Positions 1 to 64,000 of a DNA stretch of 64,000 nucleotides are shown in pieces. The notes under the pieces were generated by a model. That model saw nothing but the letters and a program-made list of their open reading frames with translations. It was not told the DNA's origin and ran no database searches. Numbering within the stretch: the first letter of the stretch is position 1; each line of letters begins with the position of its first letter. Both the position numbers and the translations under genes were made by a program. The stretch is taken from the NCBI RefSeq assembly GCF_014203955.1, contig NZ_JACHKA010000001.1, forward strand, positions 992,001-1,056,000, given 5' to 3'. This DNA is from Sphingobium lignivorans (lineage in GTDB: Bacteria; Pseudomonadota; Alphaproteobacteria; Sphingomonadales; Sphingomonadaceae).

Positions 1-827
1 ATGGCGAGGATGCGGCGTGCCTGCGCCAGATGGGGGCGATCGACCATGCGCCCGTCGAGCGACAGCGCGCCCGCGCCGGGATGCGCGGCGAAAGCCTCCA
101 CAATCGCGCGCGCCCGCGCCACTTCATCGGCATCTGGCGTGAAGCCGGCATTGATGACGGGCACTTGCGCGGGATGCAGCGCGAGCATCCCGGTGAAGCC
201 GTCCCGCCGCGCGCGTGCGACATAAGCGGCGAGGCCGTCCATGTCCGAGAGGGCGGGGAACACGGTGTCGATGGCCGGCACGCCCGCCGCATGGGCCGCG
301 AAGAGGGCGAGGCTGCGCACCATTTCATAGGGCGGGGTGTAGCGCCCGTCCGCCTCCCGCGCGGTGCTCGCGCCGATGGCGGCGGGCAGGTCCTCCGCGC
401 CCCAGCTCAGCCCGGCGAGCCGGTCGGCGCAGTTGCGGTAGCTGCCGAGTTCGAACAGCGCGGCAGGCGTTTCCGTGGCGATGGGGATCACCGGCACCGT
501 TTCCGTGCCGAGCAGCTCGTCGAGCAGATTGATCGATGCCGCGCCTTCCGCCTTGGGCAGCATCACGGCATCCGGCCGGGCGGCGCGCAGGCAATGAATG
601 TCTTCCCGGATCGCATCGCTGTCGAGCGGGTTGATGCGCAGGATGGCGGGGACCATGCGCTCGCCGGCCATCCACTCCGTCACGGCCGCCCGCGCTGCCG
701 CCTTGCGCTCGGGCAGGACCGAATCCTCAAGGTCCAGGATCACCGCGTCCGCGCCGCTTGCGGCCGCCTTCCCGAAGCGGTCCGGCCGGTCGCCGGGCAC
801 GAACAGCAGGGAGCGTAGGGCCCTCAT
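1..827 (-). CDS. CitE-like (HpcH/HpaI family) CoA-ester lyase, 3' end outside window
   Basis: A cytoplasmic, Mg-dependent TIM-barrel enzyme of the HpcH/HpaI aldolase / citrate lyase beta family, which cleaves beta-hydroxyacyl-CoA thioesters. The protein opens with RSLLFVPGDRPDRFGKA and continues with VILDLEDSV (metal-site acidic residues), VMLPKAEG, IATETPAAL, SWGAEDL and ALHPAQVPVIN, in the family order. About 275 residues are visible and the frame is still open at base 1, so only the extreme C terminus is missing. The start ATG overlaps the MaoC stop by four bases (ATGA), indicating translational coupling. Lying downstream of MaoC and carboxylase genes, it may act as a 3-hydroxy-3-methylglutaryl-CoA or citramalyl-CoA lyase. 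That substrate is inferred from context; the family is secure. Confidence 0.88.
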   Translation of the reverse strand, partial: MRALRSLLFVPGDRPDRFGKAAASGADAVILDLEDSVLPERKAAARAAVTEWMAGERMVPAILRINPLDSDAIREDIHCLRAARPDAVMLPKAEGAASINLLDELLGTETVPVIPIATETPAALFELGSYRNCADRLAGLSWGAEDLPAAIGASTAREADGRYTPPYEMVRSLALFAAHAAGVPAIDTVFPALSDMDGLAAYVARARRDGFTGMLALHPAQVPVINAGFTPDADEVARARAIVEAFAAHPGAGALSLDGRMVDRPHLAQARRILA

Positions 828-1279
828 GCCGCCGGCTCGCGCAGGAGCAGGGCCGTGCGCAGCCCCTTGCAGACGATCTCGTCGCGCTGGTTGGAGAGGC
901 GATGCTCCCATGTCGCGATGCCCGCATTGGGGCGCGACTTGCTCTTGCGCAGGGCTGTCACCTCGCTCTCGCAGCGCAGCGTATCACCGATGAACACCGG
1001 GGCGGGCAGCACGATCCTGTCGAAACCGAGATTGGCGATGAGGCAGCCCATCGTCGTGCCTTCGACCGAGAGGCCCACCATGAGGCTGAGCGTGAAGGTC
1101 GAGTTGACGAGGATCCGGCCGAACTCGGTCGCCTTCGCTGCCTCGGCGTCGAGATGCAGCGGCTGCGGATTGTGCGTCATGGCCGACCAGAGGAGATTGT
1201 CCGTTTCCGTCACTGTGCGGCGGACGGGGTGGACGATGATGTCGCCGATCCTGAGCTCATCGAAGAAACGGGCGGTCAT
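824..1279 (-). CDS. MaoC family (R)-specific enoyl-CoA hydratase
   Basis: A 151-residue single hot-dog-fold MaoC-like dehydratase. The start MTARFFDELRIGDII is chosen because family members begin this way; the frame stays open further upstream, but that stretch is low-complexity and lacks family similarity. Visible features are TETDNLLWSAMTHNPQPLHLD, the usual substrate/catalytic region with its D-x(4-5)-H-type arrangement modified to N-P-Q-P-L-H, then GRILVNSTFTLSLMVGL and PVFIGDTLRCESEV. It probably hydrates an unsaturated acyl-CoA, plausibly 3-methylglutaconyl-CoA given the flanking methylcrotonyl-CoA carboxylase and CitE-like lyase. It overlaps the next gene by four bases and sits 67 bases after the carboxylase alpha gene, so it belongs to the same minus-strand operon. 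Confidence 0.88.
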   Translation of the reverse strand: MTARFFDELRIGDIIVHPVRRTVTETDNLLWSAMTHNPQPLHLDAEAAKATEFGRILVNSTFTLSLMVGLSVEGTTMGCLIANLGFDRIVLPAPVFIGDTLRCESEVTALRKSKSRPNAGIATWEHRLSNQRDEIVCKGLRTALLLREPAA

Positions 1280-1346
1280 TCTCTTCTCCGTCTTGCTGCC
1301 GTTTGCGTGCCGGGAAGCATGCGTCAGGAGGGGGGCTGAAACAAGG

Positions 1347-3269
1347 TCAGGCCGACGCTGCGGGCTCGATGCGCGCGAGCAGCGCGTCCACCTGCACCTG
1401 CCCGCCGACGGTGGCAGTGAGCGCGGCCACGGTGCCATCGAACGGCGCGGTGAGGCTGTGCTCCATCTTCATGGCCTCGAGCGTGAGCAGCTTCTGGCCC
1501 CGCGTGACGCTCTGGCCCTCGGTCACGTCCACCGCGATGATGCGGCCCGGCATGGGGGCGAGGATGGCGCCGTCCGAAGCGCCGCCGGTGGCGTCGGCCG
1601 CATAGCGGGCTTCGGTCAGCATGAAACTGCTGCCGTCCTCATTGACGAGATAGCCCTCGCTCACGACGCCAATGGGCACGAATGCGCCGCTCTCGTCCTC
1701 CGGCACGGTCAGGGCATAGTCGCGCTTGCCGTCGGTCAGGCGGATGGTGACGGGCGCTGCCGGGCCATTGAGCCGGAAGCCGCGCAGGCCGGCCCATGGT
1801 CCCGATCCCGCCGCCCCATGGTCGCTCCGTCCGGGCCCATGGTTCGTCGCGATCCGCGCCACGGCCTCGAGCGCATGCGCGCTCGGCTCGCCGGCGGGGG
1901 TCAGCTCGGGCAGCTTTCGCTCGATAAGGCCGGTATCCACTTGCCCCGCGGCAAAATCGGGATCGCGCAGCAGCCGGCCAAGGAAGCCGGCATTGCACCG
2001 CACTGGCCAGCAGATCACATCTTCGCAGATGCCGCCAAGGCTCTGCATGGCGATTTCCCGCGATGCCGCATGCGTGACGAGCTTGGCGATCATGGGATCA
2101 TAGAAGGGCGAGATGGCGTCGCCCTGCCGTACGCCGGTCTCGATGCGGGCATGGCCGGTCTGCGTCCAGCCATCGATGTGGAAATGAGTGAGCGGACCGG
2201 TGGACGGGAGGAAGCCTGCCGCGACATCCTCGGCATAGAGCCGCGCTTCGATCGCATGGCCCTGGATGGCGAGCGCGTCCTGGCGCTTGGGCAACGGTTC
2301 GCCACTGGCCACGCGCAATTGCCACTCCACCAGGTCGACGCCGGTGATCTCCTCGGTCACCGGATGCTCCACCTGCAGCCGCGTGTTCATTTCCATGAAC
2401 CAGATGCGATCGGCGGAGAGCCCCTGGCTGGCATCGGCAATGAACTCGATCGTGCCGGCGCCGACATAGTCCACCGCCTGCGCGGCGCGCACGGCAGCGG
2501 CGCAAAGGGCTTCGCGCGTCGCCTCGTCCATGCCGGGGGCGGGCGCTTCCTCGATCACTTTCTGGTGCCGCCGCTGGAGCGAGCAGTCGCGCTCGAACAG
2601 ATGGACGATGTTGCCATGGGTGTCGCCGAACACCTGCACCTCGATATGGCGCGGCGAGAGGATATATTTCTCGATCAGCACGCGATCGTCGCCAAAGGAG
2701 GACGCGGCCTCGCGCTTGCAGGAGGCGAGCGCATCGAGGAAATCGGCGGCCGCGTCCACCCGGCGCATGCCCTTGCCGCCGCCCCCTGCGACGGCCTTGA
2801 TGAGCACGGGATAGCCGATGGTGTCGGCCTCGGCTTTCAGCCGCTCGGGTGACTGGTCCTCGCCGAGATAGCCGGGCGTGACGGGGACTCCGGCCGCCTG
2901 CATCAGGGCCTTGGCGGCATCCTTGAGTCCCATCGCGCGAATGGAATGCGGCGTGGCGCCGACCCACACCAGCCCGGCATCGATGACCGCCTGCGCGAAG
3001 TCGGCATTCTCGCTGAGGAAGCCATAGCCGGGGTGGATGGCCTGCGCGCCGGTCTGCTTGGCGGCGGCGATGATTTTCTCGCCCACCAGATAGCTCTCGC
3101 GGGCGGGGGAGGGGCCGACATGCACGGCCTCGTCCGCCTCCCGGACATGCAGCGCCTGCGCATCGGCATCCGAATAGACCGCGATGGTGCGGATGCCCAT
3201 GGCCCGCGCAGTGCGGATGATCCGGCAAGCGATCTCGCCGCGATTGGCGATGAGGAGGGACGTGATCAT
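1347..3269 (-). CDS. mccA: Methylcrotonyl-CoA carboxylase-type alpha subunit (biotin carboxylase + BCCP)
   Basis: A 640-residue biotin-dependent acyl-CoA carboxylase alpha subunit that carboxylates its own biotin using ATP and bicarbonate. Start MITSLLIANRGEIACR is the canonical N terminus; the in-frame extension upstream is not family-like. Domains: biotin carboxylase N-terminal domain with HPGYGFLSEN near residue 80, ATP-grasp with GGGGKGMR near 161 and EMNTRLQVEHPVTE near 285, biotin carboxylase C-terminal domain, and a C-terminal biotinyl domain with EAMKMEH (biotinyl lysine about residue 601). Sequence alone cannot separate propionyl-, acetyl- and methylcrotonyl-CoA carboxylases. The neighbouring isovaleryl-CoA dehydrogenase and MCC-like beta subunit favour 3-methylcrotonyl-CoA as substrate, in leucine or isovalerate degradation. 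Confidence 0.92.
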   Translation of the reverse strand: MITSLLIANRGEIACRIIRTARAMGIRTIAVYSDADAQALHVREADEAVHVGPSPARESYLVGEKIIAAAKQTGAQAIHPGYGFLSENADFAQAVIDAGLVWVGATPHSIRAMGLKDAAKALMQAAGVPVTPGYLGEDQSPERLKAEADTIGYPVLIKAVAGGGGKGMRRVDAAADFLDALASCKREAASSFGDDRVLIEKYILSPRHIEVQVFGDTHGNIVHLFERDCSLQRRHQKVIEEAPAPGMDEATREALCAAAVRAAQAVDYVGAGTIEFIADASQGLSADRIWFMEMNTRLQVEHPVTEEITGVDLVEWQLRVASGEPLPKRQDALAIQGHAIEARLYAEDVAAGFLPSTGPLTHFHIDGWTQTGHARIETGVRQGDAISPFYDPMIAKLVTHAASREIAMQSLGGICEDVICWPVRCNAGFLGRLLRDPDFAAGQVDTGLIERKLPELTPAGEPSAHALEAVARIATNHGPGRSDHGAAGSGPWAGLRGFRLNGPAAPVTIRLTDGKRDYALTVPEDESGAFVPIGVVSEGYLVNEDGSSFMLTEARYAADATGGASDGAILAPMPGRIIAVDVTEGQSVTRGQKLLTLEAMKMEHSLTAPFDGTVAALTATVGGQVQVDALLARIEPAASA

Positions 3270-3360
3270 GGATGGGCTCGCGACGGCAGGATGATCGGGC
3301 GGCCAAATGCTGAAACCAGCTCGGCGTGGCACGGATGAGGAAGGCCGGATGTCATATCCC

Positions 3361-4962
3361 TCACATCCGGAACAGCCCGAAGGCTGCCCTTTCCGGGATG
3401 GGCGCGTTGAGCGTCGCCGCGAAGGCCAGCCCCAGCACGTCCCTCGTCTGCGCGGGGTCGATGATGCCGTCGTCCCACAGCTGGGCCGTCGCGTGCCATG
3501 GGTTGCCCTCCGCTTCGAAGCGCTCGCGGATCGGCGCCTTGAAGGCTTCCGCTTCCTCGGGCGTCCAATTGTCCGCGTCGCGGTGGACGGTGGCGAGGAC
3601 GCTGGCCGCCTGCTCGCCGCCCATCACGCTGATGCGGCTGTTGGGCCAGGAGAAGAGGAAGCGCGGGGAATAAGCGCGCCCGGCCATGCCGTAATTGCCC
3701 GCGCCGAAGCTGCCGCCGATCAGCACCGTGATCTTGGGCACCTGCGCGGTGGCCACGGCCGTGACGAGCTTTGCGCCATGTTTCGCAATGCCTTCCGCTT
3801 CATATTTTCCGCCGACCATGAAGCCCGAAATATTCTGAAGGAAGAGCAGCGGCGTGCGGCGCTGGCAGGCCAGTTCGATGAAGTGCGCGCCCTTCTGCGC
3901 GCTTTCGCTGAACAGCACGCCATTGTTGGCGAGGATCGCGACGGGCATGCCCCAGATATGGGCGAAGCCGCAGACCAGCGTCGAACCGTAAAGCGCCTTG
4001 AACTCGTGGAATTCGCTGCCGTCCACGATCCGGGCGATGACCTCGTGCACGTCATAAGGCGCGCGGACATCCTCGGGGATGATGCCGTAGAGTTCCTCGG
4101 GATCATATTTCGGCGGGCGGGGGAGGATGAGCGGGATGTCGGGCGTGCGGTCGGCGGGGAGGTGGCTCACAATGTCCCGCACGATCGTCAGCGCATGGTC
4201 GTCATTCTCGGCGAGATGATCCGCGACGCCGGACTTGCGGGCATGCAGCTCGCCGCCGCCCAGGTCCTCGGCGCTGATCTCCTCGCCCGTCGCGGCCTTC
4301 ACCAGCGGCGGGCCTGCGAGGAAGATGGTGCCCTGATCCCGCACGATCACGCTCTCGTCGGACATGGCGGGCACATAGGCGCCGCCGGCCGTGCAGAAGC
4401 CCATCACGCAGGCGATCTGGGCAATGCCCTGCGCGGACATGTTCGCCTGATTGAAGAAGATGCGGCCGAAATGATCGCGATCCGGAAAGACCTCGCTCTG
4501 GTGCGGGAGGTTGGCGCCGCCGCTGTCGACCAGATAGATGCAGGGCAGGCGGTTTTCCGCCGCGATCTCCTGCGCCCGCAGATGCTTCTTCACCGAGAGG
4601 GGATAATAGGTGCCGCCCTTCACCGTGGCGTCGTTGCAGGCGATCATCACCTGACGACCCGCTACGCGGCCGATGCCCGCGATGATGCCGGCGCCCGGCA
4701 CGTCCCCATCATACTCGCCATGAGCGGCGAGTTGGCCGATCTCGAGGAAGGGGCTGCCCGGATCGAGCAGCCGCTCGACGCGCGCGCGGGGCAGCAGCTT
4801 GCCGCGCGCCACATGCCGATCGCGGGCACGCTCGCCCCCACCCAGAGCGGCCTTCGCGACATCGGCATGGAGCCGGTCCCGCAGCGCTCGGTTGTGCGCG
4901 GCGCGGCTCGCGAACTCCGGGCTCGCGGTGTCGATCGCCGTGGGAAGGACGGGGCCGGTCAT
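3361..4962 (-). CDS. mccB: Methylcrotonyl-CoA carboxylase beta subunit (carboxyltransferase)
   Basis: A 533-residue acyl-CoA carboxyltransferase that moves the carboxyl group from carboxybiotin to 3-methylcrotonyl-CoA. Start [17 protein letters not shown] overlaps the stop of the preceding small membrane gene by four bases. N-terminal carboxyltransferase features include [31 protein letters not shown] and [15 protein letters not shown]. The C-terminal half has [40 protein letters not shown] and [15 protein letters not shown]. These are characteristic of MCC beta subunits (the QNISGFMVG and NYGMCGRAY-type signatures) rather than propionyl-CoA carboxylases. It sits 91 bases upstream of the alpha subunit gene, with which it would form the holoenzyme. 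Confidence 0.93.
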
Positions 4963-5219
4963 GCGGGCGCCTTCTTGCGAATGAGATAGCGATAGACGCC
5001 GGTCGCGTTGATGACGAGCAGCGCGATGTTCTGGAACCCGATCCCTTCGCTGTCCGGCTGGAGGAAGCCCCAGGTGATCAGCGCGAGCGAACTCGTGACG
5101 AAGAGCACGAAGGCCCAGCCCGTCACGCGCCTGCCGAGATCGAGCGCCACGATCAACGCGGCGAGGGTGGCAGCGGCCGCACCATAATATTGGAAGGCAG
5201 TGAGGAGGGAATCGCTCAT
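4959..5219 (-). CDS. Small integral membrane protein, unknown function
   Basis: An 86-residue hydrophobic protein with about three predicted membrane spans (around residues 8-26, 33-52 and 60-78) and a basic C-terminal tail [10 protein letters not shown], which suggests a cytoplasmic C terminus. It lies inside the leucine-degradation operon between isovaleryl-CoA dehydrogenase and mccB, with an ATGA overlap into mccB, so it is co-transcribed and probably co-translated. The overlap and hydrophobic composition make it a real gene rather than a chance frame. No catalytic motif is visible. A role at the membrane connected with the pathway, for instance in substrate or electron handling, would be speculation. 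Confidence 0.75.
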
Positions 5220-5334
5220 GAGGTGCTCCGACCGGCGCGTCCAAGTTGCTCCATGGCGCGGCTGGAGACTGTGCGGCCCGGCGAGGGCTGCGCTGTTTCC
5301 CGGCGATCGCGGGGCAGGCGGATGGTGCGTACGG

Positions 5335-6492
5335 TCATCCCTCGCCGCCCACCAGTTCCCGGCCGATCAGCATGCGGCGGATCTCATTGGTGCCCGCGCC
5401 GATATCCAGCAGCTTGGCATCGCGCAGATAGCGCTCCACCGGCCAGTCTGTCGTATAGCCTGCGCCCCCGAGCGCCTGCACTGCCTCCAGCGCCACCTTC
5501 ACGGCGTTCTCGCTGGCGAGCAGGATGGCACCGGCGGCGTCGAAGCGGGTGGTCTTGCCCGCGTCACAGGCCTTCGCCACCGCATAGACATAGGCGCGGG
5601 CCGAATTGAGTGCGACATACATGTCCGCCACCTTGGCCTGCATGAGCTGGAAGGCGCCGATGGGCTTGCCGAACTGGCGGCGCTCGCGGACATAAGGCAG
5701 CACCGTGTCGAGGCAGGCCTGCATGATGCCGAGCTGGACGCCGGACAGCACGACGCGCTCATAATCGAGGCCGGACATCAGCACCTTCACGCCGCCGCCC
5801 AGCTCCCCGAGGATATTCTCCTGCGGTACATGGCAATCATCGAACACCAGTTCCGCCGTGGGCGAACCGCGCATGCCCATCTTCTCGATCTTCTGGCCGA
5901 TCGCGAAGCCGTCCATGTCCTTCTCGATCAGGAAGGCCGTGATGCCCTTCGATCCGCCGGCCGCGTCCGTCCTCGCATAGACGACGAGAGTCTGGGCATA
6001 AGCGGCGTTGGTGATCCAGAATTTGGTGCCATTGAGCACATAGTCGCCCTGCACGGCGTCGGCGCGCAGCTTCATGGAGACGACGTCCGATCCCGCGCCG
6101 GTCTCCGACATGGCCAGGCTGCCGACATGATCGCCGGCGATGAGGCCGGGCAGATATTTCGCCTTCTGCTCCGGGGTCGCCCAGCGCGCGATCTGGTTGA
6201 TGCACAGGTTTGAGTGCGCGCCATAGGAAAGGCCGACGGAAGCCGAGGCCCGGCTGATCTCCTCGCAGGCGATCACATGTTCGAGATAGCCAAGCCCGAG
6301 CCCGCCATCCTCCTCCTTCACGGTGATGCCGTGCAGGCCGAGCGCGCCCATCTCCGGCCACAGCTCGATGGGGAAACGGTCTTCCCGGTCCACCTGCGCG
6401 GCGATGGGCGCGATCCGGTCGGCAGCGAAGCGGCGGCAGGTCTCGCGGATCATGTCCGCGGTTTCGCCGAGCGAGAAATCCAGTTGCTCCAT
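5335..6492 (-). CDS. ivd: Isovaleryl-CoA dehydrogenase
   Basis: A 385-residue flavoprotein of the acyl-CoA dehydrogenase family that oxidises isovaleryl-CoA to 3-methylcrotonyl-CoA and passes electrons to ETF. Family landmarks appear in order: N-terminal helical domain, GLSYGAHSNLCINQI, the FAD/substrate segment SLAMSETGAGSDVVSMKL, WITNAAYAQTLVVYART, GMRGSPTAELVFDDC, SGLDYERVVLSG (Glu in this helix-G position is the catalytic base of isovaleryl-CoA dehydrogenases), RRQFGKPIGAFQLMQ and the C-terminal GAGTNEIRRMLIGREL. Length and motifs match isovaleryl rather than short-chain acyl-CoA dehydrogenases. It is the first gene of the minus-strand operon leading to MCC and diverges from a LysR regulator. 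Confidence 0.93.
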   Translation of the reverse strand: MEQLDFSLGETADMIRETCRRFAADRIAPIAAQVDREDRFPIELWPEMGALGLHGITVKEEDGGLGLGYLEHVIACEEISRASASVGLSYGAHSNLCINQIARWATPEQKAKYLPGLIAGDHVGSLAMSETGAGSDVVSMKLRADAVQGDYVLNGTKFWITNAAYAQTLVVYARTDAAGGSKGITAFLIEKDMDGFAIGQKIEKMGMRGSPTAELVFDDCHVPQENILGELGGGVKVLMSGLDYERVVLSGVQLGIMQACLDTVLPYVRERRQFGKPIGAFQLMQAKVADMYVALNSARAYVYAVAKACDAGKTTRFDAAGAILLASENAVKVALEAVQALGGAGYTTDWPVERYLRDAKLLDIGAGTNEIRRMLIGRELVGGEG

Positions 6493-6597
6493 GCGCCTCT
6501 CCTGTCCGGCCGCGCCTTACCCGGCGGCCTGTTCCTGTCCTCATTATCCTAACGGGGTGCATTGGAAAAATTGAAATCAAGGGAAGCAAGACATAGA

Positions 6598-6611
6598 CAG
6601 CATCTATGCTG
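6598..6611. promoter_or_regulatory. Palindrome spanning the LysR gene start codon
   Basis: CAGCAT-CT-ATGCTG is a perfect 6-bp inverted repeat with a 2-base spacer whose right arm contains the start ATG of the LysR-type regulator. It lies in the 113-base divergent region between the regulator and ivd. LysR regulators usually repress their own gene from sites in the shared intergenic region, so an operator is possible. A chance palindrome cannot be excluded. Confidence 0.25.
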
Positions 6612-7502
6612 GACCGATATCTCCTGCGCTACTTCCTCGCCGTGGTGGACCAAGGCAATTTCTCCCGTGCAGCGGCGTTATGCCATGTCTCGCAGCCCAC
6701 GCTTTCCGTGGGCATCGCAAAGCTGGAGAACGAACTCGGCGCGCCGCTGTTCCTGCGCTCCAGCCAGCGGGTGGAACTCACCGCCGCCGGCGCGCGGTTT
6801 CTCGTCCACGCGCGGCGGATCGAAAGCGAGTATAATCTGGCCGAACGCGCGCTGGCGGATGTCCAGCCCGCGCGTCGCTTGCGCATCGGCTGGCTGTCGA
6901 GCGTGCCATCGGATCGCCTTGCAGCGGCGCTTGGCGTCGGTCGGGGGGAGAGGCCCGGAAGCCAGATCGAGATCGTCGAAGGCAATGAGCGGGACATCCA
7001 CGCCCATCTGGCACGCGGGCGGATCGACCTGGCGGTGTCCATCATCCGCCCCGGCGAGACTCGGTTCCGGGAAGAGGCGATCCTGGAGGAGGGCTACCGG
7101 CTGGCAATGCCCGCGGGCCACAAGCTGGCGCAGCAATCCGTCCTGACCGCCGAGGCGCTGGCGAGCGAGACGATGATCGTCCGGCGCCATTGCGAAGCGC
7201 TGGCGGCCACCAGCCGGCATTTCACCGAACGCGGGGTTCGCCCTTTCTTCGCGATGCGATCGACCAATGACGAGCGGGTGCTGGCGATGGTGGCGGCGGG
7301 GCTGGGCATCACGGTCATGCCGGAAAGCCATGCCCATGAAGGCGTCGTCCGACCGTTGCTCGCGGGGTTCGACCTGCGCCGGACGATCGGCTTCCTGTTC
7401 GGACCGCATGGCGATCCCCCGGCGCTCGCCGATCCGCCGTTCCTGGACGCGCTCCGCACTGCGCTGCGGACGGCGAGGGTTGGCGCTCGGGAGCCCCTCT
7501 GA
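6606..7502 (+). CDS. LysR-type transcriptional regulator
   Basis: A 298-residue LysR-family regulator. The N-terminal winged helix-turn-helix (residues about 5-65) reads FLAVVDQGNFSRAAALCHVS, then QPTLSVGIAKLENELGAPLF; the rest is the periplasmic-binding-protein-like effector domain. It is transcribed divergently from the ivd-mcc operon with 113 bases between start codons. That arrangement is typical of a LysR protein controlling its neighbour, so an acyl-CoA or organic acid from the leucine pathway is a plausible effector (inference). The effector domain contains RSTNDERVLAMVAAGLGITVM, a typical segment of the second subdomain. No other catalytic or metal motif is present. Confidence 0.9.
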   Translation: MLDRYLLRYFLAVVDQGNFSRAAALCHVSQPTLSVGIAKLENELGAPLFLRSSQRVELTAAGARFLVHARRIESEYNLAERALADVQPARRLRIGWLSSVPSDRLAAALGVGRGERPGSQIEIVEGNERDIHAHLARGRIDLAVSIIRPGETRFREEAILEEGYRLAMPAGHKLAQQSVLTAEALASETMIVRRHCEALAATSRHFTERGVRPFFAMRSTNDERVLAMVAAGLGITVMPESHAHEGVVRPLLAGFDLRRTIGFLFGPHGDPPALADPPFLDALRTALRTARVGAREPL

Positions 7503-7647
7503 GATCGCGGCGCAAGATAGAGGGGAACATGGCTCTCTTTGCCATTGGCTTGTGTTTCGCCGCCATCGGCGACAAGAGGGCAAAGTCAACTTGGGCTTGC
7601 CTCGCTACGGAGTCGCAGGCGGAGCCTTGTGGAGAGGGAGAACAATC

Positions 7648-8259
7648 ATGTCGAAAATCGCGATCCTGGGCGCCACGGGCAATGCCGGTCAGCGCCTCGT
7701 CGATGAAGCGACCCGCCGGGGGCACAGCGTCACCGGCATTTCCCGCCATGCGGACGAGCAGGCGCCCCGCGACGGCGTGACCTGGGCGAAAGCGGACATC
7801 AACGATGTCGATGCCACTGCCGCATTGCTGGCCGGCCATGACGCGGTCATCCTCTCGATGCCGTTCAAGGACCTGAACTTCGATGCGGTCTTCGCGATCG
7901 CCGGGAAAGCAGGCATCCGTCTGCTCGTGGTCGGCGGGGCCGCGAGCCTGAAGAATGATGACGGCGTCGTGCTGCTCGACACCCCGGGCTTTCCGGACTT
8001 CATCAAGGTGGAAGCCGCGCCGGCGCGCGATTTCCTCAATCGCCTCAAGGACAGCGCCAGTTTCGAATGGACCTTCCTGTCGCCCGCGATGTTCTTCGGC
8101 CCCGGTGAGCGCACGGGCACGTTCCGTCTCGGTACCGACACGCTGCTCACGGCCGGGGACGGCAAGAGCTCGATCAGCTACGAGGATTTTGCCATTGCGA
8201 TGATCGACGAGATCGAGGAGCCCCGGCACAGGAACATGCGCTTCACCGTCGGCTACTGA
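7648..8259 (+). CDS. NAD(P)-binding NmrA-like / YwnB-type oxidoreductase
   Basis: A 203-residue atypical short-chain dehydrogenase. The N-terminal dinucleotide-binding glycine motif ILGATGNAGQRLVDEA starts at residue 5, followed by ADINDVDATAALLAGHDAVI, VVGGAASL and a C-terminal half with FLSPAMFFGPGERTGTFRLG and ISYEDFAIAMIDEIE. This architecture matches the NAD(P)H-binding family of YwnB/YhfK proteins, which lack the Tyr-Lys pair of classical SDRs. The start ATG follows GGAGAGGGAG at suitable distance; the reading frame is open upstream but overlaps the LysR gene and is not conserved-looking. Function is probably a flavin or quinone-like reductase, or redox sensing; substrate unknown. Confidence 0.82.
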   Translation: MSKIAILGATGNAGQRLVDEATRRGHSVTGISRHADEQAPRDGVTWAKADINDVDATAALLAGHDAVILSMPFKDLNFDAVFAIAGKAGIRLLVVGGAASLKNDDGVVLLDTPGFPDFIKVEAAPARDFLNRLKDSASFEWTFLSPAMFFGPGERTGTFRLGTDTLLTAGDGKSSISYEDFAIAMIDEIEEPRHRNMRFTVGY

Positions 8260-8274
8260 GCGCTGGGAGCGGGC

Positions 8275-8300
8275 GCGGGGCGTGGCGCGCCATGCCCCGC
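8275..8300 (+). terminator. GC-rich hairpin after NmrA-like gene
   Basis: GCGGGGCGTGGC and GCCATGCCCCGC form a nearly perfect GC-rich stem 16 bases after the stop codon of the NmrA-like gene. No run of T follows on the plus strand, so it is at best a weak or factor-assisted terminator. Confidence 0.35.
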
Positions 8301-8416
8301 TCAGTCGCTCATGCATTTCGTCGCAAAGACCTTCAATCCGGGGCGGGAATCCGTTAGGTTCGCGATGCTTCTGAACAGGGGAAGCTCAACAAAAACCGTA
8401 CGGAGACGAGCGCATC

Positions 8417-9172
8417 GTGTTGATGGGCCGCAGACCGATTCAGGCCACGCTGCTGCTGGTTGCCGCCAGCCTGACGGCGCTTGCCATGGTGCCTGCCGGT
8501 GCGAAGCCGGCCCCCGGCCAGCAGTCAGGCAGCGAGGCGCCGCGCCGGTTCATGGCCGAGCTCGCCGCGTTCGCGGAGAAGGACGCAGGCCTGCCGGCGC
8601 AGTCGGGCGGTGCCTTGTTCCTGGGCTCGTCCAGCGTCAGACTGTGGGATCTGCGGACGAGCTTCCCGACAGCCCATACCGTCAATCGCGGCTTTGGCGG
8701 CTCAACCGTGACCGATGTGCTGGCGAGCTATGATGTGCTGGTCGCGAAGCAGCGACCGGACAGCATCGTCGTGTATGTCGGGGAGAACGACATCGCGCTG
8801 GGTCGCGGCGCCAGCACCGTGGCGCGGGACGTAGGCAGGCTGATGGCGCGCCTGCGGAGCGACTATCCCGATGCGCGGATCGCTTATCTGTCCATGAAAT
8901 ATGCGCCCGCTCGCAAGGATCGCCACTCGACGATCAAGCGGGCGAACCGGCTGATCGAGAGGCAGGCGCGCAAGACAGGGTCATTCGCCTTTGTCGATGT
9001 GGCCTCGGACCTGCTGGGCGAGGAAGGCCCGGATCAGGCCTGTTACGGGCCCGACCGGCTGCATCTGAGTACGATCGGCTATGAGCGGTGGAACAGGATC
9101 GTCGGCGATTATCTCGCGGCCATGCCCCCTCAGGCGCAGACCGTGCCGACGGACACCCTCAAGGCGAACTGA
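8417..9172 (+). CDS. Exported SGNH/GDSL-type esterase
   Basis: A 251-residue secreted hydrolase. A signal peptide covers residues 1-29 (basic start, hydrophobic [18 protein letters not shown]). SGNH blocks: block [11 protein letters not shown] (nucleophile Ser about 72 in the GSS variant of GDS), block [11 protein letters not shown] (oxyanion Gly), block [14 protein letters not shown] (oxyanion Asn) and block [14 protein letters not shown] (catalytic Asp and His). It probably hydrolyses acyl or acetyl esters in the periplasm, for example on polysaccharide, but the substrate is not deducible. GTG at 8417 is taken as the start because GGAG lies 11 bases before it; ATG at 8423 is the alternative. 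It stands alone between two unrelated units. Confidence 0.85.
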
Positions 9173-9299
9173 CAGGCCACCCTTTCCAGGGCTGTGGGCG
9201 CTTAAGGGTTGCCCGAATCGTCATCACCCCCCAACAAGCGCTGGACCAACGGCGCGGAGCGGAGCCCGCGCCCCTGCGCATTCCCGGGGAGGAGATCGG

Positions 9300-10412
9300 A
9301 TGAAGACACGTGCTGCCGTCGCGTTCGAGGCGAAAAAGCCGCTTGAGATCGTGGAACTGGATCTCGAGGGGCCGAAGGCTGGCGAAGTGCTCGTCGAGAT
9401 CATGGCGACCGGGATCTGCCATACCGATGCCTATACGCTCGATGGCCTGGACAGCGAGGGGATCTTCCCGAGCGTCCTGGGTCATGAAGGTGCGGGAATC
9501 GTGCGGGAAGTCGGTGCCGGTGTCACATCGGTGGTGCCGGGCGACCATGTGATCCCGCTTTACACGCCCGAGTGCCGCCAGTGTAAGTCCTGCTTGTCCG
9601 GCAAGACGAACCTGTGCACCGCCATCCGCGCGACGCAGGGCAAGGGACTGATGCCGGACGGCACGACGCGCTTTTCCTACAAGGGCCAGCCGATCTACCA
9701 TTATATGGGCTGCTCGACCTTCTCGAACTTCACCGTCCTGCCCGAGATCGCGGTTGCCAGGATCCGCGAGGACGCGCCCTTCAAGACGAGCTGCTACATC
9801 GGCTGCGGCGTGACGACGGGCGTCGGCGCGGTCATCAACACCGCCAAGGTGCAGGTCGGCGACAATGTCGTGATCTTCGGTCTGGGCGGCATTGGCCTCA
9901 ACGTGATCCAGGGCGCGCGGCTTGCTGGTGCGAACAAGATCATCGGCGTCGACATCAACCCGGATCGCGAGGAATGGGGCCGCAAGTTCGGCATGACCGA
10001 CTTCCTTAATAGCAAGGGCATGAGCCGCGAGGATGTGGTGGCGAAGATCGTCGCGATGACCGACGGCGGCGCGGACTATACCTTCGACGCGACCGGCAAT
10101 ACCGAAGTGATGCGCACGGCGCTGGAAGCCTGCCATCGCGGCTGGGGCACCTCGATCATCATTGGCGTGGCCGAGGCGGGCAAGGAGATCAGCACGCGGC
10201 CGTTTCAGCTGGTCACCGGCCGCAACTGGCGCGGCACGGCCTTCGGGGGCGCCAAGGGCCGCACGGACGTGCCCAAGATCGTCGATATGTACATGACCGG
10301 CAAGATCGAGATCGATCCCATGATCACGCACGTCATGGGCCTGGAAGAAATCAACACCGCCTTCGACCTGATGCACGCCGGCAAGAGCATCCGCTCGGTC
10401 GTGGTGTTCTGA
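9300..10412 (+). CDS. frmA: S-(hydroxymethyl)glutathione dehydrogenase (class III alcohol dehydrogenase)
   Basis: A 370-residue zinc alcohol dehydrogenase of class III, oxidising S-hydroxymethylglutathione (formaldehyde plus glutathione) with NAD; it may also act as an S-nitrosoglutathione reductase. A strong GGGGAGGAG precedes the ATG. Catalytic zinc ligands are in [18 protein letters not shown] and [12 protein letters not shown]; the structural zinc is bound by the four cysteines in [17 protein letters not shown]. The NAD site is [18 protein letters not shown], followed by [15 protein letters not shown]. Length and motifs match class III enzymes closely. Downstream genes encode VOC proteins and S-formylglutathione hydrolase, completing glutathione-dependent formaldehyde oxidation. 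Confidence 0.96.
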
Positions 10413-10458
10413 TCGCATCGATCGGCTGACCGCGCTTTCCTTTCCGGGAGACACGCCC

Positions 10459-10848
10459 TTGTTGAGGCATATGGTTCTGGGTGCAGACGATCTTGCATCG
10501 GCACGCGCCTTTTATGATGCGACCTTTGAGGCGATCGGCGTCGCGCCGGCGCAGGCGGATGCCAAGGGCCGTCTCCTGTATCGGCATCAGGGCGTGATCT
10601 TCATTGTCGGCCATCCGATCAACGGCCAGCCCGCAACCCATGCGAACGGCGGCACCGTCGGCTTTCTTGCGCCTTCGCCGGAGGGAGTGAAAGCCTGGTA
10701 TGGCGCTGGCCTGACGCATGGCGGCCAGGCCTGTGAAGGCGAACCGGAATATCGTACGTCGTCCGGCACAGGCCGGGGCGTCTGGGTTGCCTATCTGCGC
10801 GATCCGGCCGGAAACAAGCTTTGTGCCGCCTGGGATGAGCCGGATTAA
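10459..10848 (+). CDS. VOC (glyoxalase/dioxygenase superfamily) protein
   Basis: A 129-residue vicinal oxygen chelate protein with paired beta-alpha-beta-beta-beta modules. It opens MLRHMVLGADDLASARAFYD and contains HANGGTVGFLAPSPEGVKAWY and WVAYLRDPAGNKLCAAWD; the final D-P-x-G-N-K is the family hallmark. The start is TTG at 10459, with GGGAG eight bases upstream, and this aligns exactly with the start of the paralogous gene that follows. Lying 46 bases after frmA and before fghA, it is probably part of the formaldehyde-detoxification operon. The role is unknown; glutathione adduct handling is an inference from context. Confidence 0.83.
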   Translation: MLRHMVLGADDLASARAFYDATFEAIGVAPAQADAKGRLLYRHQGVIFIVGHPINGQPATHANGGTVGFLAPSPEGVKAWYGAGLTHGGQACEGEPEYRTSSGTGRGVWVAYLRDPAGNKLCAAWDEPD

Positions 10849-10912
10849 GGCCCAGGGCGCGCAGGGAAACCCAATCAAGACCACTCCACCCAATATTGAG
10901 GAGAGAGATACA

Positions 10913-11297
10913 ATGTTTACTCACGTCATGGTCGGCACCAACGATCTCGCGCAGAGCACGAAGTTCTACGATGCGGTTCTTGGCGCGCTGGGCGCCGGTG
11001 CCGGGCACAATATCGGCGACCGCGCCTTTTACTCGCACAATGGCGGCACCTTCGGCTTCGTGACGCCGATCGATGGCGCGCCGGCCACGCACGCCAATGG
11101 CGGGACCATCGGCTTCGCGGCGGCTGACAAGGACCAGGTCGATGCTTTCCACGCTGCCGGCCCTCGCCAATGGCGGCACCTGCGCGGGCGAACCGGGCAA
11201 GCGCCCGCAGGCGCCGGGCAACGCTTATGGTGCATATCTGCGCGATCCGTTCGGCAACAAGATTTGCGCTTTCTGCCAGCTGCCTGAAGGGGCCTGA
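10913..11297 (+). pseudogene. VOC family protein gene with one-base frameshift
   Basis: A second VOC gene, paralogous to the one upstream (both start with a H-V/M-V-L-G-x-D-L segment and share THANGGT). The first part, to about base 11161, reads MFTHVMVGTNDLAQSTKFYD through DQVDAFHAAG. The remainder, LANGGTCAGEPGKRPQ and AYLRDPFGNKICAFCQLPEG, lies one frame over. Removing one C from the CCC at 11161-11163 restores a normal 127-residue protein ending three bases before fghA. The ribosome binding site GAGGAGAGAG upstream of 10913 is intact. Either this is a recent inactivating insertion or a sequencing error in a C run; the rest shows no decay. Confidence 0.8.
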
Positions 11298-11300
11298 TCC

Positions 11301-12143
11301 ATGACGCTGGAGACGCTCTCGACGAACAAGGCCTATGGCGGCGTCCAGGGCGTCTACCGGCATGACTCGGCGGAGACGAAGACGGCGATGACCTTCGCCG
11401 TCTTCGTTCCAGACCATGAGCCCGGCGAAACCCTGCCGGTGCTGTTCTATCTCTCGGGCCTCACCTGCACGCATGCCAATGTCATGGAGAAGGGCGAGTA
11501 TCGCGCGGCCTGCGCTGCGGAGAAGATCATCTTCGTCGCCCCCGATACCAGCCCGCGCGGCGAGGGCGTCCCCGATGATCCCGAGGGCAAATATGATTTC
11601 GGGCTCGGCGCCGGCTTCTATGTCGACGCAACGCAGGCGCCCTTCGCGGCCAACTACCGGATGCGCAGCTACATCGAGCAGGAACTGCCGGCGCTGATCG
11701 CCGCGCATTTCCCGGCCGACATGGCACGACAGGGGATCACCGGGCACAGCATGGGCGGCCATGGCGCGCTGACCATCGCCCTGCGCAATCCGGATCGCTT
11801 CCGCTCGGTCTCGGCCTTCGCGCCGATCGTCGCGCCGAGCCAGGTGCCATGGGGCCAGAAGGCGCTGGGCGGCTATCTGGGCGACGATGCATCGGCCTGG
11901 GCGCAGCACGACGCCGTGGCGCTGATCGAAGGCGGCGCGAGATTGCCCGACCTGCTGGTCGATCAGGGGGACGCGGACAATTTCCTGGAGCAGGAGCTGA
12001 AGACGCATCTGCTGGAGGAAGCGTGCGCGAAGGCCGGACAGCCCGCGACGATCCGCATGCAGCCCGGCTACGATCACAGCTATTATTTCATCTCGACCTT
12101 CATGGCGGAGCATGTCCGCTGGCACGCGGCCCGGCTGAAATAA
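11301..12143 (+). CDS. fghA: S-formylglutathione hydrolase
   Basis: A 280-residue alpha/beta hydrolase of the esterase D family that hydrolyses S-formylglutathione to formate and glutathione, the step after FrmA. Family motifs: LPVLFYLSGLTCTHANVMEK near residue 46, APDTSPRGEGVPDDPEGKYD, the nucleophile elbow GHSMGGHGAL (Ser about 149), LVDQGDADNFL (catalytic Asp) and PGYDHSYYFIS (catalytic His). Length and all motifs are normal for the family. It starts three bases after the stop of the frameshifted VOC gene, so it shares the operon with frmA. Confidence 0.95.
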   Translation: MTLETLSTNKAYGGVQGVYRHDSAETKTAMTFAVFVPDHEPGETLPVLFYLSGLTCTHANVMEKGEYRAACAAEKIIFVAPDTSPRGEGVPDDPEGKYDFGLGAGFYVDATQAPFAANYRMRSYIEQELPALIAAHFPADMARQGITGHSMGGHGALTIALRNPDRFRSVSAFAPIVAPSQVPWGQKALGGYLGDDASAWAQHDAVALIEGGARLPDLLVDQGDADNFLEQELKTHLLEEACAKAGQPATIRMQPGYDHSYYFISTFMAEHVRWHAARLK

Positions 12144-12148
12144 CGCCA

Positions 12149-12172
12149 GGCGGGGGCGGCGCCCCCCCCGCC
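12149..12172. terminator. Hairpin between convergent fghA and DUF3817 gene
   Basis: GGCGGGGGC followed after a few bases by GCCCCCCCCGCC forms a very GC-rich stem-loop between the stop of fghA (12143) and the stop of the convergent DUF3817 gene (12176). Position suggests a bidirectional terminator; there is no clear T tract on either side. Confidence 0.4.
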
Positions 12173-12175
12173 GGA

Positions 12176-12481
12176 TCAGACCCGGCGAAGTGCCGACAGC
12201 GCGGCTTCCCGGCGCCTGAGATAGGGATCGTTGAGGAAGGTCCCGAACGGGAAGAAGGCGGCGAGCGTCGTCCTGATCCAGCCGAGGGCGCCAAAGCCCC
12301 TGCCGGGCAGCACGAACAGCATCACGGCGATATAAGCGAGAAACGCTATGCCGTGGATCATGCCGACCGGACGGATCAGCACCGGATTGTCGAAGACATA
12401 TTTCAGCGGCATCGCGACGAGGAACAGGGCAAGCGTGGTGATGCCCTCGACCAGCGCGACATAACGGAACAATCTCAGCAC
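12176..12481 (-). CDS. DUF3817 family membrane protein
   Basis: A 101-residue membrane protein of the DUF3817 type. It has about three hydrophobic helices: VALVEGITTLALFLVAMPLKY, VGMIHGIAFLAYIAVMLFVL and GWIRTTLAAFFPFGTFL. The segment ending MPLKYVFDNPVLIRPVGMIHG is the conserved part of this family. The start is taken as GTG at 12481, with GGGAGG just upstream, because family members begin with LRLFRYVALVEG; an ATG at 12523 would add 14 charged residues. Function unknown. It is convergent with fghA and divergent from the membrane-protein pair that follows. Confidence 0.75.
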   Translation of the reverse strand: MLRLFRYVALVEGITTLALFLVAMPLKYVFDNPVLIRPVGMIHGIAFLAYIAVMLFVLPGRGFGALGWIRTTLAAFFPFGTFLNDPYLRRREAALSALRRV

Positions 12482-12669
12482 ATTGCCTCCCTGCCTTCTT
12501 GCTGACCTTCTGTAGGCGGGCATGGCGGCGGAGGCCAGTCCTGTTAGAACACCGGCTGGATGCGGTGCCGCCGGCCCGGCAGCGCGCAGGCGGTCGTCGA
12601 TGACAAGTCAGTGGACAGAGTCCACGAAGGCGCTAGGCTGGGCGGGACCTGCTCGGGGGAGAGGATCGC

Positions 12670-13155
12670 TTGGACGCCTGGCTTCAACCACTGATCGACT
12701 GGCTCAACGGCCTGCCGCTGCAAGCAACCATTCGCGAGACAAGCTGGGCGCTGCCGCTTGTCCAGACCGTGCATATCCTCGCCGTTGCGATCGTGCTGAC
12801 GGCTTCTCTCATCATCGCCCTGCGCGGCATAGGTCTGGTCGGCCGGGACTGGAGCCTCGCGCGCTGGCAGGCGCGGTTCGGGACCTCCACCGTCCTGGCG
12901 CTCTGGACGTTGCTCGGCACCGGATTGCTGATGATCCTGGCGGAGCCCGAGCGTGAACTTCTGAACTGGCTGTTCCGCGCCAAGATGCTGCTGGTGATCG
13001 TCACGCTCCTTCTGGCGCGCGGCCTCGCGCGCGCGCTGCGAGCCACGCGGACGGACAGGCCGGCCCGGCCGGGTGTCCGGCTGCTGGCAGTGGTGGTTTT
13101 CGCGGCCTGGATCGCGGTCGCGATGGCCGGCCGCTGGATCGCTTATGTGGGCTGA
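12670..13155 (+). CDS. DUF6644-like integral membrane protein (first of a paralogous pair)
   Basis: A 161-residue protein with four or five membrane helices. The N-terminal motif WALPLVQTVHILAVAIVL (a His in the first helix), FGTSTVLALWTLLGTGLLMIL, LFRAKMLLVIVTLLL and AWIAVAMAGRWIAYVG match positions in the next gene, showing that the two are paralogues. The start is TTG at 12670, preceded by GGGGGAGAGG. Proteins of this kind occur in pairs in sphingomonads; no enzymatic motif is visible, although the conserved His and Arg in the helices might bind a cofactor (speculative). Twelve bases separate it from its partner, so they form one unit, possibly controlled by the MarR-type gene just downstream. 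Confidence 0.75.
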   Translation: MDAWLQPLIDWLNGLPLQATIRETSWALPLVQTVHILAVAIVLTASLIIALRGIGLVGRDWSLARWQARFGTSTVLALWTLLGTGLLMILAEPERELLNWLFRAKMLLVIVTLLLARGLARALRATRTDRPARPGVRLLAVVVFAAWIAVAMAGRWIAYVG

Positions 13156-13167
13156 GGGAGGCGAGGC

Positions 13168-13662
13168 GTGATCGAGACCCTGCTCGAAGCGATCGGCAAC
13201 AGCGCCATCGGCACCTATGTGGCCGAGGACCCGCTGGCTTTTCCCTGGATCGAAACGGCCCATGTCATCAGCCTTGCGATCCTGTTCGGGTCGATCCTTG
13301 TGGTCGATCTGCGGCTGATGGGGCTTGCCTCGCGCGATTATCCGATCCGGTCCCTCGGCCGATCCATCCTGCCCATCACTTGGATCGCCTTCATTGGCGC
13401 GGTGGTCACGGGCGGTCTCCTGTTCGCTTCAAATCCCTATGGATATTTCGGCAACACCGCCTTTCGCGCCAAGATGATCCTGCTGGTGCTGGCAGGCGTG
13501 AACATGGCGGTGTTCCATCTGGTGGTGCAGCGCGGGAGCCGGCTCGATCGGCGCGGGCCGCCCCCGGGCAGTGCGCGGCTTGCGGGGCTTCTTTCGATGG
13601 CGATATGGATCGCGGTGATTGCCTGCGGGCGCTGGATAGGCTTTACCATGTCGCCTTTCTGA
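13168..13662 (+). CDS. DUF6644-like integral membrane protein (second of pair)
   Basis: A 164-residue membrane protein paralogous to the gene upstream: FPWIETAHVISLAILFGSIL corresponds to its TVHILAVAIVL helix, TAFRAKMILLVLAGVNMAVF to its RAKMLLVIV helix, and MAIWIAVIACGRWIGF to its C-terminal helix ending in GRWI. It has a short soluble N terminus and about four membrane spans. GTG at 13168 is the start, with GGGAGGCGAGG immediately upstream. The two proteins probably interact or share a ligand. Function unknown. Confidence 0.78.
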   Translation: MIETLLEAIGNSAIGTYVAEDPLAFPWIETAHVISLAILFGSILVVDLRLMGLASRDYPIRSLGRSILPITWIAFIGAVVTGGLLFASNPYGYFGNTAFRAKMILLVLAGVNMAVFHLVVQRGSRLDRRGPPPGSARLAGLLSMAIWIAVIACGRWIGFTMSPF

Positions 13663-13709
13663 GCAGGGATTGGAGGATCAAGATACTGTCGGAGCTGATC
13701 GAGGAGCGA

Positions 13710-14705
13710 GTGGACGCGCCGGAGCGGGAGCCCCTGTATCTTCGGATCGTGGGCGCGCGGCTTTCCAACCTGCTGCGCCTGATCCGGGAAAGCGGTCTGC
13801 CGGTTTACGAGCGCGAGGTTGGTTACAAGGAGATCCATCGCCAACTCATCATCATGATCGGCATATCGGGCGGGCTCAGCTCGCAGGAGATCGTGGCGAT
13901 CACGGGCCACGAGAAAGCGCAGGTGAGCCGGGCGATCAAGCCGCTGGAGACCGCGGGGCTGATGGAGCGCGAGCGGCTGCGGGCCAAGCTGACGCTGCTG
14001 CCCCCCGGCCGCAGGATCTACGAGCGCATCATGGCGATCGGCCGGAGCCGCGATGGCGTGCTGACGAACGGCATCGCGCCGGCGGACCTCAAGCGCTTCG
14101 CCGCCCTGTGCGAGCAGCTCACGGTTCAGGCGGCCCAGCTCTACGCCGAAGAGCGGCAGCTGAGTGCGGAAGCGGGCATCATCAATGCCCTGTCTCAGCC
14201 CCCTTTGCCCTCGTCCTGGTCGACCGGGGCGGACGGGCGGCCGATCCGGCCACCACCGAGTAACCTGATCACGCCCCGGATCATCAGCCTTGTCGCCTAT
14301 CTCAAGCGCAGCGCGATGTTGGCTTATCAGCGGGCGTTCGGGCTTTCCCATTTCCAGTGGCAAGTGCTTTCCATCATTGGCGAGAGCCCGCCCATGCCGC
14401 TTGCCCGGCTCATCCAGCTCATGGCGCGGGACAAGAGCCAGATTGGCCGCACTGTGGGGCATCTGGAGCAGGCGGGTCTCGTTGTCCGGTCGCGGCCGAC
14501 GCGTCGCCGCGACATCATGCTCGAGACCACGGCCGAGGGCGCGGCCATGTTCGAGAAGATGTACCAGCTCGCCGCCTGTCGCGAACAAAGACTGTGGAGC
14601 GGGCAGGAGCCTGGAGAGCGCATGTTCTTCATCAGCATCATCGATGCGCTCACCGAAAACGCGCGGCAGATGATCGAGGATGGCAAGGCGCGGGATCAGT
14701 CCTAG
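13710..14705 (+). CDS. Tandem MarR-type winged-helix regulator
   Basis: A cytoplasmic transcription factor of about 331 residues built from two successive MarR-like domains. The first has SSQEIVAITGHEKAQVSRAI and then LETAGLMERERLRAKLTLLP; the second has LARLIQLMARDKSQIGRTVG, then LEQAGLVVRSRPTRRRDIML and TTAEGAAMFEKM. Most MarR proteins dimerise with one domain each, so this fusion may supply an internal dimer. No ATG or good GTG fits a ribosome binding site: GTG at 13710 is given as a conservative start, but GGAGGA at 13671-13676 would better serve a CTG at 13686, with coding-like residues in between. It starts about 48 bases after the membrane-protein pair and may regulate it. Confidence 0.78.
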   Translation: MDAPEREPLYLRIVGARLSNLLRLIRESGLPVYEREVGYKEIHRQLIIMIGISGGLSSQEIVAITGHEKAQVSRAIKPLETAGLMERERLRAKLTLLPPGRRIYERIMAIGRSRDGVLTNGIAPADLKRFAALCEQLTVQAAQLYAEERQLSAEAGIINALSQPPLPSSWSTGADGRPIRPPPSNLITPRIISLVAYLKRSAMLAYQRAFGLSHFQWQVLSIIGESPPMPLARLIQLMARDKSQIGRTVGHLEQAGLVVRSRPTRRRDIMLETTAEGAAMFEKMYQLAACREQRLWSGQEPGERMFFISIIDALTENARQMIEDGKARDQS

Positions 14706-14719
14706 GCGCCCGGGCGGGT

Positions 14720-15154
14720 TCAGGAACCCGGTCGGTCGGGCCGCGTCGTCGGGCTGTCGAGCTGGCGCTTGACGGTTCCATCGCTCAGCTTGACCGTCAC
14801 GTTGAAGCCGCCCTTGCGGCCGTCCTTGAGCGGATAATAAGTGAGGTCGATCCGGTCGCCGGGCTTGAACATGCGCTTGTTCCAGCCGGTCCGTCCAAGA
14901 TGATTGGGGCTCATGCCTTCGAACGCCCAGTGCTCGGTCTGGCCATTCTTGCCCGGCAGCGCGACGTAGAGGAAGGTGTGCGGATTGGTCCAGTCCCAGC
15001 GCTCCACGACGGCGCCTTTCATTTCCATTTCCTTGCCCCAGTGGAACATGGCGGTGGAATGATGCGCCGGCGCCGGGATTGCGGCCAGCATCAACCCGGT
15101 CCCGCCAAGCAGGACGATTCCAAGGCGACGATTGCGGACAGGCTTCCCGGGCAT
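14720..15154 (-). CDS. Exported DUF6152 family protein
   Basis: A 144-residue secreted protein. The N-terminal RNRRLGIVLLGGTGLMLAAI with PAPAHH after it is a signal peptide cleaved before HHSTAMF. The mature part has HHSTAMFHWGKEMEMKGAVV, WDWTNPHTFLYVAL and RIDLTYYPLKDGRKGG, the conserved His-rich start and WTNPH of DUF6152 beta-sandwich proteins. The start at 15154 is chosen because GGAGGAG precedes it by six bases. Function is unknown; members often lie beside the type of exported protein encoded divergently here, suggesting a shared periplasmic role. Confidence 0.8.
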   Translation of the reverse strand: MPGKPVRNRRLGIVLLGGTGLMLAAIPAPAHHSTAMFHWGKEMEMKGAVVERWDWTNPHTFLYVALPGKNGQTEHWAFEGMSPNHLGRTGWNKRMFKPGDRIDLTYYPLKDGRKGGFNVTVKLSDGTVKRQLDSPTTRPDRPGS

Positions 15155-15405
15155 CATCCACTCCTCCATCGCCCCATGCGCGGGGCGGGCCGGCTTTTGT
15201 CGGCACATGACCTTCATCTGCCGCTCGCAATCGATGAGGTCAACAGTCATGCGCGCGCGGAAGGCGTGCGGCGACGGGCTGCATGTCTGCTGCCGGCACG
15301 GATCGGGCGCGAGATGACGCTTGACTCGCAGTTGAGGGAATCCACTATGCAGGCGCACCGGATCAGGAACGCGCGCAAACGCACGGCGTCGGTGAGGGAG
15401 GACGC

Positions 15406-16182
15406 ATGAAGCCTGCCATGCAGAGAAGCATCCCGGCATTCGCTGCCGCGCTGGCGGTCTGGCTCGCGGTCGGGGCAGGGCCAGTGACGTCTGCCTTTGC
15501 GCAGGATGACGCGGCGAAGAGCCGGCCGGACTATTCTTCGCTCAATGATCTGCCCGACTGGACGATCGGGGTCTGGCAGCCGGACTGGTCGCGGTTGTTC
15601 GGCGCCGGCACCAAGCCTCAGTTCACGCCGGAGATGGCGAAGGCAGTGGAGGCTTTCAATGCGCGCAAGCAGCATGGCGAGAATCTCCAGAGCGCAGCCG
15701 CCAATTGCCGCCCTACCGGCATGCCCGGCATCATGCGCCAGCCCTATCCGATCGAATTCCTCTTCTCGCCCGGTCGGGTGACCATTCTGCACGAGACGTT
15801 CAGCCAGGTACGCCGCATCTACACGGACGGGCGCGCATTGCCGGACGATCCCGACCCCGCCTTCAATGGCTGGTCGGTTGGCCGGTGGGAGGGGGATGTG
15901 CTGGTCGTGGACACGAATGGCCTCAATCCCATCACCAGCCTGATGGAAGGCGTGCATCCCACCGAGAATACCCGCATCCGCGAGCGCTTTTTCCTGACCG
16001 CGCCGGACGAGATGACCGTGGAGACGATCATTACCGATCCGGCCATCTTCGCCGAGCCCTTTCGCGTCACCCAGGCCTATCAGCGCAAGCGCGACTGGCA
16101 GATCCGCGAATATGTCTGCGAGGAGAATAATCGCGACGCCGCCGACGAGCAGGGCCGTCCCACGATGAACATCGAAAAGTAG
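15406..16182 (+). CDS. Exported protein of unknown function
   Basis: A 258-residue protein with a signal peptide (residues about 1-32, ending TSAFAQDD). The mature part has no enzymatic signature I recognise; it contains DLPDWTIGVWQPDWSRLFG, YPIEFLFSPGRVTILHETFS, a probable beta-rich core with GWSVGRWEGDVLVVDTNGL and ERFFLTAPDEMTVETIITD. The W-x-G-D-x-L-V-V-D segment recurs in sphingomonad exported proteins found next to DUF6152 genes, as here. SD GGGAGG lies just before the ATG. A periplasmic lipocalin-like binding role is possible but unproven. Confidence 0.72.
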   Translation: MKPAMQRSIPAFAAALAVWLAVGAGPVTSAFAQDDAAKSRPDYSSLNDLPDWTIGVWQPDWSRLFGAGTKPQFTPEMAKAVEAFNARKQHGENLQSAAANCRPTGMPGIMRQPYPIEFLFSPGRVTILHETFSQVRRIYTDGRALPDDPDPAFNGWSVGRWEGDVLVVDTNGLNPITSLMEGVHPTENTRIRERFFLTAPDEMTVETIITDPAIFAEPFRVTQAYQRKRDWQIREYVCEENNRDAADEQGRPTMNIEK

Positions 16183-16204
16183 GGACATCGGGGAGCCGGT
16201 CGCC

Positions 16205-16597
16205 ATGAAGCACAGCGAGACCGAAGCCCGCAATCTGGCCATCGCGACCGCCATGTATCGCGACATGCTGATGAAGTTCGATTCGCGTCACGTCGATCGC
16301 TTCATCGCGGAGGATTATATCCAGCACAGCACGGCGGCGAGTGGCGGACGCGAGGGGCTTCGCGCCTTTCTGGATGATCGCCGGGCGGGATTTCCCGACG
16401 TCGATATCCGCATCAAGGCACGTTATGCAGACGGCGACGTCACCATCTTTCATATCCATACCGTCCGCCATCCCGGCGACCCGGGCATGAATATCGTCGA
16501 TATCTTCCGACATGGCGCTGACGGGAAAGTGTGCGAGCATTGGGAAGTCGTCCAGGAAATTCCCGAGCGATTGCCTCATGATAACGGGATTTTCTGA
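16205..16597 (+). CDS. SnoaL-like (NTF2 fold) protein
   Basis: A 130-residue cone-shaped alpha+beta barrel protein of the SnoaL-like polyketide cyclase / nuclear transport factor 2 superfamily. It has the N-terminal helix ARNLAIATAMYRDMLMKFDS, DRFIAEDYIQHSTAASGGREGLR (the YIQH segment is typical of SnoaL-like aldol-condensing proteins), FPDVDIRIKARYADGDVTIF and VDIFRHGADGKVCEHWEVVQ with the characteristic IVDIFR...G-K-EHWD/E pattern. It starts 22 bases after the exported protein gene and is likely co-transcribed. Substrate unknown. Confidence 0.8.
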   Translation: MKHSETEARNLAIATAMYRDMLMKFDSRHVDRFIAEDYIQHSTAASGGREGLRAFLDDRRAGFPDVDIRIKARYADGDVTIFHIHTVRHPGDPGMNIVDIFRHGADGKVCEHWEVVQEIPERLPHDNGIF

Positions 16598-16654
16598 GAA
16601 GACTTGGGCGTCGGGCTCCGGCTGAATCGGTCGGATGACGTTGCGCGCTGGGCC

Positions 16655-18037
16655 TCACTTCCCCGGCGTGCCAGCGCCCTCAGGGATTGGCTTCTCCAGC
16701 GCGTCGAGCGAATCCTGCTCTTGATCGAGGTAGAGGCCGAACGGATCGAGGCAGCTGGCGCCGAGCGCCGCTTCGAAGCCCGCCTGTGACGACTGTGCGG
16801 CGAGCTCGCTTTCCGCTGCGCCGCTCAGGTTCGATCGGAAGATGCCGGCCGCGCTGATGGGCAGGAAGTCCTCATAAGTGATCGGCGTGGCGACCAGATG
16901 GCCGGCCTCCACCAGAGCTTCGGGCGATCCGGCCGGCAATGGGCCTTCGCCCAGGGCCGGGGAGCGGGCATAAGTGAAATAAGCCAGGCCGTGCCGGCGG
17001 ATCGTTTCGAGATCGTCAGGGAAGCGCGCGAAAGCAGCGGCGAGGCGCGCCTGATAATCGCCCGCATCGGCGCGGGCCGCCTCCACATCCGCAAGAATCT
17101 CGTCATAAAGCGCGCGCCCGGCCGGCGTCAGCGCGATGCCGCGCTGCTCGATCTCGCCGAAACGGGCCGTGTGGGCGCCCTGCACCGCATCGTCTCCTTC
17201 GCGGAACAGGATCGGCTCCTCCAGTGCCTGAAAGCTGGTCTGCCGCAGCAGGATCGGCACGTCGCGGCGTGGCGGCCCCTCGATCAGCGGCTTGGCACGA
17301 ATACCACGCGCGACCATCTCGGCCTGCACGGCATCGATGTCGAGTGCGCGCGGCGTCAGATGATTGATATGGGGGCCGCGGAAGCAGACGATATCGGCGA
17401 TCAGGCGATGCGTGTCGTGAAAGGCGCGATAGGTCGCGTGGTCCACCAGCGCTTCGCCATGCCAGCGAAAGGTCTCGAGTGCTTCCAGGACGAACGCCTC
17501 GGCATCTTCCGCCGTCAGGCCGCCATCCGCCTCGAACCGCTCGATCATCATCAGCGCGCCATCGGTGACGATACGGCGCCGGGCGAGGATCTCGCCGGCG
17601 CGGTCGCGCAGCGCCGGGTCCGCGATGAGGTCGATGCGCAGCAGCGAACAGAATATCCGGAACGCGCAGCGCGAGAGCGCGGCATTGTCGATCGGACGAA
17701 AGGCGGTGGAGTGCACCGGCAGGCCAGCCGCGGCCAGATCGTAATAGCCGACCGGCACCATGCCCATGACCGCGAACAGGCGGCGCATGAGCGCGAGTTC
17801 CGCTGCCGTGCCCACCCGGATGGCGCCATGACGCTCGGCATTGAGCCGATCCAGTTCGCCATTGGCGCTCAGAGCAGCGCGCAGGGCGGGATCGGCCGCC
17901 AGCACCTGCTCGTTCGTGGTGGAAACGATGTCCAGCAAATCACCGTAAAGTGGTACTTCCTGGCGATACATGCGGGACATCGCATCCGAGAAGGCCAGCC
18001 GGATGTCGTCGGCCGGAACGAAATGGGAAGCAGTCAT
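16655..18037 (-). CDS. DUF1338 family, 2-oxoadipate dioxygenase/decarboxylase-like
   Basis: A 460-residue protein of the DUF1338 (YdcJ/HglS) family of Fe(II)-dependent VOC-fold enzymes; HglS of Pseudomonas putida turns 2-oxoadipate into D-2-hydroxyglutarate. Visible family features are GYYDLAAAGLPVHSTAFRPI (first His ligand), FRGPHINHLTPRALDIDAVQ (second His), ILLRQTSFQALEEPILFREG (acidic ligand and substrate Arg) and FGEIEQRGIALTPAGRALYD. Length is normal. Its ATG overlaps the astB stop by four bases, so it is the last gene of the arginine succinyltransferase operon. It may act on a 2-oxo acid linked to amino-acid catabolism; the exact substrate is not determined by sequence. Confidence 0.82.
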   Translation of the reverse strand: MTASHFVPADDIRLAFSDAMSRMYRQEVPLYGDLLDIVSTTNEQVLAADPALRAALSANGELDRLNAERHGAIRVGTAAELALMRRLFAVMGMVPVGYYDLAAAGLPVHSTAFRPIDNAALSRCAFRIFCSLLRIDLIADPALRDRAGEILARRRIVTDGALMMIERFEADGGLTAEDAEAFVLEALETFRWHGEALVDHATYRAFHDTHRLIADIVCFRGPHINHLTPRALDIDAVQAEMVARGIRAKPLIEGPPRRDVPILLRQTSFQALEEPILFREGDDAVQGAHTARFGEIEQRGIALTPAGRALYDEILADVEAARADAGDYQARLAAAFARFPDDLETIRRHGLAYFTYARSPALGEGPLPAGSPEALVEAGHLVATPITYEDFLPISAAGIFRSNLSGAAESELAAQSSQAGFEAALGASCLDPFGLYLDQEQDSLDALEKPIPEGAGTPGK

Positions 18038-19338
18038 GTCAGAGGCTCCTCAAGCGCGTCGAGCAGAGTGGTCCGGGCATGTTCGATGGCGTTCCAGGTC
18101 TGCGGGAGCGCCAGATCGGGCAGGGAAAGCTGCGCGGGCCAGTGCGCCGTAATAATCCGCTCGAGACGGTCGGCGCTTCGCTCGTCGAGCAGATGAGCAG
18201 GGTGGACAGCGCGTTCGGCCTGCGCGGACAGCAGCACGCGCAGTCGCAGGCAAGCGGGACCGCCGCCATTATGCATGGACTCGCGCACGTCGACGAACCG
18301 CACGCCATGGATGGGGCCATTGGCGCCGACATTGGCGTCGATCCATGTCTTGACCGAGACTGTCTCCGCGCATTCCATCGGGACGACGAGCGTGCGGCTG
18401 CCATCCGGCAAGGTGACCAGCTGCGAGTTGAACAGATAGGATGCAATGGCATCCTCCAGCGACACCTCGTTCGCCGCGACTTCCAGGATCACCACATCCG
18501 GGCAGCGCGCCTCGATGGCGCCATAGAGGGCGGCCTTGTCGGCAAAGGCATGTTCATGGGCGAACAGGATGTTCTCATGCGCCACGGCCACGACATCGTT
18601 GTGAAAGGCCCCTGCCGCGATGGCACGCGGGGATTGCTGGACGATGAGGCCATCCTCCACGCCATGGGCGCGGAAGATTGCGCGGCAGGCTTCGGCTGAC
18701 TGGCGGGCCGGGAAGGGACCGCCCGGCTCTCCATAGACCATGATCTCGATGCCCGGATCATGAGCGGGTGCCGCCAGCCGCATGAAGTTGGCCGCGCCTT
18801 CGTCGCCAAAGCGCCCGGGAATGGGACCGTGCACGGCGAAGAAGCGGGGATCGGCGAAGATGCGGCGCAGCTGCGCCAGCGTCTCGGGCCATTCATGGCT
18901 GCGATGCGCCATGGTGGAGAGATTGGCCGGCGTGAAATGAACGCGCCCGTCGGCGGTGTCCGGCGCGGGGGACACGGTTGCGGCGTTGGCGGCCCACATG
19001 GGTGAAGCGCTGGTCGCCTGCACGAACAGCAGTGGCTCCTCCGCCCAGGCCTTCGCGCAGACCTGATGATCGCTGCCGTCGAAGCCGAAGCGGCGCAGCC
19101 AGCCGACATCGGGGCGCTCATGCGGAAGGAAGAAGCCCTGTCCCAGCCCCAGCGAAAGCATGAGCCGCATCTTGGCGAGACCCTCCAGCGCCGCCTGCCG
19201 GGGGCGGGAAACCTGCCCGGCATGCATGGTCGCTGCGAGATTGCCAAGGCTGAGCCCGGCATAATTATGGCTGGGGCCGATCAGGCCATCGAAGTTGACT
19301 TCGCGAAAGGGAGGCGGCGCCGTCACGTTTTCAGGCAC
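18034..19338 (-). CDS. astB: N-succinylarginine dihydrolase
   Basis: A 434-residue enzyme of the amidinotransferase fold that converts N2-succinylarginine to N2-succinylornithine, CO2 and ammonia, step two of the AST pathway. Family motifs: EVNFDGLIGPSHNYAGLSLGN at the N terminus, TPANLSTMAHRSHE, EGAANFMRL, GAFHNDVVAVAHENILFAHE (catalytic His region), ANGPIHGVRFVDVRESM and HNGGGPACLRLRVLL (catalytic Cys). GTG at 19338 is taken as start; the homologous part begins about 12 residues later. It is coupled by ATGA to the DUF1338 gene and lies 42 bases after astD. Confidence 0.94.
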   Translation of the reverse strand: MPENVTAPPPFREVNFDGLIGPSHNYAGLSLGNLAATMHAGQVSRPRQAALEGLAKMRLMLSLGLGQGFFLPHERPDVGWLRRFGFDGSDHQVCAKAWAEEPLLFVQATSASPMWAANAATVSPAPDTADGRVHFTPANLSTMAHRSHEWPETLAQLRRIFADPRFFAVHGPIPGRFGDEGAANFMRLAAPAHDPGIEIMVYGEPGGPFPARQSAEACRAIFRAHGVEDGLIVQQSPRAIAAGAFHNDVVAVAHENILFAHEHAFADKAALYGAIEARCPDVVILEVAANEVSLEDAIASYLFNSQLVTLPDGSRTLVVPMECAETVSVKTWIDANVGANGPIHGVRFVDVRESMHNGGGPACLRLRVLLSAQAERAVHPAHLLDERSADRLERIITAHWPAQLSLPDLALPQTWNAIEHARTTLLDALEEPLT

Positions 19339-19380
19339 CTGATCGACCGGAGGGGAAGGGCGAGCCTTGCCGGAGCATGT

Positions 19381-20799
19381 TCACCCCTTCAGCCCCACAC
19401 CGAGCGTACCCTCGATGGCGGCGGCTTCCATCCCCGCGACGGGCCATGCGCAATAATCGGCTGCATAATAAGCGCTCGGCCGCAGGTTGCCGCTGTCCCC
19501 AGCGCCGCCGAATGGCTGGGCCGAGCTGGCGCCGTTGGTCGGCCGGTTCCAGTTGACGACGCCGGCCCGGGTCTGCGTGCGGAACCTGTCGAACAGCGCA
19601 CGCGTTCCGCCCAGCATCGCGGCGGACAGGCCGAAGCGCGTCGCATTGGCACGCGCGACGGCGGCATCGAAATCCGTCTCCCGGTAGAGCTGCACGACGG
19701 GGCCGAAAATCTCCTCGTCCGGCGCACCCTCGATGCCGGTCATGTCGATCAGGGCCGGTGTCAGGAACGGCAGATCGGGCGCGCGGCGGAGCAGCGGGCG
19801 GATCGGTTGCCCGCCCAGCGCCAGCAGGTCGGCGACACGGCGCTCGACCATGTCCGCTGCGCGATTGTCCACCACCGGCCCCATGAAGGGTTGCGGCTCG
19901 TCGAATGGCGCGCCCACGATCAACCGGTCGAGCGTTTCCGCGATCCGCGGGATCAAAGTGCCGGCAAGGCTCTCCTGCACGATCAGCCGGCGCGCGCAAG
20001 TGCAGCGCTGCCCGGCGGAGAGCCAGCCGGACTGGACGATGAGCGCGACGGCAGCTTCGATGCCATCCGCCGGCAGATCCCAGACCAGCAGCGGGTTGTT
20101 GCCGCCCATCTCGAGCGCGAGGATACGCCCCGGTGTCTCCGCGAACTGGCGGGCGAGAAGCTTGCCGGTGGTCGAGCTGCCGGTGAACAGCAGTCCGTTG
20201 GTGCCGGGGTGGCTCGCCAGCGCCTTGCCGGTCTCGCCATCGCCCTGCACGATCTCCAGCACGCCTTCGGGCAGGCCCGCCTCACGCCAGAGTTCGCCGG
20301 TGAGCTGCGCCGTTGCGGGGGCCAGTTCGCTCGGCTTGAAGACGACGCTATTTCCCGCGAGCAGGGCGGGCACGATATGGCCGTTGGGCAGGTGCGCCGG
20401 GAAATTATAGGGGCCAAGCACGGCAAGGACGCCATGCGCGCGATGCCGCACCGCCTGCGTCACCCCGTTGGCGTCGATGAGTGTCTCGCCCGCCCTGTCC
20501 GCCTGCGCGGTGATGGAAATCTCGACCTTGGCAGCGACGCTGGCCGCTTCCGTCCGGGTTTCCCACAAGGGCTTACCCGTCTCGCGGGAAATGATGCGCG
20601 CCACGTCCTCCGCCCGCGCCTTCACGCGCGCGGCATAGGCCCGCAGGATAGCGATACGCTCCTCGATCGGTCGCGTTTCCCACACCGGTTGCGCGGCGCG
20701 GGCGCGCGCAACGGCGGCATCGACGGCCGCCGCATCACTGACGGGGCCACGCCAGACGACGGTTCCGGTGCAGGGATCGGTGGAAACAAGCTCACGCAT
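19381..20799 (-). CDS. astD: N-succinylglutamate-5-semialdehyde dehydrogenase
   Basis: A 472-residue NAD-dependent aldehyde dehydrogenase that oxidises succinylglutamate semialdehyde in the AST pathway. It carries GVLAVLGPYNFPAHLPNGHI, AGNSVVFKPSELAP, the NAD-site segment LLFTGSSTTGKLLARQFAE, LALEMGGNNPLLV (general-base Glu) and SAGQRCTCARRLIV (nucleophilic Cys in QRCT). PYNFPAHLPNGHIVPAL and QRCTCARRL are typical of AstD rather than generic aldehyde dehydrogenases. Start ATG at 20799 follows astA by 15 bases, placing it in the ast operon. Confidence 0.94.
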   Translation of the reverse strand: MRELVSTDPCTGTVVWRGPVSDAAAVDAAVARARAAQPVWETRPIEERIAILRAYAARVKARAEDVARIISRETGKPLWETRTEAASVAAKVEISITAQADRAGETLIDANGVTQAVRHRAHGVLAVLGPYNFPAHLPNGHIVPALLAGNSVVFKPSELAPATAQLTGELWREAGLPEGVLEIVQGDGETGKALASHPGTNGLLFTGSSTTGKLLARQFAETPGRILALEMGGNNPLLVWDLPADGIEAAVALIVQSGWLSAGQRCTCARRLIVQESLAGTLIPRIAETLDRLIVGAPFDEPQPFMGPVVDNRAADMVERRVADLLALGGQPIRPLLRRAPDLPFLTPALIDMTGIEGAPDEEIFGPVVQLYRETDFDAAVARANATRFGLSAAMLGGTRALFDRFRTQTRAGVVNWNRPTNGASSAQPFGGAGDSGNLRPSAYYAADYCAWPVAGMEAAAIEGTLGVGLKG

Positions 20800-20814
20800 G
20801 TCGATGATCTCCCG

Positions 20815-21852
20815 TCACGGCGTCGGCACGTAAAGCGCGAAATCGCCTTCGCGCAGGCGCCCGAGCTTCATGCAGTCGGGCGGCAGGCACAAGGTCTCTC
20901 CCTCGTCACGCGTGCGGCCTTTCCCGCGCCATGCCCGGAAGTCGAGCAGCCGCCCCGTGGCAAGCAGCATGCGCGTGGCGCCCTCGCCATCCGCCTCATC
21001 GGTCTGGATCATCGCGCTCGCGCTGTCCTTCACGGTGCGCAGGTCGCCCACCTGAGCCCGCATGGTCGGGCCGGCGTCGAACAGGTCCACATAGCCATCA
21101 TGGCGGAAACCCTCCGCTTCCAGCAGTCGCATGGCGGCGGCCCCGCTCTTGTGCGGCTTGCCGATGGCGTTCTGCGCCTCTTCGGAAAGCAGGATGGTGT
21201 AGATGGGATATTTGGGCATCAGGTCGGCGATGAACTGGTTGCCGTTCAGGGCATGGAAGCGGTCCGCCTCCGCGAATTCCAGATTGAAGAAGCGCTTCGT
21301 GAGCCCTTCCCAGAAGGGCGAATAGCCTTCCGGCTCCTGAAAGCCGCGAAGCTCGGTCAGCACCTGCTCGCCGAAGCGTTCGCGATGCAGCGCCATGAAC
21401 ATGTAGCGGCTGCGCGCCAGCAGCACCCCCAGCCCCGAGCGCCGCAGCGCGGGAACGAGGAACAGGCCACCCACTTCGCTCGCCCCGGCAAAGTCGTTCA
21501 CGAGGTTGAGGACATTGGTGGTGACGATGCGCTCGAGCTGGCGGCTGTACTGGGAGAGGCGCGTGATCTTGTAGCTGTAGAAGGGCTTCTTGGTACCGAC
21601 GCTGGAGAAGATGAGCGCGGTGCCGCCGATCTCGCCGGTGGCCGCGTTCTCGAGCACGAACATGTAGAGCTCATCATCCGGTCCGCTGCTCAGATCTGCC
21701 TCGAAAGCCCGCTGGCTGCGCTCCAGGCGCAGACGCAGGGCGTCGCGGTCATGGGGAAGGTTGGTGAAGCCCGGGCCGGTCTGGCCGGCCAGATCATATA
21801 CCGCGTCGAGATCCTCCACGGTCGCCGGACGAACGAGCCAGCCTTCGGTCAT
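20815..21852 (-). CDS. astA: Arginine N-succinyltransferase
   Basis: A 345-residue acyltransferase that moves succinyl from succinyl-CoA to the alpha-amino group of arginine, the committing step of the AST pathway. Characteristic segments: LVRPATVEDLDAVYDLAGQT, GFTNLPHDRDALRLRLERS, YSYKITRLSQYSRQL, EVGGLFLVPALRRSGLGVLL, FGEQVLTELRGFQEPEGYSP, FWEGLTKRFFNLEFAEAD and KYPIYTILLSEEAQNAIGKP. Start MTEGWLVRP overlaps the stop of the upstream M20 hydrolase by ATGA, and astD follows 15 bases later. Length is normal for the family. Confidence 0.95.
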   Translation of the reverse strand: MTEGWLVRPATVEDLDAVYDLAGQTGPGFTNLPHDRDALRLRLERSQRAFEADLSSGPDDELYMFVLENAATGEIGGTALIFSSVGTKKPFYSYKITRLSQYSRQLERIVTTNVLNLVNDFAGASEVGGLFLVPALRRSGLGVLLARSRYMFMALHRERFGEQVLTELRGFQEPEGYSPFWEGLTKRFFNLEFAEADRFHALNGNQFIADLMPKYPIYTILLSEEAQNAIGKPHKSGAAAMRLLEAEGFRHDGYVDLFDAGPTMRAQVGDLRTVKDSASAMIQTDEADGEGATRMLLATGRLLDFRAWRGKGRTRDEGETLCLPPDCMKLGRLREGDFALYVPTP

Positions 21853-23102
21853 GCAATCTCCCCCTTGAGGCCGAGCGCGGCATCGAGCCGCCCTTCGGCA
21901 ATGCGCAATATCGTGATAGCGGCGAGCGCGGCGCGTTCGCTCAGCGAGTCGACGATGAGAAATTCGTCCGCCGTGTGGATGCTCCCGCCGCGCACGCCCA
22001 TCGTGTCGACCACCACCACATTCTCGGCCGCGATGTTGTTGCCATCGCATACGCCGCCACTGGGCTGCCAGTCGATAGGGAGGCCAAGGTCCGCGCCCGC
22101 ATCGCGCACGAGCATGAACAGCGCCTCGTGCCGTGCATCGAAGGGCTTGGGCGGACGAGCAAAACCGCCGGACAGGCTGATGGTGACCTCATGCTCCCGC
22201 GCGATTGAGGCGATGATCTCCCCCATGGCATGGTCGGCCTTCTGCTGGGCCTCCAGGTCCAGCGGACGCATGTTCCAGCTCAGCATCGCCTTGTCGGGCA
22301 CCACATTGTTCGCGCCCCCGCCGCTCAGCCGCGCGACATTGACCGTGAGACCGGGAATGCTGCGCTTCAGGGCATCCAGCCGCAGGGCGAGATCGGCCGC
22401 GGCGACGAGCGCGTTGCGCCCATCCTGCGGATTGCGCCCGGCATGGGCGGATCGTCCGGCGAGTGCGGCGAGGAAATTGCCGCTTCCGCGCCGCGCGCTC
22501 GCAAGGCGGCCTTCCGGTGTTACCGAGGGCTCGAAGGTCATGCCGATCTGACAGCGCCGCGCCACCTCGCGCAGCAGGGCCGCGGAGCCGAGCGAGGCGA
22601 CTTCCTCGTCCGCGTTCACCACGACATCCCAGCCGAGGCCGGGAATGGCGTTCGTTGCCTCCAGGGCCACCAGGGCCTCGATCATGACGATGAGCCCGCC
22701 CTTCATGTCCGCCGTGCCGGGGCCGTTCATCGTGCTCGCATCGAGCATCCGGCAGGACTGGAATGGATGGTCGGGCGGAAACACCGTATCCATGTGCCCG
22801 GTCAGGATCATCCGCCGGTTCGCCGCCGGGCGCTTGCGGGCGAGCAGATTCGCGCCATGGGGCACGGGCACCTGCGTGCCGTCCTCGGCCAGTGTCGTCA
22901 CCGGGTCCGGTTCGCATGTCTCCACGCTGTCGGCAATCGGCGAGAGAGCATCGGCGATGCGGGCGCGCATCTGTGCCAGTCCATCGAGATTGCGACTGCC
23001 GGAGTTGATCTGCGCCCACGCCACGACCTGCGCGGCCATGGCGCTCTGTCGATCCCGGATCGCTGCGACAAGATGGGTTTCGGGCGTCGAGAGTCCGGCC
23101 AT
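21849..23102 (-). CDS. M20 family metallohydrolase, candidate succinylglutamate desuccinylase substitute
   Basis: A 417-residue zinc hydrolase of the M20 family (ArgE/DapE/CPG2 type). Metal-ligand segments are visible: ILTGHMDTVFPPDHP (His, Asp), GTADMKGGLIVMIEAL (bridging Asp), VVVNADEEVASLGSAALL (general-base and ligand Glu pair), a dimerisation domain starting SGNFLAALAGRSAHAGRNPQ, and RGGSIHTADEFLIVDSL near the C terminus (last His ligand). It is the first gene of the ast operon, coupled by ATGA to astA. No AstE (M14-type desuccinylase) or AstC is encoded in the window, so this enzyme could remove succinate from succinylglutamate. That role is inferred from position; N-acyl amino acid hydrolysis is the safe description. 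Confidence 0.85.
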   Translation of the reverse strand: MAGLSTPETHLVAAIRDRQSAMAAQVVAWAQINSGSRNLDGLAQMRARIADALSPIADSVETCEPDPVTTLAEDGTQVPVPHGANLLARKRPAANRRMILTGHMDTVFPPDHPFQSCRMLDASTMNGPGTADMKGGLIVMIEALVALEATNAIPGLGWDVVVNADEEVASLGSAALLREVARRCQIGMTFEPSVTPEGRLASARRGSGNFLAALAGRSAHAGRNPQDGRNALVAAADLALRLDALKRSIPGLTVNVARLSGGGANNVVPDKAMLSWNMRPLDLEAQQKADHAMGEIIASIAREHEVTISLSGGFARPPKPFDARHEALFMLVRDAGADLGLPIDWQPSGGVCDGNNIAAENVVVVDTMGVRGGSIHTADEFLIVDSLSERAALAAITILRIAEGRLDAALGLKGEIA

Positions 23103-23182
23103 CGGCTCTTCTTAGACCAAGTTCTTCGGGCGGGCTAGGGTAGGCGGCGTCACCGCAGCGAGGTCGGTCCGCGCAGCACCGT

Positions 23183-24502
23183 TCACGCGCTCGCGGAGGG
23201 ATAGCGTCGCGCCGTCGAGAAGATGATGGCCGCCAGCACCGCCGGAATGGCGAGCAACACGCAGATCAGCGGTTTGCCCAGTCCGGCAGCAAGCAGATAA
23301 CCGGCCGTCAGCGGGCCGAAGATCGAGCCAACCCGGCCGACCGTGCTGGCGATGCCGAGGCCAGTCGCCCGCAGTTGAGGCGGGAACGCATAAGCGATGG
23401 TCAGCCAGCAACCGCAGGCGGAACCGAACAACATGGCGCCGAGCAGAAGGGCGTTGCCCACGAGGAGGGGTAGGACAGGTGGCAGAAGTCCGAACAGAAT
23501 GATCATCGCCGCCATGCCACAGAGCGTGACGACGGTGAGCCGCTTCACGCCCACGCGCCCGGCGATCCACCCGGCCACAAGTCCGCCCGCGATGCCGCCG
23601 ACCGAAACATAGATGGAGTAGGAAATGCCGGCGGCAGTCGAGAGGCCCAGCTCGGTCACCCATTTGGTCGCCCAGTTGATGATGAAATAGAAGGAAAACA
23701 TGTTGAGCGGATGCGCGATGCACAGGAGGAGCAGCTGCCCGCGATGCTCGGGCGTGGAAATCTCCCGGATCGACGCCGCGCCGTCATGGGCGCTTGCCGC
23801 GACCGGCGGCAGAACCTCGAGCGGCGGCAGTCGGAGGCGCTTGAGGACGCGGTTGGTCTTCGCCAGCGCGCCGCGGGGCTGGCGGGTCAGCAGGAAATCG
23901 AGCGATTCGGGGAGCCACAGCCAGGCGACGGGCAGCAGGATCGCCGAAAGCATGCCGCCGACCCAGAAGATGCCGCGCCAGCCGAATTCGTCCAGCACCG
24001 CGATGGCGACGAAACCCCCGATGATGGTGCCGACCGGATAGGCGGAAGCGACCGCGCTGGGCGCGAATTCGCGGCGCTTGTCCGATGCATATTCCATGGC
24101 GATGGCGCCGGCCGTGCTCGTCATGCCGCCAATCCCGATGCCGGTCACGAAACGTGACACCGCCATGCCCCAGTAGCCGTGGCTGAGCGCCGCGCCGAAC
24201 ATGCCGGCGCTCATCAGCACGAGGCAGAACAGGATGGCCGGGCGCCGCCCCTTGGTATCCGCGACCGGCGAGACGCCGAGCGCGCCGATCGCCATGCCGG
24301 CCAGGCTGAAGCTCAGCAATTCCCCCAGTGCGTCCGGCCCGAGCGCCCATTCGTCGGCCAGCACGGGGGCAGCCATGGCAAGTGCGAGGATGTCATAGCC
24401 ATCCACCATGTTGATGCAGACCGGAATGAGGATCATCAGCCACTGGACGGGAAGCATGGGCCGTGCGCCGAGCGCCCTGCGCGGATCATAGTTGGTCGCC
24501 AT
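23183..24502 (-). CDS. MFS transporter, aromatic acid:H+ symporter (AAHS) type
   Basis: A 439-residue inner-membrane transporter with 12 predicted helices. It contains the AAHS signature of a charged residue in helix 1, VCINMVDGYDILALAMAAPV (D-G-x-D), then GALGVSPVADTKGRRPAIL between helices 2 and 3, and RFVTGIGIGGMTSTAGAIAM. The second half has FYFIINWATKWVTELG and a long C-terminal helix bundle. Start ATG at 24502 is preferred because GGAGGG lies six bases upstream, whereas the ATG at 24508 abuts it. Substrate is probably an organic or aromatic acid. It is 80 bases upstream of the ast operon on the same strand and may or may not share its transcript. Confidence 0.9.
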   Translation of the reverse strand: MATNYDPRRALGARPMLPVQWLMILIPVCINMVDGYDILALAMAAPVLADEWALGPDALGELLSFSLAGMAIGALGVSPVADTKGRRPAILFCLVLMSAGMFGAALSHGYWGMAVSRFVTGIGIGGMTSTAGAIAMEYASDKRREFAPSAVASAYPVGTIIGGFVAIAVLDEFGWRGIFWVGGMLSAILLPVAWLWLPESLDFLLTRQPRGALAKTNRVLKRLRLPPLEVLPPVAASAHDGAASIREISTPEHRGQLLLLCIAHPLNMFSFYFIINWATKWVTELGLSTAAGISYSIYVSVGGIAGGLVAGWIAGRVGVKRLTVVTLCGMAAMIILFGLLPPVLPLLVGNALLLGAMLFGSACGCWLTIAYAFPPQLRATGLGIASTVGRVGSIFGPLTAGYLLAAGLGKPLICVLLAIPAVLAAIIFSTARRYPSASA

Positions 24503-24692
24503 CCTCATCCCTCCGGACGCTTGCGCGCGCGTCCGCCGCGTCGTTTTCGCCACGCTATGGTGGGGCCGCAGCGAATTCAATCGGCCTCCGCCGCATCTTG
24601 TTGACGCTGAGCGAACTGGGCGCGTCCCTCTGTTGCGCGCGTCGTTTGATGAGCATTAGAAGCTTTGCCGAACGGAGAGGAGCAACGGGACC

Positions 24693-25487
24693 ATGGACCC
24701 GGTAATGGCCAGGCTGAATTATGTGGTTCGCGGCGAGAGTGCGGTGTTCAATGCCGCCAATCGCGCGGAAAGCTACTGGCCGAAGGAAGAGCATGTCGTG
24801 CCGATCCACGATGTGCGGCCGCTTGCAGACCAGCTGTCCTTCGATCGCAACGGCTTCCTACTCGTGCGGGAGGAATCCGCCGTTGCCGCCGCGCCGACCG
24901 ATGAGGAGAAGAAGGCCGTCTTCGCGCAGGAAGCTGTCGCGCTCATCACGCGGCTGACCGGCGCGGCCAGGGTCGTGACTTTCGGCACGATGCTGCGCAC
25001 CGACGCGCGGGAAGCTGGCGACGGCAATCTGCCGGCCTTCGGCGCGCATGTGGATTATGGCGCGCGCACAGTGCGCGATTTTACACTGGACCTGATGCCG
25101 CAGGAGGAAGCGGAACGGCGCCTTGCCGGCCGGCACATGCTCATCAACATCTGGCGCCCGCTGCGCATGGTCGAACGATCGCCTCTGGCGCTGTGCGATG
25201 CCAGCACGGTGCGACCCGAGGATCTGTTCCCGAGCGAGGTCCGCGGCGGGCTGGGCGATGCGCGCCGCCGTTCGCTCTGGGGCTTCAACCTTGCCTATAA
25301 TCCCGAACATCGCTGGTATTACGCACCGCGCATGCAGCCGGATGAAGCCTTCGTCTTCCGCCTGTTCGATTCCAATCCCGATGCGGTGCAGTGGACCGGC
25401 CACAGCGCGTTCGAAGATCCTGCCTCGCCGCCCGATGCGCCGCCGCGCCAGAGCATCGAAATCCGCACGATCGCTTATCTGGACTGA
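24693..25487 (+). CDS. CmcJ/NvfI-type oxygenase-like protein
   Basis: A 264-residue protein of the CmcJ/NvfI (GA4 desaturase-like, AsaB) family, related to non-haem Fe(II)/2-oxoglutarate enzymes. Typical features are LNYVVRGESAVFNAAN at the start, FGAHVDYGARTVRDF (metal-binding His-x-Asp), LINIWRPLRMVERSPLALCD and NPEHRWYYAPRMQPDEAFVF, then RLFDSNPDAVQWTGHSAFED (second His ligand in the H-R-W-Y-Y segment or GHSAF). It is transcribed divergently from the MFS transporter with about 190 bases between starts. The family usually works in secondary metabolism or oxidative modification of small molecules; the substrate here is unknown. Confidence 0.82.
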   Translation: MDPVMARLNYVVRGESAVFNAANRAESYWPKEEHVVPIHDVRPLADQLSFDRNGFLLVREESAVAAAPTDEEKKAVFAQEAVALITRLTGAARVVTFGTMLRTDAREAGDGNLPAFGAHVDYGARTVRDFTLDLMPQEEAERRLAGRHMLINIWRPLRMVERSPLALCDASTVRPEDLFPSEVRGGLGDARRRSLWGFNLAYNPEHRWYYAPRMQPDEAFVFRLFDSNPDAVQWTGHSAFEDPASPPDAPPRQSIEIRTIAYLD

Positions 25488-25790
25488 CGCATGAGCGGAC
25501 CGGCTCGGTCAGGGCACGGGAATAAATTCCAGCCCGAATGAACGTCGGTTCTCAGGCGCCCTTGATGCGGAGTGAGCGGCAGGAATGAGGTGGAGAGCGG
25601 CCGTAGCCCTCTCCCCTTCAGGGGAGAGGGTTGGGAGAGGGGAGGTCGCACGCTGACAAGCCTCCGTTTCTCTCCCCTCAAGGGGAGAAAGAGCAACAGC
25701 AGCAATGGCGTCGCATCCGGAAGATCTGATATTCGCTTGAAATGCCTAGATAGCGGCGTCTTTATCGATCCGGAAATCTGTCCACGCTGT
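25488..25790. other. Gene-free stretch with two CTCTCCCC hairpins
   Basis: About 300 bases between the CmcJ-like gene and the small membrane gene. Apart from the two hairpins listed separately I see no coding signal: frames on both strands are short and composition-driven. Confidence 0.6.
25607..25690. repeat. Pair of REP-like CTCTCCCC/GGGGAGAG hairpins
   Basis: Two related stem-loops about 60 bases apart. The first is CCCTCTCCCC-TTCA-GGGGAGAGGG (25607-25630), a perfect 10-bp stem with a tetraloop. The second is TCTCCCC-TCAA-GGGGAGA (25671-25687), a 7-bp stem. The shared core CTCTCCCC-TYAA-GGGGAGAG and the paired layout resemble bacterial interspersed palindromic (REP/BIME-like) elements. 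They could also end transcription of the CmcJ-like gene. Confidence 0.6.
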
Positions 25791-25922
25791 CTAGAGAACA
25801 TCCCCGAACATCAGCCAGAGCATCACGAACCAGGCGATGAGCCCCGCGATGCCGATGATGATGTGCAGGCGCGCGCGCAGCCAGTGGAGCGGGCCGGTCG
25901 GGTCTTCATCCTCATCGTTCAT
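25791..25922 (-). CDS. Small single-pass membrane protein
   Basis: A 43-residue protein: an acidic N terminus MNDEDEDPTGPLHWLRARLH followed by one hydrophobic helix IIIGIAGLIAWFVMLWLMFG and a short tail. The frame extends upstream but that part is GC-driven and not protein-like, while the amphipathic start and single helix look like genuine small sphingomonad membrane proteins. Orientation would be N-in. Function unknown. Confidence 0.55.
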   Translation of the reverse strand: MNDEDEDPTGPLHWLRARLHIIIGIAGLIAWFVMLWLMFGDVL

Positions 25923-26130
25923 TCCAGGGCGATAGTGGAAAGCGGGGCGGGGGCGCAATGCGCCTCTCGCCGCGCCTGTTCCAACCGGGCGATCGGCAGG
26001 CTTCGCCGCTATGGACAGACCGCTGCGCGCAACTGTCGCTTCCGCTGAGGGCAAGACGGTAGGCCCGCCGACTGGCAGGCGCGGGACAGACGGGCCTTGC
26101 GGCCCCGGCCAGACAAAGGGGAGGCGATCC

Positions 26131-26586
26131 GTGACCCATGACAACCTGCTGAAACTCAATGCAGAGCTCGCGCTCCAGCTTGCCGATTACTGGCACGAGA
26201 TCGATACCAATGGCGGCCGGAACGCATCGGCTTACTATACCGAGGATGCGGTGTTCCACGGCCAGTTCGCGTCCTACGAAGGCGTCGCCAAGATCCAGCA
26301 ATTCTACGACTGGCGCGTTGCTCAGGGGCCGCGCCTCGCCGTACATGGCTTCAGCAATTTCCGTGCATGGTTCACGGGCGAGGATACGGCCGAGGCGACG
26401 AACTATCTGTATCTCTACGCCGCCAACGGGGTGAAGCCTCTGCCCACTCATGCACCCATCACCATTTCGCTCGCCACGGACAAGTATCGCAAGGTGGGCG
26501 AGCGCTGGCTGTGCACCTATCGGCGCTTCGAACACCTGTTCGAAGGCGATACGCCGATCACGAATCCCAATCTCGACGAGAAATAG
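26131..26586 (+). CDS. SnoaL-like (NTF2 fold) protein
   Basis: A 151-residue NTF2-like protein. GTG at 26131 is chosen because GGGGAGG stands seven bases before it. Motifs: the N-terminal helix LNAELALQLADYWHEID, ASAYYTEDAVFHGQFASYEG (the A-x-Y-x-E-D-A-V-F-H-G pattern of this superfamily), VHGFSNFRAWFTGEDTAEAT and ERWLCTYRRFEHLFEGDTP. It may be an isomerase, hydratase or small-subunit-like protein; no substrate can be inferred. It lies upstream of a GntR regulator on the same strand. Confidence 0.78.
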   Translation: MTHDNLLKLNAELALQLADYWHEIDTNGGRNASAYYTEDAVFHGQFASYEGVAKIQQFYDWRVAQGPRLAVHGFSNFRAWFTGEDTAEATNYLYLYAANGVKPLPTHAPITISLATDKYRKVGERWLCTYRRFEHLFEGDTPITNPNLDEK

Positions 26587-26740
26587 GCACTGGCCTCTCC
26601 TGGCCGGCTGCCGCTGCCGGGCGCATGGCGGCCGCGCCAGGATTGCCGGGTCTGCAATGCGCGCCGGGCGCGGGGGCTTGCGTGCGCCTGCGCGACCCGA
26701 CATCATTTGATCCATCCACGAGGCGAGCGGACGAGCGACG

Positions 26741-27430
26741 ATGGCGAGCCAGGTGACGGGAGGGGGCGAAGACGCGGACGATCGGCGGTTGCCGCGTTCG
26801 CAAGGCTTCGTCGAGGAAGTGCTGAACATCATCCGCTCAGATATCATGTCCCTGCGTATCCGTCCGGACAGCCGCATATCGATCGACCAGCTCGCCCGCG
26901 ACCTGGGTGTTTCCCAGACGCCGATCCGGGAAGCTCTTTCGATGCTGGAAGCGATGGGGCTGGTCACCAAGCGGCGCTATTCGGGCTATTGCAGCACGCC
27001 CCAGCTCAGCCGCCGGCAGCTTGACGAACTGTATGAAGTTCGCGCGCTGCTGGAGCCCTATGCGGCGCGCCGCGCGGCGCAGCGGATGACGCAGGACGCC
27101 GCCCTGCGCCTGCGCCAGCTTTCCGGCGCGATGGGCCCCGACAGGGCGTCACAATCCTATGACGATTTCGCGCGCCTCGATTCCGAGCTGCACGATGCGG
27201 TCGCCGCCGCCAGTGGTAACGACCTCATCCAGGAAGCGCTCGCCCGCCTGCACGCGCATTTTCATGTCTTTCGCCTCCGCCGCCACAGCGAAGTGACGAG
27301 GGAAGCCTTTCTGGAGCATGAGATGCTGGTGGAAGCCCTCGCCGCGGGCGATGCCGAAGGGGCCGAGCAGGCCATGCGCGAGCATATCCGGAAATCATAT
27401 GATCGGCTGATCGCCTTCGCCCGGGAATGA
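26741..27430 (+). CDS. GntR family regulator, FCD (FadR-type) subgroup
   Basis: A 229-residue transcription regulator. The winged helix is at residues about 25-90 with SRISIDQLARDLGVSQTPIR, then EALSMLEAMGLVTKRRYSGY. The C-terminal all-alpha FCD ligand domain shows LDELYEVRALLEPYAARRAA, FARLDSELHDAVAAASGNDL (metal ligands Asp and His) and EHEMLVEALAAGDAEGAEQA, then MREHIRKSYDRL with the third His. Such regulators usually respond to carboxylic acids. Its target may be the SnoaL-like gene upstream, 155 bases away. Confidence 0.9.
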   Translation: MASQVTGGGEDADDRRLPRSQGFVEEVLNIIRSDIMSLRIRPDSRISIDQLARDLGVSQTPIREALSMLEAMGLVTKRRYSGYCSTPQLSRRQLDELYEVRALLEPYAARRAAQRMTQDAALRLRQLSGAMGPDRASQSYDDFARLDSELHDAVAAASGNDLIQEALARLHAHFHVFRLRRHSEVTREAFLEHEMLVEALAAGDAEGAEQAMREHIRKSYDRLIAFARE

Positions 27431-27475
27431 CCGGAGCGTCGCAGGGCCGCGATATTCGCGGTGGCAGTTTGCAGT

Positions 27476-28297
27476 TTATCGCTGTGTGCGCCCCGCACGG
27501 GTCATTCCGCCCAGCGCCTTGGCGGGAGCACGCAGCCAGTTCAGCAGATCGCCCTCGGAGAGCAGCAGCGGCGTGGTCCCGCTTTCGTCCTCCTCCGTCA
27601 CGATGGAAAAGCGGGGTTTCTGCCGGCCATCGGCAACCCACAGGGCGGCCGCGCATGTGATGTGATCGTTCAGTGGCGTCACCCAGCGGTGAGTCCATAT
27701 TTCGCCGTCCCGCACCGGCACCGAGTAGCGGGTAAGGGGAACGATGCAGCGCCGCTGCGCCAGCCGGCGCAGCGATCGGGATGACTTTCCGAGTTCGCTC
27801 AGGCGTACCGTGGAATCGATGAGGATCTCGTCGCTGCCCGCGGCATCGGGCTTTCCCCATTGCATCCAGTCGAACGCAAGAACACCCTCCGGACCGTCAT
27901 AAAGCACCAGTCCCATGCCGCCCGGAAGCGTGAGCCGATCCTTGGGCAAGCTGTCCGGCGGCGTCGCATCGGGCACGATCTGGTCGAAACGCGCCTGCTC
28001 ATAGCTCAATATGGGTTCGATACGCCGCGCGGCCCGAAACAGGAGGGGTTCGGCCGCAGCAAGGTCGGCGCCGGCCGGGTCACCAAAGGGGAGTGGTAAT
28101 TGCGCGGGTCGGAGGAGCGGCGATGTAGCCTGGGCGCTTGCGCGCGGTGGGCGCAGTCGCTTCGTCAGCCGTCCCGCAAGCGAGGCGGGCGCGGCGCGCG
28201 ATCCCGGGCTGTCCAGGTCCGTCGCGTTGAAGTCTTCGAAACCCAGTCGCAACATCACTATCGGACTGCGGCGTCTTGGAATTCCCTGCGCGAGCAT
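27476..28297 (-). CDS. Degenerate SRAP-like (SOS response-associated peptidase fold) protein
   Basis: A 273-residue protein whose C-terminal half follows the order of conserved SRAP (YedK/HMCES) segments: GLVLYDGPEGVLAFDWMQWG (position of W-G-L-I-P), LAQRRCIVPLTRYSVPV (R-R-C-x-V-P), CAAALWVADGR (A-G-L-W), RFSIVTEEDESG and PLLLSEGDLLNWL. However the catalytic Cys2 is absent because a 100-residue N-terminal extension replaces it, the F-Y-E-W glutamate is replaced, and the H-x-R-M-P histidine is missing, so DNA-abasic-site crosslinking is unlikely. An exact EcfG-type promoter lies about 280 bases upstream. Start codon uncertain (28297 or 28255). The family assignment rests on motif order and is tentative. 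Confidence 0.55.
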   Translation of the reverse strand: MLAQGIPRRRSPIVMLRLGFEDFNATDLDSPGSRAAPASLAGRLTKRLRPPRASAQATSPLLRPAQLPLPFGDPAGADLAAAEPLLFRAARRIEPILSYEQARFDQIVPDATPPDSLPKDRLTLPGGMGLVLYDGPEGVLAFDWMQWGKPDAAGSDEILIDSTVRLSELGKSSRSLRRLAQRRCIVPLTRYSVPVRDGEIWTHRWVTPLNDHITCAAALWVADGRQKPRFSIVTEEDESGTTPLLLSEGDLLNWLRAPAKALGGMTRAGRTQR

Positions 28298-28383
28298 GCC
28301 CTTCTGAATGAACGCCCACTTCCCATTGGCAGCTCTCCCCGCATGGCGCGGCGGATGCAGCCAACTGCTTCCTCATCCATCAT
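28258..28383 (-). CDS. Possible 41-residue protein upstream of the SRAP-like gene
   Basis: A short frame starting MMDEEAVGCIRRAMRGELP, with GGGGGG four bases before the first ATG and ending inside the start region of the SRAP-like gene. It lies between that gene and its EcfG-type promoter, so it would be stress-induced if real. Its basic, acidic-start composition gives no family clue. It may simply be untranslated leader. Confidence 0.3.
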   Translation of the reverse strand: MMDEEAVGCIRRAMRGELPMGSGRSFRRACSRREFQDAAVR

Positions 28384-28575
28384 GCGACCCCCCTGGCGCT
28401 CGTTATGGAGCGCTACCCAATATCCCGTTAATCTATGTGGGTATCCGATCGCAAGGACGGAAGGGGAAACAGCGTGATTTCGGTGTCCCGCTGTGGATCG
28501 CCTTCAGGAATGGGGATCTGGCACCTTCAGGCCAGCAGCATAAAATAGCCGGAAGATGCCAGATCGCGGGCCTTC

Positions 28576-28600
28576 AACGAGCGGCGAGCATTGTGGTTCC
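28576..28600 (-). promoter_or_regulatory. EcfG-type promoter (SRAP-like gene)
   Basis: Read on the minus strand: GGAAC, 16 bases, CGTT, an exact match to the -35/-10 consensus of the alphaproteobacterial general stress sigma factor EcfG. Transcription would start near 28568 and run toward the 41-residue frame and the SRAP-like gene. Confidence 0.65.
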
Positions 28601-28628
28601 AGTGCGATCTTGGACTTTTTCAGAAGTC

Positions 28629-29063
28629 TTATGCTTCGTCAGACGAATGTTCGCTGTCCGCGTCCGCGTCTTCCCGCGCACCGGCCTGCCAGCGCATCGC
28701 CGCATATCCCAGAGTGAGCGCACCGGCCGCGATGGCCGCTGTCAGCACGGGATTGCGCCGCACGAAGCGAGCGGCCTGATGAACCACCGGCACGGCGCCC
28801 AGCGTCGCCAGACCCGATTTCGCTTTTGCCTTCGCTTCGCTCGCGGCATCGCTGGCAGCGCTCGGCGTGGCGTCGCGGATCGATTTCGCCATGGATCGGG
28901 AGGTCGAGAGGGCGAAGCTGGCGATGGCCTGGCCTGCCTTCTCGGCGGCCTCCGCCGCTGCGGGAATGCTCGCGACCCTCAGATCATGTGCTTTGCTGCG
29001 CACAAGATCATAAGCATCACGGCCATTTGCGTGGGGAACGATTTTCAGGGCTGGGCGGCTCAT
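28629..29063 (-). CDS. Stress-regulated membrane-anchored protein of unknown function
   Basis: A 144-residue protein. The N-terminal two-thirds is an Ala/Lys/Ser-rich amphipathic helix region, including AAEAAEKAGQAIASFALSTS and AASDAASEAKAKAKSGLATL, resembling DUF883-like or apolipoprotein-like helices. A C-terminal membrane helix, NPVLTAAIAAGALTLGYAAM, is followed by an acidic tail. Start at 29063 is preferred since GGAG lies six bases upstream; ATG codons at 29069 and 29075 are alternatives. Two exact EcfG-type promoters precede it, so it belongs to the general stress regulon. It may tether to the inner membrane and protect or scaffold; the function is unknown. Confidence 0.72.
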   Translation of the reverse strand: MSRPALKIVPHANGRDAYDLVRSKAHDLRVASIPAAAEAAEKAGQAIASFALSTSRSMAKSIRDATPSAASDAASEAKAKAKSGLATLGAVPVVHQAARFVRRNPVLTAAIAAGALTLGYAAMRWQAGAREDADADSEHSSDEA

Positions 29064-29097
29064 ATCCATCTCCATGCGAGTTACGTCTCCCGATGGA

Positions 29098-29122
29098 AAC
29101 GGCGCTCGGCATGCATGGTTCC
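29098..29122 (-). promoter_or_regulatory. EcfG-type promoter, proximal (144-residue stress protein)
   Basis: Minus strand GGAAC-N16-CGTT, exact consensus and spacing. The expected transcript start is about 25-30 bases before the proposed start codon of the 144-residue protein. Confidence 0.75.
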
Positions 29123-29276
29123 GTCCAGACTTCGGGGCGGCCAGCGCTTGTAAGGGTTTGCAGGGAGAGGAAGAAGTGGCCGGTTCCCACACTTTGGGGG
29201 GGTGAGGAGGGTCGGGGAACCGGCCAGGTGGCAATTGGCATTTCGGGGGCAGGTGAATGCCAATTGACGTGGTCGA

Positions 29277-29301
29277 AACGCGCCTGCCAAGCCCCGGTTC
29301 C
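29277..29301 (-). promoter_or_regulatory. EcfG-type promoter, distal (144-residue stress protein)
   Basis: A second minus-strand GGAAC-N16-CGTT exact match, 179 bases upstream of the proximal one. Both point away from phyR and toward the same gene. Confidence 0.65.
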
Positions 29302-29432
29302 CGGACCATGAAAAAATAAAACTGTTGTCGCATGTGGCCGTACCCTCTTAATTTCGCGCGGTCGCGGGGGACGCCCCCCGCCGCGTCGGCGTGCCCTTTT
29401 GCGACGCCGGCCAATGAATGGAGGTCCAGAAT

Positions 29433-30224
29433 ATGGCTCTTTCGGATCTGATCGCGCGGCAGCTTCCCTATCTGCGGCGTTATGCCCGCGTGTTGACGGG
29501 TTCGCAGTCGCTGGGTGACGGGTTCGTGCGTGAATTGCTCGAGGCCGCGCTTGTCGATGCCGACCTGCGCGAAAGCATCTCCAGCTCGCGCGTCGGCCTT
29601 TTTTCCGCTTTTACCAAAATCTATGCGTCGGCCGGAGCCGAGCTCGCCGTCGAGGGCAGCGGCTCGGAAGAGGTGGCGACAGTGGCAAGCCGTCTCGAAC
29701 TGGTGACGCCGCTGGCGCGACAGGCGCTTCTGCTCAGCTCCATCGAGGATTTTTCCTCCGAGGAAATCGCCGAGATCCTGGATTGCCCTGCGCAGGATGT
29801 TCCCGGGCTGATCGACGACGCGCTGTCAGAGATCGAGGCAGGCAGCCGGACGGACGTTCTCATTATCGAGGACGAACCTCTCATTGCCCTGCAGATCGAG
29901 GAAATCGTGACGTCGCTGGGCCACAATGTCGTGGGAACGGCCGCCACGCATGCTCAGGCGGTCAAGCTGTTCGATGCGCACCGGCCCAGTCTGGTGCTGG
30001 CGGACATCCAGCTCGCCGATGGAAGCTCGGGCATCGACGCCGTGAACGAAATCCTGGCGAAGTTCTCGGTGCCGGTGATCTTCATCACGGCTTTCCCGGA
30101 GCGCCTGCTCACCGGCGAGCGGCCGGAGCCGACTTACCTCATCACCAAGCCGTTCAGCGACGACTTCGTGCGGGCGACGATCGGTCAGGTGACCTTTTTC
30201 GGGTCGACCGCTCCGCTTCGCTGA
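29433..30224 (+). CDS. phyR: General stress response regulator PhyR (sigma-like domain + receiver)
   Basis: A 263-residue anti-anti-sigma response regulator. Residues about 1-135 mimic an ECF sigma factor (LIARQLPYLRRYARVLTGSQ for region 2, and ELVTPLARQALLLSSIEDFS, then SEEIAEILDCPAQDVPGLID for region 4). Residues 140-260 are a receiver with IIEDEPLIALQIEEI, phosphoacceptor Asp in SLVLADIQLADGSSGID, Thr in VIFITAFPERL and Lys in LITKPFSDDFV. When phosphorylated, the sigma-like part binds NepR and frees EcfG. ATG at 29433 follows GGAGG. It is convergent with the histidine kinase gene and sits 2.4 kb from nepR-ecfG. Confidence 0.96.
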   Translation: MALSDLIARQLPYLRRYARVLTGSQSLGDGFVRELLEAALVDADLRESISSSRVGLFSAFTKIYASAGAELAVEGSGSEEVATVASRLELVTPLARQALLLSSIEDFSSEEIAEILDCPAQDVPGLIDDALSEIEAGSRTDVLIIEDEPLIALQIEEIVTSLGHNVVGTAATHAQAVKLFDAHRPSLVLADIQLADGSSGIDAVNEILAKFSVPVIFITAFPERLLTGERPEPTYLITKPFSDDFVRATIGQVTFFGSTAPLR

Positions 30225-30235
30225 AACTTCGTCCG

Positions 30236-30266
30236 TTCCGGCTCCGGTCTACTGCCGGAGTCGGAA
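30236..30266. terminator. Bidirectional hairpin between phyR and histidine kinase gene
   Basis: TTCCGGCTCCGG and CCGGAGTCGGAA form a 12-bp stem (one wobble) with a 7-base loop covering the 3' ends of the two convergent genes. Position and stem strength fit a shared terminator. Confidence 0.5.
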
Positions 30267-31901
30267 GGACTTGGGCTTGCGTAGGGGAATGGCGAACTGG
30301 CAGCGCAAGCCACTCTCCGCAAATTCGATCGTGATCGGACTGCCCAGCTCCTGAGCCAGCGCGCGCTGGATGAGGTTGAGGCCGAAGCCACGCGATTTCG
30401 GCTCCGTCACTGCCGGGCCGCCGCTTTCCCGCCATGAGACCGCCACCAGATCCGAGCCGGCGATATGCCAGCTGATGTCGACGCGTCCGTCTTCCGTGGA
30501 GAGCGCGCCATAGCGGGTGGCATTGGTCAGCAGCTCGTGCAGCGCGAGCCCGATTGACAGCGCATCATTGGGCGAGATCAGGATGCTGGGGCCATCGATG
30601 TGGATGCGGCCGGCTTGCGCAGGCGAGCTGAGCTGCGCCTCGACCAGCCCCTTGAGATCCGTGGGGCCCCATTGCGCCCCATCGAGCAGGGAGTGGCTCG
30701 CGGCGAGGGCCCGCACTCGCTCGAGAAGATTGTCGGTGAAGCTGTTCAGGTCCGCCGCATTGCGCCGGGTCAGCGAAATGATCGAGGTGACGTTGGCCAG
30801 CGAGTTCTTCACCCGGTGATTGAGTTCGCGAACGAACGCGGCGCGTTCCGTCTCTCGTTCCGCCTGGGCCGACACAAGGGCCTCCAGATCCTCGTTGCGG
30901 CGCTGGACAAGGAGAATATAGGCCAGCAGCAGCAATGCGAACGAGATTCCGCCGACGAGCACGACGAGCGTCAGGGGGCCGAGTGATGTGCCCCCGGGCG
31001 GGTAATAGCGCAGCAGCCATTGCTGGTCGAAGACCGCAAGGCGCTGCTCTGCGGGCGATCCGAGAGAATGCCCGGTCTTGCCGGAGGTATAGATCAGCTC
31101 CTGCCCTTGCGAGGTGAGATCATAGATATCGACGCGGCCTTCCTCGGGCATGCGCGTCTCGACCGCGGCCGCAATGAACTCCCGGGTTCGGATGGGGCTG
31201 TAGACATAGCCCTTGAACCGATTCTCGGGTCCAAGCGTGCGGACGGGCATATAGACGAGGAAGCCCGGTGACTTGGCAGTGTTGCCGTCCTGAATGAGGT
31301 GCACCGGGTCGCTCGCGGCGACGGCATTGGTGCGGCGCGCGCGATCCATGGCGGCAGCGCGCCGCGCTTCGGAGTACATGTCGAAGCCGAGGGCTATTCG
31401 ATTAGGCGGCGTTTCAGGCTGAAGCATCGTGATCACCTGAAGCAGGCGCGCGTCCCGCCGCGGCTTCGGATAGATGCGGAAGTCGATATGTCCCTGCTCG
31501 ATCATCCGCCGTTCGACCTTCGCGACGTCACCGGGCATGATGGTCTCGGACCAGCCCATGCCAAGCACACCGGTCAAGTGTTTCGGTAACCGCAGGCGAT
31601 CGACGAATTCCTGGAAAAAAGCCGGGGAGACGTCCATCGAACTCATGAAAAGCGCGCTGGTGGACTGCAGGTAGGCGCGCGTCGTCGCAGCCTGACGCTC
31701 GATCGCGCCCGCTATCTCTCCCGCCTGTACTTCAGCAGCGGCACGATTTGTGCGTTTCGTCGCCAGTTCGACGGACCATGCACTGGCCCCGACCAACAGG
31801 AGTACGATCAGAAAGACGGCAATCGGTGTGGCGCGTGGATATTCCCGCAGCCATCGGTCAAACCGACCCTTTGCCCATTCCCCAGGTTTCCAGCCCTTCA
31901 T
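30249..31901 (-). CDS. CHASE-domain HWE/HisKA_2 sensor histidine kinase
   Basis: A 550-residue membrane sensor kinase. One membrane helix near residues 25-45, a periplasmic CHASE ligand domain (about 75-280, with LTGVLGMGWSETIMPGDVAK, NRIALGFDMYSEARRAAAMD and GFLVYMPV), a second helix near 318-338, a short coiled coil, then the H-box FVRELNHRVKNSLANVTSII (phospho-accepting His), LLDGAQWGPTDLKGLV and the ATP site LALHELLTNATRYGALSTED. H, W and N positions fit the HWE/HisKA_2 superfamily used to phosphorylate PhyR in sphingomonads (the Pak/PhyP group). The His is present, so kinase activity is expected. Convergent with phyR, divergent from dps. Confidence 0.9.
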   Translation of the reverse strand: MKGWKPGEWAKGRFDRWLREYPRATPIAVFLIVLLLVGASAWSVELATKRTNRAAAEVQAGEIAGAIERQAATTRAYLQSTSALFMSSMDVSPAFFQEFVDRLRLPKHLTGVLGMGWSETIMPGDVAKVERRMIEQGHIDFRIYPKPRRDARLLQVITMLQPETPPNRIALGFDMYSEARRAAAMDRARRTNAVAASDPVHLIQDGNTAKSPGFLVYMPVRTLGPENRFKGYVYSPIRTREFIAAAVETRMPEEGRVDIYDLTSQGQELIYTSGKTGHSLGSPAEQRLAVFDQQWLLRYYPPGGTSLGPLTLVVLVGGISFALLLLAYILLVQRRNEDLEALVSAQAERETERAAFVRELNHRVKNSLANVTSIISLTRRNAADLNSFTDNLLERVRALAASHSLLDGAQWGPTDLKGLVEAQLSSPAQAGRIHIDGPSILISPNDALSIGLALHELLTNATRYGALSTEDGRVDISWHIAGSDLVAVSWRESGGPAVTEPKSRGFGLNLIQRALAQELGSPITIEFAESGLRCQFAIPLRKPKSFRLRQ

Positions 31902-31935
31902 TTACCCCAACCATTTGATCCCTCCCGCCTGCTTT

Positions 31936-31960
31936 GGAACTCTTTCGGATGGAGATCGTT
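31936..31960 (+). promoter_or_regulatory. EcfG-type promoter of dps
   Basis: GGAAC (31936-31940), 16 bases, CGTT (31957-31960), exact consensus, 34 bases before the dps start codon. On the opposite strand the same segment reads GGAAC-N16-AGTT, a one-mismatch site facing the histidine kinase gene, so the element may be bidirectional. Confidence 0.8.
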
Positions 31961-31993
31961 CCACTTTCCGTCCCGCCAACAGGAGAAGCCCCA

Positions 31994-32497
31994 ATGGCAA
32001 ATGCCGCACTGCAATCCAAGCCGAAGGAGCAATCTTTCGACACAGGAATCGATCGGGCGGGCATGGACGCCACGGCCGACGCGCTTGCGACAGCACTGGC
32101 AGACAGCTTCACCCTTTATCTGAAGACGCTCGGGGTTCACTGGAACATCGTCGGACCCAGCTTCTTCGGTCTCCATAAGCTGACGGAAGCTCAGTATGAG
32201 GATCTGGCCATCGCTATCGATGCGATCGCGGAGCGCATTCGCTCGCTGGGTCATCTGGCCCCGGCTGCCTTTGGCGATTTCGTCGAGCGCAGTGTCATCG
32301 AGAGCAAGACCACGCTCGCGAGCGCCGAGGATATGATCAGTGCGCTCATCAAGGATAATGAGGCGGTCGCGAAGCGCATGCGCAAGGCTGTTTCGGTCGC
32401 GGAGGATGCGGACGACGTGTTCACTGCGGACATGCTGACGGCCCGCATTGGCAAGCATGAAGAAAATGTGTGGATGCTCCGTGCGATCGCGTCCTGA
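31994..32497 (+). CDS. dps: Dps ferritin-like DNA protection protein
   Basis: A 167-residue member of the Dps family, a dodecameric ferroxidase that stores iron and protects DNA during stress. Ferroxidase-site residues are in LKTLGVHWNIVGPSFFGLHK and LTEAQYEDLAIAIDAIAERI (His, His, Asp, Glu), and the C terminus has TADMLTARIGKHEENVWMLR. A Lys-containing N-terminal tail (residues 1-30) may bind DNA. ATG at 31994 follows AGGAG. It has its own EcfG-type promoter and stands beside nepR-ecfG, so it is part of the general stress output. Confidence 0.94.
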   Translation: MANAALQSKPKEQSFDTGIDRAGMDATADALATALADSFTLYLKTLGVHWNIVGPSFFGLHKLTEAQYEDLAIAIDAIAERIRSLGHLAPAAFGDFVERSVIESKTTLASAEDMISALIKDNEAVAKRMRKAVSVAEDADDVFTADMLTARIGKHEENVWMLRAIAS

Positions 32498-32608
32498 GAC
32501 GTGGGTCGTATCGCTGCGCAAGCATTTGAATTTGATAAGATAGAGGCTTTTTGTCAGACCGTGGAATCTCATCTCGACATTTTCCCTCATGAGGGTGCAA
32601 GAAGGGCT

Positions 32609-32782
32609 ATGTCCAGCAAGCCGGATTCTCCTGATGGTGAGCCCCGGACCCCCAAATCCGGCAACAAGCCGGTTTGGGCGGACGGGCTTCGCCGGATGTA
32701 TGATGAAGTCGTCGACGAAAAGCTTCCCGACGAATTCATCGATCTTTTGAAGCGGCTGGATCAGAGCAGTGAGCGGAGCTGA
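32609..32782 (+). CDS. nepR: Anti-sigma factor NepR
   Basis: A 57-residue anti-sigma factor that sequesters EcfG until phospho-PhyR displaces it. The conserved helix pair is visible: KPVWADGLRRMYDEVVDEKL and PDEFIDLLKRLD, preceded by a flexible Pro/Ser-rich N terminus. Start at 32609 is chosen because GAAGGGC precedes it and the frame upstream is not protein-like. Its 3' end overlaps the 5' end of ecfG by 14 bases, so the two are translationally coupled, the usual arrangement of this locus. I see no exact EcfG-type promoter upstream. Confidence 0.93.
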   Translation: MSSKPDSPDGEPRTPKSGNKPVWADGLRRMYDEVVDEKLPDEFIDLLKRLDQSSERS

Positions 32783-33356
32783 TAAAGCGAAAGGCTTCGA
32801 TTTTCGGGCCGAACTCACCGGGGTGATCCCCCACTTGCGCGCCTTTGCTCGCGGTCTGTGCGGCCGTCCGGATTTCGCGGACGATCTTGTGCAGGAAGCG
32901 TTGCTCAAGGCCTGGGCCGCGCGCGAGTCCTTCCAGCCGGGCACCAGCATCCGGAGCTGGACATTCGTGATCCTGCGCAATGTCTATCTCAGCGACGCGC
33001 GCCGCAATCGGTTCCGGGGCGACTATGACCCCGATCTTGCCGAGACGCTGCTCAGCCAGTCGGCGAGCCAGGAGGATGGGCTTCACATGGGCGACCTGCG
33101 ATCGGCCATGATGCGCCTTTCTCCAGAACGGCGCGAGGCCTTGCTGCTCGTGGGCGCGGGCGGTTTCAGCTACGAGGAAGCCGCCGACATCGCGCAATGT
33201 GCGGTGGGCACGATGAAGAGCCGGGTAGCACGCGCACGCAGGAGCATCGAGGATATGCTCGGGGACAATCCCTCGGGCGGCGGCGGCAAGTCCCCTCCGC
33301 GCTCGGTGTCGCACCGGGAAATCCTGGACGACCTCGACAAGGTCGCCAATCTGTAG
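32769..33356 (+). CDS. ecfG: General stress ECF sigma factor EcfG
   Basis: A 195-residue ECF sigma factor (ECF15 type). Region 2: LTGVIPHLRAFARGLCGRPD, FADDLVQEALLKAWAARESF, TSIRSWTFVILRNVYLSDAR. Region 4: LRSAMMRLSPERREALLLVG, AGGFSYEEAADIAQCAVGTM, KSRVARARRSIEDML. A 25-residue Gly/Pro/Ser C-terminal tail follows. It directs RNA polymerase to GGAAC-N16-CGTT promoters, four of which occur nearby. Start is an in-frame GTG at 32769 overlapping nepR. Confidence 0.95.
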   Translation: MSGADKAKGFDFRAELTGVIPHLRAFARGLCGRPDFADDLVQEALLKAWAARESFQPGTSIRSWTFVILRNVYLSDARRNRFRGDYDPDLAETLLSQSASQEDGLHMGDLRSAMMRLSPERREALLLVGAGGFSYEEAADIAQCAVGTMKSRVARARRSIEDMLGDNPSGGGGKSPPRSVSHREILDDLDKVANL

Positions 33357-33358
33357 CT

Positions 33359-33386
33359 TTCGCCGGGGTGCATCGGCCCCGGCGAA
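33359..33386 (+). terminator. Hairpin after ecfG
   Basis: TTCGCCGGGG and CCCCGGCGAA form a perfect 10-bp stem with an 8-base loop three bases after the ecfG stop, followed by a T-containing stretch (CCTTCTTTG). Probable terminator or 3' stabiliser. Confidence 0.55.
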
Positions 33387-33443
33387 GGAGCCTTCTTTGT
33401 CCTCGCCTGCATTTCCGTGGACGCGGCCGGCGTAAGCTGGCAC

Positions 33444-33833
33444 ATGCCGCGCATGAACCTGCGTACCAACGGGAGCGAAGAGCGCCCTGTCCCGAGCGTG
33501 GTCCTGATTGTCGAGGACAACGCCATCATCGCAATGAACACTGAGTCGTTGCTTCTCGACCTGGGCGTGGCGGATGTCCGCAGCGCTTCGAGCGTGACCG
33601 ACGCCCTGGCGCTCATGGACGAAGTGGATTTCCAGTTCGCCATTCTCGATTTGCGACTCAGCGAGGATGAAACCAGCCTGCCGGTCGCCGAACGGCTCCT
33701 GAAGGCAGGCACGCCTTTCGTCTTCGCGACCGGTTTCGGGGAGGAGGCGGACATGCCGGCCGGTTTTTCACACGCCCCCATTCTCAAGAAGCCCTACGGG
33801 TTCGAGGATCTGTCGCGCGTCCTGCGCGGCTGA
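33444..33833 (+). CDS. Single-domain response regulator, FAT GUY type
   Basis: A 129-residue stand-alone receiver. Acidic pocket VLIVEDNAIIAMN, phosphoacceptor Asp in FAILDLRLSEDETS, and the segment PFVFATGFGEEADMP, matching the F-A-T-G-x motif of the FAT GUY receivers that act in sphingomonad general stress signalling (SdrG). The conserved Lys is in HAPILKKPYGFEDL. Start ATG at 33444 rather than the upstream GTG because the intervening residues are not conserved-looking. It probably relays phosphate between HWE kinases and PhyR, or acts as a phosphate sink. Confidence 0.88.
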   Translation: MPRMNLRTNGSEERPVPSVVLIVEDNAIIAMNTESLLLDLGVADVRSASSVTDALALMDEVDFQFAILDLRLSEDETSLPVAERLLKAGTPFVFATGFGEEADMPAGFSHAPILKKPYGFEDLSRVLRG

Positions 33834-33918
33834 GTACAGAGGCAGGTCCAGCTTCTCTCGGGGGAGCGGCCTTCTGGCTCTGTTCGCCGGACAGGCCGAA
33901 GAGCGCAGCGTACGCCTT

Positions 33919-36243
33919 TTACGCGGCGTCCCTTGAATTACGCCGGGGGGCGGGAAGGCCGAGCTTGCGCAGGAAATCCTCCAGCGCCATCGGGCGGCCG
34001 ATATGATAGCCCTGGATGATGTCGCACTCCATGCGGGCGAGCGCATCGAGGACATTCTGGTCCTCGACGCCTTCGGCCACAACCTGCATGTCGAGCTCGT
34101 GGGCGAGCTTGATGGTGGAGTTGATGAGCACGGCGTCGCTTCGACTGGTGAGCACCTGCCGGACGAAATTCTGGTCGATCTTCAGTTCCGAGGCCGGCAG
34201 GCGCTTGAGATAGGAGAGCGTTGACTGGCCGGTGCCATAATCGTCGATCGAGATGTGGACGCCGAGCGCGCGCAGCGCCTCCAGCTCGGCGATGCCCTGG
34301 TCGTCGGCCATGTTGGCGGATTCAGTGATTTCCAGCGTCAGCTTGTCGGCCGGCATGCCGTAAGTATCGAGGAGCACGCGCAGGGGCGCTTCCAGCCGGT
34401 TCTTGCCGAGCATGCGCATTGAGAGATTGACCGCGACCGACAAGCCCAGCGGTGCGAAATCGGCAATGGCCCGTTCGAGCACATAGAGCGTCAGCCGTTC
34501 GATCCGGCCCGCATCCTCGATGGCACGGACGAAACGGTCCGGCCGGATGAAGCCCCGTTCCGGGTGGCTCCAGCGGATGAGCGCCTCGGCGCCCGTGATC
34601 GCGCCGGCGTGGAGATCGAGCTTGGGCTGGTAGGCCACCCAGACGTCGCCGCGCTTCAGCGCCTGCTCGAACTCGTTCAGGATGGAGAGCTTCCAGAAGA
34701 CCTCGTCATCATCGGTCTCATAGCGCTCCCACAACACGCCGCGATTGATCGCGTTGGTCGCGGCGAGCACGGCCTTGGGGAGAGCTTCCCCCACGGAAAG
34801 CGAGGGCTCGTCGCAGAAGCCTGCGTTGAGAGCGATGTCGACGGTCAGCTGGTCGACCTGCACGCCCGGGCCGAACAGCGCTTCCAGGCCTTCGAGGCTT
34901 CCCACGACCTCCGGCACCTGTTCCTCGCTGCGCCAGGCGAAGCTGTGATTGTCGATCTGGTAGATGCGTTCATGGCCGGCGGCGAGAATCAGGCGGTCGC
35001 GGATCTTGCCGAGCAGCTTGCCCTGCGCAGCGAAGCCGAGCAGCGCGGTCGTCTCCACATAATTGCGCAGGCAGACGACGACGGTCACGCCTTCTTCCCG
35101 CTCGTTGAGCTCCATCGCCGCCATGTTGGGCAGGCCCGCCTCCGCCGACTTGGTGATGCGATCGAGCATCGATTGCGCGGTGGCCAGCAAGATATGCGCG
35201 ACCAGTCCCGCGCCGATCGCGATCGTGCCGGCGCCGATGTCCAGCCGGACGAGCGAGAGATGCTCGATGATGATCTGCCCGAGCGGGAAGGCGAGGATGC
35301 CCAGGGCCAGCACGAAGGAGCGGAAGAGCGCGGTCAGGGGGACGGCGGCGCAGACCAGCAGGAGTGCCGCAAAGAGAGCAGGCCAGTCGCCGAGATCGGT
35401 GGGCCTGCCGGCCAGCAGCGTTTCCGCCGCCACGGCCTGGATGTACATGCCCGCTACCTTGTTGTGATAAGGCACGCTGTACTGGTCGCCGATGCCGAAG
35501 GCGTCATAGCCCACCAGCACGGATTTGCCCTTGAAGAAGCCCTTGGGGAAATTGCCCGCGAGCACGTCGGCATAGGAGATATGCGGTATCCGCTCGGGCC
35601 AGTAGGACCAGTCGATGAGGAGCCGGCCCTCGTCGGGGAAGGTCGTCCCGGCGAGCGCTTGCGCGAGCACGGGCAAGGTTTCGCCCAGCACCGGCATGTT
35701 GAGCGGGATGCGGCGGTGGAACTGGTCCGGGTCGCTCTTCACCCAGATGCTCACCGGCGTGACGAAGGGCAGCAGCGCCGCCGTAGGCAGGGCCTGGTGA
35801 ACGTCCCGGGTGTTCAGCCGGTTTTCCAGCAAGGTGGCGAGATAGATATCGCTATGGCTGCGCGAGAGCGCCCGGGCGAACAATTTGTCCTGCCGGAGGT
35901 CCGCCGCCGGCTGGTCGAAAATGATGTCGAAGGCGATGCGGCGCGCCCCGTCGCCATCGATGGCGTCGATCAGTTCCCCATGGCGGCTTCTGGGCCATGG
36001 CCATGTGCCCAAGGTCTTGATGCTCTGGGTGTCGATGGTGACGACGACCAAGTCCCCGCTCGGGGGCTTGGGAAGATGTTCGTAGCGCTTCTCGCGGACC
36101 TGATTGTCGAAATCGCGACCGGCGCCAGCCAGCGCCGCCGCAATGCCAACTAGGCATGCAGCGATCAGGACCAGGCTGCGGGCCGACCTCGTCAGGCCCG
36201 CAAGGAGGCGCAATCGAACCATCTTCCATACTCGGGGCGACAC
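33919..36243 (-). CDS. CHASE2 - degenerate GGDEF - EAL cyclic-di-GMP phosphodiesterase
   Basis: A 774-residue membrane protein. N-terminal membrane helix (about 20-42), a periplasmic CHASE2 domain (about 43-290, with VTIDTQSIKTLGTWPWPRSR, IAFDIIFDQPA and GKSVLVGYDAFGIGDQYSVP), three further helices (about 290-370), a GGDEF-like domain in which the signature is replaced by IYQIDNHSFAW, and a complete EAL domain: GAEALIRWSHPERGFI, AVNLSMRML, LEITESANM, ISIDDYGTGQSTLSYLKRLP, ELKIDQNFV and VVAEGVEDQ. Metal-binding residues of active phosphodiesterases are present, so it should hydrolyse c-di-GMP in response to an extracytoplasmic signal. GTG 36243 or ATG 36222 may be the start. Confidence 0.9.
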   Translation of the reverse strand: MSPRVWKMVRLRLLAGLTRSARSLVLIAACLVGIAAALAGAGRDFDNQVREKRYEHLPKPPSGDLVVVTIDTQSIKTLGTWPWPRSRHGELIDAIDGDGARRIAFDIIFDQPAADLRQDKLFARALSRSHSDIYLATLLENRLNTRDVHQALPTAALLPFVTPVSIWVKSDPDQFHRRIPLNMPVLGETLPVLAQALAGTTFPDEGRLLIDWSYWPERIPHISYADVLAGNFPKGFFKGKSVLVGYDAFGIGDQYSVPYHNKVAGMYIQAVAAETLLAGRPTDLGDWPALFAALLLVCAAVPLTALFRSFVLALGILAFPLGQIIIEHLSLVRLDIGAGTIAIGAGLVAHILLATAQSMLDRITKSAEAGLPNMAAMELNEREEGVTVVVCLRNYVETTALLGFAAQGKLLGKIRDRLILAAGHERIYQIDNHSFAWRSEEQVPEVVGSLEGLEALFGPGVQVDQLTVDIALNAGFCDEPSLSVGEALPKAVLAATNAINRGVLWERYETDDDEVFWKLSILNEFEQALKRGDVWVAYQPKLDLHAGAITGAEALIRWSHPERGFIRPDRFVRAIEDAGRIERLTLYVLERAIADFAPLGLSVAVNLSMRMLGKNRLEAPLRVLLDTYGMPADKLTLEITESANMADDQGIAELEALRALGVHISIDDYGTGQSTLSYLKRLPASELKIDQNFVRQVLTSRSDAVLINSTIKLAHELDMQVVAEGVEDQNVLDALARMECDIIQGYHIGRPMALEDFLRKLGLPAPRRNSRDAA

Positions 36244-36348
36244 AGTCCGCCCACGATCCAGATTGCAGAAAACTATGAAGAACTTCTTCCCGGCCGCGGA
36301 AAATGAACGGATTTCGGAGCGCGGCGGGGAGGCGAGAGACCTGCGGTC

Positions 36349-38442
36349 TTAGCCTTCCGCGATCTTGCCGCCAACCAGCCGTACCACCCGATCCGCTGCG
36401 GCGATCGTCTCCGGACGGTGCGCGATCACGATGCGCGTGATTCCAAGGGCACTGACCGCGCGATTGACGGCGGCCTCATGATCCAGATCGAGATGCGCGG
36501 TGCCTTCATCCAGCAGCAGCACATCAGGCCGGCGATAAAGTGCGCGAGCCAGCAGGATGCGCTGTTTCTGGCCCCCCGACAGCGTCGAGCCCATGTCCCC
36601 GACGAGCGTGTGATGGCGCATCGGCATCGCGTCGATGTCATCGAGGATCGAGGCCGCGCTCAGGCAGGCGCGCAGATGCTCCATGTCGACCTCCTCGAAG
36701 GAAGCGACATTATCGGCGATCGACCCGGCGTAGAGCACGTCGTCCTGCAGCACCGCCGCGACATGCTGGCGGAAGGCGCGGCGGCCATATTGGGAGAGGG
36801 GGCGCCCATCGATGAGCACGTCGCCCTGCACGGGATCGACAAGGCCGAGGATGATCTTGGCGAGCGTGCTCTTGCCGCCGCCCGAGGGGCCGGTGATGGC
36901 GATATGATCCCCCGGCGCGATCGACAGGTCGATGCCCGCCAGCACCAGCGGGTCATGCGCTCCGTAGGAGAAATGCACGTTGCGCAGCTCGATCCTGCCC
37001 TCGAATGCGGGCTGGACCAACGGCTCGGCGAAACCACGGTCCTCCTGGGTCTGAGCAATGTCGGCGATCTGATCGAGATGAAGATCGAGCAGGCGCAGCT
37101 TGATCCCTTCGTCCAGGAGCGATTGGCCGGCCTGCACGAACTGCTGGCGATAGGCGAGATAAGCGAAGAGCGTGCCCAGGCTGAGCGCCCCCGCCATGCT
37201 TCCCCGAATGGCGAGGAACACGACCAGCACCAGCTCGATCGCGGGGATGAGCGTTTTCGCGGTTTCGTGCCAGGCCTTGACCCGCTCGTGAAGGTAGCGC
37301 GCGCCCAGCGCATCAGTGAGGCGGTTCTGCCAATAAGCATGCCGCATGGCCTCGCGGCCGGAGAGGCGCAGTGTGACGATGCCGCGCAGGGTCTCGATCA
37401 CGGCACCCTGCTCGCGGGCCAGCGCCTTCACATATTCCGCCTCGCGCTGCTTCTCCGCGCGCAAAAGGCCGAGGCGGACGGCGCTGTAGGCAAGGAGGCC
37501 GAGCAACGAGACGAAGGCGAGCTGCGGGGCGATCAGCAGCATCATCACCAGCGTCAGCACCGAGAGCAGGCCGTCGATGAGCGCGATCGGCGCGCTCTCG
37601 ATGAGGAACCGCTGGATCGGAAGGATGGATTGGAACCGGGTGAGGATGTCCCCCACCTTCCGCTTTTCGAACCAGGCGATCGGCAGGCGGAACAGGCGCC
37701 GCGCCAGATTGGAGGTGATGCCGTAGGACAGGGCGGCACCGGAGGAGAGGAGAACGAGCTTGCGCAGCAGCGAGGCGCCCGCGCCGATCAGCGCCAGCGC
37801 CGCAAAACCCACCGCCAGCGTGATGAGCAGGTTGCTGTCCAGGCTGGAGAGCGCCTCGTCCACGGCCGTGCGCAGGTAGAAGGGCGAGGCAAGCACCCAT
37901 GCCTGCATGACGATGCTGAGGATGATCGTTTGCGCCAGCGCGCGGCGCAGGCCGGTGATGCCGCTCCACAGGTCCCGGAACCGCAGCGGCCGCTTCGACC
38001 GCACCGCGCGGAAATCCTGCGAAGGTCGCAGTTCCAGCGCGACGCCGCTGAAATGGCGCCCCACCTCGTCGAATTCATACCAGCGCGCGGTCCCGGCCGG
38101 ATCGACGATATAGGCCCGCTCCCGCTCTACGCGCTCCAGCACGACGAAGTGATTGAGATCCCAGTGGAGGATCGCGGGCAGGTTCAGCAGGTGCAGGCCC
38201 GCCATTTCGAGCTTGAGCGGACGCGGCAGCAATTGCATCGCATCCGCCGTCTGCATGAGCTGGCGAAGCGACATGCCCCGGGCACTGACGCCAAAGCGCT
38301 GGCGCAGCATGTTGAGGTCTATCTCATGGCCATGCCAGTTCGCGATCATCGCGAGCGCGGCGAGCCCGCATTCCGCCGCTTCGGTCTGGCGAATGAGGCC
38401 GATCCGCCGGCGACCGGAAAAATTGGCGGGGAAGATGTTCAT
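36349..38442 (-). CDS. C39 peptidase-containing ABC exporter for double-glycine leader peptides
   Basis: A 697-residue bifunctional exporter (PCAT type). Residues 1-135 form a C39 cysteine protease: catalytic Cys in RQTEAAECGLAALAMIANWH, His in LHWDLNHFVVLERV and Asp in AYIVDPAGTARW, all present. Then comes a six-helix ABC membrane domain (about 160-440) and a nucleotide-binding domain with Walker A ITGPSGGGKSTLAKIILG, signature STLSGGQKQRILLARALYRR, Walker B PDVLLLDEGTAHLD and switch His in IVIAHRPE. It would cut leaders after Gly-Gly and export the core peptide. ATG at 38442 overlaps the HlyD stop (ATGA). The 31-codon precursor gene lies upstream of the HlyD gene. Confidence 0.94.
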   Translation of the reverse strand: MNIFPANFSGRRRIGLIRQTEAAECGLAALAMIANWHGHEIDLNMLRQRFGVSARGMSLRQLMQTADAMQLLPRPLKLEMAGLHLLNLPAILHWDLNHFVVLERVERERAYIVDPAGTARWYEFDEVGRHFSGVALELRPSQDFRAVRSKRPLRFRDLWSGITGLRRALAQTIILSIVMQAWVLASPFYLRTAVDEALSSLDSNLLITLAVGFAALALIGAGASLLRKLVLLSSGAALSYGITSNLARRLFRLPIAWFEKRKVGDILTRFQSILPIQRFLIESAPIALIDGLLSVLTLVMMLLIAPQLAFVSLLGLLAYSAVRLGLLRAEKQREAEYVKALAREQGAVIETLRGIVTLRLSGREAMRHAYWQNRLTDALGARYLHERVKAWHETAKTLIPAIELVLVVFLAIRGSMAGALSLGTLFAYLAYRQQFVQAGQSLLDEGIKLRLLDLHLDQIADIAQTQEDRGFAEPLVQPAFEGRIELRNVHFSYGAHDPLVLAGIDLSIAPGDHIAITGPSGGGKSTLAKIILGLVDPVQGDVLIDGRPLSQYGRRAFRQHVAAVLQDDVLYAGSIADNVASFEEVDMEHLRACLSAASILDDIDAMPMRHHTLVGDMGSTLSGGQKQRILLARALYRRPDVLLLDEGTAHLDLDHEAAVNRAVSALGITRIVIAHRPETIAAADRVVRLVGGKIAEG

Positions 38443-39644
38443 TGCCGCGCCACCGCTGCGAAGGGATCGACCAGCCATTGCAGGAAGGAGCGTCGGGCCA
38501 GCACGATCCGGGCATCGAGCGCGAGGTCCGGGCGCAGCACCACGTTGCGGGCCCGCTGCCGCTCGCTGAGCGGTTGGAGCCGCGCGGTGACCAGGAAATA
38601 AGGCTGCGCGTCAGCCACGGGCGCCGCGCCGACGGTCTCCACCACGGCGCGGAACGTGCCATAATCCTGTACCGGATAGGCTGGCAGCGTCACGCGCACG
38701 TCCTGCCCCGGTGCGATCTGGGCGATCGTGGAGGTCGGCACCCGGAGCTCGGCGAGCCACCCCGTGCCGGGCGGTACGATGCGGCCGTAGATCGTGCCGC
38801 GCGCCACGCTTTCCCCCTCGCGAAAGCGAAGGGCAGTGAGGATGCCGGCGCGGGGCGCGACGAGATCGATCGTCCCGGCATTGGCGAGCGTGGCGCCTTC
38901 GCGCCGCACCTGCGCGAGCTGCGCGTCATAGCTGCCCTGTCCGGCCCGCAAATGGCTGGCGAGCTGATCCCGCTCGATGCGCGCGGCTGTAAGGGCATTG
39001 GCGTGGAGGCTGCGGCTCTGCTCCAGCCGAGCCAGGTCCTGACGGCGCGTGATGAGCAGTTCGCGCCGTTCCTGGAGATCGCGGCCGGAAATGAAGCCAT
39101 CCCGCGCCACCGCCTCGACGCGCGCCAGCTCCTGCCGGGAGGAAGCGATCAGTGCCTCCTGCGCTTCGATCTGCCGGTCGATCGCGCCGATCTGGCGTTC
39201 CTCGTCGCGAATGCGCTCGTCCAGCTTGCGCCGGTTTTCCTCGATCGCTTCGCCGGCGGCGCGGCGCTGCGTGGCGAGGGCGGCTTCCTCCTGGCCGAGT
39301 GCCTCGCGGCGCTCCTGCACCAGCGAGAGCCCGTCGGCGGCCTGGGGGCGCGCGATGCGGGCAATGAGCTGGCCTTCCCGCACCGGCTGACCTTCGCGCA
39401 CGAGGACCGAGGCGATCACGCCATCGTCCGGCAAGGCGATGCTGGCGACGCTGGTGGCGGGGCGCAACGTGCCGCTGGCTTTGATCGTTCGGCTATAGGA
39501 GCCGAGCGTCAGGAAGAGGACGAGGGCGAGGACAAGCGCCAGCAGCAGCCAGCCGATCGCCTGCCAGCGCAACGGCGGCACGAGGAACACCTCGCCATGG
39601 AGGCGGTGCTGATGATCGAGGGCCTGTTGCCTGAAGAGCTGCAT
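38439..39644 (-). CDS. HlyD family membrane-fusion adaptor of peptide exporter
   Basis: A 401-residue periplasmic adaptor. A cytoplasmic N terminus is followed by one membrane helix (WLLLALVLALVLFLTLGSYS, about 32-52), a lipoyl half-motif with DDGVIASVLVREGQPVREGQ, a long alpha-helical hairpin with coiled coil (about 105-255), the second lipoyl half LVAPRAGILTALRFREGESV and a beta-barrel domain to the end (APGQDVRVTLPAYPVQDYG). It connects the C39 ABC exporter to the outer membrane. It is coupled by ATGA to the exporter gene and begins 200 bases after the precursor peptide gene. Confidence 0.92.
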   Translation of the reverse strand: MQLFRQQALDHQHRLHGEVFLVPPLRWQAIGWLLLALVLALVLFLTLGSYSRTIKASGTLRPATSVASIALPDDGVIASVLVREGQPVREGQLIARIARPQAADGLSLVQERREALGQEEAALATQRRAAGEAIEENRRKLDERIRDEERQIGAIDRQIEAQEALIASSRQELARVEAVARDGFISGRDLQERRELLITRRQDLARLEQSRSLHANALTAARIERDQLASHLRAGQGSYDAQLAQVRREGATLANAGTIDLVAPRAGILTALRFREGESVARGTIYGRIVPPGTGWLAELRVPTSTIAQIAPGQDVRVTLPAYPVQDYGTFRAVVETVGAAPVADAQPYFLVTARLQPLSERQRARNVVLRPDLALDARIVLARRSFLQWLVDPFAAVARQ

Positions 39645-39771
39645 ATGTTCACCACCCTTGCCGGCTTCTAGGATGGCGGGCGGGGTCAGGGCTACAGCGA
39701 AATCGCGCGCGGGCGGCCAGGCGCGCCGCTCGGCGATCCGAAACGGGGCATCCGGTGCCGCAAACGAAAAT

Positions 39772-39810
39772 CCGGGCGGACAGGGGCCACGAAGCCCTTC
39801 ATCCGCCCGG
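39772..39810 (-). terminator. Hairpin between precursor peptide gene and exporter genes
   Basis: On the minus strand CCGGGCGGA pairs with TCCGCCCGG, enclosing an inner GGGC/GCCC stem, and the hairpin is followed by ATTTTC. It begins 34 bases after the stop of the 31-residue precursor and lies 127 bases before the HlyD start. Its form and place suggest a partial terminator that gives much more precursor than exporter transcript. Confidence 0.6.
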
Positions 39811-39844
39811 CTGTCATTTCAGTCCTTCAGCGGACTGCAACGGC

Positions 39845-39940
39845 TCAATTGTAGCCGCGAACACCCGTGTTCGATTCGTCGTTCGGCACGCCGCCGGCGA
39901 CAAGGTCAATTTCCTGCTCGTTGAGCTCTTCAATAATCAT
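39845..39940 (-). CDS. Double-glycine leader precursor peptide (putative microcin/signal peptide)
   Basis: A 31-residue peptide. Residues 1-17 are a textbook double-glycine leader: MIIEELNEQEIDLVAGG, with hydrophobic residues at the -4, -7 and -12 type positions and Gly-Gly at the cut site. The 14-residue core is VPNDESNTGVRGYN: polar, without Cys, Ser/Thr-rich or aromatic clusters typical of lanthipeptides. AGGAG lies seven bases before the ATG. It is the first gene of the unit with HlyD and the C39 exporter. No modification enzyme is encoded nearby, so the product may be an unmodified short peptide with antibacterial or signalling action. The gene is too small for ordinary gene finders; assignment rests on leader, SD and context. 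Confidence 0.85.
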   Translation of the reverse strand: MIIEELNEQEIDLVAGGVPNDESNTGVRGYN

Positions 39941-39957
39941 CGACGACTCCTGTTTTC

Positions 39958-39977
39958 AGTCGGCATTTCGGCCGACT
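39958..39977. promoter_or_regulatory. Perfect hairpin in the precursor leader
   Basis: AGTCGGC-ATTTCG-GCCGACT is a perfect 7-bp stem. On the minus strand it lies just before the SD of the precursor gene; on the plus strand it is followed by TTTT and would act as an intrinsic terminator against antisense transcription. Confidence 0.45.
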
Positions 39978-39985
39978 TTTCAGGG

Positions 39986-40020
39986 AATATAGGAAGGTTA
40001 ATCGAGCGTAAACCCGGGTT
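39986..40020 (-). promoter_or_regulatory. Candidate housekeeping promoter and operator of the precursor gene
   Basis: Minus strand TTTACG (40007-40012) and TATATT (39986-39991) separated by 15 bases could be -35 and -10 boxes, the spacing being short. The perfect palindrome AACCCGGGTT (40011-40020) overlaps the -35 and could be an operator. Confidence 0.35.
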
Positions 40021-40239
40021 AACCCTTAGTTGCGACAGATGGTTATTGAAGATAAAATTATGTAAAATCAATAACATGTTGCAGCATTGGGGCTGCATGC
40101 CTTGCGAGATGATGAGTCTGCACAGCCTCTGATGGTTGAACTGTCCCAAAACGGGCCACCGCATCATTGGCGCGTTTCGTCTGACTCGCCATTGACGAGG
40201 TAGCCGCAGTCAGCAGCGATGGCCCGGTTGAGATCGATC

Positions 40240-41010
40240 CGCCTCTGACTCGGGTGTCCCCTAGGATAGCCGGAAGCCAACCGGTTCCGGCCAGAAGCCG
40301 CTCGGCGGTCTGCACCAGGTCCCCGGTTTCTTCATGTCGGCGATACGGCGGTCAGCGCCCTCCTACACGCCGTGGGTACGGCCTTGAGATAGTTCACGCG
40401 ACGAAGGTGGGGGCCAGTCCTTGGTACGTCCAGCGCCAGCGGGGTCGCCAGCCTATCCGCTGTTTGCAGCAAACTGGGCTTGCGGTCCCACTGCAACGGC
40501 ATTCACGGTACGAGACGTGCAATGCGCCAGCAGCACCAAATGCCTCTCGAAGTCCAGCCCGACGATGAAGCCCCACAGGTCCGCTACGTCACGAGGCATC
40601 CGCTCGGCCCATGCCTCGTGCCGCTCGCTCGCCTTCGCGGCCTGCGGGGTATCCTCGCTCCAGTCAGCGTGACCCCCGAGCGGCGTCACGGTCGGACGAA
40701 CATCAAGGTAGCCCGCCTCGCTTAGCTGCAGAAGAGTTGCGCCGTGAGTATGTGACTCAGGGCGATCAGCGCCAGATCGGGCCGCTCGCCAAGCGCTACA
40801 CGCAAGGCCGGGTGTTCGACAGGCGGACAGGTCGCGGGTAAGGCTGCCGGAAATCGGCCGCCCGGTTCCTCATCCTCTTCCTCGATCTCCTGCGTCCTCG
40901 TCGCTGTCCTCCGCCTGCTCGTCCGCGACGGCCCGCGGGCCGATGGCTTCGCCTTTGCTCTGCAGCGAAGCCCGCCAACCGGTCGATCCGGCGCCGCGCC
41001 CCAGGCAATC
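40240..41010 (-). pseudogene. Decayed parB/RepB-like partition gene
   Basis: Three fragments of the C-terminal half of a ParB-like nuclease-domain protein appear in order in three minus-strand frames: HPALRVALGERPDLALIALS with HILTAQLF (about 40730-40830), YLDVRPTVTPLGGHADWSED with RHEAWAERMPRDVADLWGFI and LLAHCTSRTVNAV (about 40470-40710), and AERLLAGTGWLPAILGDTR (about 40250-40315). These match the order in plasmid-type ParB proteins. At least two frameshifts and lost segments show it is dead. It is probably a relic of a plasmid or integrative element. Confidence 0.65.
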
Positions 41011-41122
41011 AAGCAACAATCGAACGGTGTATGGGCGGCCGAACTGGCCAGAGTTGGGTAATCGGCGCCGGTTATTCCAGACAGAGAAGGCGGGCGACCG
41101 CCGGGATCGCCCTTCAGGCGCC

Positions 41123-42262
41123 TCAGTTGGTGTTCTGCACCGTCTGCACCGCAGCCGTAATCGTCAGGATGGGTGAAAACAGCTGGCTGATCAACTGGAT
41201 GAGCTTGCTGGGCTGGTTGGCCGCGGCATTGCCGAAGTAAAGCACATCCTTGTCTCGCATGGCGAAACGCTGGGCGAGGAAATACGACCCGGTCTTCATC
41301 ATGTTGACATGATAGACCATCGGTATCTCGTTGCCCTGCTCGTCGCGGACATAGCGGAACAGGAAGATCGCGGCGGGATTGCCGATGCTGGGATTGACGC
41401 CGCCGGCAGTCGCGATCGCCTCGGCGAGGGAAACCGACGACCGCCTGAACGGAACCTGTTCGACTCGCCCGGAAGCGCCCAGCACCGAGAAGGTGCGGGG
41501 ATCGTCGATCAGCGTCAGGCGGTCGCCCGGATAGGCGCGCACATCCAGTTTCGGATTCTCGACGAGGTCGTTGATGCGCAAGTCAACACTTTGGCCGCCG
41601 CGAACGATCCGGAGAAGCAGGTCCTTGGCCTCTCCTCGATAGCCACCGGCAAGCGCGATCACGTCGGACAGCGTTTCCCGATTCGTCTGCAACACGAGAC
41701 GGCCCGGCTTTGCCACTTCGCCCCCGACGATGATCGAATTGGTGATGGCCTGATTGAGCGTGACGATCACTTGCGGATTTTGCGACATCCCCGCCAGCGA
41801 ATTGCGAATCATCGTCTCGACTTCGCCGGTCGTGACCCCCGCGACATGAAGCGTGCCGGCATAGGGAATGCTTATGTCGCCAAGGTCATCCACCCGCGTG
41901 GGCGGCAGCTTCTGTACCTGCACGCCGGGACTGGCGCCGACCTGGCTCAATCCCCCACTTCCGCCAGCGGCCGAAAACAGCGTGACCCCGGCTTCGTAGA
42001 TATTGATGTCCAGCACGTCGCCCGGACCGATCATGTCGGTCGGCGGTGGTGCCAGCTCGGGCAATAGCCCCGCCGCCACCTGATCGGCTTCCGGAACATC
42101 CGCAATCGTCTGGATGGGGACAATCTGGATCGGCGAGGCTTCATGCCCGGGCGTTTGGGCCGTTTTCTCGATCTGCCCCCTGGTAGGACCATTGGAGGGA
42201 AGCGTGGCGCAACCCGCAAGTCCTGCAAGCAGGACCAGAAAAACGCTATTCTTAACTTGCAT
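41123..42262 (-). CDS. Outer-membrane polysaccharide export protein (Wza family lipoprotein)
   Basis: A 379-residue lipoprotein of the Wza/KpsD polysaccharide export family. The signal peptide ends in the lipobox LAGLAGCATL (lipidated Cys about 20). A poly-sugar-export domain (PPPTDMIGPGDVLDINIYEA onward, about 75-185) is followed by SLBB domains: IIVGGEVAKPGRLVLQTNRE, RAYPGDRLTLIDDPRTFSVL and GASGRVEQVPFRRSSVSLAE. It would form the outer-membrane channel that works with the divergent KpsE/KpsM/KpsT-type ABC system. A GTG at 42265 is an alternative start. It is transcribed away from kpsE with a 181-base divergent region. Confidence 0.92.
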   Translation of the reverse strand: MQVKNSVFLVLLAGLAGCATLPSNGPTRGQIEKTAQTPGHEASPIQIVPIQTIADVPEADQVAAGLLPELAPPPTDMIGPGDVLDINIYEAGVTLFSAAGGSGGLSQVGASPGVQVQKLPPTRVDDLGDISIPYAGTLHVAGVTTGEVETMIRNSLAGMSQNPQVIVTLNQAITNSIIVGGEVAKPGRLVLQTNRETLSDVIALAGGYRGEAKDLLLRIVRGGQSVDLRINDLVENPKLDVRAYPGDRLTLIDDPRTFSVLGASGRVEQVPFRRSSVSLAEAIATAGGVNPSIGNPAAIFLFRYVRDEQGNEIPMVYHVNMMKTGSYFLAQRFAMRDKDVLYFGNAAANQPSKLIQLISQLFSPILTITAAVQTVQNTN

Positions 42263-42443
42263 CACTGATGAACTCGGAGGCTTGCGGCATCGATGGCCGC
42301 ACGCCTTAGCACCGGGACCGGAGAATGGACAATAGTTCCTCTTGCCATAGCCTCGGCAGGTCGCTGCTTGGCCTTGCGCCCCGCTTCATGTTGGCCTAGC
42401 GCAGGACGGCTCAGATACCCATGTCAGGCATTACAAAGACTTT

Positions 42444-43607
42444 ATGAACGTAAACCCATCGTTCCCCGTCGAGGCCGAAGCGACGGTCCATCGATCCGCA
42501 TTTTCTCAGTGGATGAGGAAACGACGCTGGTTTCTGGGGTTCGTCGTGGCACCGACGATCCTGGCTGCGACCTATTATGGCCTGATTGCCTCTGATGTCT
42601 ACATTTCGGAGTCGCGGTTCGTCATCAAAAGCCCTGACCGGAAGGGATCGCAAGTCTCCACCCTGGCCAATCTGGTCCAGACGACCGGACTTTCCGCGGG
42701 GCAGGAACAAACGAATGAGGTGCTCGCTTACGTGCGCTCGCGTGATGCCCTCAGAGCCCTGGAAAAGAATTCGGGCATTCGCGAGCGGTTTTCGTCAAGC
42801 CTTGCCGATCGCTTCTCCCGATTCCCGCATCCGTTTTCCGACAGCAGTTTCGAGAGTTTATTCAAATATTACGACGGTATGATTGACGCTCGTCTTGATA
42901 CCAGCACGGGCACTGCCATCATTAAGGTGAAAGCCTTCACTCCCCAGGACGCTTACATAATCAATCGTCAGTTACTCGACCTGAGCGAGGGGCTCGTCAA
43001 TCGCCTGAACGCCCGCTCGCAAACCAAGAGCATCGCCGAAGCTCAAAGGCAGGTCGATCTTGCTACTGAAAGGGCTAGAGCAGCTCGGGTGGCCTTGGCG
43101 CGGTATCGCAATACCCAGGCATTGATCGATCCAGAGAGGCAGGCAGCGGGAGTTCTGGAACTCGCCAATAGCATGATTGGTGAACGGGCCGCCCTGCAGG
43201 CTCAGCTCGACCTTATGCAGCGTGTGGCCCCGAACAACCCGTCGATCCCCGCGCTTCGCAGCCGGATCAATGCAATCACGGTTCAGATCGCATCCCAGGA
43301 CGGCCGAGTGGTCGGCACCGGGAGCGGCATTGCTTCCAAAATGGGCGACTACGAGAACCTTCTCGTCGAGCAGGAATTTTCGACCGAAAGCCTGAACGTA
43401 GCCAATGCGGCCCTCGTGCAGGCAAGGGCCGAAGCCCAGCGGCAGCAATTCTATCTCGAGCGCGTTGTTAACCCGAACTTGCCGGACACGCCGCTCCTTC
43501 CGAAGCGTATCCTGAGTGTGATAATTTTCGCTGCGGCTGCGACCTGCCTTTACTTCATCGCATGGATGTTTGTGACAGGCATTCTTGAACACGCGCCGGA
43601 AGACTGA
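42444..43607 (+). CDS. kpsE: Capsule export inner-membrane protein, KpsE/CtrB/BexC type
   Basis: A 387-residue polysaccharide co-polymerase-like protein. Membrane helix near residues 29-48 (WFLGFVVAPTILAATYYGLI), a periplasmic part with SESRFVIKSPDR and a long coiled-coil region (about 185-340), and a C-terminal helix RILSVIIFAAAATCLYFIAW. The N-terminal WFLGFVVAPTILAATYYG-x(5)-YISESRFVIKSP and the C-terminal PNLPDTPLLPKRILSV are hallmarks of KpsE-type proteins linking ABC exporter to the outer-membrane channel. It begins the plus-strand operon with kpsM three bases downstream. Confidence 0.92.
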   Translation: MNVNPSFPVEAEATVHRSAFSQWMRKRRWFLGFVVAPTILAATYYGLIASDVYISESRFVIKSPDRKGSQVSTLANLVQTTGLSAGQEQTNEVLAYVRSRDALRALEKNSGIRERFSSSLADRFSRFPHPFSDSSFESLFKYYDGMIDARLDTSTGTAIIKVKAFTPQDAYIINRQLLDLSEGLVNRLNARSQTKSIAEAQRQVDLATERARAARVALARYRNTQALIDPERQAAGVLELANSMIGERAALQAQLDLMQRVAPNNPSIPALRSRINAITVQIASQDGRVVGTGSGIASKMGDYENLLVEQEFSTESLNVANAALVQARAEAQRQQFYLERVVNPNLPDTPLLPKRILSVIIFAAAATCLYFIAWMFVTGILEHAPED

Positions 43608-43610
43608 ACA

Positions 43611-44408
43611 ATGGCTGATGCCGGCTTTCAAAGACTGCAATCGGGATGGGCGACGCAGGTTCGTGTAATTCATGCCCTCATGATCCGCGAGCTGCATACG
43701 AGGTTCGGCCGAGAAAATATCGGCTTCCTTTGGATCATGGTCGAGCCCCTATTGTTCGCAATTCTCGTGGCGATCGTCTGGAGATTTATAAAAGGGCCAG
43801 AAGAGCACGGAGTAAGCATCGTTGCTTTTGTGATTTCTGGATATATCCCCATCACCTTATTTCGACACGGAGTTTCACGAAGCACTTCGGTGTTTACGGC
43901 TAATTCTAGTTTATTATATCACAGGCAAATAAAGATTCTTGATTTCATATTGGTCAGATTTGCTATCGAGGTTCTGGGCGGTATGATGGCTTATTTATTT
44001 ATCGCGCTAATATTGATACCGCTTCAACAGTTCCCAATTCCAGCGGATATAGGTTTATTTATCGCGGGCTGGTTTACTTATGCAATATTCTGCTTTTCCC
44101 TTTGCTTGGTGATCGGGCCACTTTCTGAAATGTCAGAAGTTGTCGAAAAATTTGTTCCAGTTACAACATATATCATGATTCCAATTTCCGGCCTGTTTAC
44201 CATGGCATCATGGGTCCCTCCTCCGTTAAGGGACTATCTACTTTATTCTCCATTTGTGAACGCAATGGAGATGATGCGCAAAGGTCTATGGGGGGATCAG
44301 GTAACCGCCTATTACAGTATATGGAACCCAATTGGCTGTTCCATGGTGGCCGCAGCAATCGGCCTTGCTCTTTGTCGTCGCGTACGCAGGACCCTCACTG
44401 TCGAATGA
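43611..44408 (+). CDS. kpsM: Capsule ABC transporter permease, KpsM type
   Basis: A 265-residue ABC-2 permease with six membrane helices. Typical segments: VIHALMIRELHTRFGRENIG, FLWIMVEPLLFAILVAIVWR, VSIVAFVISGYIPITLFRHG, SLLYHRQIKILDFILVRFAI and PLRDYLLYSPFVNAMEMMRK. It forms the inner-membrane channel for a lipid-linked polysaccharide. The gene is notably richer in A+T than its neighbours, especially from 43,880. Its stop overlaps the kpsT start by ATGA. Confidence 0.93.
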   Translation: MADAGFQRLQSGWATQVRVIHALMIRELHTRFGRENIGFLWIMVEPLLFAILVAIVWRFIKGPEEHGVSIVAFVISGYIPITLFRHGVSRSTSVFTANSSLLYHRQIKILDFILVRFAIEVLGGMMAYLFIALILIPLQQFPIPADIGLFIAGWFTYAIFCFSLCLVIGPLSEMSEVVEKFVPVTTYIMIPISGLFTMASWVPPPLRDYLLYSPFVNAMEMMRKGLWGDQVTAYYSIWNPIGCSMVAAAIGLALCRRVRRTLTVE

Positions 44409-45052
44409 TAATTTGTCAGAATATCTGTAAATCGTACCCACAAGGTGCGGGACGGAAACGCGTGCTCGATGATGTCAATCTTATCGTTGAGCGGGGAGAA
44501 CGCGTCGCATTGCTTGGTCGCAATGGGGCAGGCAAGAGCACCCTCATTAAGTTAATCGGCGGCGTCGAGATGCCGACTTCGGGCAAGATTACCCGGCAGA
44601 TGTCCACTTCCTGGCCATTGGGTTTTGCAGGCGGCTTCCAAGGCAGTCTGACCGGTTACGACAATGCTCGATTCATCGCCCGTATCTACGCGCGGGATTA
44701 TACTCAGATTCGAGCATTTATTGAGGATTTCACCGAACTGGGAAGCCAACTAAAGATGCCGGTGAAGACCTATTCATCGGGCATGCGCGCGCGCTTGGCA
44801 TTCGCCCTGTCGTTGGCGATCGAGTTCGACTGCTATCTGATTGATGAGATCATCTTGGTCGGCGACCAAAACTTTCATCGGAAATGCCATTACGAACTTT
44901 TTGAAAAGCGCAGTGACCGCGCCATGATTCTCGCGTCGCATAGTTTAGATATTGTACAGAAATACTGTAATCGTGCAGTAATTATAGATAAATGCAAAGC
45001 AATTAATCATCCAAATGTGGATATTGCTATCGCAAATTACACAAAGCTATAA
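44405..45052 (+). CDS. kpsT: Capsule ABC transporter ATP-binding protein, KpsT type
   Basis: A 215-residue ATPase. Walker A is VALLGRNGAGKSTLIKLIGG, the signature KTYSSGMRARLAFALSLAI, and Walker B FDCYLIDEIILVGDQNFHRK, with the glutamate and the V-G-D-x-x-F-x-x-K tail typical of KpsT/CtrD. Switch His is in ILASHSLDIV. MIICQNICKSYPQG is the normal start. It ends in an A+T-rich stretch before the IS3 remnant, so no further capsule gene follows on this strand. Confidence 0.93.
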   Translation: MIICQNICKSYPQGAGRKRVLDDVNLIVERGERVALLGRNGAGKSTLIKLIGGVEMPTSGKITRQMSTSWPLGFAGGFQGSLTGYDNARFIARIYARDYTQIRAFIEDFTELGSQLKMPVKTYSSGMRARLAFALSLAIEFDCYLIDEIILVGDQNFHRKCHYELFEKRSDRAMILASHSLDIVQKYCNRAVIIDKCKAINHPNVDIAIANYTKL

Positions 45053-45335
45053 ATTGAAAATATAAAGTAAAACATGAAATAATTCTGATTTTTAGTATCA
45101 TATCTAGATTTTTATTATATAAACATGACAGGTGTCAGTGTGAATTTCTGCCCCACGTTTAAGGCGTAGGCTGACATCATGCGGAACCTGCGGAGCTGAA
45201 AAGCCAACTGCTTTAGCTATCATTGTCGCAATTGTTGGCGCGGCGCCTGCCCTTCTGCCTCGTACACGATGGCGCCGTGACGTTCTCGGCTGAAATGTGA
45301 GCGATTTTGAGTAGAGCCCGATGTGGAGGGGTCGG
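45053..45335. other. A+T-rich gene-free stretch before IS3 remnant
   Basis: About 280 bases without a credible frame. The first 80 bases are strongly A+T-rich; the GTGAATTTCTGCCCC segment near 45,140 might be the left end of the IS3-family remnant but cannot be confirmed. Confidence 0.4.
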
Positions 45336-46481
45336 ATGAAGATGAAGCGCAGCAGGTTCGGCGAAGAACAGATCATCGCGATCTTGAAGATGTAGGGGGC
45401 CGGGATGGCAACCGCGGACATGTGCCGCCATGGGATCAGCTCGGCGACGTTCTACAAGTGGAAGTCGAATTATGGCGGTCTGGAGGTGTCCGAAGCCCGG
45501 CGCCGGCGCACGCTCGAGGAAGAGAACGGCCGGCTGAAGAAGCTGCTGGCCGAACCCATGCTGGACAACGTGGTACTGCAGGATCTGGCATCAGGAAAAT
45601 GGTGACGCCCGGCGCTAAGCGGGATGCCGTCGCCCGTGCCGTGAGCATCACGGCTTGAGCGAGCGTCGGGCGTAAACCTGATCGGTGTAAGCCGGCGGGT
45701 GATCCGGTGTCGATCGTCGCGGCCGGACGATGGCCCGCTGCGGCAGCGGCTGCGCGAGTTGGCGGGGGAACGTCGCCGGTTCGGCTATCGGCACATGGGC
45801 TATCTGCTGGCTCGCGAGAGCATCACGCCCAACCACAAGAAGCTGCTTTGGGTCTATCGTGAGGAGAACCTGCGGATCCGTCGACGCGGTAGCCGCAAGC
45901 GCGCCCTGGGCGCACGGTCACCGATGGTGCTGCCGGACGGCCCCAACCAGCGTTGGTCGCTGGACTTCGTCTCCGATACCGACACCCTGACTTGCGGCCG
46001 CGTTTCCGCATCCTGTGCGTGGTCGATGACTACACGCGCACTGGTGGCCGACACGTCACTGTCGGGCGTGCGGGGCGCGCGGGAACTGACGCGGCTGATC
46101 GGAATGCGCGGCAAGCCGCATACGGTGGTCAGCAGCAATGGCACGGAACTGACCTCGTCGGCCATCCTGCGCTGATTGCAGGAGCGGCGGATCGAGTGGC
46201 ATTACATCTCCCCAGGCAAGCCGACTCAGAAGGGCTTCGTCGAGAGCTTCAACGGTCGCTTGCGCGGCAAATGCCTCAACGAGACGCTGTTCACATCGCT
46301 GCCGGATGCCCGCTTCGTGCTGGACGCTTGGCGGCACGACTGCAACCACGTGAGATACACTCGAAACTGGGCGGAAAGACCCCGCCGAGATCGCCGGCCA
46401 ACGTGTCGGGAGGCATGCCCCCCGATACGTCGCCATCCATCAAACAACCATCATGAAGGAGCGAGACTCTACTACCTCTAG
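45336..46481 (+). mobile_element. Decayed IS3-family insertion sequence
   Basis: Remnant of an IS3-family (IS407-like group) element. OrfA (45336-45605) reads KRSRFGEEQIIAILKM, then a TAG, then GAGMATADMCRHGISSATFY and KWKSNYGGLEVSEARRRRTL, the usual helix-turn-helix protein with a premature stop. OrfB is spread over 45,700-46,440: PLRQRLRELAGERRRFGYRH, NQRWSLDFVSDTDTLTCGR, VVSSNGTELTSSAILR then a TGA, and [20 protein letters not shown]. It has several frameshifts and stops, with the DDE residues split across frames. It cannot transpose. It separates the capsule export genes from the GDP-fucose genes. Confidence 0.85.
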
Positions 46482-46565
46482 CCGATAACAATCACGGGAG
46501 CAGGTCGAGAACATTCGCTTTTATCAGTGACAGGTAAAAAAAGGGGACAGACGCATCAGCGCGTT

Positions 46566-47531
46566 TCAAGCTTCCCGGAAATTGTCGCGGTTTTTCAGAA
46601 ACCAGCGGTATGTTGACTCGATCCCCTGCGATAAGCTGATTTTGGCGCGCCAGCCCATACTGGCGAGCCGGCGTACATCCATCAGCTTCTGGGGCGTGCC
46701 ATCCGGTTTCGAGGGATCGAAACTGATTCGTCCCTTATAGCCCGTAACTTTCGCCACCAGCTGTGCAAGCTCCGCGATCGAAACATCATCGCCATAACCG
46801 ACATTGATGTGACTGAGCATGGGTTCGGTGTTAGCTTCATAGACATCTTTGGACAGGTCCATGACGAACAAAGATGCCTCTGCCATATCATCGACATGCA
46901 AAAATTCCCGGCGCGGCGTTCCAGTGCCCCACACGACGATTTCCTGAATTCCTGTCTCGACGGCTTCATGGAAGCGTCGCAGCAGAGCGGGTAGCACGTG
47001 GGAGTTGGCGACGTGGAAATTGTCACCCTCGCCATACAGATTAGAAGGCATTACGCTGCGATAGTCGGTGCCATATTGCCGGTTGTAACTCTCGCACATC
47101 TTGATGCCGGCGATCTTCGCGATGGCATAAGGCTCGTTGGTCGGCTCCAGAACCCCAGTCAGCAGCGCATGCTCCTCCATGGGTTGCGTGACGGCGCGCG
47201 GATATATGCACGAAGACCCTAGGAAGAGTAGGTTCTGGACACCGGCTTCGAAAGCCTGATGGATAAGATTGCATTCGATCATCAGGTTTTCATAGATGAA
47301 CTGCGCAGGATAGGTATTGTTGGCATGGATTCCGCCGACCTTGGCTGCCGCAATAATGACGGCATCCGGCCGTTCGGCCTGCATGAACGCACGCACGGCA
47401 GCCTGATCCTGCAGATCAAGAGCGTCACGACCTCGGGTGATAGTCCCGATGCCCCGTTCCTGCAGCTTTCGCAGGATGGCTCCGCCGACCATCCCGCGGT
47501 GACCGGCGACAAAGACCCGTCTCGGAAACAT
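46566..47531 (-). CDS. fcl: GDP-L-fucose synthase
   Basis: A 321-residue extended SDR (epimerase/reductase) that converts GDP-4-keto-6-deoxymannose to GDP-L-fucose. NAD(P) site [20 protein letters not shown], then [20 protein letters not shown], the catalytic Ser in [37 protein letters not shown] (Tyr-x3-Lys), [20 protein letters not shown] and [18 protein letters not shown]. All are typical of Fcl. Start [13 protein letters not shown] lies one base after the gmd stop codon on the same strand, so the two form one unit. Confidence 0.94.
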
Positions 47532-47532
47532 G

Positions 47533-48669
47533 TCAGTTTTCCACCGATACCGGAATGTCGTAACCGTGCGCCTTGAGCAACGCATGGCGTTTCGCAACCT
47601 TCAAGTCAGCCGCGACCATCTCGGCGCACATTTGCTGCGCCGAGATTTCGGGAACCCATCCGAGTTTTTCCTTGGCGTTCGTGGGATCACCCAGCAATGT
47701 TTCCACCTCTGCCGGACGGAAATAACGAGGATCGATCCGTACAATCACGTCGCCGGGCCTTACGCTGCACTCCCGGGGCTCGCGAACAGTCTCCACGATC
47801 CCGACCTCATCAACGCCCTCTCCAGCGAAACGAAGACAGATGCCCAGTTCGGCGGCGGACCAAGTGATGAACTCACGGACGGAATATTGGCGGCCGGTCG
47901 CAATAACGAAGTCTTCCGGCGTTTCCTGCTGCAACATCATCCACTGCATGCGTACGTAATCGCGGGCATGGCCCCAATCGCGTAGCGAGTCGATATTGCC
48001 CATGAACAGGCATTCCTCCAACCCCTGGCTGATATTAGCGAGGCCGCGCGTGATCTTGCGGGTTACGAATGTCTCGCCGCGCCGCGGACTTTCGTGATTA
48101 AAGAGTACCCCGTTACAGGCATACATCCCATAGGCTTCCCGATAATTGACCGTGATCCAGTATGCGTAGAGCTTTGCGACGGCGTAGGGCGAGCGCGGAT
48201 AGAAGGGAGTGGTTTCCCGTTGCGGGATTTCCTGGACAAGGCCATATAATTCGGACGTCGAGGCCTGATAGAAACGCGTTTTTTCCAAGCCTAGAAAGCG
48301 GATCGCTTCCAGCAGGCGAAGGGTCCCGACCGCGTCAACGTCGGCGGTATATTCCGGTGCTTCGAAGCTGACCGCGACATGGCTCTGAGCGCCGAGGTTG
48401 TAAACCTCGTCGGGCTGGACGTCCTGGAGGATACGGGTCAGGTTGGAGGTGTCCGACAGATCGCCATAATGCAATTTCAGGTGCGCGGATTCCGCATGGG
48501 GGTCTGCGTAGATATGGTCAATCCGCTGCGTGTTGAACGAGGATGCACGGCGTTTGATACCGTGAACTTCATATCCCTTTTCGATAAGAAACTCAGCAAG
48601 ATAAGATCCGTCCTGGCCAGTGACTCCGGTTATGAGTGCTACTTTTCCACCTGTCGTATTGGAGGTCAT
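47533..48669 (-). CDS. gmd: GDP-mannose 4,6-dehydratase
   Basis: A 378-residue SDR that makes GDP-4-keto-6-deoxy-D-mannose from GDP-mannose. Motifs: [76 protein letters not shown], the Thr/Ser in [20 protein letters not shown], Tyr-x3-Lys in [39 protein letters not shown] and [14 protein letters not shown]-type [20 protein letters not shown]. Length normal. It supplies the fcl product and probably a fucose or related 6-deoxyhexose for the capsule. Confidence 0.95.
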
Positions 48670-48756
48670 GCCTGTTCTATGGCCCTATCGTACAGTTGCT
48701 GATCTCAAAGACGGCTCGACGAGACTACCGAACCCTCAGAAATTCGTTCGCTATTT

Positions 48757-49800
48757 CTAGTCCACCGATCGACGCAAGGCTCGCTCATGTGCTTCGCGCC
48801 GAAGGAGATTGCCGAAGGAAGCTGCGGAATCGCTGTAGCTCCATCGCCTGCGATCGTCCAGAATGATAGAATTCAAGCGCTCTCTGTCTTTTAACCATCG
48901 TTCATGGCCAAGGCGAACTCGCTGAAACGCGCCGGTGCTGATACGATCAAGATCCGATTTCGACAGGATAGGCAAGCTTAGCGGCGCATCCGGATCATAG
49001 AGAATGCCGGAGGACAGATGGCCGATATACTCGTTCATCGTCGGGGCATCGGGGGCGAGGACGATCTGCCCCCTAGCCATGGCTTCGAGGAAGGTGGCTC
49101 CGATACCCTCTTGCGTGCGCGGCGCGAAGTAAAAGCGGAAGGTGCTTGCGCAGGCATCCAGTGCCGCCCGGTCGTCGAACCAGCCTGAAACGCTGACAGG
49201 GACGGCGCCATCTTTCATTTGCGCAAGGCGGGCCGACTGGGCAATCCTATGGTGAGGACGATCGGGAGCGGCGTGTACATGAAGCTTGGTCAGGCCCAGC
49301 GCCCTGCATTGAGCCCGGACCTGGCTCGCGTTCGTTCGCTCCATCGGGCGCCTTTCCCAAAAGAAGGCGCCTTCGGGTTCGGCGAATGTGATGGGTTCCG
49401 CAGCTGGTTCGGGGAAATACTGGAAATAGGAGCTGTCCAGTCCCGCGCACTGCAGGGTTTCGTGCATCGCGCGGGAGAAGGCGATGAAGCGATGCATCTG
49501 GAAGCGCTGCCACCATGTCTCATCATAGTGAGAGGCCGCGTCGAACATTGGGATCAGGATCATCCGACCGACCTCGGTCGCGCACAGCAATTCAGACGCA
49601 ATGTACTCCGTCTGCCAGAAAATGTAGCGATCAAATCGTTTCGCCGCGATCGCCGCAACGATGTCGTCGGCAGGGTCCCTCGGATCATCCGGCGAATGAT
49701 AATATTCCTCGACGGATCCGAGCGCTTTAAGGATGTCGAGGAAAAAGATGTGCGATCGGCTCAGCTTGTGAAAAGCATGCCCAACAAAACAGATTCTCAC
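48757..49800 (-). CDS. GT-B fold glycosyltransferase
   Basis: A 347-residue predicted glycosyltransferase of the GT4-like group. The N-terminal half (RICFVGHAFHKLSRSHIFFL) is the acceptor domain; the C-terminal half shows the donor-site motif RTQEGIGATFLEAMARGQIV with the E-x7-E pair, followed by LAPDAPTMNEYIGHLSSGIL. Start is GTG at 49800 with GGAG eight bases before it. It starts 13 bases after the GT2 gene upstream and is followed by gmd-fcl, so it belongs to the minus-strand biosynthesis operon. Sugar specificity unknown. Confidence 0.8.
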   Translation of the reverse strand: MRICFVGHAFHKLSRSHIFFLDILKALGSVEEYYHSPDDPRDPADDIVAAIAAKRFDRYIFWQTEYIASELLCATEVGRMILIPMFDAASHYDETWWQRFQMHRFIAFSRAMHETLQCAGLDSSYFQYFPEPAAEPITFAEPEGAFFWERRPMERTNASQVRAQCRALGLTKLHVHAAPDRPHHRIAQSARLAQMKDGAVPVSVSGWFDDRAALDACASTFRFYFAPRTQEGIGATFLEAMARGQIVLAPDAPTMNEYIGHLSSGILYDPDAPLSLPILSKSDLDRISTGAFQRVRLGHERWLKDRERLNSIILDDRRRWSYSDSAASFGNLLRREAHERALRRSVD

Positions 49801-49813
49801 GGTGATTGCTCCA

Positions 49814-51355
49814 TCAGGCCCAAGTCAGGCGGCTAAAGGCGATTCCCAATCTCCGGTCATCGCCTGGTGGCTGAGCCAGCTTGTCGACGGAAAGCCGGAG
49901 CGTGTTGGATCCCCTTCGCCATTTGCCGGCTGGAGCAAAGGTAAGTGGCTGTGGGCCGGTCGACGGCTCCAGCTCATAATGCCCAACCGGTCGCTCGTTG
50001 AGATAGATGGTCACTTTTTGACCACCTTCAACAAAGGGATTCGCGCTGCAATACAGTGACATCGTTTCAGGGCAGGCAGCGAAGCTCGCCATCAACAGTG
50101 CGTCGTGTGCAACGGACCACACGAAGCCGCCTGACACTTCCACACCCGACCACCCATTCGAAAGGAGGCCGGAGAACTCGTCAAGTTGGTCTTCTCGTGC
50201 CGCCACATCCGTCGATCTCGACGGCGGCATGATCTCGAAGTGAAAATCCGCAAGACGGATGCCCGCCACCCGACTGTCCTCGCGCGTCAGCGGAGCGAGA
50301 ACTTCAGGAATGATCGTCAGCCGAGAACCCGGCGGAAGCGCCTGGCTAAAGCGAAGGTCCAGATGGAACTGCCCCAGCCCGATGTCCGCTTCGGCGATCA
50401 CCCTTCCGCCTGACATCAATGTCAGCTTCTGGTCTGGATGGGTATTGTCGCCTACGATGGTGATCCCCAGCGACGCGAAGTCCGAGGGCGTCACCATTTC
50501 GGTGATCCCTGCCCAGCGGACACGGGTGTCGAAGCCCGATGCAGGGTCCGGCATGTCAGGCGCGTGGGATCCCGACGCGTAATAGCCGCAATAGGGGGTA
50601 TGCATCTCGAACGGCGAGGCCGTCGCGCTACCGAACATGAACTTGTCGACCTGTGTCGGGCGCAGTGAGCGGGAGCGATAGGCGTGCGCCCATTCGCGCT
50701 GGATCCTGCTACCCTGCGCGCCTGAAAAACCGCCGGCCAGATAGTGAGCCACGATTTCGTCGATATATTGCATTCGGGCGCCTTCGTCATACGCGCGAAA
50801 TAGAAAGTCGTGGTCGGCGCAAATAGAGTAGCGGGGGTTGTATCTTATGTCACGCAACAACGATGCGCGCGTAAAAGTGGCCTGGTGACCCGGAATTCGG
50901 CTATGCCAGCGACGGTCGATCGTCCCTCTCCGCAGATCGTCGCGCAATGCAGAAAAGTCGCTCGATCGCTGGATTTTTTCCAGGCGGCCATTCACGTATA
51001 CATGATCGCCGTAAAAGATATCGGGATCGCCAGCGACCCGTGCGAACATGTCGGCAACGGTATCGGCGCTATACAACCGGTCTCCGGCGTTTAAGAATAG
51101 AATATAGTCATTGGATGCCATGAACGCAGCGGCATTCATCGCGTCATAGATGCTACCGTCCTCGATATGCTCGACGCGATCAAATGCGCCTGCGTAGCGA
51201 TCAAGAATGGTGCTGGTCGCGTCCCAGCTCATTCCGTCAACAAATATATACTCGACGTTCGCATAACTCTGATGGAGTACACTTTCGATCGTAAGGGGTA
51301 GGTCGGCAGCAGCATTTAAGGCGACCGTGACGATTGATAAGGACTTTTCAGTCAT
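49814..51355 (-). CDS. Family 2 glycosyltransferase with C-terminal beta-rich extension
   Basis: A 513-residue protein. Residues 1-250 are a GT-A family 2 glycosyltransferase resembling WcaA-type enzymes: LSIVTVALNAAADLPLTIES, VEYIFVDGMSWDATSTILDR, GSIYDAMNAAAFMASNDYIL, FLNAGDRLYSADT (the D-x-D-like metal site is N-A-G-D) and CADHDFLFRAYDEGARMQYI. Residues 270-510 form an extra domain of beta character (LTLMSGGRVIAEADIGLGQF, RLTIIPEVLAPLT, VTIYLNERPVGHYELEPS), possibly carbohydrate-binding. It is the first gene of the minus-strand operon. Confidence 0.85.
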   Translation of the reverse strand: MTEKSLSIVTVALNAAADLPLTIESVLHQSYANVEYIFVDGMSWDATSTILDRYAGAFDRVEHIEDGSIYDAMNAAAFMASNDYILFLNAGDRLYSADTVADMFARVAGDPDIFYGDHVYVNGRLEKIQRSSDFSALRDDLRRGTIDRRWHSRIPGHQATFTRASLLRDIRYNPRYSICADHDFLFRAYDEGARMQYIDEIVAHYLAGGFSGAQGSRIQREWAHAYRSRSLRPTQVDKFMFGSATASPFEMHTPYCGYYASGSHAPDMPDPASGFDTRVRWAGITEMVTPSDFASLGITIVGDNTHPDQKLTLMSGGRVIAEADIGLGQFHLDLRFSQALPPGSRLTIIPEVLAPLTREDSRVAGIRLADFHFEIMPPSRSTDVAAREDQLDEFSGLLSNGWSGVEVSGGFVWSVAHDALLMASFAACPETMSLYCSANPFVEGGQKVTIYLNERPVGHYELEPSTGPQPLTFAPAGKWRRGSNTLRLSVDKLAQPPGDDRRLGIAFSRLTWA

Positions 51356-51671
51356 CAAAATCTTCTGCTTTTATGTTGAATTTTTATGATGATAATTCAT
51401 TAAATGTCGAACTATTCTTCACATGTAATGAAAAAAATTTCATGGCCCGACAGGATATAAAAGCTTACAATATCATTCCTTTGTGTCAACAATGGAGATC
51501 AGTTCTGCATTGTAGGATCTTATATTTGATCGGTCTCGCCCGAAAGGCGAAATGGCTTGATGTTCTTCCGGCTGCCTCTAAAAAGCGCATGGCCATGCCG
51601 ATCTGTTTTTTTGCCCGTATCTTGCAGCCTCTGTATTGGGTGTCTTCGCCGGAATCAATCAGGAGCAATGC
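51356..51671. other. Divergent A+T-rich intergenic region of the glycosyltransferase operons
   Basis: About 315 bases between divergent glycosyltransferase genes. The 51,360-51,480 part is strongly A+T-rich and probably carries promoters for both directions. I see no convincing open frame or repeat. Confidence 0.5.
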
Positions 51672-53339
51672 GTGGGAATGACCGGGGAGCTGAATATCAA
51701 CACGGATGTGGCTGCGCTCATGGCGGCTGGGCAATGGGATGTCGCTGCCATACTTATCCGCCAGATGCTCGCGGACCAGCCAGACGATGCCGGCGCCCGC
51801 ATCCTGTATGGTGATTGCCTCTTGCAACTGGGCCAGTTCGCCGCCGCAGAGCAATCCTATCGGGTCGCGTTGTCCGATCGTGGTAGTATGAGCGTGCTTT
51901 TGTCCAAGCTCGCGCTCTTAGCCCGGGCGCGCAATAGGTTCGACGAGGCGCTCGGTTATTATCAGGAGTTCCGTGGCAAACCATCGGCCCATGCAGGGGG
52001 CGATACGCAGATGGCGGACGAGGCAGCCGCCATCAGGGCCGCTTGGCCCCGGCGACCGGAGGTGTCGCCGGATCAACTTACCATCATTTTCTCCGGATTG
52101 TCGTTTCCAGGCGTCCCAGCGGTTCATTGGGGGCGAGACAAGGCTTTCTGGCGCTACGCCCCGATCGCTCAAGCCTATATGTCGGTGCTCGATGCGGCCG
52201 GATTTTCCTATCGCGTTATTGCTCATCCTGAATATATAGCCGATGCGGCTACGGAATTCGGCACCTCTGACTGCATTCACATCCGTATTGCTCCACCGGA
52301 TAATCCCCGGCTTTTGAAGGGAGCGTATAATATACTGGTCTGCCCCGCGACGGTTGCCGATCTTCCGATCAGCAAAAAGGAAAAGCATCCCTTTGCCGAC
52401 TGGATGACGTTGATCGAAGCGTTTGACGAGATCTGGGCGCCGACGCGATACAGCTTCGACATACTTGTCAATTACACTCGCGCGAAGGCGCGCCTCGCGC
52501 CGCCGCCTTTAATACCGGTCGGAAACACGGGCCTGGTTGGCGAACCAGAGCGTCGCCGGGCGATCGGTATCCAGACGCTCGACAATCGCAAATTCATTCC
52601 TTTAGCGGTTTTTCCGCGCATCCAGCCCCTCTTCAGCAACTGGTCTGCACGTCAGGCACGGACGCTCGGCAGCATCGTCCAAGGCATGATCGAGGAGCCG
52701 CGTGTCTTCCTCGCGATGGTCGTCCAAGGTGACAGCCGCCAACACGTCCGGGCCCTTGTGGAGGCGTTCAGCGAATACCTTCTCTGGCATCCCGACGCGC
52801 TGCTGCTGATCCTCTACATGGCGGTCGATCTGCCTCCGGAGGCGATCAATCCCGATATCGCCAGGCATCATCTGGAACTTCCCGATCGGCTGTTGGAAAC
52901 GCTCTGTTCGGACCGTATCTGGCTTTGTTCCGATCAGTGGAGTCCTGATGCCCTTGCCGAACTCTATGCCATGACCCATTTCTTCATTGGCTGCCCGTCC
53001 ATTGAAGGGCATTCTCAGATGCTGGTGGACGCGATGACGCACGGCTGCGTGCCGATCATGCCGCGCCATTCAGGGTTATGTGACATCATCGACGATGACA
53101 GCGCAGTAGTGATAGCCAGCACGCCCATGGATGATCTGCCGTCAGAGCATCTAATCACGGCCGAAGATGTATCCGATGCCTTGGCGCGGGCTGGAGCGCT
53201 CTCCGACGAAGCCTATGCCGCTCTCCAGGCCCAGGCTGTCACAAGCGCGCACAGAATACATGGAGGGAAGAATACGACCGGCCTGTTTCAGCAATTCGTG
53301 AGCACGTTACGCGCGGCTGGATCGGCGGACCGCTCATGA
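51672..53339 (+). CDS. TPR-containing glycosyltransferase-like protein
   Basis: A 555-residue protein. Residues about 10-90 look like a TPR pair (WDVAAILIRQMLADQPDDAG, ARILYGDCLLQLGQFAAAEQ, SYRVALSDRGSMSVLLSKLA). The rest resembles GT-B glycosyltransferases: an N-terminal domain with APTRYSFDILVNYTRAKARL and a C-terminal donor domain with DRIWLCSDQWSPDALAELYA, MTHFFIGCPSIEGHSQMLVD and AMTHGCVPIMPRHSGLCDII. GTG at 51672 is chosen as AGGAG lies seven bases before; ATG at 51678 is possible. It overlaps the next glycosyltransferase gene by ATGA. Confidence 0.75.
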   Translation: MGMTGELNINTDVAALMAAGQWDVAAILIRQMLADQPDDAGARILYGDCLLQLGQFAAAEQSYRVALSDRGSMSVLLSKLALLARARNRFDEALGYYQEFRGKPSAHAGGDTQMADEAAAIRAAWPRRPEVSPDQLTIIFSGLSFPGVPAVHWGRDKAFWRYAPIAQAYMSVLDAAGFSYRVIAHPEYIADAATEFGTSDCIHIRIAPPDNPRLLKGAYNILVCPATVADLPISKKEKHPFADWMTLIEAFDEIWAPTRYSFDILVNYTRAKARLAPPPLIPVGNTGLVGEPERRRAIGIQTLDNRKFIPLAVFPRIQPLFSNWSARQARTLGSIVQGMIEEPRVFLAMVVQGDSRQHVRALVEAFSEYLLWHPDALLLILYMAVDLPPEAINPDIARHHLELPDRLLETLCSDRIWLCSDQWSPDALAELYAMTHFFIGCPSIEGHSQMLVDAMTHGCVPIMPRHSGLCDIIDDDSAVVIASTPMDDLPSEHLITAEDVSDALARAGALSDEAYAALQAQAVTSAHRIHGGKNTTGLFQQFVSTLRAAGSADRS

Positions 53340-54532
53340 TCTGGAAAACAGCGGCAGAGTTGCCAGGGGCGTTATCGGGAGACGCGGTATCAGACTCGGG
53401 CATTCCCACGGCTGCGCTGGAGATTTCGCCGATGTTCGAGGAGCATTGGAGCGGCATTCCGATGGTCACCGCGGAGTTGGCCGGCCATGCGCTCGGCGAC
53501 AGCGGTGTCGACTGGATATTCCTGCACAACAATATCGTCATTCCGTATGCACTGGTCGAACTCCTGCTGGTGCGCCGGTCTGGTCGTGCACTTCTGCCCG
53601 ATCTCGCCGACCTGGCGTATGCGGGAAACCTCATCAATCGCTTCGAAGCCAGCACTCGCGCGTGCGTATGGCCGAACGTCAAATGCATGGCCGGCTGGTT
53701 CGCGCGTGAAGCCGTTATCATCCATGATTTGTCGACGTTGATCGCGCCGGAATTCCATAACGACGACACAATCAATTATCATTGTGATCGTGTCCTGCAC
53801 GACTGCAGGACCTCCGATCATATTTTCTGCGTCTCCGATGCGACACGCAGGGACGTCATCAACTATTTGCGCGTGCCCGAGCGCAAGACCTCGGTAATTC
53901 CGCTAGGGGCGCGCTTCGAAGAGTCGGACCTCTATCAGGCGTGCGAGCAGCGTCGCAGCATCGATGTCGAACCCTATATCGTGATCATCGGAACAATCGA
54001 GCCTCGCAAGAACGGAGGCATGATCATCGACCTGCTGATGAAATATCCCCATCTTCTGAACGGCTACCAGATCGTCTTCATCGGTCGGGAAGGCTGGCTC
54101 GACGAGAAGCGGCGGATCATGGATCAATTGGCGACGTTGGGCATCGCGAGCGACAGAGTTGTCTTCACGGGTTATGTTTCTGACGAGATCAAGACCCGCT
54201 TGCTCCTGAACTGCGCCTTCGCCGTCTATCCATCCTTCTTCGAAGGCTATGGCCTTCCGGTGCTGGAATGCGCGGTGCTGGGCAAGCTATGCGTCGCATC
54301 GCGGACGAGCAGCATCGTGGAAGTTGCTCCTGACATGTGCATATTCTTCGATCCGACCGATTTGGAGAGTCTGCGCTCTGCGATCGAACACGCTCTTGCC
54401 TGCGTCCGGCTGCCGGGCAGGCAGGACCCGTCCTTTATCGATCTGTGCCTCGCGATCGAGGCTCGCGGTTGGCATCATTGCTACAATCATGTCCGCAATT
54501 GGCTGATGTCTGGGGAGCCTCACGCGTCATGA
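53336..54532 (+). CDS. GT4 family glycosyltransferase
   Basis: A 398-residue GT-B retaining glycosyltransferase. The acceptor-side domain includes REAVIIHDLSTLIAPEFHND, HIFCVSDATRRDVINYLRVP and SVIPLGARFEE; the donor-side domain has IIGTIEPRKNGGMIIDLLMK, RVVFTGYVSDEIKTRLLLNC and FAVYPSFFEGYGLPVLECAV with the E-x7-E pair, then VASRTSSIVEVAPDMCIFFD. Motifs resemble mannosyl/rhamnosyltransferases of O-antigen and capsule loci. It is coupled at both ends by ATGA overlaps to its neighbours. Confidence 0.9.
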   Translation: MIWKTAAELPGALSGDAVSDSGIPTAALEISPMFEEHWSGIPMVTAELAGHALGDSGVDWIFLHNNIVIPYALVELLLVRRSGRALLPDLADLAYAGNLINRFEASTRACVWPNVKCMAGWFAREAVIIHDLSTLIAPEFHNDDTINYHCDRVLHDCRTSDHIFCVSDATRRDVINYLRVPERKTSVIPLGARFEESDLYQACEQRRSIDVEPYIVIIGTIEPRKNGGMIIDLLMKYPHLLNGYQIVFIGREGWLDEKRRIMDQLATLGIASDRVVFTGYVSDEIKTRLLLNCAFAVYPSFFEGYGLPVLECAVLGKLCVASRTSSIVEVAPDMCIFFDPTDLESLRSAIEHALACVRLPGRQDPSFIDLCLAIEARGWHHCYNHVRNWLMSGEPHAS

Positions 54533-55182
54533 TCGGGCAGGTTGTGCATCTTGATGCATGGTTCGATGGGGCAACGGGCAGAGTCGAGGGATATGCCGCG
54601 CCAGCGGGTGAGATTGCCCCCTGCACGATCCATTTTCGGAATGGTGGTCGCCTCATCGCTGCCGCCCGAGCGGTTCATTTCATGCGCGACGCGACTTACA
54701 TCCGCGCGGGATGGTGCGGTTTCTCGCTGGGGGTCGTGCCAAGTCTCTTTCTGTTCGATGACAGTCTCGATCTGTGCTGCGCAGCATCCGGGAATGTTCT
54801 GCTGAGCTTGTCTTTTGCAGATATTGCTGATGGCTGGGCGGCGTCTCCCACGAAGGCAAGAACTGCCAAGATCATCGACTTCCTCCCCTCGCAAAGCGCT
54901 ATACCCTCAGTCGAGGCACTCGGCCCGCTGGTGTCACGCATCATCGAGCGTAAGGGGCCGATAGTCGCGGCAGAGGCGATGTATGAGATGCTGCTCCGGC
55001 GCCCTGCCGACCCGGGCGGTCTAGTGGAGGTCGCGGGGCGGTTGAGAACCGGCCACGTCAAATTAGCGATGGAGGGGATGCTAGCGAGCGAGGAGTATGC
55101 CTCGCTCGCTGCTAGTCGTCGCCTTCTATCGCCCTTCGATTATGGCACCCCCCCTGAAATGGTTCTGGCTTTGGTGGACTAG
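54529..55182 (+). CDS. DUF4214-like capsule-locus protein
   Basis: A 217-residue protein coupled by ATGA to the glycosyltransferase upstream. The N-terminal half is beta-rich (VVHLDAWFDGATGRVEGYAA, TIHFRNGGRLIAAARAVHFM). The C-terminal part is a DUF4214-like helical repeat: EAMYEMLLRRPADPGGLVEV, AGRLRTGHVKLAMEGMLASE. DUF4214 segments are common in S-layer and polysaccharide-associated proteins. The stop TAG lies exactly at the left end of an IS5 element; the pre-insertion sequence would also read TAG, so the protein is probably not truncated. Confidence 0.72.
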   Translation: MIGQVVHLDAWFDGATGRVEGYAAPAGEIAPCTIHFRNGGRLIAAARAVHFMRDATYIRAGWCGFSLGVVPSLFLFDDSLDLCCAASGNVLLSLSFADIADGWAASPTKARTAKIIDFLPSQSAIPSVEALGPLVSRIIERKGPIVAAEAMYEMLLRRPADPGGLVEVAGRLRTGHVKLAMEGMLASEEYASLAASRRLLSPFDYGTPPEMVLALVD

Positions 55183-56409
55183 GCCGTGAACTCATAAAAA
55201 TGGATCAGGCTGATGCGGCCCTCTTGGCGTTTCGGTGCTGATGAGCACGGCGCCGGATGAAGGCGTGGATCGGGTAGATGTCGAGGAATTTTCCTCGTTG
55301 GCCATCGATAGTCAGGGTAAGCTGTTCGCCATCAGAAAGGGAAAGCAAAAGCTTACGGGCCTCGGCGCTCTCCTTTACCTGCGGATCGAATTTTAGGGCC
55401 GCGATGTCGCGATAGGCCACGAACCTCTGGTTTGGTAGCAAGCGCAGGCCTTCACGCTCAATGACGAAGATCTTCTCGCCAGAACTATCGCTGTAGATTC
55501 CAAGCACCTCTCCTGCGTCGTCGGTGCTGGACCCGCGCAGACCGATGGTGCTCTCCACGGTGCGCTTGATGATCGGATCACACATTGTGATGGTATACTC
55601 GATTTTGCCCTTTCGTCTTCATCGGGAACATGATTCAGAATCGGCATGAGCCGATATGATCTGACCGACTTCGAGTGGCGCGTGATCGAGCCGCTGCTGC
55701 CCAATAAGCCCCGAGGCGTGCCCCGTGTCGATGACCGCCGCGTGCTGAACGGCATCTTCTGGGTGCTGCGTTCCGGTGCACCGTGGCGTGACCTGCCCGA
55801 GCGCTATGGCCCACGCACCACTTGCTACAATCGCTTCGTGCGATGGCGGAAGGCTGGCGCCTGGGACCGGATGATGGATGCCATCACCGCCGCCTATGAC
55901 GGCGACATCCAGATGATCGATAGCGCCTCCGTTCGCGCCCACCAGCAGGCCGCGACGGCAAAAAGGGGGGTCGAGATCATTGTCTCGGTCGCTCCCGAGG
56001 CGGCCTCACGACCAAAATCCACGCGGTCGTCGATGCGCAGGGGCTTCCGATCCGGCTCGGCTTAACCGCTGGGCAAGCGCACGACGGCCAGGTCGCTGAC
56101 ACGCTGCTCGACCAACTTGACCCACATACCATCGTGCTAGCTGACAAAGCCTATGACGCTGACCGCATCCGTGAACTGATCGAAGTGCAAGGAGCTACGC
56201 CGAACATCCCGCCGAAAAGCAATCGGCGCTGGAAGCCCTGCTTCAGCAAGCGCCTCTATCGCGAGCGCAACCTGATCGAGCGATTCTTCTCCAAGCTGAA
56301 ACACTTCCGCAGGGTCGCCACCCGATACGACAAGCTGGCCGAGAACTTCCTAACTATGGTCCAGCTCGCATCAATGCGGCTCTGGCTTCGCGTTTATGAG
56401 TCTACGGCC
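55182..56409 (+). mobile_element. IS5-family (IS427-type) insertion sequence with passenger gene
   Basis: Element of about 1228 bases. Terminal inverted repeats GGCCGTGAACTCATAAA (55182-55198) and, read from the right end, GGCCGTAGACTCATAAA (56409-56393) match at 15 of 17 positions. Flanks CTA and TAG indicate insertion at a CTAG site with a TA duplication. It holds a frameshift-type IS5 transposase and, unusually, a 126-residue gene on the opposite strand in the 460 bases before the transposase. It appears intact. Inserted exactly behind the DUF4214-like gene. Confidence 0.85.
55205..55585 (-). CDS. Passenger protein of the IS5-family element, unknown function
   Basis: A 126-residue protein lying wholly inside the IS inverted repeats, on the strand opposite to the transposase. 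No family recognised. The sequence alternates short beta-like segments (GEVLGIYSDSSGEKIFVIER, LRLLPNQRFVAYRDIAALKF, LSLSDGEQLTLTIDGQRGKF) and ends in a very basic tail, RRRAHQHRNAKRAASA, which could bind nucleic acid. A PH-like or beta-barrel fold is possible. Start ATG at 55585 lies 60 bases from the transposase start, so the two share a divergent promoter region; it could regulate transposition or be cargo. Confidence 0.65.
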   Translation of the reverse strand: MCDPIIKRTVESTIGLRGSSTDDAGEVLGIYSDSSGEKIFVIEREGLRLLPNQRFVAYRDIAALKFDPQVKESAEARKLLLSLSDGEQLTLTIDGQRGKFLDIYPIHAFIRRRAHQHRNAKRAASA

Positions 56410-56412
56410 TAG
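55646..56412 (+). CDS. IS5-family transposase (programmed -1 frameshift)
   Basis: DDE transposase encoded in two frames. OrfA (55646-56065) gives SRYDLTDFEWRVIEPLLPNK, LRSGAPWRDLPERYGPRTTC and MIDSASVRAHQQAATAKRG (first Asp). OrfB, one frame back, continues GRSRGGLTTKIHAVVDAQGL, TIVLADKAYDADRIRELIEV (second Asp) and LYRERNLIERFFSKLKHFRR (Glu). The frames join at AAAAAGGGGGG (55960-55970), a slippery run suited to -1 shifting, the normal mechanism in this group. All catalytic residues are present, so it is probably active. The stop TAG uses the flanking target sequence. Confidence 0.88.
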
Positions 56413-56426
56413 CTGATTGATCCCAT

Positions 56427-56464
56427 GGCATCGCGGGGCCCCTGATCCGGAGGCCAGCGATGCC
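56427..56464. terminator. Hairpin between IS5 element and coiled-coil gene
   Basis: GGCATCGC (56427-56434) and GCGATGCC (56457-56464) form an 8-bp stem enclosing GGGGCCCC, beyond the 3' end of the coiled-coil gene (minus strand). Possible terminator; no T tract seen. Confidence 0.35.
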
Positions 56465-56502
56465 GCGGGCCCGGCATGCGTGTCTATATGCTGCCCAAAA
56501 GG

Positions 56503-57918
56503 TCAGCGTTCGCGCGCTTCCAGCATGCCATGCATCAGATAATGACGCAGGGGGGCAATGCCCGCAGCGGCGACATCCGGATAGCGGGATAGATAACCGT
56601 CGCCGTCGAACAGGCCTGACTGCTGCAGCTTTTCGTTCTGGCGCTTGCGCTGCCACCTTAGCGGCATAAAGCGCCACCACCATTTCCCGGGTTTGTCGAG
56701 TGCGAAAACCGCCAATTGACGAAGCCATTCCATCTGCTCCCGAGTCTCCCGCAACAACCGCTCGGTTTCGAGGTTCCTCGTTTGCACTACCATCGGCATC
56801 GGCTGCCGCGCCGGGATGGCTTGGACTCCGAGGCGCTGCGGGGCCCCATTCGGCGATCCCGCTTCCACGCGCATCCGTGGTAGTGCTGGAGCGGTCAGCG
56901 CTTCTGCCGGCTCCGCATCAGTCTCAGGCAACAATGCTCCCGCACTGGCCAGACGTTTCATGAGCATGCTCTTGTCGCGATGCTTCACGGGATCCATCAA
57001 TGCCGATTGGTAGGGCGGCGCGGCGGCTGGACTCGAAGAGGTAGGCGCAGGTTGCGCTGCCGCCTTCTCAACGGCTTCGCTCAGGGCTGCATTCTTCGAT
57101 GTCAGCAGGTCGATCTGGTTGTTCAGCCTTTGCAGTTGCGCCTTGGCCGCACCGAGTTCTCGTGATTTTGCATCGCGGTCGCGCGCTAGAGAGGACAACT
57201 GGCTTTGATGATCTGCGCGTTGCTCAGCCAGCTTGAATATCCATCCATTCGCGTCCCCCAGCTTGGCCTCTAGGACCGCTTCACGTTCTTCCGCCTCCTT
57301 GAGTTCCCGCTCTAAAGAACTGACCCGATCGCGATGCGCAGTGAGCAGTGAAAGCGTTTGTTCGATTTCCTCCTGACGCTGCCGGAGGATATTCTCGGCC
57401 CGAGCGATGTCCTGCTCGAGCTTCTTTACCTGTGAACGCGAATCATCCAGCAGCGCCTCGGCCTTGGCCGTGTGCTGTTGCTGTTCATTCTTTTCATTCT
57501 GCAGTTGCGCGCTCCGCGCCTCTTCAGCGGCCAAGCGCGTCGTGAGGTGCTTAAGCATGTCGAGCTTTTCCGCAAGGTCAGTTTCCAGAGCTGCCAGCTT
57601 GGTGGTCACGCGCTCGCGTTCCTCTCGCGCCGCGTTTTCCATGGATTTCTGCCTGGCGCGATCCTCGTCGAGTTTCTCACGCAATTTCGCTAGTTCACCC
57701 TCACGATGCGCGCGATCGGTCTCCATCTCGGCAAGGCGGGATTCCAAGCTGATCCGAATATCTTCGTTCTGGCGTGAGCGAGCCTTCTCGGTCTCCAGCA
57801 GTCCGTGCCATACCATGCTGGTATGATCAATGAACTCCTTCTGCTGGTGGATAAGTCCTTCGAGTGTCTTGATGCGCTGAGAAAGCGATTCTGGACCCCC
57901 GCTCGCTACTGTATTCAC
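56503..57918 (-). CDS. Long coiled-coil protein of capsule locus
   Basis: A 471-residue protein. Residues about 10-285 are an almost continuous coiled coil rich in Glu, Arg, Gln and Leu, such as REKLDEDRARQKSMENAARE, KLEQDIARAENILRQRQEEI and LKEAEEREAVLEAKLGDANG. A Pro/Ala-rich linker follows (285-400), then a basic helix region and a C-terminal module SGLFDGDGYLSRYPDVAAAG with IAPLRHYLMHGMLEARER; this G-Y-x-x-R-Y-P-D-V-A motif recurs in capsule-locus glycosyltransferases. Start is taken as GTG at 57918 with GAGG six bases before. It may scaffold the polysaccharide assembly enzymes or set chain length; unproven. Confidence 0.75.
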   Translation of the reverse strand: MNTVASGGPESLSQRIKTLEGLIHQQKEFIDHTSMVWHGLLETEKARSRQNEDIRISLESRLAEMETDRAHREGELAKLREKLDEDRARQKSMENAAREERERVTTKLAALETDLAEKLDMLKHLTTRLAAEEARSAQLQNEKNEQQQHTAKAEALLDDSRSQVKKLEQDIARAENILRQRQEEIEQTLSLLTAHRDRVSSLERELKEAEEREAVLEAKLGDANGWIFKLAEQRADHQSQLSSLARDRDAKSRELGAAKAQLQRLNNQIDLLTSKNAALSEAVEKAAAQPAPTSSSPAAAPPYQSALMDPVKHRDKSMLMKRLASAGALLPETDAEPAEALTAPALPRMRVEAGSPNGAPQRLGVQAIPARQPMPMVVQTRNLETERLLRETREQMEWLRQLAVFALDKPGKWWWRFMPLRWQRKRQNEKLQQSGLFDGDGYLSRYPDVAAAGIAPLRHYLMHGMLEARER

Positions 57919-57988
57919 GCTTAACCTCACTTTCGAAAGATGGATGCATTTCTGGGCGAATTCAGGTCGCGTCCCTGCCAGTCAGCCA

Positions 57989-59767
57989 CTACTCATAGAT
58001 TGCCCTTAGAACGCTTTGCCATTCGCCGCCAACCCGTTGTGCAGAATAGCGATCTGCCACAAGTGCCTGTCCCCGATGGGCGATGTCATCGCGCCAGACA
58101 CTGTCCTCGACCATACGTCGCATATGGCGTGCAGCCATGTCGAGGTCCGGATCAGCCCATGTTTGTCCGGCACCGAAAGGATATTGCCCTTGGCCGACCT
58201 GACACAGGGAGGCAGCAACGAGAGCTGCCGTGCCGTGCGTCGTGAAATCCATATTCCCTGAGTGAGCAGTCGCAATCACCGGCTTGCCCAGGAGCATGGC
58301 CTCCGCGATGTTTCGGCCGAAACCCTCGCTACGATGTAACGAGACGAAGCAATCGAGAGATCTCCAGAGGTCGAGTAAATCGGCACGGGTGAGGGATTCC
58401 GTAATGATGCGGATGCGGTGATCATGGGCCTCTTCGCTTACTAATGCCTGCCACTCGGGATTATCAGAGCGTAGAGCTTTGATGACGAGGCCGACCGACT
58501 CATCGTCACGTCCGAACGCCTTATGGAAGGCCGTGATACAATTGCCGGGTGCTTTCCGCGCGTAGCTCGACAGGCCATCGAAGGCGAATCCGAACAGAAA
58601 CGGGATTGCCGGCAGGTTGAAAGCACTGCGATCCAAGCCAGAGCTCTCCCGCACAGAGACAGCCATCGGCAGATGCCGAACGGGTTTGGGCGACGAGCGA
58701 CAATAGGCGTCATAAGTGAATCGGCTCGAAGCCCAGACTTCGTCTACGAGATCATAACTGTCACGCCAGGCCAGAGGCATTTCTGATAGCTCCCAAGGCC
58801 AAAACCCGACATTGTAATAATCGGCAAACAGCGCCCGGCCGCGCTGCATAATTTCAGCGGCCGTGCTGAGGGGGCTCATACAGAACATGTTGAAGGCAAA
58901 TGGAAGGAGATCTCCAGCCTCTGCAAATCCCTGTTCCTCATCGGGCATGGTGATGCCGGGAGAAACATTATGTAGCGAATAAGGGATGTCGACGGCGTCC
59001 AGCGCGTAAGCTGCCATGCGAACATCTTCGCTGACGCCGCTTCGTCCGTGGATATGGCCAAACAGATTGACGCCGAAAGGGCGGGCTACAGAAAAAATGC
59101 GCGATGGTGGGCGGGCGAGCATGATCTTGGGATGGCTGAGGATCGGAAAGATGCGGCTCCCTTCACAAGCGCACCAGGCGCGGAACTGGGGATCGCTCGG
59201 CGACATGAAGCGGGTGGCAAGGGTCTCGTCAACCGACCATATGTAAGTGAGAAGGCGCGGAACATCCCTGAAAGCGTCGTCGGGCGCAAGCAGATGACTT
59301 GCCTGCTCATCGTCCAACAGCGCACCCAGGTTGGTTTGGGACAAACCCCGCGCGAACAACCAGGCGAAAAAGGCATTCTGCTGAAGCGCGTTGGCGTGGG
59401 CCAGCGGCGTCGATAGTGGCGAGCGGTGGGCTAGGCGATGCATCAGCCATGTAACCGGGATAGGTCCGCGTTGTCTGTACTTGGGATGGGGCCGATTCGC
59501 AGCCAAGAGGCCACGGTCACCGACGGGATCGAATTGAAGTCCCATCTCGGCGAAGCCATGGAGGATATACCACCAGTACAAGTCTGCCACGCCAGCGCGC
59601 GTATGGAGGTCGAAGGCGGTCTGAAGGTCCTGCCGTTCTTGCCAGATGGCCCGTGCCCGGGCTGGAAGCGATGCGCCGGCCGGCATCTGGGCTGACCCTG
59701 ATCCAAACCACTGCATGATCCGGCGCGGCAAGATGCCGGCCGTTCTGCTCAATGAACTTCGTCTCAC
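57989..59767 (-). CDS. GT4-type glycosyltransferase with long N-terminal domain
   Basis: A 592-residue protein. The N-terminal 230 residues are helical and contain RAGVADLYWWYILHGFAEMG, a module seen in other capsule-locus glycosyltransferases. The GT-B part spans about 230-590: VNLFGHIHGRSGVSEDVRMA, EVWASSRFTYDAYCRSSPKP, FLFGFAFDGLSSYARKAPGN, IITESLTRADLLDLWRSLDC and FVSLHRSEGFGRNIAEAMLL with the E-x7-E pair, then GKPVIATAHSGNMDF. GTG at 59767 is the likely start; ATG at 59716 is an alternative. Same strand as the coiled-coil gene, 70 bases upstream of it. Confidence 0.84.
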   Translation of the reverse strand: MRRSSLSRTAGILPRRIMQWFGSGSAQMPAGASLPARARAIWQERQDLQTAFDLHTRAGVADLYWWYILHGFAEMGLQFDPVGDRGLLAANRPHPKYRQRGPIPVTWLMHRLAHRSPLSTPLAHANALQQNAFFAWLFARGLSQTNLGALLDDEQASHLLAPDDAFRDVPRLLTYIWSVDETLATRFMSPSDPQFRAWCACEGSRIFPILSHPKIMLARPPSRIFSVARPFGVNLFGHIHGRSGVSEDVRMAAYALDAVDIPYSLHNVSPGITMPDEEQGFAEAGDLLPFAFNMFCMSPLSTAAEIMQRGRALFADYYNVGFWPWELSEMPLAWRDSYDLVDEVWASSRFTYDAYCRSSPKPVRHLPMAVSVRESSGLDRSAFNLPAIPFLFGFAFDGLSSYARKAPGNCITAFHKAFGRDDESVGLVIKALRSDNPEWQALVSEEAHDHRIRIITESLTRADLLDLWRSLDCFVSLHRSEGFGRNIAEAMLLGKPVIATAHSGNMDFTTHGTAALVAASLCQVGQGQYPFGAGQTWADPDLDMAARHMRRMVEDSVWRDDIAHRGQALVADRYSAQRVGGEWQSVLRAIYE

Positions 59768-60128
59768 TCGTCCTGCCCTGGTAGCCTACCGTTCATGCCG
59801 CGTACTCGGCCGAAATCGAGCGTAAGCCGCTCCTTGCTTTGGCGGCAATGTTTTTATTATCTGTTCCGTCTGCCGCGCTCGGGCGTTGGCGGCAAGCAAC
59901 GCTGTTGCCACTGATCATGCCACGTGGCATCGACGGCAAGCTCATTCGGGCCTGCATGCGGACTGTTTACGTTTGTGGCATTCGACCAGATGTGCCTGAC
60001 ACGCCGATCGCAGTGGCGTAAAATATAATGATCAGGCGCAGATATGGTGAATAACGGTGACTGAGGTGTTGTTGCTTTCCTTAAATATAAGATGAATTTG
60101 TCGAAAGATTTTCTATTGAGGGATTTTC
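59768..60128. other. Intergenic region between divergent glycosyltransferase genes
   Basis: About 360 bases. The right third (from 60,010) is A+T-rich and probably holds the promoter of the giant glycosyltransferase. I see no credible open frame or repeat. Confidence 0.5.
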
Positions 60129-63100
60129 ATGAAATTCGCCTTTGTCGTGCAAAATTTGGCGCAGGTGAGCGATTCCGTTGGATATGACTGTATATACCAG
60201 TATAAGACAATTAGAGAATTGTATCCTACGGATGGCGGCGTTCGGATTTTTTCAGAAGTATTCGACAGAAGAATTCATTGCGATATAGACATCGAGCCGA
60301 TGAAGGATTTTTGGGAGGCCGTTGCGGCATATCCCGACGCCTGCATCATTTATCATTTCTGCGATGGCTGGACAGAGATTGACGAATTTCTACGCGAAAC
60401 GGCGCGCAATGCCGTAATTCGCTGGCACAACAACACGCCGCCATGGTTCTATATCCGGGACAATGTAGATTTCGCTGCCGACTGCAATCGGGGTTACGAC
60501 ATTATCTCCCGGTTCGCGCACGCGGGAAGTGTGCGATTTATGGTCAACTCTGAGTTTACACGCCGACAGCTCCATGCATTGGGTGGGCTGGATTCGTTGA
60601 TAAATACCGTGTTTCCTGCCAGCACTTTTCTCCTGAAGGATCGCCGCGACAATCGGGCCGCCCTGCCGCAGTCGGCTGACCGCCCGATCGAACTCCTGTT
60701 CGTAGGACGGGTGGTGCAGCACAAAGGACATCGACACATCCTTTCAGTTGCCGCGGTCGTGCAGCGCTTTTGCGAGCGTCCGGTCCGCGTGCTGTTTGCC
60801 GGAGCACTTGAAGCGCGTCTCCAGAACTATTGGTTAGAGCTGACCGACATTGGGGTGAGGCTGGGTGTCGAAACTGTTTTTCTAGGACTCGTTTCCGACG
60901 CTGATCTGGCGGAACTATATGCATCCTGTGACGCCTTCATCTGCATGTCGGAGCATGAGGGTTTTGGCATGCCGGTGTTCGAGGCCATGCGAAGCCATGT
61001 GCCAGTTATTGCCTGGTCGACGAGCGCCATGGCGGATCTGCTGAAAGGCCACCCTTTCGCATCAAGTGAATTTTCACTTCATCGGTTTGCCGCTTGTGTC
61101 ATTGCAGCCATGGAGCCATCCATCAGGCAGCGTGTGATCGCCTTACAGCAGTATGTCCTGGAGGGGTATACTGATGCGACTGTGCGCTCCCAACTATGTG
61201 CCGCAATAGCACGGGCAGAAGATTTGGGACTAGATCCGATCTCCGATGCGCCGGCCGTTCCCGATATCGACGATATCGCCACCTTTGTCTCGAATCTCAC
61301 CGAATGGATAGAGCAGGAAATCGGCACGTCTGTCGAAGTATTCATCCACGACGCCCCCGTGAATTATGTCAGCCTCTATGACATCGCGATCCATGACCGA
61401 CTCATTCGGGCCGTCTATTTTGATAGACAAGCTCGGGGCGCACGCGCACGCTCCGATCATTTCGATGAGCTGCACCCGTTCCACTCCATCATCCGGCATG
61501 CGATGCTGGGCGAGGCGATTGCTGACGTCAATCCGCCTCGTGATCTGGAAACGCTGTTGAGCTTCGACGACGAGGTATTCGTGCGCTTGGCTTATTGGGC
61601 GTTGTTGGGAAGGGAGGTCGATTCAGGCGGACTTTCCATTTATCTGCGTCGCATTCGCAAGGGCGAGGATAAACTGAGGCTGCTTCGCGAACTGGCCAGT
61701 TCCGCTGAAGGGCGGAAGCATGGCGGGCGGTTGGGAAAGGCGGTTCTGGCGGCCGGCCAGCCCAGCGATATCGTTCGCTTGCAGCAGATGGAGACGACAA
61801 TCGGGCGGCTGCAGCGCTTCCTCGCCCCTGAAGTGGGCGGGCCGCCGCCTCATGATCCCCTCGGCAGCATTCGCCATGTCGACGATTTGCTGCAACTTAA
61901 CACCCCGTCATTCATCGACATGTCCTATCGCATTTTGCTTGGCCACGCCGTGGAGGCGGGGCGCATGGACCGCGATCTGGCGGCCCTCCGTCAAGGGCAG
62001 TCCCGGCACGCCTTCTTATCAGCGCTGCGAAGGTCATTAACCGAACAGGATCAGATCGGCAGTCTAGAGGGCTTGTCGGCCTATCTCGCAGCACCCGAAG
62101 ATGGGGCGGATCCCGTGTCGATCCGTGTGGCGCGACTGTCTAATGAGTTGGGACGATTGACTAATCAGTTGGCGCTGTGGGACCAGGCTCCATCGGGCGT
62201 TCATGCGCAGGAGCCAGACCGTGCCTTGCTCCGTCTGACTGAACAGGCGGTCCGCACAAGCTCTAGCCCTTCGATGGAAAGCCTGCGCGCGCTATCGTTG
62301 GAAAGAGCGGCCGGACGCCGAGAAGCCGTGACCCAATCAGCCGGCTTGTGCCCGGCAGAGACGCAAGCTGGGCCCGGCGAGATCGAAATCCATCATATCC
62401 ATCAAATTCTGATTAACGACGAGGACCGGATACCTGATGAACTGCCAGACATCGTGCAGCGCAATCGGGACTCGCTCCGTAGGTTCTATCCGGAAGCTGA
62501 GTATCGCCTGTGGGGGGCGGATGATCTGCGGCAATTTATCGCAGCGCATTTCGAGCCAGCCGTGGTCGAGGGTTTCGACATCCTGCAGGCCTACGCGCTC
62601 AAGGCCGACTTGGGACGATACTGTCTTTTGTATGTTTTTGGAGGACTCTACAGCGACCTCTCCAATCGTTTTCTTTCGCGGTGGCGGATTGCGGAAGGAA
62701 AGACGATCGCCTGCTTCCGCGAGCATAAGCCTCTCCATGGCGCCGTGTGGATGCTCCAGAACACCTTGATCTATGCCTCACCGGGGCAACCAGAATTACG
62801 ACTCGCGATAGATCTCGTACTGGAGAACATCCGTAATCGGGAATATGGAGTCAGTTCCCTTGCGCCAACTGGCCCTATCCTCTTTGGCCGCGCTATGGCT
62901 GCAGTCGGCCAGGCGAGCAGCTACCAGATCGGCGATGCGATCAATCTGCCGGTCGAAGGCGGGTTGAACCGTGCCAATTATGTCGATCGGGACGGCACAT
63001 TGGTCGCGGCGAGGTTGCAGGGCAATGGGGGATGCCTCTCGGAACTCGGCCTGCAGAAGACAAACGTCTATGGTGAGATGTGGAGCCGTCGGGAAATCTA

Positions 63101-64000
63101 CGGCGAAGGTCTCCTACTGTTCGCGCATGATAACCCTGCCGTGGAGACGGCGGAACCGCGCGACATTGCGGGTATCGTTCTGGGCACGCAGGGCAAAGAG
63201 CGAGGGATAAGCATTCGTAAGATTGCCTTACCGCGCGGGCAGTACAGGATCACCGCCCGATTCCTCGTGAAGGATCGGCCGGGCGCTATCGGCTTGGCAG
63301 TCGATAGCGATGGCGGAACCCGTCAGATCGTGAGGGGCAAGGCCGTGTTGCCGGATGACTGCGGCGACGTCGGCGTCGCATTCACGCTCGACGAGGCAAT
63401 GACCGTCGACGTCCATATCCGCGTCGGTCATGCCTTTCACGGTCTCTTCAAACGTCTGATGGTTCGCGGTGTTTCTCAGCACGATTCCGATGTGACACTG
63501 ACGGAAACCGAAGCAAGTGGTGTTCACGCCCCCGAAGCGAGAAGCGTGACAGTGCAGCCCGTCAGTCACATTCATCATATAGCCTATCATCCCGCCGTCT
63601 TGGCTTTGGCGGATGAGAGCGAAATTGCGGAGAACATCCGTCTTGCGGCAGCCTTGCATGATGGGGCGCGGCAGATGGTCTGGACCGAAGCTAGCCTGCG
63701 CGAGTTTATCGCGTCTCGCTTCAATGCCGATGTCGTCTGGGCATATGACTGTCTGCCCCAATTTATGAACCGATCGGAACTGGGGCGCTATTGCCTCCTC
63801 TATGCATTGGGCGGGCTCTACGTTGATCCGTGGCTCCGGATGGTAAGTCCGATCGGCGTTGCTTATGGCAAGCAGTTGACGTGCTTTCGCAGCGCCGAGG
63901 TGGAGGATGGGGCCTCATGGTCGATTGACACCAGCTTGCTTCACGCTGAGCCCGGACGGGCCGAATTCGAGCAGCTCATCGATCAGATTGTCGAAGGCGT
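60129..64000 (+). CDS. Giant multidomain glycosyltransferase, 3' end outside window
   Basis: Open frame of at least 1290 codons from ATG 60129 to the window end. Residues 1-390: a GT4 glycosyltransferase (ELLFVGRVVQHKGHRHILSV, CDAFICMSEHEGFGMPVFEA with E-x7-E). Residues about 475-550 and 590-640: two DUF4214-like helical modules (FVRLAYWALLGREVDSGGLS; FIDMSYRILLGHAVEAGRMD). Residues about 750-950: a GT32-like domain with ALKADLGRYCLLYVFGGLYS and DLSNR at the metal-site position. About 1040-1130: a beta-sandwich-like stretch. From about 1145: a second GT32-like domain with SELGRYCLLYALGGLYVDPW. In both GT32-like domains the second Asp of the usual D-x-D is replaced. It probably adds several sugars to the capsule. 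Confidence 0.85.
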   Translation, partial: MKFAFVVQNLAQVSDSVGYDCIYQYKTIRELYPTDGGVRIFSEVFDRRIHCDIDIEPMKDFWEAVAAYPDACIIYHFCDGWTEIDEFLRETARNAVIRWHNNTPPWFYIRDNVDFAADCNRGYDIISRFAHAGSVRFMVNSEFTRRQLHALGGLDSLINTVFPASTFLLKDRRDNRAALPQSADRPIELLFVGRVVQHKGHRHILSVAAVVQRFCERPVRVLFAGALEARLQNYWLELTDIGVRLGVETVFLGLVSDADLAELYASCDAFICMSEHEGFGMPVFEAMRSHVPVIAWSTSAMADLLKGHPFASSEFSLHRFAACVIAAMEPSIRQRVIALQQYVLEGYTDATVRSQLCAAIARAEDLGLDPISDAPAVPDIDDIATFVSNLTEWIEQEIGTSVEVFIHDAPVNYVSLYDIAIHDRLIRAVYFDRQARGARARSDHFDELHPFHSIIRHAMLGEAIADVNPPRDLETLLSFDDEVFVRLAYWALLGREVDSGGLSIYLRRIRKGEDKLRLLRELASSAEGRKHGGRLGKAVLAAGQPSDIVRLQQMETTIGRLQRFLAPEVGGPPPHDPLGSIRHVDDLLQLNTPSFIDMSYRILLGHAVEAGRMDRDLAALRQGQSRHAFLSALRRSLTEQDQIGSLEGLSAYLAAPEDGADPVSIRVARLSNELGRLTNQLALWDQAPSGVHAQEPDRALLRLTEQAVRTSSSPSMESLRALSLERAAGRREAVTQSAGLCPAETQAGPGEIEIHHIHQILINDEDRIPDELPDIVQRNRDSLRRFYPEAEYRLWGADDLRQFIAAHFEPAVVEGFDILQAYALKADLGRYCLLYVFGGLYSDLSNRFLSRWRIAEGKTIACFREHKPLHGAVWMLQNTLIYASPGQPELRLAIDLVLENIRNREYGVSSLAPTGPILFGRAMAAVGQASSYQIGDAINLPVEGGLNRANYVDRDGTLVAARLQGNGGCLSELGLQKTNVYGEMWSRREIYGEGLLLFAHDNPAVETAEPRDIAGIVLGTQGKERGISIRKIALPRGQYRITARFLVKDRPGAIGLAVDSDGGTRQIVRGKAVLPDDCGDVGVAFTLDEAMTVDVHIRVGHAFHGLFKRLMVRGVSQHDSDVTLTETEASGVHAPEARSVTVQPVSHIHHIAYHPAVLALADESEIAENIRLAAALHDGARQMVWTEASLREFIASRFNADVVWAYDCLPQFMNRSELGRYCLLYALGGLYVDPWLRMVSPIGVAYGKQLTCFRSAEVEDGASWSIDTSLLHAEPGRAEFEQLIDQIVEG

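Follow-up and report, generated by a model that had tools for sequence, protein, structure and literature searches.

We asked whether a 31-residue reading frame directly upstream of the genes for a HlyD-type protein and a C39 peptidase-ABC exporter in Sphingobium lignivorans is a real gene, and what its product might do once exported. The window, that is, the whole stretch of DNA that was analysed, is 64,000 nucleotides long, and the elements of the small gene are listed below in the direction of reading.

39984..40022, minus strand: promoter-like block conserved in the alignment (TTAAC, TTTACG, 17 bases, TATTCC and a second TTAACC)
39959..39976, minus strand: hairpin GTCGGC..GCCGAC 5' of the Shine-Dalgarno sequence, aligned by eye and not folded
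39947..39951, minus strand: Shine-Dalgarno sequence AGGAG, 6 bases ahead of the ATG
39845..39940, minus strand: double-glycine (GG) precursor peptide gene, 31 residues
39890..39940, minus strand: leader MIIEELNEQEIDLVAGG, matching a leader profile
39848..39889, minus strand: 14-residue core VPNDESNTGVRGYN, with an unmodified mass of about 1521.5 Da
39767..39810, minus strand: terminator-like hairpin CCGGGCGGA..TCCGCCCGG followed by TTTT, directly 3' of the peptide gene, from the alignment

The original prediction, that this frame encodes a GG precursor with its own Shine-Dalgarno sequence ahead of HlyD and the exporter, is borne out by the translation (MIIEELNEQEIDLVAGGVPNDESNTGVRGYN), by the AGGAG and by conservation in orthologous loci. 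The leader has the hydrophobic positions and the Gly-Gly pair ahead of a short core, and the gene was found in 9 of 94 genus genomes, under purifying selection in both parts of the precursor (pooled dN/dS about 0.22 in the leader and 0.38 in the core). The 11 bases preceding the ATG are AGGAGTCGTCG in all nine loci, two of which come from one species, and GTCGG/CCGAC or a paired variant of it stands ahead of the Shine-Dalgarno sequence in 9/9 (judged by eye, not folded). In a reversed control sequence of 1602 kb, no open reading frame with a Shine-Dalgarno sequence reached a GG-leader score of 20 or more. Because of the nine genomes, the fixed 5' context, the low dN/dS and the empty control, the small gene exceeds chance expectation, and at the level of sequence we regard it as confirmed as a GG precursor paired with a C39 exporter. 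The conserved block at 39984..40022 may be its promoter; the automated scan did not list it. A strong hairpin separates the peptide gene from hlyD in all nine loci, with a T-run in seven, and the automated scan did not list the hairpin at 39767..39810. The peptide had been thought undescribed, and a search of open-licence PMC papers is consistent with this, as it found no description; a look through the literature for c-di-GMP in SYK-6 brought up nothing that bears on the locus.

Within the genus the core carries the motif ESxTGxRG, and E22, R28 and G29 are invariant in the alignment of eight distinct precursor sequences, whose cores range from 12 to 16 residues. The 14-residue core of the window is polar, with a mean hydropathy of -1.34. 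This bears out the earlier view that the core, in a precursor paired with an exporter, resembles a signal more than a class II bacteriocin. The exporter is encoded by two genes.

38439..39644, minus strand: HlyD-type membrane fusion protein, 401 aa, from profile matches
36349..38442, minus strand: C39 peptidase-ABC exporter, 697 aa, from profile matches

The C39 domain retains the Cys, His and Asp that we take to be its catalytic residues. They align with those of PDB 6mpz, in agreement with the earlier statement that they are intact. This exporter is the sole C39 match at E<=0.001 in its genome, and the precursor is the sole match of the leader profile at E<=5 (E 1.2e-6); one strong GG peptide (E<1e-3) per genome was present in each of 11 genomes. 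The middle part of HlyD is absent in three orthologues from three genomes, so that the periplasm may be destination enough for the peptide.

The conserved gene row extends past the coordinates of the original prediction, which overlooked the gene downstream of the exporter.

33919..36243, minus strand: protein of 774 aa with CHASE2, a degenerate GGDEF-like part (by eye) and EAL, from profile matches and alignment
33417-33833, strand opposite to the CHASE2-EAL gene: receiver gene of the conserved row
30249-31901: CHASE-HWE kinase gene adjoining the unit

We propose the CHASE2-EAL protein as the candidate receptor of the peptide, with a predicted periplasmic sensor, and as a c-di-GMP phosphodiesterase. 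The EAL residues that we take to bind metal and substrate are all present, as in active EAL phosphodiesterases (E553, N606, E638, D667, D668, K688, E724 and Q744). In an alignment to MucR (5m1t), at least 90% of the peptide-linked CHASE2-EAL clade and at least 85% of the other rows have these residues. The CHASE2 domain covers residues 45-283 approximately, and W167, W212, Y224 and D247 are specific to the clade.

From the gene, its conservation, the exporter motifs and the EAL residues, all of which are seen in the DNA itself, we infer a transcript, a cleavage, an export step, a binding event, a direction of effect and an output as follows. The precursor would be made from its own short transcript, ending at the hairpin 3' of the frame, with some read-through into the exporter genes. 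The C39 domain would cleave behind the Gly-Gly pair, and the 14-residue core would leave the cytoplasm through the ABC exporter and HlyD. Once in the periplasm, possibly having passed from one cell to another by diffusion, it would be detected by the downstream EAL protein through its CHASE2 domain, and the altered c-di-GMP phosphodiesterase activity would switch lifestyle, for example attachment or capsule. We put a probability of about 0.58 on this account, in which CHASE2 senses a peptide signal matured by the C39 protein and passes it on to c-di-GMP.

If the peptide and its proposed receptor belong together, they should be inherited together. Among the 94 genus genomes, the nine with the peptide are also the nine with the CHASE2-EAL orthologue (57-100% identity, next best match E 1e-37); eight of them have the orthologous exporter, the contig of the ninth ending inside hlyD. 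Other genes track the peptide too: the sigma-70 factor that adjoins the unit is 79-82% identical between the window and the peptide genomes of other species, whereas the best matches in 35 of 85 peptide-less genus genomes are 53-58% identical. Within the genus, co-occurrence is therefore weak evidence: all nine genomes may come from a single subclade, and they tend to keep the receiver and sigma genes as well. A plasmid search with the whole region gave only partial distant matches, none covering 80%, and one with the peptide region alone gave no match.

Loci of other genera argue more strongly for the pairing. In G319 a peptide with the core KVLEGNTGVEG adjoins CHASE2-EAL, and within 19.5 kb there is no C39 exporter, receiver, sigma gene or CHASE-HWE kinase; the sole C39 exporter of that genome at E<=1e-20 belongs to another C39 clade. 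G106 retains the peptide, HlyD, C39 and CHASE2-EAL on a contig too short to judge the kinase, receiver and sigma genes. The window's C39 clade, in a quickly built tree without bootstrap, also includes L071 (G316), which has a GG peptide in a genome with no CHASE2 match. A tree was built from 61 sampled CHASE2-EAL proteins, leaving out a near copy (L012) and a protein cut by its contig (L080). The peptide-linked proteins form a single clade of 10 in it (support 100/99): nine are accompanied by a GG peptide within their own stretch, and one (G057) has its peptide on another contig. None of the remaining 51 has a GG peptide in the fetched stretch. As far as sequence can tell, the peptide family has a lasting association with one CHASE2-EAL clade, which may reflect one coupling event.

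Can CHASE2 proteins in general be receivers of GG peptides? A rule that the two go together was rejected, the pairing being confined to one CHASE2-EAL clade and one kinase lineage. No GG peptide at 10 bits or more was found at 40 CHASE2 loci away from C39 (one of them, L136, belongs to the peptide clade and has its peptide on another contig, L018), nor was a GG peptide found at 20 wide CHASE2-EAL loci or at the 29 loci of a class-wide search (the window's family contributed three of the 29); these loci are samples, more CHASE2 matches having been listed than fetched. An 11-bit match in L174, one of the short loci L150-L175, was dismissed because it looks like a piece of an EAL frame. Pfam CHASE2 lies within 10 kb at 14 of 55 C39 places, as against about 0.53 expected pairs from rough genome sizes, but the window's locus and its orthologues account for eight of the 14 and others are related to each other, so that the 14 places do not count as independent events. 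Peptides of these C39 loci served to train the leader score matrix, and its 54 matches there are thus partly circular, whereas the zeros elsewhere are not. The L013 peptide escaped a regular expression and was found by another scan. In a second lineage GG peptides lie beside histidine kinases in 7/7 loci, with Pfam CHASE2 detected in five of the kinases and not in the other two. We put forward only tentatively, as something rather less probable than the reading of the locus itself, that CHASE2 receives self-made GG peptides in both lineages, acting through c-di-GMP breakdown in one and through a CHASE2 hybrid kinase and a LuxR-type regulator in the other. In the c-di-GMP lineage the signal would have to go no further than the periplasm and would be private or short-range, as three species lost the part of HlyD expected to meet an outer-membrane channel.

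Could the peptide instead be an exported effector, such as a biofilm or matrix component, with the CHASE2-EAL neighbour regulating the same lifestyle without sensing it? c-di-GMP turnover usually controls biofilm, which counts for this explanation, and capsule-export genes lie at 41123-45052, but these were matched only in two same-species loci. C39-exported GG proteins enable biofilm formation in Synechococcus, according to the part of PMC4997328 drawn on here. The core is short for a structural part, though, and the peptide remains beside CHASE2-EAL where the exporter gene lies elsewhere, so we consider an effector unlikely. A little less likely still is a signal with another receptor, either unlinked or, for example, the CHASE-HWE kinase feeding the receiver and the sigma factor. 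All three genes adjoin the unit, and among eight orthologous genus loci the receiver lies beside CHASE2-EAL in eight, with the sigma gene in six and the kinase in five, some stretches ending early. Against this, all three are missing around the G319 peptide, which is still together with CHASE2-EAL, and all 35 of the examined genus genomes that lack the peptide have homologues of the receiver and sigma factor, at lower identity.

The original prediction had also allowed for a very small microcin. Class II microcins typically have GG leaders and C39 exporters, and the leader gives weak matches, all under the cut-off, to NF038167 (E 0.0054), NF000539 (E 0.031) and PF04604 (E 0.08). A microcin or bacteriocin is nevertheless very improbable, because different species share a conserved core, which is hydrophilic rather than hydrophobic or amphipathic, and because the conserved row (HlyD, C39, CHASE2-EAL and receiver) has no recognisable immunity gene, although a tiny unrecognised frame is possible there. 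Equally slight is the chance of a modified peptide (RiPP): the conserved Ser, Thr and Glu of the core could be modified and distant enzymes are conceivable, but no lanthipeptide or other maturation enzyme was found among the conserved genes or the eight profile-scanned neighbours, six of which have a Pfam match. This agrees with the earlier remark that no modifying enzyme is nearby.

Finally, we compared the proposed peptide-CHASE2 system with known ones. Signal peptides are few in Gram-negative bacteria, and Gram-positive GG pheromones with C39 exporters are known from the ComC/ComA, Blp and plantaricin PlnA systems. The locus shares with these a GG leader, C39-ABC processing and export, a short core and a nearby receptor gene, but its host is Gram-negative and its candidate receptor is a CHASE2-EAL phosphodiesterase instead of an HPK10 kinase. 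As the ComC/ComD or Pln type is defined by an HPK10-type histidine kinase receptor and a LytTR regulator, we do not assign the locus to it; the partner here is CHASE2-EAL, and the genes near by encode a lone receiver, a sigma factor and a CHASE-HWE kinase. The EbfG1-4 / PteB system of Synechococcus elongatus, likened here by description, likewise has small GG-motif proteins that act on lifestyle and are exported by a C39 protein in a Gram-negative host, but there are four of them, co-transcribed, and the part of the account consulted names no CHASE2-EAL partner (PMC4997328). HetC of Nostoc is a Gram-negative C39-type exporter proposed to release a signalling peptide, but it has a ppGpp-binding cyclic-nucleotide domain and, in the portion of the paper used, no CHASE2 partner (PMC10986499). 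The CHASE2 adenylate cyclases CyaK and CyaD1/D2 of Sinorhizobium meliloti offer a precedent, as they answer a peptidic signal and, like the proposed receptor, are membrane proteins with a cyclic nucleotide output; they differ in that the signal is a foreign ribosomal protein, the output is cAMP, sensing also requires the outer-membrane protein NsrA, and no self-made peptide with an exporter figures in the excerpts at hand (PMC13001267, PMC7529298).

CHASE2 ligands were not known as of 2016, according to the passage available (PMC5192318). If our reading is true, the locus would provide a self-made peptide ligand for CHASE2 and would show an exported peptide acting on c-di-GMP directly, through a single protein. 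A private signal of this kind would tell the cell about its own export as much as about quorum, and Sphingobium strains would offer a small genetic system with one strong GG peptide, one C39 exporter and one candidate receptor.

A gene for a double-glycine (GG) precursor paired with a C39 exporter, as proposed in the original prediction, was confirmed by the ORF itself, its Shine-Dalgarno sequence (AGGAG, 6 bases ahead of the ATG), the neighbouring HlyD and C39 genes and the presence of the peptide in 9 of the 94 genus genomes; on sequence evidence, we regard both the gene and the pairing as solid. The genes are as follows (slash, leader/core boundary).

39845-39940, minus strand: peptide ORF, encoding MIIEELNEQEIDLVAGG/VPNDESNTGVRGYN
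38439-39644, minus strand: HlyD-type protein, starting ~200 bases downstream of the peptide ORF
36349-38442, minus strand: C39-ABC exporter, its start overlapped by the end of hlyD
33919-36243, minus strand: CHASE2-EAL protein (774 residues), starting ~105 bases after the exporter gene

The exporter is the sole C39 match (E≤0.001) of the window's genome, and its Cys, His and Asp, which we take to be the catalytic residues, are intact as predicted, aligning with their counterparts in the double-glycine protease 6mpz.

Named carriers of the peptide are Sphingobium sp. SYK-6, S. xanthum NL9 and S. nicotianae H33; the remaining four of the seven peptide loci compared are from metagenome assemblies. 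Eight distinct peptide sequences share E5, L6, E8, E10, V14, A15, G16, G17, E22, R28 and G29, and the core follows the consensus xPNxESxTGxRG with 0 to 4 more residues. Pooled over pairs that are not independent, pairwise dN/dS was 0.22 for the leader, 0.38 for the core and 0.28 for the ESxTGxRG stretch. All nine loci retain the 11 bases AGGAGTCGTCG-ATG at the peptide start, an upstream block (TTAAC..TTTACG..TTAACC, differing by single changes at some loci), an upstream hairpin (GTCGG/CCGAC) and a strong hairpin 3' of the ORF, with an added T-run in seven. These flanking elements would be the anatomy of a separate short peptide transcript, and we infer read-through into the exporter. Searched with the leader profile, each of 11 genomes gave a single GG peptide at E<1e-3; further matches, in four of them, were weak (E 0.26 or more). 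Elsewhere in the window, no convincing ORF fills the interval from the peptide promoter region to the capsule-export genes (40087-41120), which resembles a decayed gene region, and the overlapping ORFs at 45323-46456 are presumably a frame-broken IS3-type transposase.

The 774-residue protein matches the Pfam domains CHASE2 (E 7e-39) and EAL (E 3e-64). Aligned with the phosphodiesterase MucR (5m1t), its EAL part retains E553, N606, E638, D667, D668, K688, E724 and Q744, which we take to bind metal and substrate. Because hydropathy suggests one membrane helix ahead of CHASE2 and about three behind, the domain should lie in the periplasm.

Of the 94 genus genomes, eight encode an orthologue of the exporter (at least 76% identical across its C39 part), and all eight have the peptide; in the ninth peptide genome (G057) the contig ends inside hlyD. 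Another eight genomes of the genus encode distantly related C39 exporters, 42-53% identical, and lack a peptide of this type. The CHASE2-EAL orthologue is confined to the nine peptide genomes, with a sharp gap from E 1e-132 to the next match at 1e-37, and the order peptide-HlyD-C39-CHASE2-EAL holds in 8/8 loci long enough (two from one species). In the window, genes for a CHASE-HWE kinase, a sigma-70 factor and a receiver (30249-33833) adjoin this unit and are kept in most orthologous loci. These genes also track the peptide: the receiver (51% identity or more) comes next after CHASE2-EAL in 8/8 loci, and the sigma factor lies near it in 6/8 and the kinase in 5/8, some stretches ending too soon. 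Receiver and sigma homologues were present in all 35 peptide-less genomes examined (hand-picked from 85), where the best sigma match per genome had 53-58% identity; when the window is compared with peptide genomes from other species, the figure is 79-82%. The nine genomes may therefore form a subclade that carries several genes peculiar to it, and CHASE2-EAL is not set apart from the others by co-occurrence within the genus alone.

Other genera bear on this choice. A C39 match at E≤1e-20 was found in 41 of the 397 family genomes, at 42 places; we examined the stretches around all of these (39 + 3), as well as around eight more C39 places in the genus and four peptide hits. Related peptides occurred in two further genera. 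In one (G106, locus L070) the peptide ..LAAVAGG/TGDGRGGNTGVEGIV is followed by HlyD, C39 and CHASE2-EAL, as in the window. In the other (G319, L074) the peptide MEKKEQTVVVELTEAEIAAVAGG/KVLEGNTGVEG lies immediately upstream of the CHASE2-EAL gene, genes for a receiver, a sigma factor or an HWE kinase are absent from the 19.5 kb examined, and no C39 exporter adjoins CHASE2-EAL, only a weakly similar HlyD/ABC pair ~5 kb off. Because the one exporter of G319 at E≤1e-20 sits elsewhere (L062) and outside the window's exporter clade, the exporter would, if the trees are right, have been swapped or relocated, with the peptide and CHASE2-EAL genes remaining neighbours. A careful IQ-TREE reconstruction from 61 sampled proteins placed the peptide-linked CHASE2-EAL proteins in a single clade of 10 (support 100/99); no GG peptide was found in the examined stretches of the other 51. 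Residues of this clade's periplasmic domain, including W167, W212, Y224, F236 and D247, occur in 0-8% of other CHASE2-EAL proteins and are candidates for a binding site. At a further locus, L071, a GG precursor (minus strand from 12472) with a core of just 7 residues (VGHIRTF) and then a hairpin-like repeat lies downstream of an exporter of the window's clade; its genome gave no CHASE2 match.

Matrix and microcin roles for the peptide are weakened by three genomes with shortened HlyD proteins.

L016, 8118-8690: 190 residues
L017, 7332-7889: 185 residues (single-contig genome)
L019, 8018-8509: 163 residues

All three have the N-terminal anchor joined in frame to the last part of the protein; missing is the middle, which includes the lipoyl part and a helical region expected to reach the outer-membrane channel. 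Export to the periplasm thus seems enough in these genomes, and such a destination suits a periplasmic receptor. CHASE2-EAL as the receptor of the peptide is the best-supported reading, with a probability of roughly 0.6, its basis being association across genera rather than binding.

Other GG peptides were seen near C39 exporters. In another genus, two genomes (L103 6427-8576, L104 7249-9310) encode 9 to 10 GG-leader peptides in tandem, close to HlyD and C39, and L105 has several; the array cores contain GIRATKGAGIR repeats and stretches such as GHELTHVQQ and LLLPAVQAAREA, presumably as in DUF4157 and DUF1559 proteins, respectively. One GG-type precursor (..LTISEIKMVSGG/QTCGEGNTEVTTEPTYCDTAGG..) is identical in three genus genomes (L096 4397, L098 7042, L099 7106), near C39 exporters in each. 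A GG peptide with a core like VTEGPNGEGCTEP recurs at the C39 loci L059, L065, L066, L072 and L076.

In the open-licence literature, with few subscription papers or preprints, we found no paper combining CHASE2 and double-glycine; CHASE2 by itself occurs in 29. Sinorhizobium CHASE2 cyclases are reported to respond to a peptidic signal, uL2 (PMC13001267, PMC7529298), the factors that CHASE2 recognises are stated as not known (PMC5192318), cyanobacterial biofilm requires GG proteins and a C39 exporter (PMC4997328), and a Nostoc C39 exporter is proposed to export a signalling peptide (PMC10986499).

A hybrid-type histidine kinase is encoded at seven C39 loci (L063, L065, L066, L067, L069, L072, L076). 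It has HisKA and HATPase domains at all seven, CHASE2 above the Pfam cut-off at five (not L065 or L066) and a weak receiver-like end at most. A GG peptide with a tryptophan directly adjoins the kinase gene in 7/7 loci, and six hold further GG-type peptides. HlyD and C39 belong to this cassette too, as does an oppositely oriented regulator (GerE/LuxR and receiver domains, as checked at L063). The cassette resembles the quorum sensing of Gram-positive bacteriocin regulation, here with a CHASE2 sensor. As a separate pairing of CHASE2 and GG peptides, the kinase lineage gives most of the support for the broader claim that CHASE2 may serve, in both lineages, as a receiving domain for self-made GG peptides.
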